Below are positions 1 to 64,000 of a stretch of DNA of 64,000 bases, one piece after another (within the stretch, counting starts at the first letter, position 1; the number at the start of each line of letters is the position of its first letter). Made by a program: the position numbers and the translations under genes. The stretch comes from Henckelia pumila (lineage: Eukaryota > Streptophyta > Magnoliopsida > Lamiales > Gesneriaceae): NCBI RefSeq assembly GCF_033568475.1, contig NC_133122.1:182113449-182177448 (forward strand), written 5' to 3'. The notes beneath the pieces were generated by a model. That model was not told the origin of the DNA. It did no database searches and worked only from the letters and a program-made list of their open reading frames with translations.

Positions 1-81
1 AAAACATGAATAAAGACAAATAAATGAATGCAAACTACTAACAAAATAACATTAAAATATGCAAACAAAACACGACTATCA
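1..81 (-). repeat. Start of the 3' LTR of element F (partial)
   Basis: On the minus strand a G-rich polypurine tract is followed at position 81 by TGATAGTC, the expected TG start of an LTR. Only 81 bases lie in the window. The boundary is inferred from analogy with element D, where the same purine tract directly precedes a recognisable LTR at 33612. Confidence 0.5.
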
Positions 82-97
82 AATACCCCCACACTTA
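82..97 (-). other. Polypurine tract (PPT) next to the 3' LTR of element F
   Basis: Read on the minus strand this is taagtgtgggggtatt, just before the presumed LTR start at 81. The upstream context ctcgagggcgagcaagga is nearly identical to the one before the PPT of element D (about 33573-33610), so this is the plus-strand priming site of an Athila-like element. Confidence 0.65.
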
Positions 98-1560
98 ATC
101 CTTGCTCGCCCTCGAGAAAGTCATGCAAAAACAGAATGAAACAGGACAAACAAGAATCAAGAAATACTACGGAGCACCGGCCTCGGCAATTTTCAAAATT
201 TTCACATCCAACCATATCCAACTCACGAACGTTCTTTTGAAAATTTTAAAACACGGACTAATTTCACCGCACAAACTTATAAACTCCGCAACTCAAATTC
301 AAAACACTCTCTTCCAAATTCAATTCACATATTCATAGATCATGAGGGCTTTTCAAGGTATCATAGGATCAAAATGAATAGACAATTAAATCAACACACT
401 CACAATTGGTCAAATGCAAAGAATTCTAGTGTGTGCGTGTTTCGATCAAAAATGCATACTCATTAAAAGTGTCAATTGACAGTCCATAGGCAAAATTTAC
501 AACCGCTCTCCAATAGTATATTGGGCGACCGTGACTCGGTTAATAGGTCTTAATCAGCTTGTAACGTTAGGCTTGGCTTATGGCTACAAATGAAGGAAAA
601 GTATTCAAAGAGGGAGTAAATTATGCTCTTTTTCTAAAGTCCACTCCTTTTTATTCGGATTTCAACCTCTTTGATATTCAAACTTTTTATTGTTTTTCAC
701 CAACTCATTTTTTTTCTTCGAAACTACCCATTTTTTTCTCTTTTCTTTTTATTTTTCAATTCACACCATTCCATATTCACAAAACAACGTAGGAGCATTA
801 AAATAAATTTGACATTCAACTTACTCCCTTAAAGGTAGGAAATAATGTTTAGGCTATAGGTGGTAGTTGTAGGACCTTGAAACAATGCCAAATGGGGGTT
901 TACCACACGTTTACACGCGTGCCACTCGTTTTTCAATTAAGCTCAAACAAGGTACTAGGGATAAATAATTCAGTGGTTGGCTTGAAAAGCTCAAACGATA
1001 TTCCGAAAAATTGCCTACATCATTCCTAAGTCACAGTTTACCCGTATTGCACCTCGAGGGTTGTCCGAACTTGTTCTAGACATGTCTTAATTCACCGTCA
1101 ATTCATACAAATTTCAATCAGTGCAGAAAAGAAAAATCATCAATAGTAAACGATGATCTTGCACAAAGTTCAGAACTATACACCTCATGTGCTCATGTAT
1201 ACGTGAAAGCTCAACAGGACATCTAAGGATAATTCACGAAAAAAAACTTTAAGCCCAAACATGCAAAGAATGCCTCAATCCTATCTATGTTTGTATGTTT
1301 CAAAGTTCAGATTTAAGCATAATTTACCGAGTATATAAGAGTTCAACCGTCTATTTGGTTCCATCAGTTCAAAATTTTTGTTAGATAGGCATTTGATTCA
1401 GTTACTGAACAACAAAAAGAATTATTCATCATTGGCCAGACTACCATTTCTTTCTCAACTCAATACGAATGCAACACAATGATATGATACTATCATGAAC
1501 AAAAAGCAACAGTGCAACAAAACAAAAGAAATGCATGAATGCACACAGAATGCATGAAAC
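98..1560 (-). other. Long noncoding 3' region of element F between two purine tracts
   Basis: About 1.46 kb with no ORF worth calling. It corresponds in position to 12281-13562 in element A and 32776-33594 in element D. Short ORFs here are low-complexity or antisense and have no recognisable domain. I see no gene in it. Confidence 0.6.
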
Positions 1561-1577
1561 ACCCCCCCACACTTAAA
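1561..1577 (-). other. Internal PPT-like tract of element F
   Basis: On the minus strand the sequence reads tttaagtgtgggggggt, preceded by gaggacaatgcgtag. Element D has the matching context (gggataatgtaagattttaag then tatgggggagag) at about 32741-32775, and element A has aggtttgggggagag at 12266. It lies ~1.46 kb upstream of the PPT that abuts the LTR. Confidence 0.55.
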
Positions 1578-1691
1578 CTACGCATTGTCCTCAATGCTCG
1601 AGAAAGAAACGAACACAACAAACAACAAACCAATGAACAAAAATGTAAAAGGAATGCAATGCAAAGAAAAGTAAAACAAGACTCCCCTGGT

Positions 1692-2695
1692 TTAACGGTT
1701 GGCGTCTTTCTCCTGTTCATGCTCGGGAGGAGGGACATGATCGGCGAATGGAAACTCGAAAGGTGGTGGGAATGGAACAGCCGGTGGAAGCGTGGTAGGG
1801 TCGATCCTGAGCCTCTCAGAAATGCCATGACAAATGTAGTCCAAGGCCTAAAGATTCGAAGCTGTGGCTGCATTGAATGCATTTTGGTGCTGGGCGTAGT
1901 TGGCCAACTCCCTTACAGTGATAGTGGTAGTTTGGCGGGGGAGCGGCATAGGGCGTACGGGATCGTGGACCGCCACGAATTGATTGTCCACCACGAATTG
2001 GCTCCTCCAATAATCTAGTTTTGCATCGATAGCCGCTTTGTCAATGGGCCGTTTTGGTTGCAACCATTCTTTGTCGGGTCGAGATTGCACACCGGTGCGC
2101 AAGCACAGCTATGTGATGATCATCGGGAAGAAAAGACCCGATGTCCTGGAAGTGATCGAATGCCGCATTTGAGCGTGAATCACTCGTCCCACATTGACCG
2201 GCAAATTAAGATCAAGAGCGTAGAGTAGCACGGCACGCTCAACGTGAACTTCACTCGTGTGGGAGATGGGCATCATACGGTGGGTGACGAAGGAGTACCA
2301 AGTGGCCGGACCCATCTGTAGGTATTTCTCCTTAAAGCATTTGAAAGTAACAGGGTCCAGCCAGGCAGCCCCGACAAAGCATTATTGCTGAAGGACATCG
2401 TGCAAATCCGGGTCGAGGGCGATGCTTTGGTGCAAGCTATCATCAACGTCTGGCGTCTCCAACAGACTATTCAGATCTTTGGGCGCATAAGAAACCAAAA
2501 TGCCTCTAACGAAGGCCTTACTATCCGTTCACTCCGCAGCGTTAGCATAAAATTCCCTAACAATAGGGACAATGGCCGGAGACGGTTGTGTACAAAATGT
2601 TCCCCACCCACGGTTCAAGACTTGGGCGGCCACTTCACTCTCGTGAATATCAAGATCAAAACCCCTCTCAATAATAGGGGAGCGATGGAGTTTAG
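1692..2695 (-). pseudogene. Accessory transposon ORF of element F, C-terminal part
   Basis: Continuation of the ORF that starts at 16384. If the 13.6-kb insertion and one copy of CATGA are ignored, the reading frame continues exactly from 16261 into 2695 and runs to a stop at 1692-1694. Four in-frame stops interrupt it: one TGA, one TAA and two TAG, one of them at 1848-1850. The product would be about 375 residues with a segment like FCTQPSPAIVPIVREFYAN, which resembles the family I know as 'putative plant transposon protein', common downstream of Athila-type pol genes. The tail is proline-rich (PPAVPFPPPFEFPF). I see no transmembrane segment or signal peptide, so it is not envelope-like. Function unknown. 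Confidence 0.65.
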
Positions 2696-2700
2696 CATGA

Positions 2701-3363
2701 TGTAGTGACCCGCACCGTTATCTCCTACTAATCAGAAGCTTAAGCATGCATTTAACTTAATCAAATAAAATATCAAAAATAACAGCGAAAACTTAAAAAA
2801 TAATAAAAAATATTGTTTACAACCATATCGAATAAAACCAGTGTATTAACCCAAATACAACTGAAACAAAAGCTTAGACAATAACCCTGTTGGCCCTCAA
2901 TGGCCTAAGCTCTTCTGGAACCACCCGCATCGTCCAGCCGTAGACCTGCCCCATGGAATAGGGTGTCCAGATACAAAAAAGTACGGGACGTGAGCATGAT
3001 AAGCTCAGTACGAGAGTATGAGTATACGGTGTTATGTGTGCATGTATGCAAGTGAACTGGGTACCAAGACTCTCAGGTCAAAAAACAAGCTCATAGACCG
3101 GGCCCAGGGTATATAGCACGCTGCGTCGTCGCATCGGGAGGTGGCTCATATACCCATGGATAATGGTGACCTGATACTAGTACATGTGTCTAACCATAAA
3201 GGTGACTTGACACAAGACTTACGTATCCAACCATCCACAAACTCGTAGGGTGAGCGCCCTACTATAGGATACCTCTAAGGTAAAAGCTCAATATGCTCAT
3301 GTATGCAACATACAGTCATGACATGCTGTATATAAAGGCATATAAAACATGCAATCACATAAT
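2701..3363 (-). repeat. Solo LTR S, first segment
   Basis: Begins tgtagtgacccgcacc on the plus strand and is continued by 15380-16260, together about 1.54 kb. The outer ends are TG...CA, and a perfect 5-bp duplication CATGA flanks the whole (2696-2700 and 16261-16265). There is no internal retroelement region of its own, so it is a solo LTR later split by element A. The minus orientation is favoured because the reverse complement starts TGTAGTAGCCCGG and ends GGTCACTACA, like many plant chromovirus LTRs. Orientation is the uncertain part; the boundaries are firm. Confidence 0.8.
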
Positions 3364-3937
3364 TGATTAAACTTAAAATTTGTAATTATTTATATGTTAA
3401 AAAGTGTGTTTTAAAATTTAAGTTTAATTAAAATTATGAAGTTGTATTATTTTAGTGTTATGTGTTTATATTTAAATGTTTTACTAAAATGTTGTATTTT
3501 ACGGTTTGCGCAGGTTTGGTAAAAATAAAATTACTCAAGCTAAAGAGGTCATAATGGAGTAATCTCAAAACCTGTAGAATCACAAAAGAGACATCTTCAA
3601 CTTTGTAGAAGACAAGAAATTCCAAAAACTTCATTAAGATGATCAAAATAATCAAACATAAAAATGGAGACAAATTTACTTTTACTATGACCAGCTTGGA
3701 GTAAAAATATCATAAGTATTTCATATTTTATCCAAAAGGGGTGAATGAGTTGTCAAAACATATCTACAGACAAAGGGCTACGTGTTATATGCTTTGTGCA
3801 GAAGCAAAATGGGAAGTCTAAGGCATCAAACATGTCAATTAAAGTTGGGTCAATGTATTGACATTCAAGGAGACAAGCACCCACCAACTTTACTATTCCA
3901 TATTTAATGAGTCTTGGACCCTTGCTCTCATTTGGCC

Positions 3938-3945
3938 TATAAATA
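3938..3945 (+). promoter_or_regulatory. TATA box of the element A 5' LTR
   Basis: tataaata in the context ggcctataaatagatgtg, about 575 bp into the LTR. It is the best core promoter in the LTR and would put the U3/R boundary about 30 bp downstream. The same octamer occurs at 14150-14157 in the 3' LTR. Confidence 0.65.
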
Positions 3946-4441
3946 GATGTGTTGTATAAGCTTTGTAGTGTGCAAGAGTGTAGAGAAGTCCTCATTTGTA
4001 AAATAAATATTGTGTGTGTGAGAATAAAAGTTTGAGTGTGCATATTTCTCAAGTTCAAGTATGAAATTTATTTTATCCTTACTCTTGAGTTTCATGTTCA
4101 TGGCAAGCTAAATTTTTTTATGTCAAGGTGAAAAGGTTTTATTGTTGGTCAAGTAAGATTATTTATATTTTGTATATTCTTCTCTTTTTCTATTTCTATT
4201 TTGTTTTTCTAATTGATCCTTATTTGTAGGTATAATTTTGGAAGATTTGTTGTTATCTATTTACATCAAATGCTTGGTACCTTGAATGTGGTTACCTTGA
4301 TTTGTTGTCAAATATGATACAATAAATACTACAATAATTATATACTATAAATATAAGTATCTATTTATAATAAAGTCATATATATTATTTAGACGATAGC
4401 GTGACACTGTCGGTTGTTCTAAATAATATATTGTGATTTGA

Positions 4442-4574
4442 ACTAACATTTACTTTCTCGCATCTAACTTTTACTTTATCGCAACTAACATTTACTTTTC
4501 CGCAACTAACATTTACTTTCTCGCATATAACATTTATTTTTCCGTAACTAACATTTACTTTATCGCATCTAACA
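4442..4574 (+). repeat. Tandem ~24-bp repeats in the 5' LTR of element A
   Basis: About six imperfect copies of actaacatttactttatcg with alternating tctcgcat and ttccgcaa spacers. The same array lies at about 14655-14787 in the 3' LTR. It lies downstream of the TATA box, so it would be in the transcribed part of the LTR. Confidence 0.8.
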
Positions 4575-5169
4575 TAAAGTCATATATTTTATTTAGACGA
4601 TAGCGTGGCTCTGCCGGTTGTTCTAAATGAAATATTGTGATTTGATCTAACATTTACTTTTATGTTAATTTATATTTATGCATTTATATATATATTATGG
4701 GTACCATGTATTAAATATCGGCTGATATTAATATAGTGGGAACTATATTATATGATATACTTGTTTAAATATTTAATTGTTCTTTTTATGTTTATATTTA
4801 TTCATCTATATATATATTATGGGTACCATATATTAAATATCGGTTAATCTGATATTAATATAGTGGGAACTATATTATATGATATACTTGTTTAAATATT
4901 TCATTGTTCTTTAATGTTTATTCTTATTTTAGTTTCTTTTATTTATTTTTATTAAGCAATCTTAAATAAACCAACAATGAACCTTTGAAACCTTGACAAT
5001 TTTATAATTTGTGTATTTGAAGTTTCATAATAATATTTCCATCTATAATATATCATGCTAAAATTAAACTTACAGCATCCTCTCCGTAGATCGATCTCGT
5101 ACTCACGAGTATATTACTTGCAGACAACCTACACTTGGGTGAATTACAATTTAAGTTGTAGCAAGTTTT

Positions 5170-5187
5170 TGGCGCCGTTTCCGGGGA
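5170..5187 (+). other. Primer binding site of element A (tRNA-Asp type)
   Basis: tggcgccgtttccgggga, 6 bp after the LTR end, matches the complement of the 3' end of plant tRNA-Asp with one mismatch. This is the PBS typical of Athila elements. A donor-like gag|gtataa follows immediately (5185-5193). Confidence 0.85.
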
Positions 5188-5243
5188 GGTATAAATTAAG
5201 TTTAATTTTGTTATTATGTAAATAGTATGTTGTTTTTAATTGT

Positions 5244-5331
5244 ATGATTGTTTGGAGTCGTAAACAAAGTGGTAGACTTGTTCGAGTAACTGAAAATATT
5301 TTAAACATGGACGATAATTCTAATAATCAAG

Positions 5332-5423
<92 letters not shown>

Positions 5424-6569
5424 CATCAAGAACATGAACAACCAAGAACACTTAGGCACCATATGAATCAAATAAGAACTAGTACACCATCTTGTTTAGT
5501 TTTTCCTCCTGATGCATCTAATTTCAATTTTAAGCCACAAGTCATTCAACTTTTACCAAATTTTCATGGCTTAGATTCTGAAAATCCATATTTGCATTTA
5601 AGAGAATTTGAGGAGGTTTGCAACACTTATAATGATTAAAATTGTAGCATGGATACTGTTCGATTAAAGCTTTTCCCTTTTTCCTTAAGAGATAAAGCTA
5701 AAACATGGTTGCAAAATTTGAGATCAAGTTCAATAAGATCATGGGAAGAAATGCAACAATTTCTAAAAAAGTTTTTTCCTTCCCATAGAACAAACTCTTT
5801 TAAAAGACAAATTACAACTTTTTCTCAAAAACAAAGGGAAACATTTTAATAATGTTGGGATAGATATAAAGAGTTACTTAATACATGCCCACATCATGGT
5901 TTTGAAATATGGAGGATAGTTTCTCACTTTTATGAAGGTTTAATACCTAAAGATAGGCAAATGATAGAATTCATGTGTAATGGAACTTTTGAAGATAAAA
6001 ACCCAAATGAAGCTATAGAATATTTGGAGTCATTAGCAGAAAATGCTCAAAATTGAGATAATATAGGTTCAATTGAACCACCAAGTAAAACCAATAATTC
6101 AACAAATGGGGGTGGTATTTATCATCTTAAAGATGATGTAGATGTTCAAGCTAAACTTGCATCTTTAGCAAGAAAAATCGAGTCATTAGAAATGAAAAAG
6201 AGTGATCAATTAAAAAGTGTTCAAAAAATTGTTTGTCATATATGTGACACACATGATCACCTTACAAAAAATTGTCCTACTTTGCCTTCATTTAAAGAAT
6301 GTCTCCATGAACAAGCCAATTATGTTAACAATTTTAAAAAACCAACATTAGATCCTTTTTCACAAACATATAATCCTGGTTGGAGAAATCATCCTAATTT
6401 TAGTTGGAGGAACGATAATAATGCACAACCTTCACAATAACCTTTTCACAATAACCAAAGTCATCAAGGTTATGCTCCTTATATCCCACCTCCAAGAAAA
6501 CATTTTGAAGATGAAATTCATGCATACATTCAAAAGCAAGAGTCTATCAATATTCAAAACATTCAATCT
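5244..6569 (+). pseudogene. Gag of element A
   Basis: Nucleocapsid/capsid precursor. A likely start is the ATG at 5307; the frame opens at 5244. A run of about 30 Asn codons is followed by a capsid-like region with FSLRDKAKTWLQNL and RTNSFKRQITTF, then a CCHC zinc knuckle C-x2-C-x4-H-x4-C at about 6232-6275 (CHICDTHDHLTKNC). The capsid part and zinc knuckle are what define it as Gag. Several stops interrupt it (5637-5639, 5847-5852, 6054-6056 and near 6440), so it is a pseudogene in this copy. The order gag then protease then RT is the usual Ty3/Gypsy order. Confidence 0.85.
5333..5423 (+). repeat. (AAT)n microsatellite encoding a poly-Asn run in Gag
   Basis: About 30 uninterrupted AAT repeats in frame, translated as Asn near the Gag N terminus. 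Its length makes slippage polymorphism between copies likely. Confidence 0.95.
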
Positions 6570-7560
6570 ATGAATGATTTGAAAGAAACTCTTGCAAAAT
6601 TTGCATCTGCACTTAATATTCATGAAAAAGGAAAATTTCCATCTCAACCACAACCTAATCCTAAAAATCAAAATCAAGAAAAATTTGATCAAGTAAAATC
6701 TGTTATTACTCTTAGAAGTGGTAAAATAGTTAATGATCCATATAGTGATGAAAACAAAGATCAGTCAAACTCAAAGAGTAAGGATGAAAATCTTGATACT
6801 TTCGAGAAAGATGATACTTTGAGTCCTAAGATTAAGAAAGTTGATGATAAATTATCTGAAATAATATGTGAGTCAAATAAACATGTTCCTTTCCCTCATG
6901 CATTAGTTAATAATAAAAAACAAAAAAATAATTCTGATATTTATGAAGTTTTTAAACAAGTAAAAATAAATATTTCATTATTAGATGCTATTAAACAAGT
7001 GCCTTCTTATGCAAAGTTTTTAAAAGATTTATGTACTGTGAAAAGACAATTGCATGTAAAGAAGAAAGCATTCTTAACGGAGCAAGTAAACTCTATTATT
7101 CAAAATAATTCTACCTTGAAATATAAAGATCCCGGTTGTCCAACAATTTCATGTATTATTGGAAAAAAATAAAATTAAAAAAGCTTTGTTAGATTTGGGA
7201 GCAAGTGTGAATTTAATTCCTTATTCAGTTTATGAAAAGCTTAAGTTGGGAGATTTAAAACCTACATCTGTTACTCTTTTACTAGCCGATAGGTCAATCA
7301 AAATACCTAGAGTTATTGTAGAAGATGTATTAGTTCAAGTTGATAAATTCATATATCCCGTGGATTTTATTGTCTTGGATACACAACCAATAGAAGTACA
7401 TAACGAAATTCCAGTAATATTGGGACGTCCATTTCTAGCAACTTCAAATGCTTTAATTAATTGTCGAAATGGAATAATAAAATTGTCTTTTGGAAATATG
7501 ACTTTAGAACTTAATGTGTTCAATTTATGTAAACAACCAAGTATTAATGAAGATGAAGAT
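6570..7560 (+). pseudogene. Gag-Pro linker and aspartic protease of element A
   Basis: The linker region (6570-7172) contains VITLRSGK and VPSYAKFLKDLCTVKRQ, both characteristic of Athila-type polyproteins. The retropepsin-like domain follows in the next frame from 7159, with LLDLGASVNLIP in place of the DTGA active-site loop and a C-terminal PVILGRPFLATSNA that serves as the flap/ILG signature. The change of frame near 7165 breaks the link between linker and protease. In the family this enzyme cleaves the Gag-Pol polyprotein. Confidence 0.82.
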
Positions 7561-7699
7561 GATAATGCAATAGAAACAATCGTGGAAGAAAATATACACC
7601 AAGAAAACTTAAATCAACAATCTGAAGTTTGTTTAGTGGAAAGTTTTGATTCAAAAAATGTTTTTAAATCAAAGTTATTTAAAGAAATTAATGAACTTG

Positions 7700-9290
7700 A
7701 AGAAGTAAAAGAAAATGATCATCCAAAACTTGAATTAAAACCCTTACCAATAGAACTAAAATATGCTTTCCTTGGTGAAAATCAAACATATCCTATTGTA
7801 ATATCTTCTACCCTCTTACCAAAACAAGAAGAAGATTTAATAACACTACTTAAAAAACACAAAAATGCAATTGGATGGACTTTGCAAGATATAAAAGTTA
7901 TAAATCCTTTAATCTGCACACATAGAATTCACTTGGAAGAAAATGCTAAAATATATCAACAACCACAAAGAAGATTAAATCCACACATGAAAGAAGTTGT
8001 TAAAAATGAAGTTTTAAAACTATTAGATGCCGGAATTATTTATCCAATCTCGGATAGTAAATGGGTAAGTCCAACACAAGTAGTACCAAAAACATCAGGC
8101 ATCACTGTTATAAAAAATGAAAAGGGAGAATTATTACAAGCTAGGATTCCATCTAGTTGGCGTATGTGCATTGATTATAGAAAATTAAATGATGCAACTA
8201 GAAAAGATCACTTTCCGTTACCATTTTTAGATCAAATTTTTAGAGAAAGTGGCAGGTAATCCTTATTATTGTTTTCTTGATGGGTATTCGGGGTATTATC
8301 AAATACCAATATCATTAAAAGATCAAGAAAAAACTACTTTCACTTGTCCGTTCGAAACTTTTGCTTTTAAAAGAATGCCATTTGATTTATGTAATGCCCC
8401 GGCTACTTTTCAAAGATGCATGCTAAGTATTTTTAGTGACATGATTGAAGAATTTGTGGAAGTTTTTATGGATGATATAACTGTTTTTGGAAACTCATTT
8501 GAAAACTGTCTTAAAAATTTGGAAGAAGTTTTAAATAGATGTGAAGAAAAAAATCTTGTTTTAAATTGGGAAAAATGTCACTACATGGTTAAATCCGGAA
8601 TTGTGTTAGGGCATGTCATATCTGAAAAAGGAATTGAAGTTGATAAAGCTAAGGTTGATGTTATTGCTAATTTACCATCACCAAACACGATCAAAGAAAT
8701 TCGATCATTTTTGGGTCATGCGGGATTTTATAGAAGATTTATAAAAAAATTTAGCATAATATCGAAACCAATTTCAAATCTTTTAACAAAAGATGCACAA
8801 TTTGAATGGACTCAAGAATGTGAAACTGCTTTTAAAAAGATAATTAATCTTTTAACTACATCACCTATTTTACAACCTCCTGATTGGTCTTTACCATTTG
8901 AATTAATGTGTGATGCAAGTGATTATGCTGTAGGAGCCGTGTTAGGACAAAGAAAAGAAGGTAAACCTTATGTGATCTATTATGCAAGTAGAACCTTAAA
9001 TAGTGCTCAAATCAATTATTCAACAACTGAAAAAGAATTACTTTCAGTAGTGTTTGCATTAGATAAATTTTGATCCTATTTAATTGGTTCTACTACTATT
9101 GTTTACACTGATCATTCTGCCATAAAATATTTATCAAATAAACAAGATGCTAAGCCGAGATTAATAAGATGGATTTTGTTGTTACAAGAATTTGATCTTG
9201 TAATAAAAGATAAAAAAGGAAAAGAAAATGTAGTAGCCGATCATTTATCAAGAATAATTTCTGAATCATCTCAAAATGAAATACCAATAA
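7700..9290 (+). pseudogene. Reverse transcriptase and RNase H of element A
   Basis: RT copies the element RNA into DNA. Visible motifs: MCIDYRKLNDATRKDHFPLP (about 8165-8225), FLDGYSGYYQIPI, FKRMPFDLCNAPATFQRCM and the catalytic VFMDD (about 8464-8478). A frameshift at about 8245-8250 splits the RT. RNase H follows with [34 protein letters not shown] and TDHSAIKYL, broken by a TGA at 9071-9073. It ends in the conserved [10 protein letters not shown] before integrase. The sequence type (VFMDD rather than FIDD) groups it with element F and separates it from chromoviruses C, E1 and E2. Confidence 0.9.
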
Positions 9291-9399
9291 ATGAAAATTT
9301 TCCGGATGATCAACTATTTTATGCTACTACTATGCCTTGGTTTGCTAATATTATAAATTTTCTTGTGACAAATAAAATGCCTTCTCATTGGAGTTCACA

Positions 9400-10620
9400 A
9401 GATAAAAATAAATTCTTGAAAGAGGTCAAAAAATTTTATTGGGATGATCCTTATTTGTTTAAGTATTGTCCTGATCAAAATTTTCGACGATGCATACCCG
9501 AAAATGAGGTAAGTAGTGTCATTAAATTTTGTCATTCTGAGGCATGTGGAGGTCATTTTTCGTCAAAGAAAACAGTTGCAAAAATCTTTCAATGTGGATT
9601 TTATTGGCCTTTTTATTCAAAGATACACATTCATTTTGCAAATCTTGTGAAAATTGTCAGAAAATGGGTTCAATTTCAAAACGAAACATGATGCCTTTAA
9701 ATTCAATCATGATTATTGAAATATTTGACAGTTGGGGAATAGATTTTATGGGTCCATTTCCATTATCTTTTGGATTCACTTATATTTTAGTGGCTGTCGA
9801 TTATGTTTCAAAATGGATTGAAGCAATTGCATGTAGAACTAATGATCATAAAGTTGTGATAAAATTTTTGAAAGAAAATATTTTTAGTCGATTTGGAATA
9901 CCTAGAGCTATAATAAGTGATGGGGGAAGTCATTTTATAAATAAATCATTTTCTTCGTTGTTAAGAAAATATGGTATTACACATAAAGTTTCTACTCCAT
10001 ATCACCCTCAAACGAATGGTCAGGTTGAACTTGCAAATAAAGAAATAAAACAAATTTTGGAAAAAACAGTCAATCCAAATCGAAAAGATTGGTCTTTAAG
10101 ATTAAGTGATGCATTATGGGCATATAGAACTGCATTTAAAACATCATTGGGGATGTCACCATATAGATTAGTTTTTGGAAAGCATTGTCATCTACCTGTT
10201 GAAATTGAACATAAAGCTTATTGGGCAATTAAAGTGTTTAATACTAATTTAGATGATGCATCTAAATTAATAAAATTGCAATTAAATGAACTAGAAGAAT
10301 TAAGAAATGATGCATATGAAAATGCAAAGATTTATAAAGATAAAACAAAAGCATTTCATGATAAAAATATTATGAGTAAATCTTTTGAAATCGGACAAAA
10401 AGTTTTACTTTATAATTCTCGCTTGCATTTGTTTTCAGGAAAACTTAGATCGCGATGGTCTGGACCACTTATTATTAAATTTGTCTATCCTCATGGTGCT
10501 GTTGATGTTGAAAATCCTAAAAATAATAATGTATTTAAAGTTAATGGGCAAAGACTTAAACCGTTTATAGAAAATGAAGCTCTTAATGAAGAGTTTATGC
10601 CTTTATATGATCCAACTTAA
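9400..10620 (+). pseudogene. Integrase of element A
   Basis: Inserts the cDNA into host DNA. The N-terminal HHCC zinc region (about 9526-9670) has [13 protein letters not shown] in one frame and CKSCENC in another, so a frameshift lies within it. The catalytic core (9700-10200) reads GIDFMGPFP, then ISDGGSHF, then [12 protein letters not shown], giving the D, D-35-E residues. The C-terminal part contains [13 protein letters not shown] and PHGAVDVE. The ORF ends at 10618-10620 and there is no chromodomain, as expected for Athila. Confidence 0.9.
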
Positions 10621-10638
10621 TTGTTACTTATATTTTTA

Positions 10639-10652
10639 TTTTATTTTTGCAG
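10639..10652 (+). promoter_or_regulatory. Splice-acceptor-like site after pol in element A
   Basis: A T-rich run ending in gcag lies 32 bp after the integrase stop (attttatttttgcag|aattg, AG at 10651-10652). With the donor-like gag|gtataa behind the PBS (5185-5193) it could give a spliced RNA carrying the cargo ORFs, as described for the env-like ORF of the related barley Bagy-2 element. Inference from sequence only. Confidence 0.4.
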
Positions 10653-10735
10653 AATTGAGTTCACTTCCCGGTTAAGTGGCGGATAACGGTACTCCGTGAC
10701 TACTTTCAGTCGGTTTTATTTCAATTTCCCAAAAT

Positions 10736-10740
<5 letters not shown>

Positions 10741-10776
<36 letters not shown>
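10741..10776 (+). repeat. (AT)n microsatellite before the cargo ORFs
   Basis: About 17 AT dinucleotides directly upstream of the ATG at 10777. The Ile-Tyr-rich ORFs over it on both strands are artefacts of the repeat. Confidence 0.95.
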
Positions 10777-10778
<2 letters not shown>

Positions 10779-10846
10779 GGATGAAGCTATCAAAAAACTT
10801 GGTAAATATTTTCCATCTGTTTCTAAAAAAGTTCTGATAATGATTT

Positions 10847-11329
10847 ATGAAGGCAGATGTGAAAGATTTGAGAATGCTTATGCAAAAAGGAATCCCGGAG
10901 GATATTCGTCTTATAATTAAAGCCAAGGTTCGATTATGTGGTGAAGTTCCAAAATTCTTACTTGTTCGAAATATGTCTGGACTAGGTAAAAGTACCTATG
11001 CGAAGAAAAGAAGGGCTAAAAGGTTAGATGTTTGTCATAATTGTGCCAGATGGACTTGTAATAGACAATGCAGATCTTTGGGATTTGTTTCCACAAATAG
11101 AGAAGATAAAATTGATTTCATTAAGAATGGGCTGAGTAAAGAGTCATTAGATGATATCTCATTGACTCTTGAGACGCATTCTAGTGGAGATGTTCAAGGT
11201 CAACTTCTCCGTTTATGAAAACTATTCCAAGCGCAGCGTCATGGTAATGGTCTTGGGAATCTGACTAAAAAAGATCATATTTGCCAATTTATAAGAAAAT
11301 TGGATGGTAAGCCAACCCTCGACTCATAA
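10847..11329 (+). pseudogene. Cargo ORF 1: basic Cys-cluster protein resembling carlavirus-type nucleic-acid-binding protein
   Basis: An open frame of 123 codons to a TGA at 11216-11218, continuing in frame to a TAA at 11327-11329 (160 codons counting the internal stop). Residues 1-45 form a helix-like region; residues 51-59 are YAKKRRAKR; a cysteine cluster follows at residues 63, 66, 71 and 75 (C-x2-C-x4-C-x3-C); then NREDKIDFIKNGLS. This order (short helical part, Y-A-basic-RRA stretch, four-Cys finger, then a K-x2-FI-x2-G segment) is that of the small nucleic-acid-binding / silencing-suppressor proteins encoded near the 3' end of carlaviruses and relatives. That is a resemblance recalled, not a search result. 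The finger here is shorter than I expect for the viral family. No retroelement domain explains it. It could also be an unrelated zinc protein. Confidence 0.5.
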
Positions 11330-11517
11330 ATATTGAAGGAACACTGTGAGCCACAATCACATCACTGTTTATACGCATGCATGTTATTATTATATATTAT
11401 TGTTTTTTACTATTTTCATCATTTTGTTCACATCTGTATTCCTATTTCTGTCTTATTCCTTATTTTCCTTATAAAATCACTCAACTCTCTCTATATTTTT
11501 GAAAAGAAAAAAAAAAC

Positions 11518-12155
11518 ATGACAGGATCTTCTTCACAAAAATTGAAAAATATTTGTGTCTTTTGTGGTTCTAATACTGGAAAGAATGAAATATTTGTTGA
11601 TGCAGCAATTAATCTTTGAAAAAAGTTAGCAGAGAAAAAAAATCACTTGGTTTACGGAGGAGGCAATATTGGGTTAATGGGATCTATTTCAACAGCAGCT
11701 CATCTTGGAGGTAGTCAGGTTTTGGGTATTATTCCTACAGCTTTAGCTGAAGAAAATATTACAGGTGTTACGGTTGGGAAAGAGTTGAAAGTTTCATCAA
11801 TGTACGAGAGAATAACTAAAATGATAGAAAATTCTGATGCTTTTATTGCCTTACCTGGTGGTTTTGGTACTTTAGAAGAAATTTTTCATGTTGTTTCTTG
11901 GGCACAACTTAATATCCATAATAAACCTGTTGGCTTGTTGAATATCAATAACTATTATGATGGTTTGTTGACTTTTCTTGATGTAGCCGTGAAACAAAAT
12001 TTTATTTTAGAAAATTCACGAAGGATGTCATCTCTGCTTCGAATGAAGACCAATTAATTGATGATCTCCAATCTTTTGTTCATCAACCTGATTCGGCTAT
12101 AACAAAGATCAATTGGTCTCAACCAACCAGTAAGAAAAGAAAACTGGATCATTGA
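11518..12155 (+). pseudogene. LOG: Cargo ORF 2: intronless LOG-family cytokinin-activating enzyme
   Basis: LOG enzymes release active cytokinin bases from riboside 5'-monophosphates. From the ATG at 11518 the frame reads KNICVFCGSNTGK, YGGGNIGLMGSIS, GGSQVLGIIP, a retained Arg in MYERITKM, then the catalytic PGGFGTLEE and WAQLNIHNKPVGLLN. Length (~212 codons) fits the family. Plant LOG genes have several introns; this copy has none, as expected after capture through RNA. One in-frame TGA (11617-11619) and one frameshift near 12020 break it; after the shift the LOG C-terminal helix continues (DVISASNEDQLIDDLQSF) to a stop at 12153-12155, ending in basic SKKRKLDH. It is AT-rich like the flanking pol and looks clearly diverged from typical plant LOGs, so the capture looks old. 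It lies inside element A, between integrase and the first purine tract. Confidence 0.88.
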
Positions 12156-13562
12156 TTCAACATGTCACGAAATGGTTTGTGTTTGTTCCTCATCTTCAAT
12201 AAATTCCAGGTGATATCTCTTTCATCATGTACTCTTTATTTTTCTTTCAAAAAAATGTCATATTCAGGTTTGGGGGAGAGTTTATTTAAAAAAAAAAAAT
12301 TTAAAATTTAAAAAAAAATATTTCTATAATAATATATATTTTTCCTTTTTCAATGGCAGAGTAAGGAGTCAAAAACTCCTGACACGCATTAGTTTTTATT
12401 TATCATATTATCACAATAGATTAGATTTTAATATTCCGTATATATTTAAATTGCAAACTACTAAGAAAATGAAGTCTTTTTGTATAGATTTTTATTTATT
12501 CTTCTTTTTATCAATTTAATAGAAAATATGTAATTGATGGGATATAAGTTATAAATAATATATAATTGTGTGTTTTCAAATAACATATTTTTTAAAACTT
12601 TTATGAGTATATAATTAAAGTGATATTGATTGAATGAATAATAACATGTATAATTGAGGGAATTAATTTGTAAAAGTGCAATATTTACTCACATAAATTT
12701 TGTGAGTGAGAGGTGAGAATTGAGAAAACAACTTATAAGCTTTTATTGATTATTAAGAAATGGTTGATTACTAGATTAAACCCATTTTAAAAAAAAATTA
12801 TTGTGCATATGAAAATTGGCTGCAAAGATTGTTTGAAGTTTGATTGTAAAGATGTAGAGTATTAATATCTCTACTATAATTATCAATGTAATAGATTTAC
12901 CTCATAAAAAATAAACAAATAAATAAACTTTGAAATACATTTTCAAAGTTTATTGGAGGTATTTGGTTATGTAAAAACAATTTTGCAGCCAAGCAAAAAA
13001 GAGAAAAATAGAAAAAAGAAAAAAAAATAAAAAAAAACAAAATAAAAACAAAATGGGTTTATTCTTTGTAAATTATCCTATCTTATTTTCAATATTAAGT
13101 TATTAGATTGTCTGCTTTACATATTAACCATTTTCAATGAGTGTATAATTTTATTCCAACTCCATGAGTGAAAACTAGTTATATATATATATATAAAAAA
13201 AAAATCATAACCCGAGAGAATATGGAGTTGAAACTTTTACATTAAAATTTCTGAAGATATACATGTTATAAAAAGGATTTCTATTATCATTTTGATTATA
13301 TTATTCTCAAAGTTTTTAGAAAATATTTATATAAAAAATTATTTATATTTAATATTTTGATATTGTGTGAAATATATATGTATACCCCACCCAATTATAT
13401 ATTAATATATTAGTTGATATCAAGATTTATAAATAAACATATGATATTCTTACAAGTATGTTTTAAAATTTCAAAGTTTGCAAATTTGAATATATATATT
13501 AAGGAATAAAAATCTAACATGTGATTTTATGAAATTTTATTACTAAGGGACTAGTAATTAGC
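12156..13562 (+). other. AT-rich noncoding 3' region of element A
   Basis: No ORF of note. It holds an internal purine tract at 12266-12280 (aggtttgggggagag), a small hairpin aggagtcaaaaactcct at about 12364-12380, and long A-rich runs (about 12960-13050). It matches in position the noncoding stretches between the two purine tracts of F and D. Confidence 0.7.
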
Positions 13563-13575
13563 CGGTTTGGGGGTG
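13563..13575 (+). other. Polypurine tract of element A
   Basis: cggtttgggggtg directly before the TG of the 3' LTR at 13576. A near copy (aggtttgggggagag) lies ~1.3 kb upstream at 12266. Confidence 0.75.
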
Positions 13576-15374
13576 TGATGAAACTTAAAATTTGTAATTA
13601 TTTATATGTTAAAAAGTGTGTTTTAAAATTTAAGTTTAATTAAAATTATGAAGTTGTATTATTTTAGTGTTATGTGTTTATATTTAAATGTTTTACTAAA
13701 ATGTTGTATTTTACGGTTTGCGCAGGTTTGGTAAAAATAAAATTAATCAAGCTAAAGTGGTAATAATGGAGTAATCTCAAAACCTTTAGAATCCCAAAAG
13801 AAGCATCTTCAACTTTGTAGAAGACAAGAAATTCCAAAAACTTCATTAAGATGATCAAAATAATCAAACATCAAAATGGAGACAGATTTACTTTTACTAT
13901 GACCAGCTTGGAGTAAAAATATCATAAGTATTTCATATGTTATCCAAAAGTGGTGAATGAGTTATCAAAACACATCTACAGACAAAGTGCTACGTGTTAT
14001 ATGTTTTGTGCAGAAGCAAAATCGGAAGTCTAAGGCATCAAACATGCCAATTAAAGTTGGGTCAATGTATTGACATTCAAGGAGACAAGCACCCACCAAC
14101 TTTACTATTCCATATTTAATGAGTCTTGGACCCTTGCTCTCATTTGGCCTATAAATAGATGTGTTGTATAAGCTTTGTAGTGTGCAAGAGTGTAGAGAAG
14201 TCCTCATTTGTAAAATAAATATTGTGTGTGTGAGAATAAAAGTTTGAGTGTGCATATTTCTCAAGTTCAAGTATGAAATTTATTTTATCCTTACTCTTGA
14301 GTTTCATGTTCATGGCAAGCTAAATCTTTTTATGTCAAGGTGAAAAGATTTCATTGTTAGTCAAGTAAGATTGTTTATATTTTGTATATTCTTCTCTTTT
14401 TCTATTCTATTTTGTTTTTCTAATTGATCCTTATTTGTAGGTATAATTTTGGAAGATTTGTTGTTATCTATTTACATCAAATGCTTGGTACCTTGAATGT
14501 GGTTACCTTGATTTGTTGTCAAATATGATACAATAAATACTACAATAATTATATACTATAAATATAAGTATCTATTTATAATAAAGTCATATATATTATT
14601 TAGACGATAGCGTGGCACTGTCGATTGTTCTAAATAATATATTGTGATTTGAACTAACATTTACTTTCTCGCATCTAACTTTTACTTTATCGCAACTAAC
14701 ATTTACTTTTCCGCAACTAACATTTACTTTCTCGCATATAACATTTATTTTTCCGCAACTAACATTTACTTTATCGCATCTAACATAAAGTCATATATTT
14801 TATTTAGACGATAGTGTGGCTCTGCCGGTTGTTCTAAATGAAATATTGTGATTTGATCTAACATTTACTTTTATGTCAATTTATATTTATGAATTTATAT
14901 ATATATTATGGGTACCATGTATTAAATATCGGCTGATATTAATATAGTGAGAACTATATTATATGATATACTTGTTTAAATATTTAATTGTTCTTTTTAT
15001 GTTTATATTTATTCATCTATATATATATTATGGGTACCATATATTAAATATCGGTTAATCTGATATTAATATAGTGGGAACTATATTATATGATATACTT
15101 GTTTAAATATTTCATTGTTCTTTTATGTTTATTTTTATTTTAGTTTCTTTTATTTATTTTTATTAAGCAATCTTAAATAAACCAACAATGAACCTTTGAA
15201 ACCCTGACAATTTTATAATTTGTGTATTTGAAGTTTCATAATAATATTTTCATCTATAATATATCATGCTAAAATTAAACTTACAGCATCCTCTCCGTGG
15301 ATCGATCTCGTACTCACGAGTATATTACTTGCAGACAACCTACACTTGGGTGAATTACAATTTAAGTTGTAGCA
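13576..15374 (+). repeat. 3' LTR of element A
   Basis: 1799 bp, TGATGAAAC to GTAGCA, followed by the duplication ATAAT (15375-15379). The TATA box is at 14150-14157 and the ~24-bp tandem repeats at about 14655-14787. It pairs with 3364-5163. Confidence 0.93.
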
Positions 15375-15379
15375 ATAAT

Positions 15380-16260
15380 CCATGCAAATACATAATACAT
15401 GCATACTCAATCTGGATATCTCGAATAATACTTCCGTACCTTTCTAAGGCAGATCCTAAAAGCTTCCATCTAGGTCCAAGCCTACCATGCAACACTACAA
15501 CATAAATAACCATGCATTACCTAGCATGCCAAACATCACCTACTAGGCTCTAAAAGCCTTAATTAAACTATAGTCTACTCCCTATTTACTATAGGAAACC
15601 AAAGCCATACCTTCGTCCGTCGTCAGCCCGCTGATGTCGCATGCCCCAGAGTCTGGGCATAGCCTAGCTACGACTCCTGGACGCCTCGCCAGAGCTCCGC
15701 CACCTGGCTGCTACTGCGGACACTGTCCGCTATAAAAAATACTATTTCCTACTCCAACTCTTAAAGAAAGAGTCCCGAAACCCTTAAAATAGAGCCATTA
15801 CCGGAAGAGGAGAGGAAATTTGCATTTCAAAATGAGGGATTCGGACCCCTATTTATAGGCCACGATCGGAAGCTCCGATCGGTGCATGTTTGCCACGTTT
15901 TGGACGGCCGAGATCGGAAGCTCCGATTGCAGGATCGGAAGCTCCGATCTCCTGCATCTGGCCACGTGTTTCAATCTCCTTGACAACTGTTTCTGGTTGA
16001 GATCGGAAGCTCCGATCTCGGATCGGAAGCTCCGATCTGCCCGGAAGCTCCGAACTGTTTCTCATGCTTCCGAACTGGTTTTGGTCCTCCGGGACCCCCA
16101 GGACCTACCCCACCTATTTCGGACGTTTCGGATCTGATTTTCCACTTATTTTAACCAAATAAGGACTCCTTAAACATGTTTTGACACTTTTAAAATTATA
16201 TGTCATTTTCTAACATGTTTAAAATCACTTAATCTTGTAAAATGGAACCGGGCTACTACA
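15380..16260 (-). repeat. Solo LTR S, second segment
   Basis: Continuation of 2701-3363 after the target duplication of element A. It ends gggctactaca followed by the duplication CATGA at 16261. It contains the palindrome array at 15863-16055 and no ORF worth calling. Confidence 0.8.
15863..16055. repeat. Palindromic GATCGGAAGCTCCGATC array in solo LTR S
   Basis: Five copies of the near-palindrome gatcggaagctccgatc (starting at about 15864, 15912, 15933, 16000 and 16021; the second ends in -att) and a shorter relative at about 16041. Each can form a hairpin or bind a dimeric factor. Spacing alternates 21-22 and ~66 bp. Confidence 0.9.
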
Positions 16261-16384
16261 CATGATCATACCTATCCCGAGCCGTTTGGTTGAAGAATCG
16301 GCCGGCGAGGTTGAGTGAAGCGGGTGCAGCCCTTGTGCCCTGGCAAGAAGATTCGCCTATCTCTCTATTGCGTTTTGGAGCCAT
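16261..16384 (-). pseudogene. Accessory transposon ORF of element F, N-terminal part
   Basis: Starts at the minus-strand ATG at 16384 (MAPKRNREIG) and reads without a stop to the insertion point, ending in the codons for ARDRYDH. The frame resumes at 2695 (see 1692-2695). Splitting by solo LTR S at CATGA is the reason it appears as two pieces 13.6 kb apart. Confidence 0.7.
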
Positions 16385-16669
16385 GATGTCGCGATAATTG
16401 CATGAAAACTTGACAAGGGAAATTTGTTGAACACGTGGTGTGCACCAAAATTTCCGGCATTCCTTAGCAAAATATGGTGCTTGAGAAGTGGAGATGAGAG
16501 AGGGGGTGATGATTTCAAGCCGTAGGATGATTCCTGCAAGAGATGAAGAACAAAAGGTGAAATTTGAAAGAATTCGAAATTTGGGGATTTAGGGTTCTAG
16601 GGAGTAGAAGGAAATAAGAGGAAGAATGAGGGGAAAAAAAGAAAAAAGAGGATATATCGCGAACAGGGG

Positions 16670-16862
16670 AGCGCGCTCGATCCTATGAGTACGCAGGATC
16701 AATCGCGCTACTTAAAAGTCAGGGACAGTAAGTTACGGGTTTTCTGCGCGCTCGATCCCATGAGTACGCAGGATCAAGTGTGCCCAAAAAAAATTCCGGG
16801 GCAGAGAGTTGAGGAAAAAATGCGTGCTCAATCCTATGAGTGCGCAGGATCGAGCGCGGCAT
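16670..16862 (-). repeat. GC-rich hairpin array in element F
   Basis: Three inverted-repeat units starting at about 16670, 16745 and 16821, i.e. about every 75 bp. Each has a gcgctcgatcc-type arm, ~14 bases, then an arm such as ggatcgagcgc. They lie between pol and the accessory ORF. The architecture is shared with arrays in C, D, E1 and E2. Confidence 0.85.
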
Positions 16863-16964
16863 TCCTTCAATGAAACTTTTTGTTATTTTTCAAAATTTTC
16901 CGAAAACCAAGTAAAAACAAAGCAAACAAAAAACGACTAAGATTAAATAAAATCAAAAGGAAAA

Positions 16965-17010
16965 GAAATGCTGGGTTGCCTCCCAGTCAGCGCCTTTGTT
17001 TACGGTCATT
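16965..17010 (-). other. Post-pol conserved block of element F
   Basis: Read on the minus strand: accgtaaacaaaggcgctga then ctgggaggcaacccagca. The same block follows the coding region in element D at about 32648-32685. It is a landmark for the end of pol in this Athila lineage; role unknown. Confidence 0.7.
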
Positions 17011-17031
17011 GACTCGACTGAATGCTGCAAG

Positions 17032-18261
17032 TTACTCAACATTTGGCGGAGCATCTAGAGTGATATCATGCTCGTCCCCTCCTACATATGCTTGGACTCC
17101 TTCATAGTAGTATTTAAGCTGGTGGCCATTGACCTTGAATATTTTGGATATGTCCAAGCTTTGAATTTCGACTGCACCATGGGAAAAGACATTAGTAACA
17201 ACAAAGGGATCATTCCAACGTGAACGCAACTTACCTGGAAATAGTCGAAGTCATGAGTGATAGAGCAGAACTTTTTGTCCGACTTCGAATTCTCGTCTAG
17301 AGATCATCTTGTCATGGAAGGCCTTTGTCTTATCCTTGTAAATCTTAGAGCTGACATAAGCATCATTGCGGATCTCTTCTAATTCTTGCAACTGTAACTT
17401 TCGGTGATCGCCGCTCTCATCCATCTGCATGTTAAAGTTTTTGATAGTCCAATAGGCTCTATGCTCCAATTCTACTGGCAAATGGCATGGTTTCCCAAAA
17501 ATCAGCCGATATGGGGACATTCCAATCGGCGTTTTGAACGCGGTTTTGTAGGCCCACAAAGCGCCATCCAGGCGCAAGCTCCAGTCCTTCCTTGTAGGAT
17601 TCACGGTATTTTCTAGGATGGATTTGATCTCTTTATTCGAAATTTCAGCCTGACCATTGGATTGTGGGTGGTATGCGGTGGAGACCATGTGCGTCACATG
17701 GTACTTCTTTAGCAAACTGGCCACAGTGCGATTGCAAAAGTGCGTTCCTCTATCACTGATGATGGCTCGTGGAATCCCAAACCTATAGAAAAGATTATGC
17801 TTGATAAACTCTGCAACAACTTTAGAATCATCAGTACGGGTGGCCTTTTCTTCCACCCATTTCAAGACATAGTCGATAGCAAGTAATATATATATGTATC
17901 CATATGAACTTGGAAAAGGTCCCATGAAGTCGATGCCCCACACATCAAATATTTCACAAACTAAAATAGGTTGTTGAGGCATCTCCTTTTGCTGGGAGAT
18001 ATTACCTGTCTTCTAGCATTGAGTGCACGACTTAAAAAAAACGTAAGCGTCTCGAAACAAGGATGGCCATAAAAATCCGCAATCCAACACCTTTCTTGCT
18101 GTCCTTTTTGCTCCAAAATGGCCACCACACGCATGAGAATGACAAAACGTGAGATTATGAATTACCTCACTCGCAGGTATGCATCGACATAGAACTTGAT
18201 CAGCGCAGTGTTTCCACAAGTATGGATCATCCCACACATAATACTTGGAATTGCTTCTCAC
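17032..18261 (-). pseudogene. Integrase of element F
   Basis: A single frame from 18261 to 17032 interrupted only by a TAG at 18013-18015 and a TGA near 17249. The zinc region reads HSHACGGHFGAKR then CTQC. The core has GIDFMGPFP (about 17935), ISDRGTHF (about 17755) and [13 protein letters not shown], the D,D-35-E set. The C-terminal part has SRWNDPFVV and SHGAVEIQ. It is closest to element A integrase within this window. Confidence 0.88.
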
Positions 18262-18286
18262 CTTGTCCTTTTGTGCCTTGGAGAAT

Positions 18287-20054
18287 TCAGGGAAATCCTT
18301 TAGTAACTAAATAATTGACAATATTTGTGTACCAGGGTAATTCGGCGCTTGCTGAAAACAATTGCTCATTAGGAAATTCTTCACGCAAGCTCAGCTCCTC
18401 ATCGATGTGAACTAGGCGGCTCAAGTGGTCAGCGACTTGATTTTCTGTCCCTCTTTTGTCCTTGATTTCCACGTCAAATTCGCTCAGGAGTAGTATCCAT
18501 CTTATTAGCCTTGGTTTCGCCTCCTTCTTCACCATCAAAAAACGAAGAGTTGCATGATCAGAATAAACAATGACTTTAGCACCAAGTAAATAAGAGCAAA
18601 ATTTTTCTAATGCAAAAACTACAGCCAATAGCTCCTTTTCAGTGGTGGAGTAGTTCCGTTGGGCATCGTTTAGGATACACGAAGCGTAGTAGATAGAATG
18701 CGATGCTTTCCCAACTTTTTGGCCTAAAACTGCGCCCACAGCATAGTCGCTGGCATCACACATGATCTCGAATGGTTGGCTCCACTCCGGTGGTTGGATT
18801 ATTGGTGCAGATGTCAATGAGTCTTTGAGTTTGTCAAAAGATGTTTTGCACGGTTCATCAAACTCAAACGAGACATCTTTTTGCAACAATTTGCACATGG
18901 GGGATGCGATCTTGGCGAAGTCCTGAATGTATCTCCTGTAGAAACCTGCATGGCCAAGAAAAGAACGCACTTCCCGCACACATGTGGGATAAGGAAGAGA
19001 CTGAATAATATCAATTTATCCTTGTCTACCTCTATTACCTTAGATGAAATGACATGACCCAACACAACACCTTGCCCAACCATAAAAAGACATTTTTCAG
19101 AATTTAAGACTAACTTGGTTTCGACACACCTCTTAAGGACAAGAGCAAGGTTAGACAGACAGTTTTCGAATGAATCACCATAGACAGTAAAATCATCCAT
19201 AAAAACTTCTAAGATATGCTCAATGAAATCTGAAAAGATACTGACCATACACCATTGGAAAGTGGCCGGTGCATTGCAGAGTCCAAAAGACATCCGTCGA
19301 TATGCAAAGGTGTCAAACGGGCAAGTGAATGTCGTCTTTTCCTGATCTTCCGGCACAATAGCAATATGAAAATAACCAGAATACCCATCAAGAAAACAAT
19401 AATAAGGATGACATGCTAAACGTTCAATCATTTGATCAATAAATGGTAAAGGGAAGTGATCCTTTCGGGTTCCCGCATTTAACTTCCTATAGTCTATACA
19501 AACCCTCCACCCGTTTTGAATGCGGGTGGGAACCAATTCATCATCCTTGTTCTTTACCACAGTTATCCTGGTTTTCTTGGGCACCACTTGGACTGGACTG
19601 ACCCACTGACTGTCAGAAATCGGGTATATGACTCCAACTTCAAGAAGTTTCATAATTTCAGCCTTCACCACCTCCATCATCGGTGGGTTCAATTTTCTTT
19701 GCGGCTGACGTAAGGGATTCACTCCTTCCTCCATCAAAATTCTGTGCATGCATGTAGAAGGGCTAATTCCCTTGATGTCTGTTATGGTCCATCCGATAGC
19801 AGTCTTGTGCTCTTGTAGTACTTTGACCAATTGTTCCTCTTGGTCGGCTTCCAAACTATTGAGATGATGACTGGTAATGTTTCTCCTTCTCCAAGGAAAA
19901 CATACTTGAGATGTTTTGGAAGTGTCTTTAGTTCGACCATGGGTGCCTGCAAAACAGATGGAAGGCACCAAGTATTAGAGATTGGTAATAATATATAAGA
20001 GATATTACCTGACTGAGGTAGCTCAGGTGAACTGTTCAGAATTCCCTCAATCTC
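18287..20054 (-). pseudogene. RT and RNase H of element F (5' truncated)
   Basis: Minus strand from the truncation at 20054. The linker region contains LQAPMVELKTLPKHLKYVF, then AIGWTITDIKGISPSTCMHR, WRVCIDYRKLNAGTRKDHFP, FLDGYSGYFHIA, LCNAPATFQWCM and the catalytic VFMDD (about 19195). Frameshifts lie near 19900-19940 and 19000. RNase H shows [33 protein letters not shown] and ADHLSRL. A frameshift near 18290 separates it from integrase. Gag and protease are absent because the element ends abruptly at the junction with D. Confidence 0.88.
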
Positions 20055-20891
20055 AGAACTCTCTTGACGGCTAGGTTTCTTCTCTCTTTTCTTAGATTTA
20101 ATTTTCTTTCATGAATTTTTCTAGAAAATTCATGAATATTGTTGGCTAAGTTTTAGTACTTGGTTGAGGAAGACGAACCCTTGAGTTATTTTATTTGTGA
20201 GATTCGAATTTTTCATTGTTTAATTCCAAAATGCGTATCAAGATTTGTTTTGGATTGATTGCCATGCTTGTATGTGAGATTTTAGGATTGATCACCTTAG
20301 GGTTTTGCTATACAATCTATTTCTAAATTAGAACTCAAATCCGTAATTGTTTGAATCATGTGATTTGTGAAGAAACTATGATTAATATTTTCTGTTGTTG
20401 AATTTTTTAAATCGTAGGAACAACAATTGACTAGATTAAATACAATCGCTGGTATTGTGTTGTCTAGATTCATCAGTTTTACTCATTTGAATGCTACCGT
20501 GGATTTAAATCTAATCGTTGGTATTGGGTTAATTTATGGGGTAAGGGTTAACTTAGAACGCTGGACTAAAATTAAGGTGAAACGGGAATTAAATTTCCAA
20601 TGATGAATATTCAATGTGAATTAATTATTTTTAGGGAATCGATGATCGAATTAATAATTTCAAGGGTGTAGTCGACCGATACCAAGTCTCGTTAGTTTAT
20701 TGATCTTTCTTATTTTAATTCTTGCATAGTAGTTAATAAAATCCAAAAATTCCCTTTTATTATTTTTAGTATTTTAGAACACTATTTAAATTTCACTTTT
20801 CTCGTGGGAACGATCCCTACTCACACTACTGCATAATTTGTTATCTGATTTGAGTCGGGTAATTTGGGCGTGACGCGACTTAGCGCTACCA
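20055..20891 (+). repeat. 5' LTR of element D, 5'-truncated
   Basis: Aligns to 34188-35035 of the 3' LTR, beginning at agaactctcttg. The first ~576 bp of the LTR (33612-34187), including the hairpin array, are missing. It ends ...gcgctacca at 20891. Confidence 0.85.
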
Positions 20892-20895
20892 AATT

Positions 20896-20913
20896 TTGGC
20901 GTCGTTGCCGAGG
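20896..20913 (+). other. Primer binding site of element D (tRNA-Asp type)
   Basis: tggcgtcgttgccgagga, 4 bp after the LTR, matches the tRNA-Asp 3'-end complement with two changes. Confidence 0.8.
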
Positions 20914-20991
20914 AACGGTGTTTAATTTATTTGTGTTCTTGTTTTTATTTTTATTTTTTTATTCTTTCCCCAGTGCTTCTCGGGTTTGTTC

Positions 20992-22114
20992 ATGCTTTCA
21001 GGTGACTCTTCGGAAGAAGAATTTCCATACGACCCGGAGATAGAAAGAACTTTGCATAGGCGAAGGAGAGAAGCTTGTAAGAGACTAGAAGAGGACGAGC
21101 GCGTGGTTGAAGATCTGACAAGAGCAATGGCTGACAACGCCAATCTGAGTTTGAGACAATTGGGCACTCCTGATCCCAACCAGCAGCCTTTATGCATTAC
21201 TTTTCCTACTCTAGAAAATAATGCTACTTTTGATCTTAAATCTGGACTAATACATTTGTTGCCTGCTTTTCATGGTCTTGCAAGTGAGGATCCCCACAAG
21301 AACTTAATGGAATTCCATGTGGTGTGCACAAGCATGAAACCTCATGGAGTAACAGATGAGCAAATTCAATTGAGAGCCTTTCCTTTTTCTTTAAAGAATG
21401 CTGCTAAGGATTGACTATACTATCTACCTTCTGGATTCATTACCACCTGGCAGAGATGAATAGGATCTTCTTAGAGAAGTATTTTCCAGCTTCAAGAGCA
21501 GCAAATATCAGAAAGGAGATCTATGGCATTAAACAGTATACAGGAGAGTCACTTCACGAGTATTGGGAGCGGTTCAAGAAGTTTTGTGCTAGCTGTATGC
21601 AGCACCAGATAAGTAAAAAAATTTTAATCCAATACTGCTATGAAGGTTTGTTGTCTCATGACAGGAGTATGTTAGATGCGGTCAGTGGAGGAGTTTTCGT
21701 GGACAAAACTCCAGTACAAGCAAGGAACTTGATAGAGAATATGACTGCTAATTCTCAGCAATTTGGCACTAACAGGAGTGATCTAGTGCCAAGAAGGGGC
21801 AACGAGGTAAATGTTTCTTCTCTTGAACAACAATTGATTGAACTGATCTCTCTTGTGCATCAAATGGCTATAGGGAATGGACAAAATGTGAAAAGTGTGG
21901 AATCTATGCTGCAGTGGGACATGCAACTGACATGTGTCCCACACTTCAAGAGGGATCTACTGAACAAGTCAATGCAGCAGGAGGATTTCCTGGGCCATCA
22001 CAGCAGAGAAATTATGATCCTTATTCGAATACATTCAATCGAGGTTGGAAGGATCATCCAAACCTCAGATATGAAAATCATGCAATGAACCAGCCTGCAC
22101 CTCCAATGAATTAA
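20992..22114 (+). pseudogene. Gag of element D
   Basis: Starts at the ATG at 20992 with an acidic/basic N terminus (MLSGDSSEEEFPYDPEIERT). The capsid-like region has HLLPAFHGLASEDPHKNLMEF and AFPFSLKNAAKD, then a stop/frameshift at about 21412-21470. The region then continues with FLEKYFPASRAANIRKEIYG and ESLHEYWERFKKFCASC. The zinc knuckle at about 21896-21940 has lost its second Cys (CGIYAAVGHATDMC; Tyr in place of Cys), and a further frameshift lies nearby. The order and motifs match Gag of element A and related Athila proteins. Confidence 0.82.
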
Positions 22115-22857
22115 TCGAATGCTCAAGCTTATAGGCCACCGTATCCTCCATGGCCACAGCGTCCTAAAGTTCCAACGCCTGGTGAGTTTCTAGAAAACAT
22201 TGTTAAGGATCTTGCTACTAATACTGTAACTTTTAAACAGGAAACTCGAGAAAGTATCCAACACTTGAACACTCAAATGGGGCAGTTGGAAACCACATTC
22301 AATAGGTTGGAGGCACAAAACTCTAACAGCTTACCATCACAGACAGTGGTGAATCCAAAGGAGAATGTGAGTGCAATCACCTTGAGGAGTGGAAGAGACT
22401 TGAAGGTCCGTGAAGAGGTGGTTCACACACCGGTAAATAATGAAGAAGTGGAGAAAGAGCCAGTACAGAACGAAGAGGCACTGAGAGGTAAGTTTCCTCC
22501 CCTTTCTGAGTATAAACCTGTAGCCCCTTTTCCCTTAGCATTGAAAGGGTCTAGGAAGAATGAAGGAATTAAGGTGTTGTATGAAATTTTTCGTAGATGT
22601 GAGGTAAATATTCCTTTGTTAGATGGTATCACTCAAGTACCTCGCTATGCTAAATTTTTAAAAGAGTTGTGTACTGTGAAGAGAAAACAAAAACTGAAGG
22701 GATGTCAGAGAGTTGAATTGGGAGAACAGGTTTCTGCTGTAATTCAAAGAAAAATACCTACAAAATGCAAGGATCCAGGTATGTTTTTTATTCCTTGTAA
22801 AATAGGAGATGTTCAGCTTGACACGACCATGTTAGATTTAGGAGCATCGATTAATGT
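22115..22857 (+). pseudogene. Gag-Pro linker and N-terminal protease of element D
   Basis: The linker has LETTFNRLEAQN (possible coiled coil), VSAITLRSGRDLKV and VPRYAKFLKELCTVKRKQK, as in element A. It leads into the protease with IPCKIGDVQLDTTMLDLGASINV, where the active-site loop is DLGA. The frame is interrupted at 22857 by insertion of element C between the conserved N-V and the next residues. It resumes at 32002. Confidence 0.85.
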
Positions 22858-24954
22858 TGTAAGGCCCGGGATTATTTAATTTAATCCGAGATTATTTAAT
22901 TTTAATCCACATATATTTAATTTGGGAATATTTAGAGTTTTGATTTAAATTCTAATATTCTTCAATTATTTAGGATTGAAATTGAATTTAAAAAGGACCT
23001 AGGACCGAATTGAAAATACTGAAGAATTTAGGGGCTAAAATGCAATTTGGCTTGAAGTTATCAGATTATTATTGCTTATTCAGCATGTATGCGTGTATGT
23101 GTGATATTAATTTCAGAAAAATTGAACAGAGCAAGACGAGATCTTCATTTTCTTTGAATTTCCAATTTAAAAAACCCCGTAACTTTTGATCCGCTTGTTC
23201 GATTTCAATTCCGAAAATAGTTCTGGAATCCTTGCGACCTTGCAACAAGGACTTCTATTTGGTGTAAGTTTTTAATTATTTTGGAATGTTTTGAAGATTG
23301 AAATATTGCAGAGATCAGATTTTATGCTCTATGCATGTTCGTGAGCTTTTGTATCTTGTATATTCGAAATCGAATTGACGAACGGATATTGTTTGGATTT
23401 CTTATGAATTACCAACATGGGTTCAAATAGTTATGCTTTGATTATGCTGATATTTGATGATGTTTTGCTGTGATATGTTGGTTTGAAGTATATATGAAGT
23501 TAGAATGGTTTCGATATTATGTCGGTTACCGATTTTCAATCGCTACGCCGTCGATTCATGTTTTGAGACCGTTTTGATAGTCTATGATTGAGATTAGATG
23601 TTCTTTGAGATGTTGTTGATGTTGTAGAAATTTTATGCTTCCATTTCAGACTAGTTTTGAAGGCTAACGACTCAAGAACTTTGAATTCAAACCGAAGAAA
23701 AATAAGTCAAGGTTTGAAGTCATTTTGTTGAAGATTTAATGATAATTTTTAACAGATTTTGGAATGATAGAATTGAAGGGAGATTGATATGAATGTTTTG
23801 ATGTTATGTTTTAGATTTGAAGCGTTCAAAATCGAGAAAACCAGAAGGTATAAGACAACATCGCGAGTCAAGGATTTGAAACTCGAGAATGAAGCTTCTT
23901 GAGTTGTCCCGCAAAAATCACATACTTGTTTATTGTTTTGATTTGATTTTGATGTTGTCGATCCATCTTAGGTAGTGGATCTTTGAGTCGATATTATTAC
24001 GATGATGATATGATATGATATTGAATTGATTCTATGCCGAGGTCGGAGGCGACCTTATTTTCTAGTCAAGAATGACTACGATAGATGGATATCCATATCA
24101 AGATCGGTTACGAATCTTGATGGCAACGACGAGATATGAATCAATTCTTGATCAATATATGTGTTGTTTACTCTACTGTTGAGTCGATTATGATTATATT
24201 TGATATGATTTATTTAACGCTTTATATATGTCGATTATACTGGGAATGATTTCTCATCGGAGTTTATCCGGTTGTTGCTTTATTTTGTATGTGTGCATGG
24301 AAACAGAGGGGGCATGATCTAGTCAAAGACGTCATTGACATCTTGGGAGAGAGTTAAGCACGTGAGGACTCGGGTTTTAGCTAAAGTTAGAAGTTTTAGA
24401 AGCATCAAACATGTTAGAATATTGTGGTTTGAAGTACACTTTTGAGAATCGTTATAGTTGTGTCGTTTATCGCTTTGTTAATGATATGTTTGATGTAATA
24501 AATGCCTGAATATATATTTGAAACTTCATTTATGTATATATTCCTGTATTAGATTTTATAAACCATGATTGGAGTTGGTTTTTGAATGATTTGGATTGAA
24601 TGTTCGAAGTTGACAGCAAAAATAAATCTGCAGAATTTCTAAAGTAGGGGAGCCGCTCGATCGGGTGAATTGCACCGATCGAGCGAGGCCCTTAAATTTT
24701 CAAAACAGAGAATTGGAATTTTGAGCTCGCTGGATCGGGTGAGTTCCACCGATAAATCGAGGCCAAATATGTTTCAGACCCGAGAGCTGATGATTTAAGC
24801 TCGCTCGATCGGGTGAGTTTACCCGATCGAGTGAGGTGCTGAAATTTTAAAAAAAAAATTAGCTCTTGGTTTTAATATTAATTATTGTTTGATTAATTGT
24901 TACCTAATCATTAATTTCCCAAGATGAGATTAGCAACCCGAGGTCCCCACCACA
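22858..24954 (+). repeat. 5' LTR of element C
   Basis: Starts tgtaaggcccggg and ends ggtccccaccaca (the 3' LTR ends ggtccccaca, 3 bp shorter). It is ~60 bp longer than the 3' LTR, mainly through one segment near 23600-23655 missing from the 3' copy. It carries a hairpin array at 24650-24840. Confidence 0.88.
24650..24840. repeat. GC-rich hairpin array in the 5' LTR of element C
   Basis: Three units at about 24652-24690, 24724-24762 and 24799-24838 (spacing ~73-75 bp). The arms are ctcgatcgggtg and caccgatcgag with a ~5-base loop and a one-base bulge; the outer context is gctcg...gagcgagg. Copies are at 31690-31885 in the 3' LTR. Confidence 0.9.
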
Positions 24955-24956
24955 GG

Positions 24957-24968
24957 TGGTATCAGAGC
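24957..24968 (+). other. Primer binding site of element C (tRNA-iMet)
   Basis: tggtatcagagc, the complement of the initiator tRNA-Met 3' end, just after the LTR. It is the usual PBS of chromoviruses. Confidence 0.9.
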
Positions 24969-25266
24969 TTAAGTTTCTCGGACTGAGAATAGATGAGCGG
25001 GGTAGATCGAGACCTTTTGTGTGATTTCTTTATTCTCGAAGCATGATTACGATTTGAGTCTATTTATTGCTTTGAGAATTATATACTTGCTTATATATCT
25101 GAGATGATTGGAAGTATGTGATATTGGGAATGAATCAGCATAGATTCTGAATCAGAACTCGATTTCTTGAAGATGCATGAAAATGCTAATCAGAGGAAGG
25201 CTGAAACAGAACTGTGTTCTGAGATATATTTTGAAAATTGTGCACTAATCTTTTTGATTATCAAAT

Positions 25267-26290
25267 ATGCCTCCCCTACCAGCACCGAATACTAGACGTA
25301 CTGTAGCAGTGAATCAGCCAGAACAGACTAATGCTGCACAGGTACCAGTAACAGCACCTGACGTAGGACATGGTAGTACTTCTGTTGATACTTTGAGTGG
25401 TGATGAAAATCCGATGGAAAAACTGCTGAAACGATTTCAGTCCTTCAAACCACCGACTTTACAAGGAACTGAGAACTTTGTTGATTGCGAGAATTGGCTG
25501 GAGGATATCGAGCAGTTATTTGAATCCCTCGACTATACAGATGATCGTCGTGTTAGACTAGTGATCCATCAATTACATGGCCTTGCAAAGAATTGGTGGG
25601 TAGCGACAAAGAGAGCGTTTGAAAATCGAGGTACAGTTATTACATGGTCTGTATTTAAAATAGCTTTCTATCAACGGTTCTTTCCTATTTCTTATCGAAA
25701 GGACAAGGGAGTGGAATTTGCAAGTTTTCAATAGGGACAGATGAATATTGAAGAATATGTTGCAAAGTTCACCAGCCTACTGAAGTTTGCTCCACATATC
25801 GCTGGGAGTGATGAAGCTCAATCCGATCAATTTATAAATGGCTTGAATCTAGATGTGTTCACTCTTGTAAATGCGGGAAGACCGAATAACTTTGCCGATG
25901 CTCTGAATCGTGCAAAGGGAGCTGAAGCAGGAATACTGAGGCAACGAGGAGCACAGTTTGTGCCACAGCCGATGAAACAACTGCAAAGCAGCAACAGATT
26001 CCACCACCACCTCGATTTGATGTTGGAGGTAGTGGCAGTGGCAAGAAGAATTTCTTTAAGGGAAAAAGCAAACAGTTTAAACGTACAGGTAATAGCTCTT
26101 CTAGTTCAAGTGGATCCAGACAGTTTAGAGGTGGACAGAAATCCGGTACTTCTGATGTCTACTGTTCTAAATGTGGAGGACGTCACACCAATGAGCAGTG
26201 TAGATGAGTGTTTGACACCTGTCACATTAGCCAACAACCGGGTCATTTTGTGAGAGTATGCCCACAGTGAGGGTCAGGAAGTACTCAGGG
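25267..26290 (+). pseudogene. Gag of element C
   Basis: Starts at the ATG at 25267 (MPPLPAPNTRRTVAV), matching the Gag start of E2 (46141). The capsid region reads MEKLLKRFQSFKPPTLQGTE, NWLEDIEQLFESLDYTDDRR and AFYQRFFPISYRKDKG, typical of the Del/Tekay Gag. A TAG at 25732-25734 and frameshifts after about 25990 break the C-terminal zinc-knuckle region. Comparison with the intact Gag of E2 is what allows the breaks to be placed. Confidence 0.85.
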
Positions 26291-26932
26291 TGCAAGTGGA
26301 TCTTGATCAGTGACACAGCCAGAGAGGCAAGCATCCTCAGTGCATTCATTTCAATCTCAGCCATCATCACAGAGCCGTGCTAGACGAAGTCAAGCTGGGA
26401 GCCAGCAACAGAGGCAACAAGCTTGAGTGTTTGCATTGACTGAGGAGCAAGCACAAGATGCACCTGATGATGTGATTGCAGGTAACTGCTCTATTTATGG
26501 TTACCCTGCTTATGTGTTAGTTGATACTGGTGCATAACACACATTTCTTTCTGAGAAATTTGTTGTATTACATGAATTTCCTGTTGAACCCTTAGCTACT
26601 GTCGTGTCTATTTCATTACCTTTGGGAAGAGGTATTATATCAGTGAAGTCTGTAAGAAATTGTACATTGCAGTTTGAGGGTCATGAGATTGAGCTAGACT
26701 GTATTGTTCTTGGTTTATCTGATTTTGATTGTATTATCGGTATCGATATGTTAACCAAGTACAGAGCTACAGTTGACTGTTTTCAGAAGATTGTAAAATT
26801 CAGACCTAATATGGCTGATGAGTGGAAATTTTATGGTAATGGATCACGAGCCAGAATTCCTTTAGTATCCGTTATTTCTATGACTGATTTATCGCAGCAA
26901 AAGGATTTCTTATCTATGTTGTTGATGTATTG
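26291..26932 (+). pseudogene. Protease region of element C
   Basis: Contains the protease loop as LVDTGA followed by an in-frame TAA where E2 has DTGASHTFIS, then SISLPLGRGIISVKSVRNC and DFDCIIGIDMLTKYRATVDC. Stops at about 26535 and 26931 and a frameshift before RT inactivate it. Confidence 0.8.
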
Positions 26933-28460
26933 AAAGCTAGCCCGAAATTGGCTGACTTGCCAGTGGTTAGTGAATTCGCTGATGTTTTCCCTGACGAGAT
27001 TCTGGGATTGCCTCCGTTTCGAGAGGTAGACTTCAGTATAGAATTGATGACAGGTACACAACCGATATCAAAAGCACCTTACCGTATGGCACCAATTGAA
27101 TTGAAAGAACTGAAAGAGCAGCTTGAAGATATTTTAGCCAAAGGTTATATCAGACCGAGTGTTTCTCCTTGGGGCGCTCCGGTTTTGTTTGTTAGAAAGA
27201 AAGACGGATCGATGAGGTTATGTATTGACTACCGGCAATTGAATAAAGCAATGGTAAAGAATCGCTATCCTTTACCTATAATCGATGATTTATTTGATCA
27301 ATTTCAGGGTTTGTCAGTATATTCAAAGATTGATTTGAGATCAGGCTATCATCAATTGAGGGTGAGACATGAAGATATCCCTAAGACTGCATTTAGAACC
27401 AGGTATGGCCATTATGAATTCATAGTCATGCCTTTTGGTCTAACGAATGCACCAGCAGTATTTATGGAATTGATGAATAGAGTATTTCAAAAATATCTAG
27501 ATGATTTCGTAATTATATTTATCGATGATATTTTGATTTACTCTAAGAATCTGTGTGATCATGCCAACCATCTCAGAACTGTATTAAGAATTTTGCGAGA
27601 AGAGAAATTGTATGCCAAGTTGTCAAATTTTGAATTTTGGTTGCAGAAATTTGTTTTTCTTGGTAATATTATTTCAGGAGATGGTATTTCAGTTGATCCA
27701 AGCAAATTTGAAGTAGTGATAAGTTGGCAGAGACCGACATCTGTGCCAGAAATTCGAAGTTTTATGGGCTTAGCCGGATATTATCGTCGATTTATCAGAA
27801 ATTTCTCGTCTATTGCGAAGCCTATTACTCAGATTACAGAGAAAAATGCACCATTTTTTTGGTCTGAGGCATGTGAAGCTAGTTTTCTTGAATTGAAGAA
27901 AACAATTGACTACATCACCGGTCTTGACAATCCCTTCAGGTACTGGTGATTTTGTTATATATTGCGATGCTTCTCATCGAGGTTTGGGATGTGTTTTAAT
28001 GCAGAGAGGACACGTTGTTGCTTATGCTTCTTGACAATTGAAACCACATGAATTCAGATATCCGATTCATGATCTTGAATTGGCAGCTATCGTCTTTGCA
28101 TTAAAGATCTGGCGACATTACCTGTATGGTGAAAAGTTTGAAATATTTTCTGATCATAAAAGTCTGAAGTATCTGTTTTCACAATCTGAGCTGAACATGA
28201 GACAAAGAAGATGGCTCGATTTATTGAAAAATTTCGATTGTGAAATCAAATATTATCCAGGAAAATCAAATGCAGCAGCAGATGCCCTAAGTAGAAAGGT
28301 ATGTGCTTTATCCTTGTCTACTATAGGTGTATCTCATTTGATTGAAGATTGCTGTATTTCGGGATTAATATTTGAGACAGATAGAAGACCAATGAGAGTA
28401 TGTGCTATCAGTGCTGAGCCAGAACTGTTGATTCAAATCAAAGAAGCATAGAAATCTGAT
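26933..28460 (+). pseudogene. RT and RNase H of element C
   Basis: RT from about 27060: [73 protein letters not shown] and the catalytic [13 protein letters not shown] (about 27512-27550). The thumb reads [21 protein letters not shown] frameshift near 27900-27950 leads into RNase H, with [13 protein letters not shown], a TGA at about 28031, then [33 protein letters not shown] and [14 protein letters not shown] at about 28449 separates it from integrase. Confidence 0.88.
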
Positions 28461-29849
28461 TTGAATGTTCAGAAGTCGATTGAAAAGATCAGATCAGGAC
28501 ATCAGTATGAGTATCAGGTTAGTGATGATGATATTCTGTATGTGAATAACCGAATTGTTGTTCCCGATCTTTCAGATTTGAGACATAATATTTTGAAGGA
28601 AGCTCATTGTAGTCGATTCAGTATTCACCCTGGAGGCAGAAAAATGTAAACGATTTGAAAAATCAGTACTGGTGGAAACAAATGAAGTCTAATGTGACTG
28701 AATTTGTATCAAAATGTCTGAATTGCCAACAGGTGAAGGCTGAGAGGAAGAAACCAGGTGGTTTGTCGCAGAGTTTATCTATTCCTAAATGGAAATGGAA
28801 TCACATTTCCATGGACTTTGTGATGAAATTGCCATGATCATCCCGAGGATGCGATGCTATTTGGGTGATCATTGACAGGTTGACAAAATCTGCATGTTTT
28901 ATTCCATATCGAATGACATATCGTCATGATCAAATGACAGATTTATATGTTCGAGAAGTGGTACGATTAAATGGTGTGCCAAAGTCGATTGTATCTGATC
29001 GAAATCCGAGATTCACTTCGCACTTTTGGCATAGCCTATAGCAAGCTCTAGGTACGCGCTTACTTTTGAGTACCACTTATCATCCTCAAATCGACGGACA
29101 ATCTGAACGAACTATTCAATCTCTTGAGGATATTCTTAGAGCTGTAGTACTTGATTTTGGTACTAAATGGCAAGATTCCATACCACTTGTGGAGTTTTCT
29201 TATAACAACAGTTATCAGACGAGTATAGAGATGGCTCCATTTGAAGCATTGTATGGGAAGAAGTGTCGATCGCCATTGTATTGGGATGATGTGTCAGAGG
29301 TACCTGAGTTGGGACCAGATATGATTAGACAGATGACTGAGAAGGTGAAGTTGATACAGCAGAGGATGAGAACAGCGCATCATAGACAATTCAGATATGC
29401 GAATGTTCGACGACGGTCGTTATCGTTTGAACAGGGAGATAGAGTGTTCTTGAAGATTTTACCGTTCAGGGGCACGGTCCGATTTGGCAAATAAGGAAAT
29501 TTATCTCCACGTTTTATCAGTCCATACGAGATACTCGAGAAGATAGGCAATCTGCTTATCGACTCGCTCTTCCTACATCTTTATCTGGTATACACGATGT
29601 ATTTCATGTCTCGATGCTTCGAAAGTATCAACCTGATGAATCTCATATCTTGCAACCTGATGAAGCTGAATTGGATGAAACTCTTAGCTATTTTGAAAAA
29701 CCGATTCAGATACTTGATCGTAAGGAAAAGCAACTCCGAAACAAGATCATTCCATTGGTGAAGATTCAATGGAGTCGGCTTGGAGTTGAAGAGGGACATG
29801 GGAAGTAGAAGATGACATGAGGCAGAGATTTCCCTATCTATTCCACTGA
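28461..29849 (+). pseudogene. Integrase and chromodomain-like tail of element C
   Basis: HHCC region (HCSRFSIHPGGRK ... [13 protein letters not shown]) with a frameshift at about 28645-28650. The core is broken by stops near 28836 and 29040; it contains MDFVMKLP and [19 protein letters not shown]. The GPY-like region with FRGTVRFGK ends in a TAA near 29492. The final segment, 29614-29849, has [20 protein letters not shown] and corresponds to the chromodomain that targets such elements to modified chromatin. The same tail is unbroken in E2. Confidence 0.86.
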
Positions 29850-29947
29850 TGTGAGTTTTTATTCAATTTTCCGTTATTCTTTATCTTATGTGCATACAGA
29901 CTGCATATCTAGACTGCTTATGAATTCGAGGACGAACTCATGCCTTA

Positions 29948-29959
29948 GTGGGGGAGAAA
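29948..29959 (+). other. Polypurine tract of element C
   Basis: gtgggggagaaa directly before the 3' LTR, downstream of the conserved gaattcgaggacgaact, which is also present before the E2 PPT. Confidence 0.85.
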
Positions 29960-31996
29960 TGTAAGGCCCGGGATTATTTAATTTAATCCGAGATTATTTA
30001 ATTTTAATCCGAGTATATTTAATTTGGAAATATTTAAAGTTTTGATTTAAATTCTAATATTCTTAAATTATTTAGAATTGAAATTGAATTTAAAAGAGGG
30101 TCTAGGACCGAATTGAAAATACTGAAGAATTGAGGGGCTAAAATGCAATTTGGCTTGAAGTTATCAGATTATTATTGCTTATTCAGCATGTATGCGTGTA
30201 TGTGTGATATTCATTTCAGAAAAATCGAACAGAGCAAGCCGAGATCTTCATTTTCTTTGAATTTCCGATTTTAAAAACCCCGTAACTTTTGATCCGCTCG
30301 TCCGATTTCAATTCCGAAAATAGTTCTGGAATCCTTGCGACGAGGTCTTCGATTTGGTGTAAGTTTTTAATTATTTTGGCATGTTTTGAAGATTGAAATA
30401 TTGCAGAGATCAGATTTTATGCTCTATGCATGTTCGTGAGCTTTTGTATCTTGTATATTCGAAATCGAATTGACGAACGGATATTGTTTGGATTTCTTAT
30501 GACTTACCAACATGGGTTCAAATAGTTATTCTTTGAGTATGCTGAGATTTGATGATGTTTTGCTGTGATATGTTGGTTCGAAGTATATATGAAGTTAGAA
30601 TGGTTTCGATATTATGTCGGTTACCGATTTTCAATCGTTATGCCGTCGATTCATGTTTTGAGAACGTTTTGATAGTCTATGATTGAGCTCAGACTAGTTT
30701 TGAAGACTAACGACTCAAGAACTTTGAATTCGAACCGAATAAGAAGAATTCAAGGTTTGAAGTCATTTGGTTGAAGATTTAATGATAATTTTGAACAGAT
30801 TTTGGAATGATAGAATTCAAGAAAGATTGATATGAATGTTTTGATGTTATGTTTCAGATTTGAAGCGTTCAAAACCGAGAAAACCAGAAGGTATAAGACG
30901 ACATTGCGAGTCAAGGATTTGAAACTCGAGAATGAAGCTTCTTGAGTTGTCCCACCAAAATCACATACTTGTTTATTGTTTTGATTTGATTTTGATGTTG
31001 TCGATCCATCTCAGGTAGTGGATCTTTGAGTCTATATTATTACGATGATGATATGATATGATATTGAATTGATTCTATGCCGATGTCGGAGACGACATTA
31101 TTTTCTAGTCAAGAATGACTACGATAGATGGATATCCATATCAAGATCGGTTACGAATCTTGATGGCAATGACGAGATATGAATCAATTCTTGATCGATA
31201 TATGTGTTATTTACTCTATTGTCTAGTCGATTATGATTAGAGTTGATATTATTTATTTAACTCTTTATATATGTCGATTATACTGGGAATGATTTCTCAT
31301 CAGAGTTTATCTGGCTGTTGCTTTGTTTTGTATGTGTGCATGGCAACAGAGGGGGCAGGAGCTAGTCAAAGACGTCATTGATAGCTTGGGAGAGAGTTAA
31401 GCACGTGAGGACTCGGGTTTTAGCTGAAGTTAGAAGTTTTAGAAGCATCAAACATGTTAGAATATTGTGGTTTGAAGTACACTTTTGAGAATTGTTATAG
31501 TTGTGTCGTTTATCGCTTTGTTAACGATATGTTTGATGTAATAAATGCATGAATATATATACTTGAGACTTCATTTATGTATATATGCCTGTTTCAGATT
31601 TTATAAACCATGATTGGAGTTGGTTTTTGAATGATTTGGATTGAATCTTCGAAGTTGACAGCAAAAATAAATCTGCAGAATTTCTGAAGCAGGGGAGCCG
31701 CTCGATCGGGTGAATTGCACCGATCGAGCGAGGCCCTTAAAATTTCAAAACAGAGAATTGGAATTTTGATCTCGCTCGATCGAGTGAGTTCCACCGATCG
31801 AGCGAGGCCAAATATGTTTCAGACCCGAGAGCTTATGATTTAAGCTCGCTCAATCGATTGAGTTTACCCGATCGAGCGAGGTGCTGAAATTTAAAAAAAA
31901 AATTAGCTCTTGGTTTTAATATTACTTATTGTTTGATTAATTATTATTTAATCATTAATTGCCCTAAGATGATATTAGCAACCCGAGGTCCCCACA
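29960..31996 (+). repeat. 3' LTR of element C
   Basis: 2037 bp, TGTAAGGCCC to GGTCCCCACA, followed by AATGT. The hairpin array lies at 31690-31885 with the same three-unit layout as the 5' LTR. Confidence 0.9.
31690..31885. repeat. GC-rich hairpin array in the 3' LTR of element C
   Basis: Three units like those at 24650-24840. In the third, the left arm is tcgctcaatcgattgag, so it pairs imperfectly with its right arm. In the second, the left arm is ctcgatcgagtg, paired to the intact right arm cgatcgagcgag. Confidence 0.88.
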
Positions 31997-32001
31997 AATG
32001 T

Positions 32002-32578
32002 CATGTCATACTCTGTTTATGCGTCCTTGAATCTTGGGCCTTTGAATAAAACTGCAATTGTTATCCATATGGCTGATAGATCTACTATTCATCTGAGAGG
32101 TGTGTTATAGGATGTTCTCGTGCAAGTTGATAAATTGGTTTTTTCTGATGATTTCTATGTGCTAGATATGAAAAATAATGATATGAAATCCCCAATTTTG
32201 CTAGGAAGATCATTTCTGAAAACTTCGAAGTCTGTTATAGATGTTAACAATGGAACTCTCACTATGGAGTTTGATGGGGAGATTGTTATGTTTAATATTT
32301 TTGATACCCTGAAAACTCCTAGTTGTGAAAGTGTTGCTATTAATACTATTGATGTCAATAATCACTTGTCACAGGAACACAAGGAAGTTGTGAATGAAGA
32401 TAAGTTGAAGGAATTTATTGAACAACCTGCTAAAAATTCTATTGCTGAAATTTTTCTCTCTGATTTGCAGGTACCTAAAACTGAGACAAAATTTCCTCCG
32501 GGTCGATCAAAAGGAATCCCCAAGAAATCAAAGCAGAAGAATCATGGGACGAAAATAACTGGAAAACTGCGCAAGTAG
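32002..32578 (+). pseudogene. C-terminal protease and short basic tail of element D
   Basis: Resumes the frame broken at 22857: SYSVYASLNLGPLNKT, ADRSTIHLRGVL, a TAG at about 32108, DVLVQVDKLVFSDDFYVLDM and PILLGRSFLKTSKSVIDVNN. After LQVPKTETKFPP, where related elements continue to the RT (LKYVFLGE-type sequence in F), D instead has a lysine-rich tail (KKSKQKNHGTKITGKLRK) and a stop at 32576-32578. The whole RT-RNase H-integrase block is therefore deleted. Confidence 0.82.
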
Positions 32579-32639
32579 GTGAAGGTGGTTAGAAAAACTA
32601 GATATAAACCACCTTGAGGAACTTAAGCATGCAGTCGGG

Positions 32640-32690
32640 CCGACGACTGTAAACAGAGGCGCTGCTTGGGAGGCAACCCAAGGGGAGTAT
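32640..32690 (+). other. Post-pol conserved block of element D
   Basis: gactgtaaacagaggcgctg then cttgggaggcaacccaaggg; matches the block after integrase in element F (about 16965-17010). Its presence here, right after the gag-protease ORF, shows where the deleted pol would have ended. Confidence 0.75.
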
Positions 32691-33594
32691 TTTCTTTCAT
32701 TCTTAGTTTTTATTTATTTTTGTTTTGTTTTTTTGCTTACATTGGGGATAATGTAAGATTTTAAGTATGGGGGAGAGACTTAGCCAGTCATTGAGAGAAT
32801 TTAGCCTTTTTTTTTTTGACAAAAAAAATATTTTTTTTAGAGCTCATAGTTTGTGATGAATTTGACTGTTGAAATTCATTAGCCCATGAAGATATCTAAT
32901 TGATGACATGCATGCTTTTGAAAATAGATGATTTGCTAACTTTGGAACACTCTGATATCCAATGCAAATTAGACTTTGATATGGTTGTTGAATTTTTTTT
33001 AAGCACGCATGAGTCATGGCTTGTGAATTGTATATGACATAGTGAAGGTCGTGTGAGCCTTGTGATAGTCTTAGGAAGTCGCTAGCCTATCAACCTCCCT
33101 TTTGAGCTTAATACAAAAAAGAAAAAGAAAAAGAGTAAAGAATGGAGTTAGTAAGGTGAGGGGAGGCATTGGAATGAGGATTGAAATTCTAGTCCTATAA
33201 ATTCCAAGAGCTAAATATGGAGGAGAATGTATGGAGTTGAGGATAACCGAGTGCAATTACTCGGACAAGTGAAAAGACTATAAAATTTCTCAACTGTTTA
33301 ATTTGATTTGTTGGTGTTCAACTTGAGCTATTGTGGGGATTTACATTGAATGGATCTGTGAAGTGTGCATGACACTGGCTAATGACCAAACACACACACA
33401 CGTTCGGGGCTATATCTCTAGTTGAAATGTCTGGATATTGAACTTGTTCCGTTGTTAGCATTTTAGCGCCTTTCTTGAACATGCATTGAGTTTATTCCTG
33501 AGGCACAAATGTAAAGATCATGGTTATTTTTGTTATGGATTATGAGTTTGAGCTTATTTTTGGTTTTGTGTTGCTCGAGGGCGAGCAAGGATTA
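32691..33594 (+). other. Noncoding 3' region of element D
   Basis: About 0.9 kb without a gene. An internal purine tract with the context ttaagtatgggggagagact lies at about 32760-32779. A perfect hairpin ttgctcgagggcgagcaa (7-bp stem, 4-base loop) sits at about 33571-33588, just before the second PPT. Confidence 0.7.
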
Positions 33595-33611
33595 AGTATG
33601 GGGGAGTTTTA
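33595..33611 (+). other. Polypurine tract of element D
   Basis: agtatgggggagtttta, directly before the LTR start TGTGATGATA at 33612. Confidence 0.75.
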
Positions 33612-35035
33612 TGTGATGATATTTTCCTATATTTATGTGTGTTAATTGGTGTGATTAGAAGAGTTTGCATTGATTAAATTCATTGTATTGTTACTAATGA
33701 ATGTTTTTGGTTTGATTTAGGAAAAGAGAATAAATGGAGCTAAAGATGAAAGGAAAGAGCCGAGATAAGAGAAGAATTACGAAGCAGCAATGGTCAGAAA
33801 AATCATTTTTAATTTTAGAGAAATCCAAATCCGATCTCCACCGTTCAGAATGAATTCAAGATGTTTTGAAGTAGCTGTCCAAATTTCAGTTCAATCTGAC
33901 GGCTTGATCTCCGGATATGAATTTTTCAAAATCACTGCTCGCTGGAAAAAAAGATGCTCGCTCGATCCGTAAAATTTAACCGATCGAGCGGGCGCAGAAA
34001 TAAAATTTGGACATAAAGTTGGCAGAATTTGGCTCGCTCGATCCGTGCAATTTAACCGATCGAGCGGGCAAGAAGAAAAGTCGGGAATTTATATTTTAAA
34101 TAGGAAACTTTCTTGGGAAGGACTTTATACTTTAAATATCATCTAGAACTCAAAAATATATGATCTTTCGACAGCTAGAAAGCTTGAAGAACTCTCTTGG
34201 CGGCTAGGTTTCTTCTCTCTTTTCATAGATTTAATTTTCTTTCATGAAGTTTTCTAAAAAATTCATGAATATTGTTGGCTAAGTTTTAGTACTTGGTTGA
34301 GGAAGACGAACCCTTGAGTTATTTTATTTGTGAGATTCAAATTTTTCATTTTTTAATTCCAAATTGCATATCAAGAGTTGTTTTGGATTGATTGTCATGC
34401 TTGTATGTGAGATTTTAGGATTGATCACCTTAGAATTTTGCTATACAATCTATTGCTAAATTAAAACTCAAATCCGTAATTGTTTGAATCATCTGATTTG
34501 TGAAGCAACTATGATTAATATTTTTTGCTGTTGAATTTGTTAAATCGTAGGAACAACAATTGACTAGATTAAATACAATCGCTGGTATTGTGTTGTCTAG
34601 ATTCATCAGTTTTACTCATTTGAATGATACCGTGGATTTAAATCTAATCGCTGGTATTGGGTTAATTTATGGGGTAAGGGTTAACTTAGAACGCTGATGT
34701 CTAGTTAACTAAAATTAAGGTGAAACAGGAATTAAATTTCTAATGATGAATATTCAATGTGAATTAATTATTTTTAGGGAATCGATGATCGAATGAATAA
34801 TTTCAAGGGTGTAGTCGACTGATACCAAGTCTCGTTAGTTTATTGATCTTTCTTATTTTAATTCTTGCATAGTAGTTAATAAAATCCAAAAATCCCTTTT
34901 TATTATTTTCAATATTTTAAGAACACTATTTAAATTTTACTTTCCTCGTGAGAACGATCCCTACTCACACTACTGAATAATTTGTTATCTGATTTGATTC
35001 GGGTAATTTGGGCGTGACGCGACTTAGCGCTACCA
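33612..35035 (+). repeat. 3' LTR of element D
   Basis: 1424 bp, TGTGATGATATTT to GCGCTACCA. Its last ~850 bp match the truncated 5' LTR at 20055-20891. It carries two hairpin units at 33955-34070. Confidence 0.85.
33955..34070. repeat. GC-rich hairpin pair in the 3' LTR of element D
   Basis: Two units ~76 bp apart: gctcgctcgatccg, ~12 bases, cgatcgagcgggc. Same layout as in element C although D belongs to a different clade. Confidence 0.88.
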
Positions 35036-35451
35036 TCGGTGATTAGATCCGCGAGTAAAAGTACAAATAACTGAGAGAGTATAAAATTTTATTTAAAAAA
35101 ATTTTAATATGCTCTAAATGATCAAAATTTTAAAAGTACGCACTACACAATCTTAATACGGTCTAAATAATAGTAATAAAAAAATTACTATCAGAAAACG
35201 TGTTTTGAATGCATTACTATTTTGGGATGAAGTAATTATAAACTTGAAATCTATACAATCTTATAAAGGGTGAGACCTTGATAAAAACTACTTTGGTATG
35301 GCCCAAACACAACAAACTATATTTCCCGTTTCCACCCTCTCATTATTTGTTTTATAACCTTCCTTTGGTGGATTTTTTGGTAATCTTCACACAACTTCTT
35401 CCACGATCTAAAAACTGCTCGACACATTAACCTCATTCTTCAAAATTCAAA

Positions 35452-35760
35452 ATGCTGGGCATTTGTATCTTCTTTTTTCACCTAGATTTCTTGCCACATT
35501 TTCTGAACATCATGTTTGTTAATGTCCCTCCCCATCATTTTATTTTGAACTATTTTTTATCCTCAGACAACAAAATTGTTATTCTACAACATGTTCATGG
35601 GTTGTCCATGAATAATGAAAAGGGGATAACACTAAAGTGGAAAATTTTGGAGTCGATGACTGCTAAATCAGATAAAATCAAGGGTGGAGGAGCCGAGTTC
35701 ATTACACCTTTTCCAAGATCCATTTATTCGGGTTCGTTTTCAGAATGTTTTGTTTTTTAA
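35452..35760 (+). other. Short ORF conserved in G copies, unrecognised
   Basis: A 102-codon ORF, matched in G2 at 37619-37942 (107 codons, a small frame difference near the end) and as a broken copy in G3 (about 51313-51600). The shared core is HVHGLxMNNEKG then LESMTAKSDK. I recognise no family. It could be a remnant of a captured exon or chance coding in a conserved repeat. Low confidence that it is a gene. Confidence 0.25.
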
Positions 35761-36842
35761 CATTAAACATTTTATGATCAAGTTTAGTTTTGAACGAAAG
35801 CTTTGAAATAGTGCAATCAACCTGTTCGGCAAGATGTGCAAAAAAGACGAGTCTTAATTAATTAATTAATTAATATATATATAGTGAGTAAATATCTTGG
35901 TATCAACTTTCATCTCTAATATCGACAGGATTTTATTAATCGAATTTTTCAATTCATTCTCTTGATTTGTTAATCCAGAATTTCCAGTATCAGGTTCAAG
36001 GTGTTGCAGACATTTTCTTCATAAACGCAGCTAAAGGTAAATTGGTATATAACTTAATTCTCTCTGCAATCTGTGCTATTTTATTTACTTAAAATTAAAA
36101 AGTTACTTTATTTATAAAGAAAGTTTTGAAATTTATTCCCGAGTCTCTTTGTTTGTAAATTAATTTTCTTTTCCTATTTTTCAAATCTAAATAATTTTTT
36201 CCACGTGCATTTCAATTATTTTGATCGCTCAATTTTTTTCCCATTTTAGATTTATATTGCTTGGATTTATGGGTTGGTTGGTTTTTTGGTCGAGGTTGCG
36301 TTGGATTAATGTCTCTCTTTTCGATTTTAAATGATGAACTCATTTGAAATGGGTGAGAAATCATTGAAACTTTTTTTTTCAGGTTGTTTTATACTAAAAA
36401 AAATCATTGAAAAATGAAGCTAATGGCATACCAACAAAAAAAAACTGAAGACCTGGAATGGTTTAATATTTTTGGTCTTTTCTCATTATAATTTTTTATT
36501 CAAATGTTGATTCCACACATCAAGATTCATTCAAAATATATTGATAAAAAAATTCTCAAAATTATACAACTATGATTAATTCTCACCAAACAAATTTATG
36601 GTGCTGCATAGCATGTATTTCACTGATCATTTGAGACTTTAATGTTTGTTCTTAATATAAAAAGGCAATATGATGGTGAGAAAAGTTCTCTCAGTTGATA
36701 TAAGTCATCTGCATATGGTTGTCTTTTGATATCTTTGCATTAACTTATAAGATGCACATGCTATTACTTTTTCTTATATTTTCAAGATTTATTAAGTAGG
36801 CCTAAAAGGGTAGCTATATTAGGTGAAATTATACCGAGGTAT

Positions 36843-37017
36843 GGGAAATTCTATGCTACTTTGAGAGAAACACTCTCGGTGTGTTCGCATGAGATCTCAT
36901 TTAAAAAAAAACTTATGGACTCCACATGTTTGGTTTTTGGTGAGATGATCAACTGATCATCTCATTGAAAAAAAAACACCGATAGTGTTTCTCCCGGTAT
37001 AGGATAGAATCTCTCCC
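36843..37017. mobile_element. MITE-like inverted-repeat element in G1
   Basis: About 175 bp with ~45-bp imperfect terminal inverted repeats (left gggaaattctatgc and gagaaacactctcggtgt; right acaccgatagtgtttctc and agaatctctccc). The centre contains the palindrome agatgatcaactgatcatct. The same element lies in G3 at 52694-52868, so it predates the amplification of the array. No clear target duplication, so the superfamily is uncertain. Confidence 0.6.
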
Positions 37018-37195
37018 AAACGTATTCCCACTATTGACTGCATTCTATGTGAATTTGAAGAAGAGCATGTCAATGACATTTGTACATAAATTAGGCAATT
37101 AAAAATTGATACATTATTACACAATTTCTTGAACGCAATCTTATCGAGTTGAATAAACATTTTAATATTTTATAGTTTATAAAAATGCATTAATT

Positions 37196-38762
37196 TCGGT
37201 GGTTAGATCCGCGAGTAAAAGTACAAATAACTGGGAGATTATAAAATTTTATTTAAACAAATTTTAATATGCTCTAAATGATCAAAAGTTTAACAGTACG
37301 CACTACACAATCTTAATACGCTCTAAATAATAGTAATAAAAAAATTACTATCGGAAAATGTGTTTTGAATGCTATACTATTTTGTGATAAAGTAATTATA
37401 AACTTGAAATATATACAATCTTATAAAGGGCGAGACCTTGATAAAAACTGCTTTGGTATGGCCCAAACAAACCAAAATATATTTTCCGTTTCCACCCTCT
37501 CATTATTTGTTTTATAACCTTCTTTTAGTGGATTTTTTGGTAATCTTCACACAAGTTCTTTCACGATCTAAAAATTGCTCGACACATTAACCTCATTCTT
37601 CAAAATTCATAAGGTTGGGTGGGCATTTGTATCTTATTTTTTCCCCTAGATTTCTTGCCACATTTTCTGAACGTCAAGTTTGTTAATGTCCCTCCCCATC
37701 ATTTTATTTCGAACTATTTTTTATCCTCAGACAACAAAATTGTTGGTCTACAACATGTTCATGGGCTGGCCATGAATAATGAAAAGGGGAGAACACTAAA
37801 TTGGAAAATTTTGGAGTCGATGACTGCTAAATCGGATAAAAATCAAGGGTGGAGGAGACGGGTTGGTTACACCTTTTCAAAGATCCATTTATTCGGGTTT
37901 GTTTTTAAAAAGTTTTGTTTTTTAACATTAAAAATTTTATGATCAAGTTTGAGTTTTGAACGAAAGCTTTGAAATAGTGCAATCAACCTGTTCAGCAAGA
38001 TGTTCAAAAAAGACGAGTCTTAATTAATTAATTAATTAATTAATAGTGAGTAAATATCTTGGTATCAACTTTCATATCTAATATCGACATGGATTTTATT
38101 AATCGAATTCTGCAATTCATTCTCTTGGTTTGTTAATCCAGAATTTCCAGTATCAGGTTCAAGGTGTTGCTGACATTTCCTCCATAAACGCAGTTAAAGG
38201 TGAATTGGTATATAACTTAATTCTCTCCGCAATTTGTGCTATTTGATTTACTTAAAATTTAAAAAGTTACTTTATTTATAAAGAAAGTTTCAAAATTTAT
38301 TCCCGAGTCTCTTTGTTTGTAAATTAATTTTCTTTTCCTATTTTTCAAATCTAAATAATTTTTTCCACGTGCATTTCAATTATTTTGATCGCTCAAATTA
38401 TTTCCCATTTTAGATTTATATTGCTTGGATTTATGGGTTGGTTGGTTTTTTGGTCGAGGTTGTGTTGGATTAATGTCTCTCTTTTCGATTTTAAATGATG
38501 AACTCATTTGAAATGGGTGAGAAATCATTGAAACTTTTTTTTCAGGTTGTTTTATACTAAAAAAAAATCATTGAAAAATGAAGCTAATGGCATACCAACA
38601 AAAAAAACTGAAGACCTGGAATGGTTTAATACTTTTGGTCTTTTCTCATTATAATTTTTTATTCGAATGTTAATTCGACACATCAAGATTCATTCAAAAT
38701 ATACTGATAAAAAAATTCTCAACATTATACAACTATGATTAATTCTCACCAAACAAATTTAT
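37196..38762 (+). repeat. G tandem array, copy G2 (cut by element E1)
   Basis: Matches G1 from its start to the equivalent of 36600, then stops at 38762 where the LTR of E1 begins. The remaining ~600 bp of the unit, including the MITE-like element, are absent. Confidence 0.85.
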
Positions 38763-40825
38763 TGTGAGACCTCGGTTCTACACAACTAATATCGGATTAA
38801 ACAATAATTAAGCATACAAGATCCAAGACTAAAAGCAAAGCAAGAAATTTTTTTTTTTGAAAAAGGGGGTGAGCTCGGTCTGCTATTTTCCTCCAATCCA
38901 TGCATCCCACTGTTCTGCTCAACAGGAGGTGCGCTCGGTCTGCTAAAAACAGCATATGGAGCGAGGCCAAGACAACAGCCTGCTGTCTTGCTCGGAAGAG
39001 GGAGTGGTGCTCGGTCTGCTAAAAACAGCAGACCGTGCGCCCCCTGCTGCACAGCTAAAACAGAGCAGAAACTCAGAAAACTTGGTTCCAACACATTCAA
39101 ATCATAATCATGCATTACAAAAGCAGTTCTTCCAACTAATACATGAAGTTCTAAAGCTTAACAACAGCTCAAAGTATAGAATATGAAACAACACGTTCAA
39201 TCAAAAAGCTCGCATAAACAATACAACATAATAACGAAGTTCGATATCTAAACATGTTCCAACATCACTAGGTAGATATGCTGACACGACTTCTAAACCG
39301 AGTCTCACTTCTATCCCTTGTTCCCGAAGCTAACCATGCCTCTTCTGACTTGGTCATGCCCCACCTGTTGCCAAGTACACATACAAAACAAAGCAATAGC
39401 CGGATAAACCGGTGAGAATGGTATTCCCAGTAAAAGAAACATAACAAGTAATACATGTAATATCTCAACCACATGCTTACAAGACAACATAATCAGTTCA
39501 AGATAATGATATGCATGTCTTTAAAATAGGGGTATCAATTCTGATAAACAATGGATTGCTGCTGTACTTTTGGGATCCCGAAGATAAGATCACGTAACGA
39601 CTCACCGACTCTTCCAATCAAGGTGGTGCCACGCATCTTACTCCCCTAGACTTTGGTGCAACTATAAGGAGTATGCTGACTCTAGGTGAACCTCTACACC
39701 CAGGCCACTCATAGTATAGCTCCCAAAACATCTAAACAAAAAGGGCTGTTCTGCCCGCTGAAATCAAAGTTGGCTCAAGATGAATGCATAACGAAACATA
39801 AAACATAAGCCATATAACAAAAGCTCAATCAATCAACAAAATACAAGTTCCACATGCTAGAACAAGTATTGATGCAATATGTGAGTTTAAGGGAAACTCG
39901 AGAATCAACTGTCCCGAGTATGCTATCCCACTAACGATGACTGCTTTTACCTTTCAATGCAGTAGTTCTGACTTTGGATAGCTACAACAAAAGATTGAAT
40001 CAAAGACTATACAATCTAAACAACAACTACGGTTCAAGGTAAATCTCTTTACCGTTCTTCGTCCAATCTCTTGACGATCAAATGCTGTTAACACAGGGCT
40101 CGACAAACTCCAACGAATCTGTACGAAGACAAGAGATGATCAACAACAACGATCACTCACAAGCCAAAGTTCAACAACTCAAAAACGGTTCGAAATCCCA
40201 AAAACTCAAACCGGCGGCATAACGGCTATAAACTGAACAAACCAAAAATGTAAACAGCAGTTCAACAACGATACTAACTCATAACAATGCTAAGACAACA
40301 ACAACAAGGCAAACTCTTCAAATCTCAAAACTAGATTTTCGAAAATAGGCTTCCAAAAATCATAACAAATCCGAACGTCGCTCTATTTCAAAACCGACAG
40401 ATAATAAACGATTAGAACTCTGCCAAGAACAACATACTCGAATCTCAAACGATTCTAACAACATCCAAAAACTAGAATGTATCTGATCGTAGAAAAACTT
40501 ACGATATAACGAAGCTCTCGCTGCAGTGATCGCTAATCTGCCTTCAAAAATAATTTCCAACGGACGGATCGACCGGAAACCTAAATCTGAAAGCTTGGAA
40601 AGCATCTTGGGCGGCTTCAATGGTGGAGAACGAGTTGGGGAAGATGATGGTGTGAATGAGACTAGTCAACTAGAGTAGATAATATACAAAAACTCAAATT
40701 TGCGTTTTAGCCCCTGAAATTTCCAAAATTTGCAAAATAGACCCTGATCAAAATCAAGTCGGCTCTTGAACTCTGTAATCTCCGATTAACAATAAACTCA
40801 TTTAAGATAAAAATGGGGCGTTACA
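38763..40825 (-). repeat. 3' LTR of element E1
   Basis: On the minus strand it begins TGTAACGCCCCATTTTTATC at 40825 and ends GGTCTCACA at 38763 (2063 bp). A hairpin array lies near its 3' end. Confidence 0.83.
38869..39046 (-). repeat. GC-rich hairpin array in the LTR of E1
   Basis: Three units starting at about 38871, 38932 and 39007. The last is the clearest: gtgctcggtctgct, aaaa, acagcagaccgtgcgc. The left arm is ctcggtctgct, unlike the ctcgatc arms of C, D and F, but unit size and the ~75-bp spacing of the last two agree. Confidence 0.78.
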
Positions 40826-40840
40826 ATTCTCCCCCTCTAA
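40826..40840 (-). other. Polypurine tract of element E1
   Basis: On the minus strand: ttagagggggagaat just before the LTR, preceded by atttcgaggacgaaat as in the other chromoviruses here. Confidence 0.8.
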
Positions 40841-40929
40841 GAAGAGATTTCGTCCTCGAAATCAACAAGAATCACAACTCATAAGATAGAATAAAGAACT
40901 AAAGACATTAAGAAGAACTCACGTCATCC

Positions 40930-43878
40930 GAATAACTCAGGAAAACGCTGTCTCATGTTGGATTATGTCTCCCAAGTCGCTTCCTCAACGCCGTGACGGC
41001 TCCACTGCACTTTCACCAACGGATTCAACTTGGTTCGGAGTTGCTTCTCTTTCTGATCAAAGATCTTAATCGGTCGCTCAAAATAGCTCAGAGTCTCGTC
41101 TAACTCGGCTTCGTCAAGCTGAAGAATATGAGAAGGATCTGGATGATACTTCCGCAGCATAGAGATGTGAAAAACGTCATGAATACCAGATAAATACGGA
41201 AGAAGTGCAAGTTTGCAGGCAAGATCACCTATCTTCTCGAGAATCTCATACGGACCGATGAATCTCGGAGATAACTTCCCTCTCTTACCAAATCTGACAG
41301 TACCTCTGAAAGGAGAAATCTTAAGGAATACATGGTCTCCCTGCTCAAAACTCAGAGGTCTACGTCTGACATTCGCATATTTTGCCTGTCTATCATGAGC
41401 TGACTTCATTCTCAACTGAATGATCTTAACTTGCTCTGTCATATCTCTAAGCATATCCGGCCCCAAATCAGGTGACTCGGACAAATAATCACAAAACAAT
41501 GGAGATCGGCATTTCTTACCGTATAATGCCTCAAAAGGCGTCATACCGATACTCGCTTGGAAGCTGTTGTTGTAAGAAAATTCGACAAGAGGCAAAGAAT
41601 CTTGCCAACTAGTGCCAAAGTCTAGAACTACTGCTCGAAGCATATCCTCTAACGTCTGGATAGTCCGCTCTGACTGTCCGTCGGTCTGAGGATGATAAGC
41701 TGTACTCAGATGCAATCGAGTACCAAGTGCCTCCTGCAGACTATGCCAAAAGTGCGAAGTGAATCTAGGGTCTCGGTCTGAAACGATCGACTTCGGCACC
41801 CCATGCAATCTCACAACATTGCTAACATACAACTCATCCATCTGATCGTGACGATACGTCATCCTGTACGGAATAAAACAAGCAGACTTCGTCAATCGAT
41901 CGATCGCTACCCAAATAGCATCGCATCCTTGAACGGATCGTGGTAGCTTCGTGACGAAATCCATAGAAATGTGATCCCATTTCCATTCAGGAACAGATAA
42001 ACTGTGCAACAGACCACCTGGTCGCTTTATTTCTGCTTTCACTTGCTGACAGTTCAAACATCAAGATACAAACCTACCAACATCGCTCTTCATTTTCTTC
42101 CACCAGAACTGGTTCTTCAGATCGTTATACATCTTACGGCCTCCAGGGTGAACACTGAACCGACTGCAATGAGCCTCTCGGAGAATCCGCTGTCTCAATT
42201 CCAAAATATCAGGCACAACAATACGATTATTCAAAAACAAAAAGTCATCTCTAACCTGGAATTCAGACTGATGCTCATATCTGACTTTCTCTACTGAAAC
42301 CTGAATGCTCGGATCAGACTTCTGTGCTTCTTTGATCGCAATTAACAACTCCGACTCGGCTTGAATAGCAAACACTCTGATAGTCTCCCTATCTGTTTCA
42401 AACTCTAAACCAGAAGTGCAAAAATCATCGATCAACTGAGAAACACCAATACTAGAAAGAGATAAATAACATAGCTTTCGGCTCAAGGCATCAGCAACTG
42501 CATTCGACTTACTCGGATAATACTTGATTTCATAGTCAAAATCCTTCAACAGATCTAACCATCTTCTCTGTCTCATATTTAGCTCTACCTGAGAAAACAA
42601 GTACTTAAGATTCTTATGATCAGAAAAGATCTCGAAAGACTCATCATAAAGATAGTGACGCCAGATCTTCAATGCAAATACAATCGCATCTAGTTCAAGA
42701 TCATGAACCGGATAACGAGTCTCGTGCGGCTTCAGCTGCCTCGATGCATATGCTATCACATGCTTATGCTGCATAAGAACACAACCCAAGCCTCGGTTAG
42801 AAGCAGCAATACACGGTAAAACCTCCAGTACCTTTTGAAATAGAAAGAATCGGAGCACTGGTCAGTCTCCTCTTCAGATCAACAAAGCTAGCATCACAAT
42901 CTACAGTCCAGATAAAAGGCGCATTCTTTTGAGTCAGCTGGGTAATCGGCTTGGCAATAGAAGAGAAACCCTCGATGAATCGGCGATAGTAACCAGCTAA
43001 ACCCATAAAGCTTCGGATCTCAGGTACTGATGTCGGTCTAGGACAATTCATAACCGCTTCAATCTTGCTGGGATCGATAGAAATTCCATCTCCAGAAATA
43101 ATGTGACCGAGAAATACAACTCGATCCAACCAGAACTCACACTTGGATAGCTTGGCAAACAACTGTTCAACTCGCAAAATCTGCAAGATGATTCTCAAGT
43201 GCTCTCCATGTTCAGTACGGTTCTTCGAATAGATAAGAATATCATCGATGAAGATAATGACGAACTCATCTAAATAGCGCTGAAAGATACGGTTCATCAA
43301 ACCCATAAAAACCGTTGGAGCATTAGTCAAACCGAACGGCATGACTATAAACTCAAAATGACCATACCTCATTCTGAATGCGGTCTTAGGAACATCTTCC
43401 TCTCTCACTCTCAGCTGATGATAACCTGACCTCAGATCAATCTTGGAATAGACAGAAGAACCCTGCAGCTGGTCAAAAAGGTCATCTATTCGGGGTAAAG
43501 GATACCTATTCTTGACTGTAGCCTGATTCAATTGACGGTAATCAATACAGAGCCGCATAGAACCATCCTTCTTCCGAACAAATAGAACAAGAGCACCCCA
43601 AGGTGATACACTAGGTCTGATGTATCCCTTGGCAATCAAATCCTCAAGCTGCTCCTTCAGCTCTTTCAGTTCAATATGTGACATACGATAAGGAGCTTTG
43701 GAAATAGGTTGAGTACCTGACACCAAATCGATGCTGAATTCGATTTCTCGAATAGGTGGCAACCCAGGAACATCTTCCGAAAACACATCAGCAAATTCTC
43801 TAACCACTGGTATATCAATCAATTCAGGGCTAGATTTCAGTACATCAACTGCATACACCAAAAATCCCTCTACACCTT
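40930..43878 (-). pseudogene. Pol of element E1 (protease end, RT, RNase H, integrase, chromodomain-like tail)
   Basis: Frame from 43878 ([18 protein letters not shown]): RT with [39 protein letters not shown] and [14 protein letters not shown] frameshift near 42840 interrupts the start of RNase H ([42 protein letters not shown]). Integrase has [45 protein letters not shown] and [20 protein letters not shown]. One TGA at about 42059 interrupts its zinc region. The C-terminal [17 protein letters not shown] ends at a stop at 40963, and a few chromodomain-like codons follow. Two breaks in nearly 3 kb make it less decayed than C. Confidence 0.87.
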
Positions 43879-45866
43879 TGTAAGGCCCGGGATTAATTAG
43901 AGATTAATCCGAATTTATTTAATTTTAATCCGAGTATATTTAATTTGGGAATATTTAGAGTTTTGATTTAAATTCTAATATTCTTAAATTATTTAGGATT
44001 GAAAGTGAATTAAAATAAGGGTCGAGGACCAAATTGCAATTATTGAAGAATTAAGGGACTAAAGTGAAATTTTATTGAAAGTTATCAGATTTTATTAGCT
44101 TACTCAGCTTATGCAACGTGTAAGCATGATTTTTGTTCAGAAAACTTTCGAAACCAAGAGCAGAGTTTCGTTCTTCTTCAATTTCTTTGAAAGTTTGATT
44201 TTCGATTTGCCGTAACTTTTGAACCGGTTGTCCGATTTCAATTCCGAAAAGTGTTCTGGAATCCTTACGACAAGGGCTTCGATTTGGTGTAAGATTTTAT
44301 ATCTTTTAGCATGGTTTGAATTTCGAAAATTGACAGATATCAGATATTGAGTTTTCGATCATGTTTTGCAATTTGTATTGCGTCTAGTTTCGACACCGGA
44401 TCAAAGTTGAATGCTTGAAGGGATTGATTATGATTTGTAGCATGTATCTTGACAAGTATAGCTGCTGATATGTTGTTGTATGGCTGAGTTTTATAAGATA
44501 TATTCTGATATATGAGTTGAGTTACAAGTTTCGAAGTCGGGAATTACGTCGGTTACCGATTTTGAATCGTTACGTCGTTTAATCGAGTTTTGGAACTGTT
44601 TTGATAGCCGAATTCTGAGTTGATGTTGTTATTGAGATGTTATCAATGTTAAAGAATGTGTATTGTTCAATTTCAGTCACGTTTGGAAGGCCAACAACAT
44701 GAGACGCCGACTTTGAACCGAAGAAAGTTGATTGAGGTTTGAAGTGGTTTTGATTGATGAAATCTTGATGGTTTTGGTTCGTTTCTGACATGATAGGTTG
44801 ATATGAAGTTTGATATATGTGTTGTGATTATATCTTACAGATTTGAAGAGTTCAGAACCTCAATAAACGAAGGTATAATGACGACATCGCGAAGTAGGGA
44901 CTTTGAAACTCAAGAACGATTATCTTTGAGTTGGCCCGCAAAAATCACATACTTGTTTATGTTTTGATTTGATTGTGGTGTTGTCGATCCATCTCAGGTA
45001 GTGGATCTTTAAATTTGAGTTGATATGATGTTATATCGAATTGATTCTAAGCCAAGGTTGCGGTTAACCTTATTTGCGAGTCATTTACGAATTCGTTAGA
45101 TGGATATCCATGTCAAGATCATTTATGAATCTTGATGGCTTCGAAGTTATATGAATCAATTCGTAGTTAAAGCGTTTGAGTACTCTAGTTGTTGAGTTGA
45201 GTTTTAAATAGAGTCGATATGATTTATTTAACGCTTTCAATATGTTGGTTATACTGAGAATTGTATCTCACCAGAGTTATCCGGTTGTTGTCTTGTTTTG
45301 TATGTGTGCATGACAACAGAGAGGGCAGGAGCTGATCATCGACGTCATTGACAGCTGGGAGAGAGTCTAGCACGTGAGGGCTCGGGTTGTAGATGATGTT
45401 TTGAATGTTAGAAGCAAGGAACTTTAGAACTTGTTGGTTTTGGAATACATGTATAAAACTTGAGATAGTTTATGTCGTTATTGTTATCGTTTCTTTAGCG
45501 ACTTGGTTGATGTAATAAAATGCATGTATACTTGCTTGAGACTTTGTTTAGATGTATAAGTTTGTGTTTACATCAAAGGAAACAAGTTTTGGAGCTGTCA
45601 ATTGCCAAGTTTTTGGAGTTGTCAAGTGTGGGCAAGAATCTGCCCAGGGCCGTGCCCGAGCTGCAGAAAACAGCAGCCCGAGCGCAGCCCGGGGCAGAAA
45701 GTTCTGCCTCGAAATGGGCAGGGCGCGCCCGAGCGGCGCTTTTCAGCCGCTCGAGCGCAGCCTATTTTAAAAAAAAAAAATTCGTTTGTTACAGCTTCGA
45801 ATGCTTGGTGATTGCTTATTCATTAATTGCCCTTAAGATTTGAGATTAGCGACCCGAGGCCCCACA
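43879..45866 (+). repeat. 5' LTR of element E2
   Basis: 1988 bp from TGTAAGGCCCGGG to GGCCCCACA. It is homologous to the LTRs of C throughout. It carries two hairpin units at 45649-45762. Confidence 0.9.
45649..45762. repeat. GC-rich hairpin pair in the LTR of E2
   Basis: Two units ~73 bp apart: cgtgcccgagctgc, agaaaa, cagcagcccgagcgc; and cgcccgagcggcgc, tttt, cagccgctcgagcgc. They occupy the place of the ctcgatcggg hairpins of the homologous LTR of C but have different stem sequences that still pair. Confidence 0.85.
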
Positions 45867-45871
45867 ATAGG

Positions 45872-45883
45872 TGGTATCAGAGC
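45872..45883 (+). other. Primer binding site of element E2 (tRNA-iMet)
   Basis: tggtatcagagc, five bases after the LTR end. Confidence 0.92.
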
Positions 45884-46140
45884 GTTAAGTTTCTCGGACT
45901 AGAATAGATGAGTGGGGTAGATCGAATCTTTTACTCTGATTTAAGTATTCTTGAAGCATGTTTATTATCTGACTTGATTTACAGCTTTAATAATTGCATG
46001 CTATCCATTATCTGATATTATTGGAAGCATGTAATAATACAATTGAATCAGATTCGATCTTTTGAGAAGGCATTGAGGAACTGAAACAGAAATGTGTTAT
46101 GATATGATGAACTGTACACTAATCTGTTTGATTATCAGAT

Positions 46141-49100
46141 ATGCCTCCCCGACCAGCACCGAGAGTTAGGCAGACATTGGCTACGAATCAGCCTGAACAG
46201 ACAAATGTTGCACAGGTCCCAGTGACAGTGTCAGAACATGGACAGGGTAGTACGTCTACTGATGAGTTCAGCGATGCTAATCCGATGGAGAAACTTCTGA
46301 AACGATTCCAGTCATTTAAACCACCACAGTTGCAAGGAACAGAGAATGCTATAGAATGTGAGAACTGGCTGGAAGATATTGAGCAGTTATTTGAGTCCAT
46401 TGACTATACAGATGATCGTCGTGTGAGACTGATAATTCATCAACTGCATGGCCTTGCCAAAAGTTGGTGGATAGCGACGAAGAGAGCACTGGAAAACCAA
46501 GGTACTATTATTACCTGGTCTGTATTTCGAACTGCTTTTTATCAGCGTTTCTTTCCTATGTCTTATCGCAAGGACAAAGGAGCAGAGTTTGCAAGTTTGC
46601 AACAGGGACAATTGAATATTGAAGAATATGTTGCCAAATTCACTAGCCTGTTGAAGTTTGCACCACATATTGTTGTTAGTGATGAAGCTCAAGCCGATCA
46701 ATTCATCAATGGCTTGAATCCTGAGGTGTTTACACTGGTGAATTCGGGAAGACCAAATACTTTTGCTGATGCTCTGAATCGAGCAAAGGGTGCTGAAGCA
46801 GGGATACTAAAACAACGAGGAGCACAGTTTGTGCCACAGACAGTGAGACAATCACAAGAACAGCCACAGATTCCACAGCCACCTCGATTTGAAGCTGGAG
46901 GTAGCAGCAGTGGAAAGAAAAATTTCTTCAAGGGTAAGAGCAAACAGTTCAAGAGATTAGGTGGTGGTAGCTCTTCTAGTTCTAGTGGATCCCGACAGTC
47001 TAGAGCTGGACAGAAGTCTGATGTATATTGCACCAAATGTGGAGGTCGCCATACTGATGAACAATGTCGAGGTGTGTTTGGTAGCTGCCATATTTGCAAC
47101 AAGATGGGACACTTTGCAAGAGTGTGTCCACAACGAGGATCTGAAGGTGCACAGGGTGCAGGAGCATCGAGACCGGTGGGTCAATCTATATCTTCAGTTC
47201 ACTCTTTTAAACCACAGCCTGCCGCACCGAGTAGAGGAGGAGGTCAGACGGTGAATCAACCTCCAAGGCAACAAGCAAGGGTGTTTGCATTGACTGAGGA
47301 GCAAGCACAAGCGGCACCAGATGATGTGATTGCAGGTAACTGTTCTCTTTATGGTTATCCTGCTTATGTCTTATTTGATACTGGTGCGTCGCATACTTTT
47401 ATATCTGAGCAGTTTATTGCATTGCATTCATTACCTGTTGAGCCCTTAGCTACTGTTGTATCTATTTCATCACCTCTGGGTCGAGGTATTGTATCAGTGA
47501 AGTCTGTACGAAATTGTATATTACAGTGTGAGGGGCATGAGATTGAGCTTGATTGTATTGTACTCGGTTTGTCTGATTTTGATTGCATAATCGGTATTGA
47601 TATGCTAACCAAGTACAGAGCTACAGTAGACTGTTTTCAGAAGATTGTGAAGTTCAGACCTGATATGGCTGATGAATTGAAATTTTATGGTAAGGGATCA
47701 AGATCTAAAATTCCATTGATATCTGTTCTTGCTATGACTGAGTTGTTACAGAAAGGAGCAGAGGGATTTCTGATCTATGCTGTTGATGTATTGAAGACTA
47801 GTCCGACACTGACTGATATACCGGTGGTGAGTGAGTTTGCAGATGTATTCCCTGACGAGATTCCAGGACTGCCACCGTATCGAGAGGTAGATTTCAGTAT
47901 TGAATTGATGCCAGGTACACAGCCGATATCAAAAGCACCTTACCGTATGGCACCGATTGAATTGAAAGAACTGAAAGACCAACTCAAAGATTTGTTGGCC
48001 AAGGGTTATATCAGACCGAGCGTCTCTCCTTGAGGTGCTCCGGTATTGTTTGCTAGAAAGAAGGACGGATCGATGAGACTATGTATTGACTACCAGCAAT
48101 TGAACAAAGTAACGGTAAAGAATCGATATCCTTTACCTCGTATCGATGATTTATTTGATCAATTGCAGGGATCGTTAGTATATTCGAAGATTGATTTGCG
48201 ATCCGGATATCATCAACTGAGGGTTAGAGACGAAGATATTCCTAAGACTGCATTTAGAACCAGGTATGGCCATTATGAATTCATAGTCATGCCTTTTGGT
48301 CTAACGAATGCACCAGCAGTTTTTATGGGATTGATGAATAGGGTATTTCAAAGATATCTAGATGATTTTGTGATTATATTTATCGATGATATCTTGATTT
48401 ATTCTAAGAATATGTGTGAACATGCTGATCATCTCCGAATTGTATTGAGAACGTTACGAGAAGAAAAATTATATGCCAAGTTATCCAAATGTGAGTTTTG
48501 GTTGCAGCGAGTCGTGTTTCTTGGCCATATAATATCAGGAGATGGTATATCAGTGGATCCAACCAAAGTAGAAGCTGTGATCAGTTGGCAAAGACCGACG
48601 TCTGTGCCAGAAATTCGAAGTTTTATGGGTTTAGCTGGTTACTATCGTCGATTCATTCGAGATTTTTCATCTATAGCAAAGCCTATTACACAGCTTACAC
48701 AGAAGAATGCACCATTTGTTTGGTCTGAGGCATGTGAAAGGAGTTTTGTTGAACTGAAAAAGAGATTGACTACTGCGCCAGTGTTGACAATCCCTAAAGG
48801 TACTGGTGATTTTGTTGTTTATTGTGATGCTTCCCACCAGGGTTTGGGATGTATTTTAATGCAGAAAGGACATGTTGTTGCTTATGCTTCTCGACAACTG
48901 AAACCACATGAGATTAGGTATCCGATTCATGATCTTGAATTGGCTGCTATCGTTTTTGCATTGAATATCTGGCGACATTATTTATACGGCGAGAAGTTTG
49001 AAATCTTTTCTGATCATAAAAGTCTGAAGTATCTATTCTCACAATATGAATTGAACATGAGACAACGACGATGGCTTGATTTATTGAAGGAGTTTGATTG

Positions 49101-50712
49101 TGAAATCAAATACTATCCGGGAAAGTCTAACGCAGCAGCAGATGCCCTAAGTAAAAAAGTATGTGCTCTATCTTTATCTACTATAGGTGTATCTAGTTTG
49201 ATTGAGAATTGTTGTGTTTCTGGGTATGTATTTGAGACAGATAGAAGGCCGATGAGAGTGTATGCAATCAGTGCTGAGCCAGAGTTATTGATTCGTATCA
49301 AAGAAGCACAGAAAGCTGATCAGAGTGTACAGAAATCGATTGAAATGATCAAATCAGGACATCAGTCTGAGTACAAGGTTAGTGATGACGATATCTTGTA
49401 TGTGAATAACCGAATAGTTAATCCCAATATTGCAGACTTGAGACAGAATATTCTGAAAGAAGCCCATTGTAGTCGTTTTAGTGTTCATCCTGGAGGCAGG
49501 AAGATGTACAATGACTTGAAAAGTCTGTACTGGTGGAAACAAATGAAGTCTGATATGACTGAATTTGTGTCCAAATGTTTGAATTGTCAACAGGTGAAAG
49601 CTGAAAGAAAGAAACCGGGTGGCTTATTACAGAGTTTATCAATTCCTGAATGGAAATGGAATCACATTTCCATGGACTTTGTAACGAAGTTACCGCGATC
49701 ATCTCGAGGGTGCGATGCTGTTTGGGTGATCATCGACAGGTTGACGAAATCTGCATGCTTTATTCCTTATCGAATGACTTATCGTCATGATCAAATGGCG
49801 GATCTCTATATTCAAGAAGTGGTAAGACTACATGGTGTGCCAAAGTCGATTGTATCTGACCGAGATCCGAGGTTTACTTCGCACTTTTGGCATAGCCTAC
49901 AGGAAGCGCTAGGTACGCGTTTACATTTGAGTACTGCTTACCATCCTCAAACCGACGGTCAATCTGAACGAACAATTCAAACGCTTGAGGATATGCTTAG
50001 AGCTGTAGTACTTGATTTTGGTGTTACATGGCAAAATTCTATACCACTCGTGGAATTTTCTTATAACAACAGTTATCAGACGAGTATAGAGATGGCACCA
50101 TTCGAAGCATTATATGGAAAGAAGTGTCGATCGCCTTTGTATTGGGATGATGTTTCTGAGGTACCTGAGTTAGGACCTGATATGATCAGACAGATGACTG
50201 AAAAGGTGAAACTGATACAGCAGAGAATGAGAACAGCACAGCACAGACAGACCAGATATGCGAATGTACGACGACGGCCGTTATCTTTTGATCAGGGGGA
50301 TAGAGTGTTTCTGAAGATTTCACCGTTCAGGGGCACCGTTCGATTTGGTAAACGAGGGAAATTATCTCCGAGGTATATTGGGCCGTATGAGATTCTCGAG
50401 AAGATAGGCAATCTAGCTTATCGACTCGCTCTTCCTATATCTTTATCTGGAATACATGATGTCTTTCATGTATCGATGTTGAGGAAGTACATATCTGATG
50501 CATCTCATGTGATTCACTCCGATGAAGCTGAGTTGGATGACACTCTTAGCTATTTCGAGCAACCTATTCAGGTTCTTGATAGAAAGACAAAGCAAATCCA
50601 AACGAAGACCATTCCATTGGTGAAGATTCAATGGAGTCGACACGGAGTTGAAGAAGCGACTTGGGAAGTCGAAGAAGATATGAAGCAACGATTTCCTTAC
50701 TTATTTCATTGA
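46141..50712 (+). pseudogene. Gag-Pro-Pol polyprotein of E2 with one in-frame stop
   Basis: One frame of 1524 codons including both stops. Gag (from 46141) carries LLKRFQSFKPPQLQGTE, two zinc motifs (CTKCGGRHTDEQC and CHICNKMGHFARVC) and a Ser/Gly-rich basic linker. Protease has VLFDTGASHTFIS. At 48031-48033 a TGA stands where C and E1 have TGG (S-P-W-G-A). RT follows with [13 protein letters not shown] (about 48380), RNase H with [17 protein letters not shown], and integrase with HHCC and D,D-35-E ([28 protein letters not shown]). The chromodomain-like tail [20 protein letters not shown] ends at 50712. The lone stop lies within RT, before the catalytic FIDD. Confidence 0.93.
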
Positions 50713-50811
50713 TGTGAGTTCTTATTCAGTTTTTAGTTATTCTTTATTCTTATGAGCATGCGGACTGCATATCTATACTGTTTATGAATTCGAGGACGAA
50801 CTCATGTCTTA

Positions 50812-50823
50812 GTGGGGGAGAAA
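50812..50823 (+). other. Polypurine tract of element E2
   Basis: gtgggggagaaa, identical to that of element C, immediately before the 3' LTR. Confidence 0.88.
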
Positions 50824-51027
50824 TGTAAGGCCCGGGATTAATTAGAGATTAATCCGAATTTATTTAATTTTAATCCGAGTATATTTAATTTGGGAATATT
50901 TAGAGTTTTGATTTAAATTCTAATATTCTTAAATTATTTAGGATTGAAAGTGAATTAAAATAAGGGCCGAGGACCAAATTGCAATTATTGAAGAATTGAG
51001 GGACTAAAGTGCAATTTTATTGAAAGT
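50824..51027 (+). repeat. 3' LTR of element E2, truncated
   Basis: Matches the first ~204 bp of the 5' LTR, up to tttattgaaagt, then changes abruptly to G-array sequence. About 1.78 kb is missing. Confidence 0.88.
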
Positions 51028-53047
51028 GAATTAAATTACTATCGGAATAAGTGTTTTAAATGATATACTATTTTGTGATGAAGTAATTATAAACTTGAAA
51101 TCTATACAATCTTATAAAGTGTGAGACCTTGATAAAAACTGCTTTGTTATGGCCCAAACACACCAAAATATATTTCCCGTTTTCACCCACTCATTATTTG
51201 TTTTTTAACCTTCCTTTGGTGGATTTTTTGGTAATCTTCGCCCAACTTCTTCCACGATCTAAAAACTGCTCGACACATTAACCTCATTCTTCAAAATTCA
51301 AAAGGCTGGGCATTTGTATCTTCTTTTCTCCCCTAGATTTCTTGCCACATTTTCTGAACGTCAAGTTTGTTAATGTCCCTCCCCATCATTTTATTTTGAA
51401 CTATTTTTTTATCCTCAAACAACAAAATTATTGGTCTACAACATGTTCATGGGTTGGCCATGAATAATGAAAAGGGGAGAACACTAAAGTGGAAAATTTT
51501 GGAGTCGATAACTGCTAAATCAGATAAAATCAAGGGTGGAGGAGCCGAGTTGGTTACATCTTTTCCAAGATCCATTTATTCGGGTTTTTTTAGAATGTTT
51601 TGTTTTTTAACATTAAACATTTTATGATCAAGTTTGAGTTTTGAACGAAAGCTTTGAAATAGTGCAATCAACCTGTTCGGCAAGATGTGCAAAAAAGACG
51701 AGTCTTAATTAATTAATTAATTAATTAATATTGAGTAAATATCTTGGTATCAATTTTCATCTCTAATATCGACATGGATTTTATTAATTGAATTCTTCAA
51801 TTCATTCTCTTGGTTTGTTAATCCAGAATTTCCAGTATCAAGTCAAGGTGTTGCAGACATTTTCTCCATAAACGCAGCTAAAGGTAAATAGGTATATAAC
51901 TTAATTCTCTCCACAATCTGTGCTATTTGATTTACTTAAAAATTAAAAAGTTACTTTATTTATAAAGAAAGTTTAGAAATTTATTCCCGAGTCTCTTTGT
52001 TTGTAAATTAATTTTCTTTTCCTATTTTTCAAATCTAAATAATTTTTTTTCACGTGCATTTCGGTTATTTTGATCGCTCAAATTATTTCCCATTTTATAT
52101 TTATATTGCTTGGATTTATGAGTTGGTTGATTTTTTGGTCGAGGTTGTCTTGGATTAATGTCTCTCTTTTTGATTTTAAATGATGAACTCATTTGAAATG
52201 GGTGAGAAATCATTGAAACTTTTTTTTTCAGGTTGTTTTATACTAAAAAAATCATTGAAAAATGAAGCTAATGGCATACCAACAAAAAAAAAAACTAAAG
52301 ACCTGGAATGGTTTAAAACTTTTGGTCTTTTCTCATTATAATTTTTTATTCGAATGTTAATTCGACACATCAAGATTCATTCAAAATATAATGATAAAAA
52401 AATTCTCAAAATTATACAACTATGATTAATTCTCACCAACCAAATTTATGGTGCTGCATAGCATGTATTTCACTGATCATTTGAGACTTTAATGTTTTTT
52501 CTTAATATAAAAAGGCAATCTGATGGTGAAAAAAGTTCTCTCAGTTGATATAAGTCATCTGCATATGGTTGTCTTTCGATATCTTTGCATTAACTTATAA
52601 TATTGCTCATGCTATTACTTTTTCTTATATTTTTCAGATTTATTAAGTAGGCCTAAAAGGGTAGCTATATTAGTTGAAATTATACTGAGGTATGGGAAAT
52701 TCTATGCTACTTTGGGTGAAACACTCTCGGTGTGTTCGCATGAGATCTCGTTTAAAAAAAAACTCATGGACTCCACATGTTTGGTTTTTAGTGAGATGAT
52801 CAACTGATCATCTCGTTGAAAATAAAACACCTAGAGTGTTTCTCCCGATATAACATAGAATCTCTTCCAAAAGTATTCCTACTATTGACTGCATTCTATG
52901 TGAATTTGAAGAAGAGAATGTCAATGACATTTGTACATAAATTAGGCAATTAAAAATTGATACATTATTACACAATTTCTTGAACGCAATCTTATCGAGT
53001 TGATTACACATTTTAATATTTTATAGTTTAAACAAAGTTCATTAATG
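51028..53047 (+). repeat. G tandem array, copy G3
   Basis: Matches the unit from ~146 bp in (equivalent to 37342) to its end at 53047. The ORF of G1 and G2 is broken here. A (TTAA)n run lies at about 51707-51730. Confidence 0.85.
52694..52868. mobile_element. MITE-like inverted-repeat element in G3
   Basis: Counterpart of 36843-37017, same ends and the same central palindrome agatgatcaactgatcatct, with scattered substitutions. Confidence 0.6.
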
Positions 53048-53262
53048 TCGGTGGTTAGATCCGCGAGTAAAAGTACAAATAACTGAGAGAGTATAAAATT
53101 TTATTTAAACAAATTTTAATATATTCTAAATGATCAAAAGTTTAACAGTACGTACTACACAATCTTAATACGCTCTAAATAATAGTAATTAAAAAAATAC
53201 TATCGAAAAAAGTGTTTTGAATGCTATACTATTTTGTGATGAAGTAATTATAAACTTGAAAT
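53048..53262 (+). repeat. G tandem array, copy G4 (start only)
   Basis: The first ~215 bp of another unit (tcggtggttagatccgcgag...), ending at ataaacttgaaattt. Right boundary of the array. Confidence 0.82.
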
Positions 53263-54328
53263 TTCAATAAAACAACATTTGTACACACTGAGTAATTTCT
53301 AATTGCTTTCGTAAAACCTTCTTTAAATTACAATTATACTAAGACTTATATAACTCTATGGGAAATTTTTTAAAAAAAATTTTTAAGGCACCATTATTTT
53401 TAGATCATATTTTCTCTATTTTTAAATTCAATTCTGTATTTGCCTGTATTATAAATTTCTTAAATTAAATGAAAATTCAATAATTTGAAAATAATAAAAA
53501 TTATTATGTTTAGATAATTATTTCGATCCTGTATAAAAAAGCATATAAACTACATACCGCTGCAATCAGTAAAATGAATAATATAATGTAAATTTAGTAT
53601 TAAAATGACAATGAATAAATTTGTATGACACTGCACAATATATGCAAAATATGGTAAGAAACTAATTTTTAATAAATTTGTATCATTATACCTCGGTTTC
53701 TATGGAAAATATAGGTTGTTTATAAGTTCAAATTCTTTTTTTAATTATAGATAAAATATTCTACAATGTATTTATTTAATATATTTTGATTAAATTAAAT
53801 TTATAAAATTCACATGTCCAAATCAATTTTGAACTGTTGTATTTAACATTAAGGTACTACTTTTATGGTAAACCGCCATTGAGATCATATCATACCAAAT
53901 ATCATATGATTCTTCATTTTATTATTAACTCCTCTCTCAATCTCACGAACCATGCACACGGATAAACTTTTACATCCAAACGACTTGACACAACGAAGGA
54001 GAAAGTACGAACAAACAAATATCAACAAAAAAACAAGGCACAATCTAAAACTTCAAAAGAACAAGAATGTCATTTACAAATATCAATAGTAACAACTTAA
54101 TATCAGGCCATTAGATGAGAATATTACCAAAATTCCCAATGGCAAATCGAGCCCAAGAAATAGTCCCAACAAAAGAATGAATAAGATTTTAAATGGGATG
54201 TATATACCAAGCGCATGACCACTTTATCCCACTAGCTCTAATCTTGTTAACACATGGTAAAAATAATTATGAGTTCTTTTGACCACTTAAACTAACTGTT
54301 AGTAGCATCGTTACCTTTAACACGAAGT
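53263..54328. other. AT-rich intergenic region
   Basis: No ORF, RNA gene or repeat family that I recognise. It separates the repeat island from the gene at 54329 and includes that gene's 3' untranslated region at its right end. Confidence 0.6.
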
Positions 54329-57300
54329 TTAAAGTTCTTTCCACTTGTTCTCATACTTTAGGAAAGCAAGGGCGGGATTTTCCCTTGGCGGGGCACGAAC
54401 ACGAGTTGACCTACGAACCAGAGCGTCCTCTTCCATTACATCTCTCTGTGTGGCCTCCTTCGATCTTTTATTAAGTTGGGAGCTGTGAAGGCGAAATTAA
54501 ATTAGAAAATGTCATAAGGGGTCCAGGATACTCAGGAGGTTCTTTACGCGAAATTTAGAATATGAAAGTCTAGGGCTCAAATCTTAAAGATTTATGTTCA
54601 TGTCGAGAATCTTTAAAAAAAAAAGGGGGGGGGGGGGGGGGAGGGGGGGGGCGAAGAGAGGACATATGAAGCCTAATCGTTAATGTGATGGTATGGCCAT
54701 GTTGACACATTATCATTGGGTAACAACTTGACACCGTACATATATTTTGACAAGCTGCATCAAGTCATGGTGTTTGGTGTTTTTGAAGAAAACAATCCTA
54801 TCAACATTAATTATAAAGATGGTTTGTATCAGGATTCAGGAGTACAATATATTTTGAATTCGAAAAAAAAATACTAGGCCAAATCCCTGTGATAATTTCG
54901 CAAGACTCTTGAGGAAAAAAGCTCGATAATGTTTTGCAATTTTTTTAATCTTATAAACTAGATATACAAACACAGCTCTATATTCAACTAATATCAAATG
55001 CAAAATCAGCCATTATTCAGCACATAAAAACTAACATCAGAAATTAGCATAGAATACAGAAATGAAAAGAAATGCCTTTGCACAAATTTACTAACCATAT
55101 TTTGTTGTAGAATTTCTGCAGCTGCTTTTTAAGAGCCCTCTCCCTCTCACCTTTTGGATTCAATGAGCCAATCAAAGCATCAAACTGCGAGAACACTCCC
55201 TTAGTAAAAAGAAATAAAACCAAAAAAACGACAAGATTACAGAGCCATAGATCCATACCTCTTCCTTGGTTTTATAGCAGCCCCATTGATTAGAGTCGGA
55301 ACTCTCAACAAATATTCTTCCATCACGTCTAAAAAACCAATACCTACAATAATTTCTGTCTTTCCCTAATGGTACAGTGCGTATGAATCTCTTCTCAATC
55401 TCACGGTCGAGAAATTCTTTCTGCATCAAGAGTAAATAGTGGGTCTATCAGCGCCGAAGTTCACAACATACAAACCTACTTTCATCCCCATTGACCTTCT
55501 CTCCATTTTTACGAGAGTACAGGCGCACATACGTAAACAGACAAAAAAATGCAAGCAAACACCCCTCATAACACCCACGAAACACCACAGACATGAATAT
55601 GGAGACAGTGAGATTACCCTCTGCTCAGTGCTTTTCATCTCGATCGATTCCTTGATTTCATTTTTCTTCAACTTGTGAATCTCCCTCTTAGATAGATGGT
55701 TACCATTTTCAACAGAGTTGGTTTCAACCTTCTGTTTCTTAGAATTCTTCTCAGATATGCTGTCTCCATGCTCAATCTCACTGTCAGCCAATATTTTCCA
55801 GGAGTAAGGGAAGAAAAAGAAGAGATGGTTACCATATCATTCAACTCATCTACCAAAATGCCGTTATTTTAGAACTAAAAAAGAATCCAACCTGTTTCTA
55901 GAAGAATCATTCTGCTGAGAATGAGCTGATGAATGCTTCTTTTTTCGGGTGTAAACTTTGTCATTCCTATTCTCTGAAATAACACCATTGGGCACACCAT
56001 AATTGCCTTCACTCAACTTCACTTCCCTTTTTGGAGTAGCTTCTAACTTCCTACGCTCCTTTTCTTCTCTCCTCTTTCTACCTTCGTCCAATGCTTCATC
56101 CCTCCTTGTTGCAGAAAGAGCCTGTCGTTCTTCAACATACTCATCCAACTTGTCCCGAATGGTATCCGTCTCTAAAGCTTGGGTAACCAGTTCTTGAAAG
56201 AATGCCAGTTTCACATGAATATCTAATAGGCCATAATGACCTCGCTTAATTGTACTGATGTGCATAGAAAAATCCACAGTACAACTTGTTTCCAGGAAAT
56301 CACACAGATATTCAGTCCAATTAATTTGTGTAATCTGAAATACAAAGAATTTGAGAAAATAATGATGAGTCATCCATCAATAACTTCATCTAAGATGAAA
56401 ACTGTCAGAGAAAAATATTTTCTCAGATGTATAACCTTCGATTTTCGTTTTTTATTTTCTACCGCCATGGAAAACTTCCCGGTGTTATTCAAAAGCAAGC
56501 GAAGCAGCATTGAATAGGATTCGACGATGAGGAGTGGAGTGCTGTCCTTATAACATACAGAATTCTCAAAGTCTTCGAGGGAAAATGGCGACAGATTGAA
56601 TAGCCTGCCATAAGAACTACAAAAATCCCACACCATCACAAGATTCCCCACACAATCCATAGGTACATTGAAATCTCGGTATAGGCAAGGCCTTTCCGTC
56701 AAAAGTCGATCTTCCTCAGCAGGTTCCACAAGGAGATCATCGATAGGATATTTTATGGTTTTAGCTTCTGGATTCTCAGTAGCTGCAGCTACCAAAACAG
56801 GTAATAAAATAAGATTAATAAACATAGATTAAACAAGGGATAGAAAAAAACAGGCTTCTTTCGCATTTAAAATCACAGACAAAAAGAAAGAATAATCCCG
56901 ACAGGCACTAATGTTCAGATATGCGCACACAATAAAACACAATGGAGACAAAAGAAGAACAAAGAACTAACCTAACCCCAAGTCCCAACCCAACTTTCTT
57001 TTTCTTTTTATTACATTGATCCAAAAATGAATACATGAATTGTACATGTGACATTTGTTAGATAACAAGGAAAAACTAAAAATAAGAGCAACTGAAATAA
57101 CCATGCTGGGCCTTAATTGCGCGAGAACTAAAGCCTACCTCCATTAGCAGTCCTTGTGGACGTTGAGGGCTTAGAAATTTCCTCATCCGATTTCCTCCGT
57201 TTATATACCTTGAGCCCATTTTCATGTTGGTCCTGTAATCAATAAAATAAAATTCATGACACTTCCAAAGAAAAATAAAGGTAATAAAGGAAAAAAAGAA

Positions 57301-58309
57301 ATTCAGACTTCACCGTGGTTTTTTCTTTGTCTTCAATTTTCCTTCGCTTTTTATTACAAACTACAAGTCCATCCTGGATGGAAATTTTACTCTTTAGTTC
57401 TAAAGGAGGGGCAGTTGAGATTCCATGCTTCCTTGCCAAATTATCATGTATGACCCAAGGCAGACTTCGATAAGTAGAGTCTTTGATGAAAGACTTCAGA
57501 AAACGTTTACTAAGAGGTGGATTCTTCCCTGTCAATTCATCCGCATTTACTATGATTTTTCCCTTCATTCCATGGTCACTGCTAAGCCATGATATCTCAT
57601 ACTGTGTTCTGTTAGCATCCTCCTGAAGAACTTTCACTATTTTGCACGGATATAAACGACCATCCTTCCTTCCATATAATTCAGCACCCACAGTAAATGG
57701 ACCTTGTAACTTTGTAGCAATTGAGTTGACCAAATCTTTTAAATTTAGCATGCCTGCCATTAAGAAAGTAAACTTTAGAAGTATTTTACGCAGTGTCGTA
57801 AACAATACCCACAAGAACAGTAGTTCAATTAGAGTATATTGTCACTTCAAGAAACCAAACACAGTTCTTGAAAAGCATAAACAACACTTCCCGACCAATT
57901 ATCAACAACAGAGATACCAAAATTTAGATTCCCCTACATCCAAGGCCTGGGAGGATGGGATTAGAGAGGGAGGAATTCTATGATTGTCTAAAGAGGACGA
58001 TGGTAATCATTGCTCCTCATGTAACTTTGGCTCTGATTTTGACGGGGTAAAGGGGTGGAGTTAGATGGGAATCATCTGCGTGAGCAGGGCACACTTAGCT
58101 ACAAGCATGATTTTAGCTCCAGTATGCTCCATTAAACATTGACAGGATCGTAGTAATTTCTCTAATGGTTAATAGTTAAGCAGCATCTAAGTTTGGTTTC
58201 AGCTACATCAGTTTTTTTGTTCTTTCTTTTATTTTTCAAAGAAAAACACAGCTATGACGCTACGTTCATGGTGGGGAGGGCGAGATGTTTTATGGCATGC
58301 CTCCAATTT

Positions 58310-58345
<36 letters not shown>

Positions 58346-59808
58346 AATAAACAAAAGGATGAGAACTAACGCGAGACCTCCTCATATCAACTAAGCAGAA
58401 CAAACCCATAATTGAGATAAACCAGTTCTATAAGGAGGATAAAATTTCAAATCAGCTTAAGAACATAACAAGAATAAAAAATTAAAAGAGTACTATGAGA
58501 ATGAGCTTCACGGGCCAAAGCGCCTGCAACAGAATTGCCTACTTGAAAGATATCCACTACGTAACATGGGTGAGCATCAAGCCACATATGAATTCCAAGA
58601 AAAATGTAGAAGAAATAATATTATTATAGCACAAACAGTCAAACAGATGGCACCGACTTTAATGACCCACTATTGCTAGTCTTCAAACCAACAACCATAA
58701 AATATTTTCGTTCTCTCCGACGTCAGAAATAATCGCCCCTCAGCAGTAACAGTAGATTACCAATATTCCATAAAGAATCCCTCAAAATACTACTACCAAG
58801 ATTATACAAGCAACAACAGAAACCGACGTTAGGTACAATGAATGTTATCAAGGACATATATTCATGGGCATGTTAACCATATCTGAAGACATATCATGAG
58901 GAAGAAACCGTGCTTAAGACCATCAGCAAGAAAACTGTTGTGGTGTCCACGAGTCTGAGCTGTCGGGGTCAATATTAGCGTTTTGATAAACTCGTACGTG
59001 AAAAAATATCAATGAATATGACCACCACCTTTCTATTTTAAAATTTCATCAGGCCACAAATAAGCAGAAAGCAAACAGAAAAGAACTGGCTTAAAAGGAA
59101 AGAGACGTGGTCTCGGAAAAAGGCTTTCTTATGCACTGACACGTGTCGAGAATTCATTTAACGAACTGACAAAAAGGGAACAGGTTCATACAAAAACAAA
59201 ACCTCGATAATTATTCTACTAATCGAGAAGTACAATAGCTCACTGTAACGGACAAAATCCAACAACGAATCAATACTTTCCACTTGTGGGATTAGTAAGC
59301 AATTAATCAAAAAGCGGTAACCTACAAACAGGAAAAAAAAAAAAGCAATATCTAAACTCCTTAATAGCATGAAAAAAATGCTTCCTTGTGTTTACTAGAT
59401 TCGGAAACCAAAAAGGGTGGACTTACTATATTGAACATCACGAAGTACACGAGTTACATATTCACTAGGAATATTTCGGATTCTTTCAGAAGCTTTTTTC
59501 TCGGAAACCAAAGCCTCTTCATAGGTTAGGTTACCCTTCCCTGTAGCTTTGCAATTCCAAACCCTCTGGCGATATAAGTTGACCCTCTTCAAATAGTCAC
59601 TGTCCAATTTAGATGGAGAAAACACATAAATACAAGAAAAGTAAATAAGTCTTAAGTTTTACCAGCATTTACACCTCAATGTGAAGAAAAATTACCTATA
59701 ATTTCTGAAGATTTCTTTTGTGATGCGAATTTGAAAGACTAGCTCATGATTCTTCAGATCACTGGGCTTTTCCACCAAGGCAAGTGGTTTTCTTTTGTAG
59801 AGAGGCAT
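54329..59808 (-). CDS. WAC, DDT and WHIM/WSD domain protein (ISWI-associated chromatin factor)
   Basis: Ten coding exons with GT/AG borders and matching phases: 59808-59696, 59599-59427, 57753-57314, 57232-57139, 56788-56436, 56334-55892, 55780-55618, 55420-55259, 55184-55096, 54482-54329; 727 residues. Residues ~20-110 look like a WAC domain (YLKRVNLYRQRVWNCKATGK), 310-375 a DDT domain (VGNLVMVWDFCSSYGRLFNL, SPFSLEDFENSV), ~450-520 is a charged helical stretch, and ~605-675 a WHIM/WSD region (PLGKDRNYCRYWFFRRDGRI). The C-terminal end is basic. In Arabidopsis, DDT proteins of this kind join ISWI remodelers (CHR11/CHR17) in the nucleus; an ISWI-partner role is inferred. The start is the first ATG of the second exon. 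It could be the orthologue of an Arabidopsis DDT-WAC protein, but I do not assign a symbol. Confidence 0.9.
54617..54652. repeat. Poly-A/poly-G tract in the last intron of the DDT gene
   Basis: Ten A followed by 17 G, one A, nine G and then CG, in the intron 54483-55095. The G run is on the plus strand, which is the template for the minus-strand gene. It could form a G-quadruplex or be a sequencing/assembly error. Confidence 0.85.
58311..58346. repeat. (TG)n(TA)n microsatellite in intron 2 of the coding part
   Basis: tgtgtgtgtg then tatatatata within the 1.67-kb intron 57754-59426. The intron otherwise shows nothing recognisable, and the reading frame joins cleanly across it. Confidence 0.9.
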
Positions 59809-59850
59809 ATCTCGTATTATTTAAGCACCTTCTAGTTTCAAGTTCATACC

Positions 59851-60442
59851 CTGCATAACAAGTAAATCACAGCAAATGTGGATCAGCAATGCCGAAGTAA
59901 AAGAATTGCTTGAATTCAAAAACCCACACGCAGAAAGTAAAGAAAATGCGAAAAAAGGGAAAACAAAAATAATAATAATAATAAAAGCCAGAAAAAGAAA
60001 TCGCCGACTAAACCGAGGGTAGACAAGCCCAAGTTATCCGAAAAAATCAAAACGCCCAATTCATAAATCCTGAAAACAAAATACAATCAAGAAGCAAAAC
60101 AGGACAGGTGAAAAAAGTCAAAAGAGCAGTCGATTTTCGCTTTCCCAAGATAACCACCAAAAAAAATCAAGAAACAACAATTCTGCATGCACAGAAACCG
60201 CAACGATTGTCAATTCTCTCCACAAACAATGCAACACACCGAAACAGCTCAGTAAAACCCCAGAATTATGATCCAATCCGCAAAACATAAGATTAGAACT
60301 AAAACGAAGGAAAACCAAACATCCAATTAATCCGTTTCCCGCCAGAAAAAGATAAAATACAGAGGCTCTAGCACAGAGTAACAGCGGGTGTAGTGTAGAA
60401 GAATCGATTAGAGAGGGTTTCCGGCGGCGTGGAATGCGTACC
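59851..60442 (-). other. 5' UTR intron and leader exon of the DDT gene
   Basis: On the minus strand a donor tag|gtacgc ends a noncoding leader exon at 60442, and an acceptor tatgcag|gg lies at 59851/59850, 42 bp upstream of the ATG. This gives a ~590-bp intron in the 5' UTR, common in plant housekeeping genes. Inferred from splice signals alone. Confidence 0.55.
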
Positions 60443-60516
60443 TAAAAGAGGAGCGGAGGGGAAATCAGGGAGGCGGTGTTGGTACGTTTATTCGCCTGAC
60501 GTGTTTTCTTTCTCTC

Positions 60517-60610
60517 TAACCTCTCCCCTCTCTCTCTCTCTCTCTCTCTCTTCATTCCCTCGTCTATTTCTGCCTATTTATATTTATATATAATATATAT
60601 ATATTCAACT
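60517..60610 (-). promoter_or_regulatory. Likely core promoter of the DDT gene: (GA)n leader and TATA-like run
   Basis: On the minus strand an AT-rich stretch with tatataaatataaatagg (about 60573-60600) precedes a (GA)n tract (60528-60553), a common arrangement in dicot 5' leaders. The exact start site cannot be set from sequence. Confidence 0.45.
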
Positions 60611-61950
60611 TTTTTTCCCACTTTTGGTTTAGTCATTAAATTAACCATTAATTAATACTAATAAAAAATCACATCCGTTGTATGTGTAAAACATAGGTTT
60701 TTTTATATGTATTTTTTTAAAGCAAAAAATGGAGTGAGTAGGAAATTTTTAATAGGATTGTGGATAGAAATGGCAATTAAAGAATAATGTATTTTGATGT
60801 CCTCAAAACTAATTGTCTAATAGACTCATCTTTTATATAATAGAATACATGGAATATATTCCAAACGAAATCACCATAATACGGTAATACCCTAGCCCTC
60901 GGCCTGGGTTTTTGTTTACCCAAATTTGTCCACGTGATGAAATGTGATTTAATTTTTGCCTTTTGGATTTGGTGTCGTCGGTGCTTGTGATTGATTTCAA
61001 AAATTGTTTATGAGTTTTTTTTTTAAAATAAAACTTTCAAAACTTTGGGAAAGAAAATCTCATAAATAATATTTAGAAGCATTCTCAAATTTTACCTTAG
61101 TATTAAACGTTTATAAATTTTAATCATTATTCTATTAATTTAATAGTTAAAACTAATCGTAAATATAAATATGACAAGTTTCCGGCATATCTTTGAAATT
61201 GGTAAATGTTTTAAGACTGAATCGGATGACATGTTTCATGCATATCTTTAAAATTAGTAAATGTTTTAATACTAAATCGGAACGTCCAAACATCTAGACT
61301 TGATGAAAAAATAAGTCAAATACCTTATATTGAAATTAATCTTTTCCTACCATTAAATTGGCATAATGATCAACTCGAACAAAAATTTTCAAATGTTTAG
61401 GACTAAATCAAGAATACCAAACACATTCATTACCGAATTGAGAAAAATGTTGAGCATATATCGTTGAATCTAATTTTTCTCACAACAAACACAAACAAAG
61501 TATCGTGACACATAGATAATTTATGAAATTCATTTAAAACACCTTTGACGTTTGGGGTGAAAAGATTAGATATTTGAAATTATTATTATATATGAATGAC
61601 AGAATAATAAAATGAATCTGATATTTTAACGAGATTTTCGAACATGTAAGGGTTTTTTTTTCCTCGTATTACTATTTCATGGGGTTTTTAAGTGAAACTT
61701 AGAACAAACATAGGGATGATTTTACCATAGACCCGAAGGAAAATGTCGCAAAGTTTGCACCAAAGCACCCATTTCCAAGTAAATTTCAAAAACGTCAAAT
61801 ATAGAGCGAATGCAATGCCAAATACAAGCAGAAGAATTATCTAATTAGATAATTCAAATCCTTGTAAGTATATATAATCCTCTCTATGGAAAAGAAAAGA
61901 AATGAAAAAGTATACACATTCAAATCAGAACAGAATTACTTCAGCTATGT
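60611..61950. other. Intergenic region between the two host genes
   Basis: AT-rich, no ORF of note. A ~45-bp segment is repeated in tandem at about 61170-61275 (tttccggcatatctttgaaa and tttcatgcatatctttaaaa, each followed by a ttagtaaatgtttt-type stretch). The FCLY 3' UTR lies just to the right. Confidence 0.5.
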
Positions 61951-62069
61951 TTTGTGTTACAATTTTTCTTGCGTAGAGTTTATGGTTTTACATTTACACA
62001 CATGTGTGCACGTGGACATAAAACTGTCGCCTGCGAACATTATCAGCTCATAAAAACGGATACTTCAAC

Positions 62070-64000
62070 TTACAAGTCAACATGCTTTTCGGTTAAATCG
62101 ATGCTAGAGCTCTTCAAGTTTGGTGAACTTAAACCAGCTTGCCCATATAATCTCGAGAGGATCAAGCGTGCTATATTTTCAGCTGCAACGGCGCTTGTTT
62201 CTATGGTGCTAGCCGCATTTTCGAATGCGTTGACATAGTATAGATGATTATCGTCTAAAATGAAGGGTGCGTAATTCTCAGGGGCGTGGTAATGCGGATA
62301 TGCACCCCAGTTGATTTTCAACGTCTCCTCTCTCACACTGAAATCCATGGTGCAAGAAGGATGGTAAGTCGAAGAGAAAAGTAGAGATGAGTTCGAAAAT
62401 AAATTTGTCACGGAGCCAAAAGATTTTCTAAAACAAAGGGAGTGTACTTCCCATCCCAAACTCTTTAGCATCGATGACATGTGTGGATCTTCATATGATA
62501 AAATAAATCAAAATTTTACTCATGATTGTATAAAATTTCAAGTTTTGCCCCAAAAATACATGAAATCCCCTTATCAAACGAACCATGGTGCCAATAATTG
62601 AAAGGCAAGTAAGGGACTGCAAATTAAAATTTCAATGCATTTACATTTTCCTGCTGGCAAAGTTCCAGAACACAAACAAAATGTAGTATTTGGCTGACCA
62701 GCTATTCCAGTATCAAAAGACGCATAATCGTATAAGTAAATGCTATACAAGAAATTCGAGCCATACCTGAAAATTTTGTCAAGCAAGTCATCCGCCAGTT
62801 CTTGGCGGGAGAATACTTTGTAAGTCATATCCTTCTCATGCTGCTTGAGAATACTGATACACGAGAAAGGAATATCAGCGGACTCTAATGTGCCAACTAA
62901 TTCTGGGATGTCCTTGACCTCTTTCAGACCAAAATACACCTAATTAAAACAAATGTTTAAATTATAAGAAGGAAAAAAAATGAATCAGGTGATTATTGAA
63001 CACAAAAGATTCCAACGATGCGGTATATACTCACAGGATTTAAAACACCCCTAACAAAAGTTGCATGTGTGTGTTGCAATTTCCTCGGAGGTATTGATAT
63101 TGCAGGACTGAAACGTATATTTAGCTCATCCAAGGGTGTTGCCACAACGGTAACTTGACAGCTGTAACTCTTTCCCGTCGTCGAGTTGAGCTCATAAAAG
63201 TCTCCGAGGTGAGAAATGGACTCTATTTCTTCATTAAGCAGCAACTGAACATCTGAACGGTCAATCAATCCAGCAGCCATCTGCCAATTTCCTCCTTTGA
63301 CAGACCATAAACCACCTCCTGATCCAGCCAAGGAAACTGCGCCAGCGAGTCCACTGATGTTCACACTTTGCCCGTAGTTTATTCTCGTGATAACCTACAA
63401 AAGTGAGAAAAATCTCATACTCAGCTGCAAAAGAAACGAAAAACCTCAAAACATCTCAAGTTAAATGCACCTATAATCTATGGATAGCTAACTCATAGTC
63501 ATTAGTCGCGGAACTAGAGGCAGGTAAGAGTGATTTCCTCCTCTTCCTCTTAAATTTCTCTTACACTTACATATGCTCATTTAATATATAATATATAATT
63601 ATATATAAATGATAATAATGGATTTGTCCCCTTAAAGTTTTGAGTTTTTCTTTGGCCAGATGATAGCAAAAGTTCTGGCTCTGCCATGACTAGTGGAGGT
63701 CCATTAATATGACAAGCACAAGTCAATAGCTAAATAAATATCAAGATGATTCATAAGAGACTATCAATTTAAACACGCTGCACTTTCAGCTCCATAAAGG
63801 CAAAGTGCTGTGTGTAAGAATAAGAAACAGAGTATCGGATAAGGGAAACAAGTAACTCACAGTGACGAGCTCTCGTACGAGTGAAGGAGACAATCCAGCT
63901 TCCACCAGTTCCTTTCCCAAGGTTCGCGTAGTGAGATCATATAATCCCGCCCATTTAAGCATTGCCTCAACACTTTCAAATATGGGACGTGATTCAAAAT
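62070..64000 (-). CDS. FCLY: Farnesylcysteine lyase / prenylcysteine oxidase (3' part)
   Basis: FAD-dependent enzyme that oxidises farnesylcysteine, from degraded prenylated proteins, to farnesal and cysteine with release of hydrogen peroxide. In Arabidopsis, FCLY loss makes plants hypersensitive to ABA. Four exons are visible: 64000 (continues outside)-63861, 63394-63035, 62939-62767, 62337-62070. All have GT/AG borders and phases that join. Readable parts: SVEAMLKWAGLYDLTTRTLG, ITRINYGQSVNISGLAGAVS, SGGGLWSVKGGNWQMAAGLI, VYFGLKEVKDIPELVGTLES, INWGAYPHYHAPENYAPFI and the C-terminal FAD-side motif VNAFENAASTIETSAVAAEN. The N-terminal dinucleotide-binding GxGxxG part lies beyond the window. 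The last exon start (acceptor ttcag|tgtgaga) was chosen because it joins DKIF to VREETLKINWG as in the family. No stop or shift seen. Confidence 0.93.

What the first reader, a model, noticed from the sequence alone, without database searches (positions are those of the whole stretch)
11518..12155. A LOG cytokinin-activating gene carried inside an LTR retrotransposon
Seen: an intronless LOG-like frame with both signature motifs (GGGNIGLMG and PGGFGTLEE) between integrase and 3' LTR of element A, inside matching LTRs and a perfect target duplication, so it moved with the element. Known: LOG enzymes make active cytokinins and plant LOG genes normally have introns. Inferred: an RNA-mediated capture. 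The AT-rich composition matches the flanking pol and the protein looks clearly diverged from typical plant LOGs while keeping catalytic residues, which suggests long residence and past selection rather than a recent accident. A mobile element able to raise active cytokinin could influence cell division in the tissue where it transposes. I know of no described Athila element with this cargo.
Basis: partly seen in the sequence, partly recalled or inferred. Interest (0 to 1): 0.88.

Follow-up and report, generated by a model that had tools for sequence, protein, structure and literature searches.

The report
Retrotransposon-borne LOG enzyme with altered pocket
A family of jumping genes in a plant carries, in well over a hundred copies, its own long-separated version of the cytokinin-activating enzyme LOG beside a relative of a plant-virus protein; selection has kept both, but the part of LOG that should grip the hormone precursor has been rebuilt, so its job may not be making cytokinin.

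Summary
A LOG frame lies between integrase and 3' LTR of a Ty3/gypsy, Athila-like element (TSD ATAAT). In this copy LOG is broken (stop at 11617, frame break near 12030). It is no one-off: the host genome has at least 150 LOG matches; in 88 of 88 examined a second gene, NABP, directly precedes LOG, and 65 of 75 colinear LOG copies are open. LOG is under purifying selection (pN/pS 0.37) and lies apart from the host's own multi-exon LOG genes.

LOG in Gypsy elements is already in print (Citrus, Populus; PMC9289625). Not found in print: (1) NABP resembles carlavirus cysteine-rich proteins, known silencing suppressors; (2) catalytic Arg, Glu and PGGxGTxxE are kept, but two adenine/prenyl-pocket residues (Lys103, Glu128, AtLOG3 numbering) are gone in 116 and 115 of 119 listed relatives, invariant in 120 of 120 listed host LOGs; (3) some copies have NABP swapped. 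So 'cytokinin-activating' is doubtful. I read it as a selected two-gene 3' module of unknown substrate: a new variant of a known kind.

The parts
3359..3363 (.). 5' copy of target site duplication ATAAT
3364..5163 (+). 5' LTR (TG...CA), 98.0% identical to the 3' LTR
5170..5187 (+). primer-binding-site-like TGGCGCCGTTTCCGGGGA next to the LTR (tRNA-Asp type by recall, not tested)
5244..7172 (+). gag region, frames 5244-5639 and 6570-7172
   Evidence: no Pfam family over its cut-off; gag by position only
7159..8259 (+). protease and start of reverse transcriptase (pol frame 1)
   Evidence: Asp_protease_2 2.5e-5
8249..9073 (+). reverse transcriptase and RNase H
   Evidence: RVT_1 1.7e-22, RT_RNaseH 1.3e-19
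9176..10620 (+). integrase (zinc-binding part in frame 9176-9691, core in frame 9544-10620)
   Evidence: Integrase_H2C2 1.1e-5, rve 4e-19
10621..10652 (+). T-rich tract ending TTTTGCAG, 3'-splice-site-like, between integrase and NABP
   Evidence: read directly in the window; TTTTGCAG in 55 of 66 other rows long enough to tell
10777..11326 (+). NABP gene: cysteine-rich, carlavirus-NABP-like protein, 183 aa in open copies; here a frame break near 10868 and a stop at 11216-11218
11518..12155 (+). LOG gene, 212 aa in open copies; here a stop at 11617-11619 and a frame break near 12030
12269..12280 (+). internal G/purine-rich tract behind LOG
   Evidence: sequence
13564..13575 (+). polypurine-tract-like GGTTTGGGGGTG before the 3' LTR
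13576..15374 (+). 3' LTR
15375..15379 (.). 3' copy of target site duplication ATAAT

Best explanation
Element A is a decayed copy, 0.7-1.4 My old by its LTRs, of a large Athila-like Ty3/gypsy family whose 3' region, where Athila elements can have an env-like frame, holds a two-gene module: NABP (basic motif plus cysteines, related to carlavirus nucleic-acid-binding proteins) and LOG. Shown: NABP directly precedes LOG in all 88 copies looked at; both genes are under purifying selection among copies; the LOG is intronless, one branch with listed relatives from rosids and asterids, separate from listed host LOGs and from the host genome's own multi-exon LOG genes; it keeps the catalytic Arg/Glu and phosphate loop, while Lys103 and Glu128 of the adenine/prenyl pocket are gone, with one change each on the thinned tree. 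Inferred: LOG was caught once from a spliced plant mRNA; both proteins are made from a spliced downstream RNA; LOG still cleaves a purine nucleoside 5'-monophosphate but with changed base/N6 specificity; NABP binds RNA and weakens silencing; together they change the cell in the element's favour. My odds: module, age and selection 0.85; LOG still an enzyme 0.65; best substrate not a standard cytokinin ribotide 0.5; NABP a silencing suppressor 0.45.
For: At least 150 LOG matches in the host genome, all over the Pfam cut-off (150 of 375 candidates scored). 88 of 88 loci examined (of those 150) and the window have NABP on the same strand directly before LOG; the integrase tail precedes NABP in 8 of 8 longer loci, and integrase matches were found in 20 of 20 further upstream stretches; the window's LTR lies behind LOG in 19 of 20. 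Of 89 rows LOG is colinear in 75 and open in 65, NABP colinear in 67 and open in 53. pN/pS: LOG 0.368 on 30 disjoint pairs far apart by NABP (binomial p 1.3e-13), NABP 0.506 on pairs far apart by LOG (p 3.7e-7), LOG 0.25-0.27 between subfamilies. Tree: 52 element rows plus window one side of a branch, 99/92; 30 host rows 99/95. Eight own-genome host LOG loci match in exon-sized pieces; seven put in a tree fall with the host rows. Pocket: Lys103 in 3 of 119 listed element rows and 120 of 120 listed host rows; Glu128 in 4 of 119 and 120 of 120; Arg102 in 114 and Glu125 in 116 of 119; one change each for Lys103 and Glu128 on the thinned tree. PMC4979012 (passages) puts the equivalent Lys100 in the adenine and prenyl pocket of CgLOG and Glu125 in the prenyl pocket. 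Fold: model of P0001, pLDDT 88.1, best PDB match AtLOG3 2a33 at 5e-23. NABP: Pfam Viral_NABP and Carla_C4 at E 0.001 or better in 17 of 18 relatives each.
Against: No expression data. Copies were found and picked by LOG score, which lowers LOG pN and hides copies without LOG. Nearest pairs are near neutral (LOG 0.86-0.92, NABP 1.10-1.16; integrase 0.72-1.77 on 4-6 pairs); pairs near by the other gene give LOG 0.547, NABP 0.671. The integrase comparison rests on 9-12 copies. The two protein lists are the 120 best matches to two queries, one with the new and one with the old pocket, out of nearly 8000 scored each; rows in between were not seen, so both the clean split of the tree and the pocket counts lean my way. 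P0054 has Met103 with Glu128, and P0054 and P0118 are not in the thinned tree. The CgLOG text says that alanine at its AMP-binding residues (Lys100 among those named) nearly abolished activity on AMP, so element LOG might be a non-catalytic binder. NABP's second cysteine pair is spaced unlike the finger quoted for a carlavirus in PMC3689765, and its model was poor (pLDDT 58). NABP-LOG linkage in other species rests on shared contig lengths alone (5 seen, 1.8 expected, p 0.03).
Confidence: 0.6

Rival explanations
1. Ordinary cytokinin activation: the element LOG makes active cytokinin from its ribotides, pushing cells (meristem, germ line) to divide and so raising the number of copies passed on; this is the first reader's reading.
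For: LOG fold and catalytic Arg/Glu/PGGxGTxxE kept; a carlavirus relative of the neighbour NABP, CVB p12, induces hyperplasia (as told in PMC12172455, passages), which would fit a proliferation module.
Against: Lys103 and Glu128, invariant in 120 of 120 listed host rows, are gone in 116 and 115 of 119 listed element rows, His100 in 71 of 119. The pocket assignment is from a structure without a cytokinin bound (PMC4979012), so this is not proof.
Confidence: 0.28
2. Pseudo-enzyme: element LOG keeps fold and phosphate loop to bind a nucleotide or a partner (for example through its basic, often LxLxL-ending tail) but no longer hydrolyses.
For: Alanine at the AMP-binding residues of CgLOG, the Lys103 equivalent among those named, nearly abolished activity (PMC4979012, passages); 84 of 100 element-list proteins of 205 aa or more end in LxLxL with a basic residue just before, 0 of 115 host-list ones.
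Against: Arg102 and Glu125 would be expected to drift, yet stay in 114 and 116 of 119 rows; the window's own family ends KKRKLDH without LxLxL.
Confidence: 0.22
3. Passive cargo: an old capture riding along, open only because copies are young.
For: Nearest-copy pN/pS about 0.9; extra frames of plant Gypsy elements often lack known domains (PMC9289625, passage).
Against: pN/pS 0.25-0.42 for far, random and between-subfamily pairs; full-length LOG proteins of one clade from many plants with invariant catalytic columns.
Confidence: 0.06
4. Assembly or annotation artefact: a host LOG gene or retrocopy next to an element.
For: None found.
Against: Inside LTRs with TSD; at least 150 matches; same neighbour in 88 of 88; LTR behind LOG in 19 of 20; the host LOG loci found match only in exon-sized pieces.
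Confidence: 0.01

Closest known systems
YgdH/LOG domain in Ty3/gypsy elements of Citrus sinensis, C. clementina and Populus trichocarpa (PMC9289625, section 12; Steinbauerova et al. 2011 as cited there)
   Same: LOG-family domain carried by plant Gypsy retrotransposons; Populus proteins stand in the list of nearest relatives of the window's LOG, so this may be the same lineage.
   Different: Section 12 gives two sentences on it: no lineage, neighbour gene, selection test or active-site analysis. Here: NABP-LOG module, selection, pocket change, comparison with host genes.
Carlavirus and related cysteine-rich proteins (CRP, NABP; Pfam PF05515, PF01623)
   Same: The window's NABP matches both Pfam families over their cut-offs; basic stretch followed by C-x2-C.
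   Different: Carried by an LTR retrotransposon; mostly 181-183 aa where full length; second cysteine pair C-x4-C-x3-C against C-X2-C-X9-C-X4-C told for PVH (PMC3689765, passage).
AlkB-type m6A demethylase in Phalaenopsis Gypsy elements (PMC9289625, passages and section 12)
   Same: A host-like enzyme acquired and kept by a Gypsy lineage; AlkB also occurs in Betaflexiviridae (passage), the family of the carlaviruses.
   Different: Another enzyme; elements with Ogre/Tat features; found there only in Phalaenopsis.
Type-I LOG phosphoribohydrolases (AtLOG3 2a33, AtLOG8 1ydh, CgLOG 5its)
   Same: Fold, PGGxGTxxE, catalytic Arg and Glu.
   Different: Lys103 and Glu128 replaced by Met/Ile/Leu and Gln/His, often His100 too; LxLxL tail in most listed relatives.
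Athila env-like frame and gene exchange between Athila families (PMC2410132, passages)
   Same: Genes kept by purifying selection and exchanged between distant families; the NABP swap here looks alike.
   Different: The 3' genes here are NABP and LOG; no env search beyond Pfam was made.

Membership tests
LOG (type I phosphoribohydrolase) | PF03641 domain over cut-off | tested here: met
   124.9 bits against 27
LOG (type I phosphoribohydrolase) | PGGxGTxxE and catalytic Arg/Glu | tested here: met
   present in the window; Arg102 114/119, Glu125 116/119 listed relatives; 75/75 colinear own copies
LOG (type I phosphoribohydrolase) | prenyl/adenine pocket Met-His-Lys-Glu-Trp as in AtLOG3, OsLOG, CgLOG | tested here: not met
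   window Met-Tyr-Ile-His-Trp; Lys103 3/119, Glu128 4/119; definition from PMC4979012 passages
LOG (type I phosphoribohydrolase) | activity on cytokinin ribotides | not testable with these tools
   needs an assay
Athila (Ty3/gypsy, OTA) | protease-RT-RNase H-integrase order between LTRs, TG..CA ends, TSD | tested here: met
   this holds for Ty3/gypsy as a whole
Athila (Ty3/gypsy, OTA) | no additional RNase H (aRH), unlike Tat | tested here: inconclusive
   no such Pfam hit in the pieces tried, but this copy is broken and not all of pol was scanned
Athila (Ty3/gypsy, OTA) | Athila ORF-1 domain PF03078 | tested here: not met
   absent in the pieces tried; a minority trait, 16% of Athila elements (PMC6317226, passage), so not decisive
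Athila (Ty3/gypsy, OTA) | RT/INT phylogeny with named Athila elements | not tested
   no reference set at hand
Carlavirus-type NABP/CRP | Pfam PF05515/PF01623 over cut-off | tested here: met
   window 31.7 (cut-off 23) and 29.2 (20.9) bits; 17 of 18 relatives each at E 0.001 or better, cut-off shown only for the first
Carlavirus-type NABP/CRP | basic motif followed by zinc-finger-like cysteines | tested here: inconclusive
   basic stretch and four invariant cysteines in 18 relatives; second pair spaced differently from PVH
Carlavirus-type NABP/CRP | suppression of RNA silencing | not testable with these tools
   needs an assay

The most novel reading that the evidence does not exclude
An old Athila-like lineage spread through eudicots carries a two-gene counter-defence module: a NABP that blocks RNA silencing and a LOG-derived hydrolase that, after losing two charged pocket residues once, acts on another nucleotide (for example N6-methyl-AMP from RNA turnover, a non-standard (d)NMP, or a nucleotide immune signal) rather than making cytokinin. 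NABP variants are swapped between families as a cassette.
Probability: 0.27. Interest if true: 0.87.

Novelty: new variant of a known kind. Interest (0 to 1): 0.72.

Why it matters
Many extra genes of plant retrotransposons have no known domain (PMC9289625, passage). Here one is a known enzyme fold with a known assay, kept by selection, with what looks like a single pocket-changing step, beside a homologue of viral silencing suppressors. That allows a concrete test of whether retrotransposons change hormone or nucleotide metabolism and silencing to their benefit. It also warns that some proteins named LOG in plant genomes (in one search: Populus 'LOGL10', Primulina 'LOG3-like') are probably element proteins that may not make cytokinin.

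Tried and rejected
Rejected: one-off capture (at least 150 matches); recent host retrocopy; chance frame. Led nowhere: two IMG/VR scans, with P0001 and with the NABP alignment, found no relative; the NABP model was too poor to search; the AtLOG3 query against the own genome returned 150 matches (its cap) at 49-52% identity, which I take for element copies. The first integrase comparison began with a query part in a wrong frame and left 3-4 copies; replaced. The first LOG pN/pS included a copy out of register by a codon; removed. Contig lengths as proof of NABP-LOG linkage elsewhere are weak. Not done because the genome search did not complete: own-genome searches with LOG P0001 and NABP P0121, and with them any look for integrase- or NABP-bearing copies without LOG. 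The pattern that found host LOGs demands the letters RKAEM, so their Lys103 is by choice; Glu128 (8 of 8) is not.

Full report
What is there. The window is AT-rich DNA (GC 0.355) from a genome held as 884.7 Mb in 133 contigs, a plant by its LOG genes and retroelements. Element A has LTRs at 3364-5163 and 13576-15374, TG...CA ends, a 5-bp duplication ATAAT on both sides, a primer-binding-like site behind the 5' LTR and a G-rich tract before the 3' LTR. The LTRs differ at 35 of 1799 sites (K2P 0.0197), which gives 1.4 My at 7e-9 (rate recalled) and 0.66 My at 1.5e-8 per site and year (rate used in PMC2410132, passage). Pol has the Ty3/gypsy order protease, RT, RNase H, integrase and is split over several frames.

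The LOG frame starts at 11518. The stretch 11620-12030 matches Lysine_decarbox (LOG) with 124.9 bits. There is a stop at 11617 and a frame break near 12030, so this copy makes no full LOG. Between integrase and LOG lies a second gene, 10777-11326, broken as well, which matches Pfam Viral_NABP (2e-7) and Carla_C4 (8.8e-7) over their cut-offs; 17 of 18 relatives that I chose from the 120 listed match each family at E 0.001 or better. I call it NABP.

The family. The LOG domain has at least 150 matches in the host genome (150 of 375 candidates scored, all over the cut-off). I examined 88 of these 150: 8 given and 80 fetched, from the upper and the lower part of the list. In 88 of 88, and in the window, NABP lies on the same strand directly before LOG; in the 8 longer loci the integrase tail precedes NABP, and 20 of 20 further upstream stretches hold integrase. 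For 20 copies I fetched the stretch behind LOG: 19 hold the window's LTR, 18 of them from its first base, about 1.4 kb behind LOG; one has only the LTR's end part and one has none. Of 89 rows (88 loci and the window), 75 have LOG colinear and 65 of these are open; 67 have NABP colinear and 53 are open; 45 have both open. Because copies were found through LOG, copies without LOG could not show up.

Selection. Pairwise counts (Nei-Gojobori type, own script) avoid any consensus. For LOG, 30 disjoint pairs chosen as far apart by NABP give pN/pS 0.368 (138 nonsynonymous, 105 synonymous; binomial p 1.3e-13); for NABP, pairs far apart by LOG give 0.506 (p 3.7e-7); pairs near by the other gene give LOG 0.547 and NABP 0.671; random disjoint LOG pairs give 0.33-0.42; five subfamily copies against main copies 0.25-0.27. 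Nearest pairs are close to neutral (LOG 0.86-0.92, NABP 1.10-1.16), as expected for decay after insertion. Integrase in 11 copies with open INT piece and open LOG: farthest pairs 0.61 against LOG 0.41 in the same copies; nearest pairs 1.49 and 1.26; these numbers are small. Picking copies by LOG score favours low pN in LOG but not in NABP.

Relatives. The protein search with the LOG piece scored 8000 candidates, 7960 of them at E 1e-10 or better, and listed the best 120: LOG proteins mostly of about 216 aa, from Primulina, Populus, Reevesia (many loci), Diplodiscus, Paulownia, Melia and Xanthoceras where a name is given, and from many unnamed contigs. Two Primulina gene models join pol pieces like the window's to LOG: P0011 an integrase end (84% over 51 aa) and P0015 an RT piece (79% over 66 aa); they are 2 of the 240 proteins that I tested. 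A second list of 120 plant LOGs near AtLOG3 and AtLOG8 served as host LOGs. For trees I used the 119 element-list rows of 150 aa or more and the 120 host rows, thinned to 52 and 31, plus two bacterial LOG pieces and the window. In the careful tree, without one long-branched host row (P0241), the 52 element rows and the window form one side of a branch (99/92) and 30 host rows another (99/95); in the quick tree with P0241 the same 53-row group has 93. Both lists are the best matches to one query each, so rows in between, and host LOG types other than LOG1/3/4 and LOG8, are thinly sampled. In the own genome a pattern for MH[QE]RKAEM found 8 host LOG loci; all match host LOGs in several exon-sized pieces, up to 97-100% per piece to AtLOG3, two give identical protein pieces, and seven put in a tree fall with the host rows; the element group keeps support 89 there.

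The pocket. In CgLOG (PMC4979012, passages read) Arg99 and Glu122 are the proposed catalytic residues, Met96, Lys100 and Glu121 hold adenine, and Met96, His97, Lys100, Glu125 and Trp129 form the proposed prenyl pocket, said to be identical in AtLOG3, OsLOG and CpLOG; alanine at the AMP-binding and catalytic residues, except Ser19, nearly abolished activity on AMP (the figure with the single mutants was not seen, and Glu125 is not said to have been tested). In AtLOG3 numbering (plus 3) the 119 element rows keep Arg102 in 114, Glu124 in 116, Glu125 in 116, Trp132 in 118 and Met99 in 105; but Lys103 is kept in 3 (Met 55, Ile 30, Leu 30, Val 1), Glu128 in 4 (Gln 59, His 52), His100 in 48; in the 120 host rows Lys103, Glu128, His100, Arg102 and Glu125 are invariant. 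Three element rows (P0096, P0102, P0118; two from Xanthoceras) keep the old pocket, and P0054 has Met103 with Glu128. On the thinned tree, which lacks P0118 and P0054, the losses of Lys103 and Glu128 need one change each, and the 51 rows without both are one group (100/99). Whether the three old-pocket rows are elements or host genes is unknown. In 75 colinear own copies residue 100 is Tyr in 75, 103 Ile in 75, 128 His in 73, with Arg102 in 75 and Glu125 in 75. The predicted fold of P0001 is a normal LOG (pLDDT 88.1; best PDB matches AtLOG3 and AtLOG8). I conclude that hydrolysis of a nucleoside monophosphate is likely kept and that specificity is likely changed; a dead enzyme is possible.

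The tail. Of element-list proteins with 205 aa or more, 84 of 100 end in LxLxL with a basic residue just before, and 91 of 100 have a basic cluster in the last 22 residues; of host-list proteins 0 of 115 for either. On the tree the LxLxL end needs six changes. The window's own family has only the basic patch (KKRKLDH). LxLxL resembles the EAR repression motif and the patch a nuclear signal (both recalled, untested).

The neighbour. Carlavirus and related cysteine-rich proteins are silencing suppressors, and CVB p12 acts as a transcription factor that causes hyperplasia (PMC12172455, passages and section 5; PMC3689765, passages). Five of 88 copies (L020, L034, L045, L048, L086) have LOG 90-99% like the main family but NABP and spacer only about 44-75% alike; in L034, L045 and L086 the integrase side is 87-97% alike, so the NABP cassette was exchanged; in L020 that side was not covered and in L048 it differs. 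Athila families are known to exchange genes (PMC2410132, passages).

Expression. A T-rich tract ending TTTTGCAG lies between the integrase stop and NABP in the window, and TTTTGCAG in 55 of 66 rows long enough to tell (11 lack the exact letters; 23, the window's cut piece among them, were too short). I infer, without RNA data, a spliced downstream message.

In print. LOG (YgdH domain) in Gypsy elements of two Citrus species and, with a laxer filter, Populus trichocarpa is stated in PMC9289625 (section 12 read), citing Steinbauerova et al. 2011 (not held). Its main text has no 'carla', 'NABP', 'nucleic acid binding' or 'suppressor'; its supplements were not open to me. A review of extra ORFs (PMC7264820) has no 'LOG', 'YgdH' or 'lysine decarboxylase' (word search). 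Searches that found no report of such a NABP in LTR retrotransposons: 0 papers; 2 papers, unrelated by title and start of abstract; 2 papers, judged by title and start of abstract. Other searches, seen as listings.

Verdict. The finding is real, old, multicopy and selected; the gene class in Gypsy elements is known; the paired NABP, the pocket change and the cassette exchange are what I did not find in print. New variant of a known kind.

Noticed in passing
L020, L034, L045, L048, L086: NABP plus spacer only about 44-75% like the main family while LOG is 90-99% alike: a cassette exchange between distant families.
   Followed up: partly
window 22857-31995 and 34188-53262: Many more large repeats, direct and inverted, 74-98% alike over 0.2-5 kb, probably other retroelements; the LOG piece gives only weak hits there (best E 0.005).
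   Followed up: no
window 17251-19971 (minus strand): A second Ty3/gypsy pol (RT_RNaseH, rve) on the minus strand downstream of element A.
   Followed up: no
window 4401-4617 and 14612-14828: Tandem array of 21-bp units inside both LTRs, and a 65-bp repeat with 127-bp spacing.
   Followed up: no
window about 5320-5425: Long asparagine run in the first gag-region frame.
   Followed up: no
G000:C72 3249743, 3271205, 3292657: Three LOG matches about 21.5 kb apart on one small contig, and many matches elsewhere with the same score: signs of recent amplification or tandem duplication.
   Followed up: no
L130 and L133: Two host LOG loci on C1 and C3 give identical protein pieces, perhaps a recent duplication or haplotig.
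   Followed up: no
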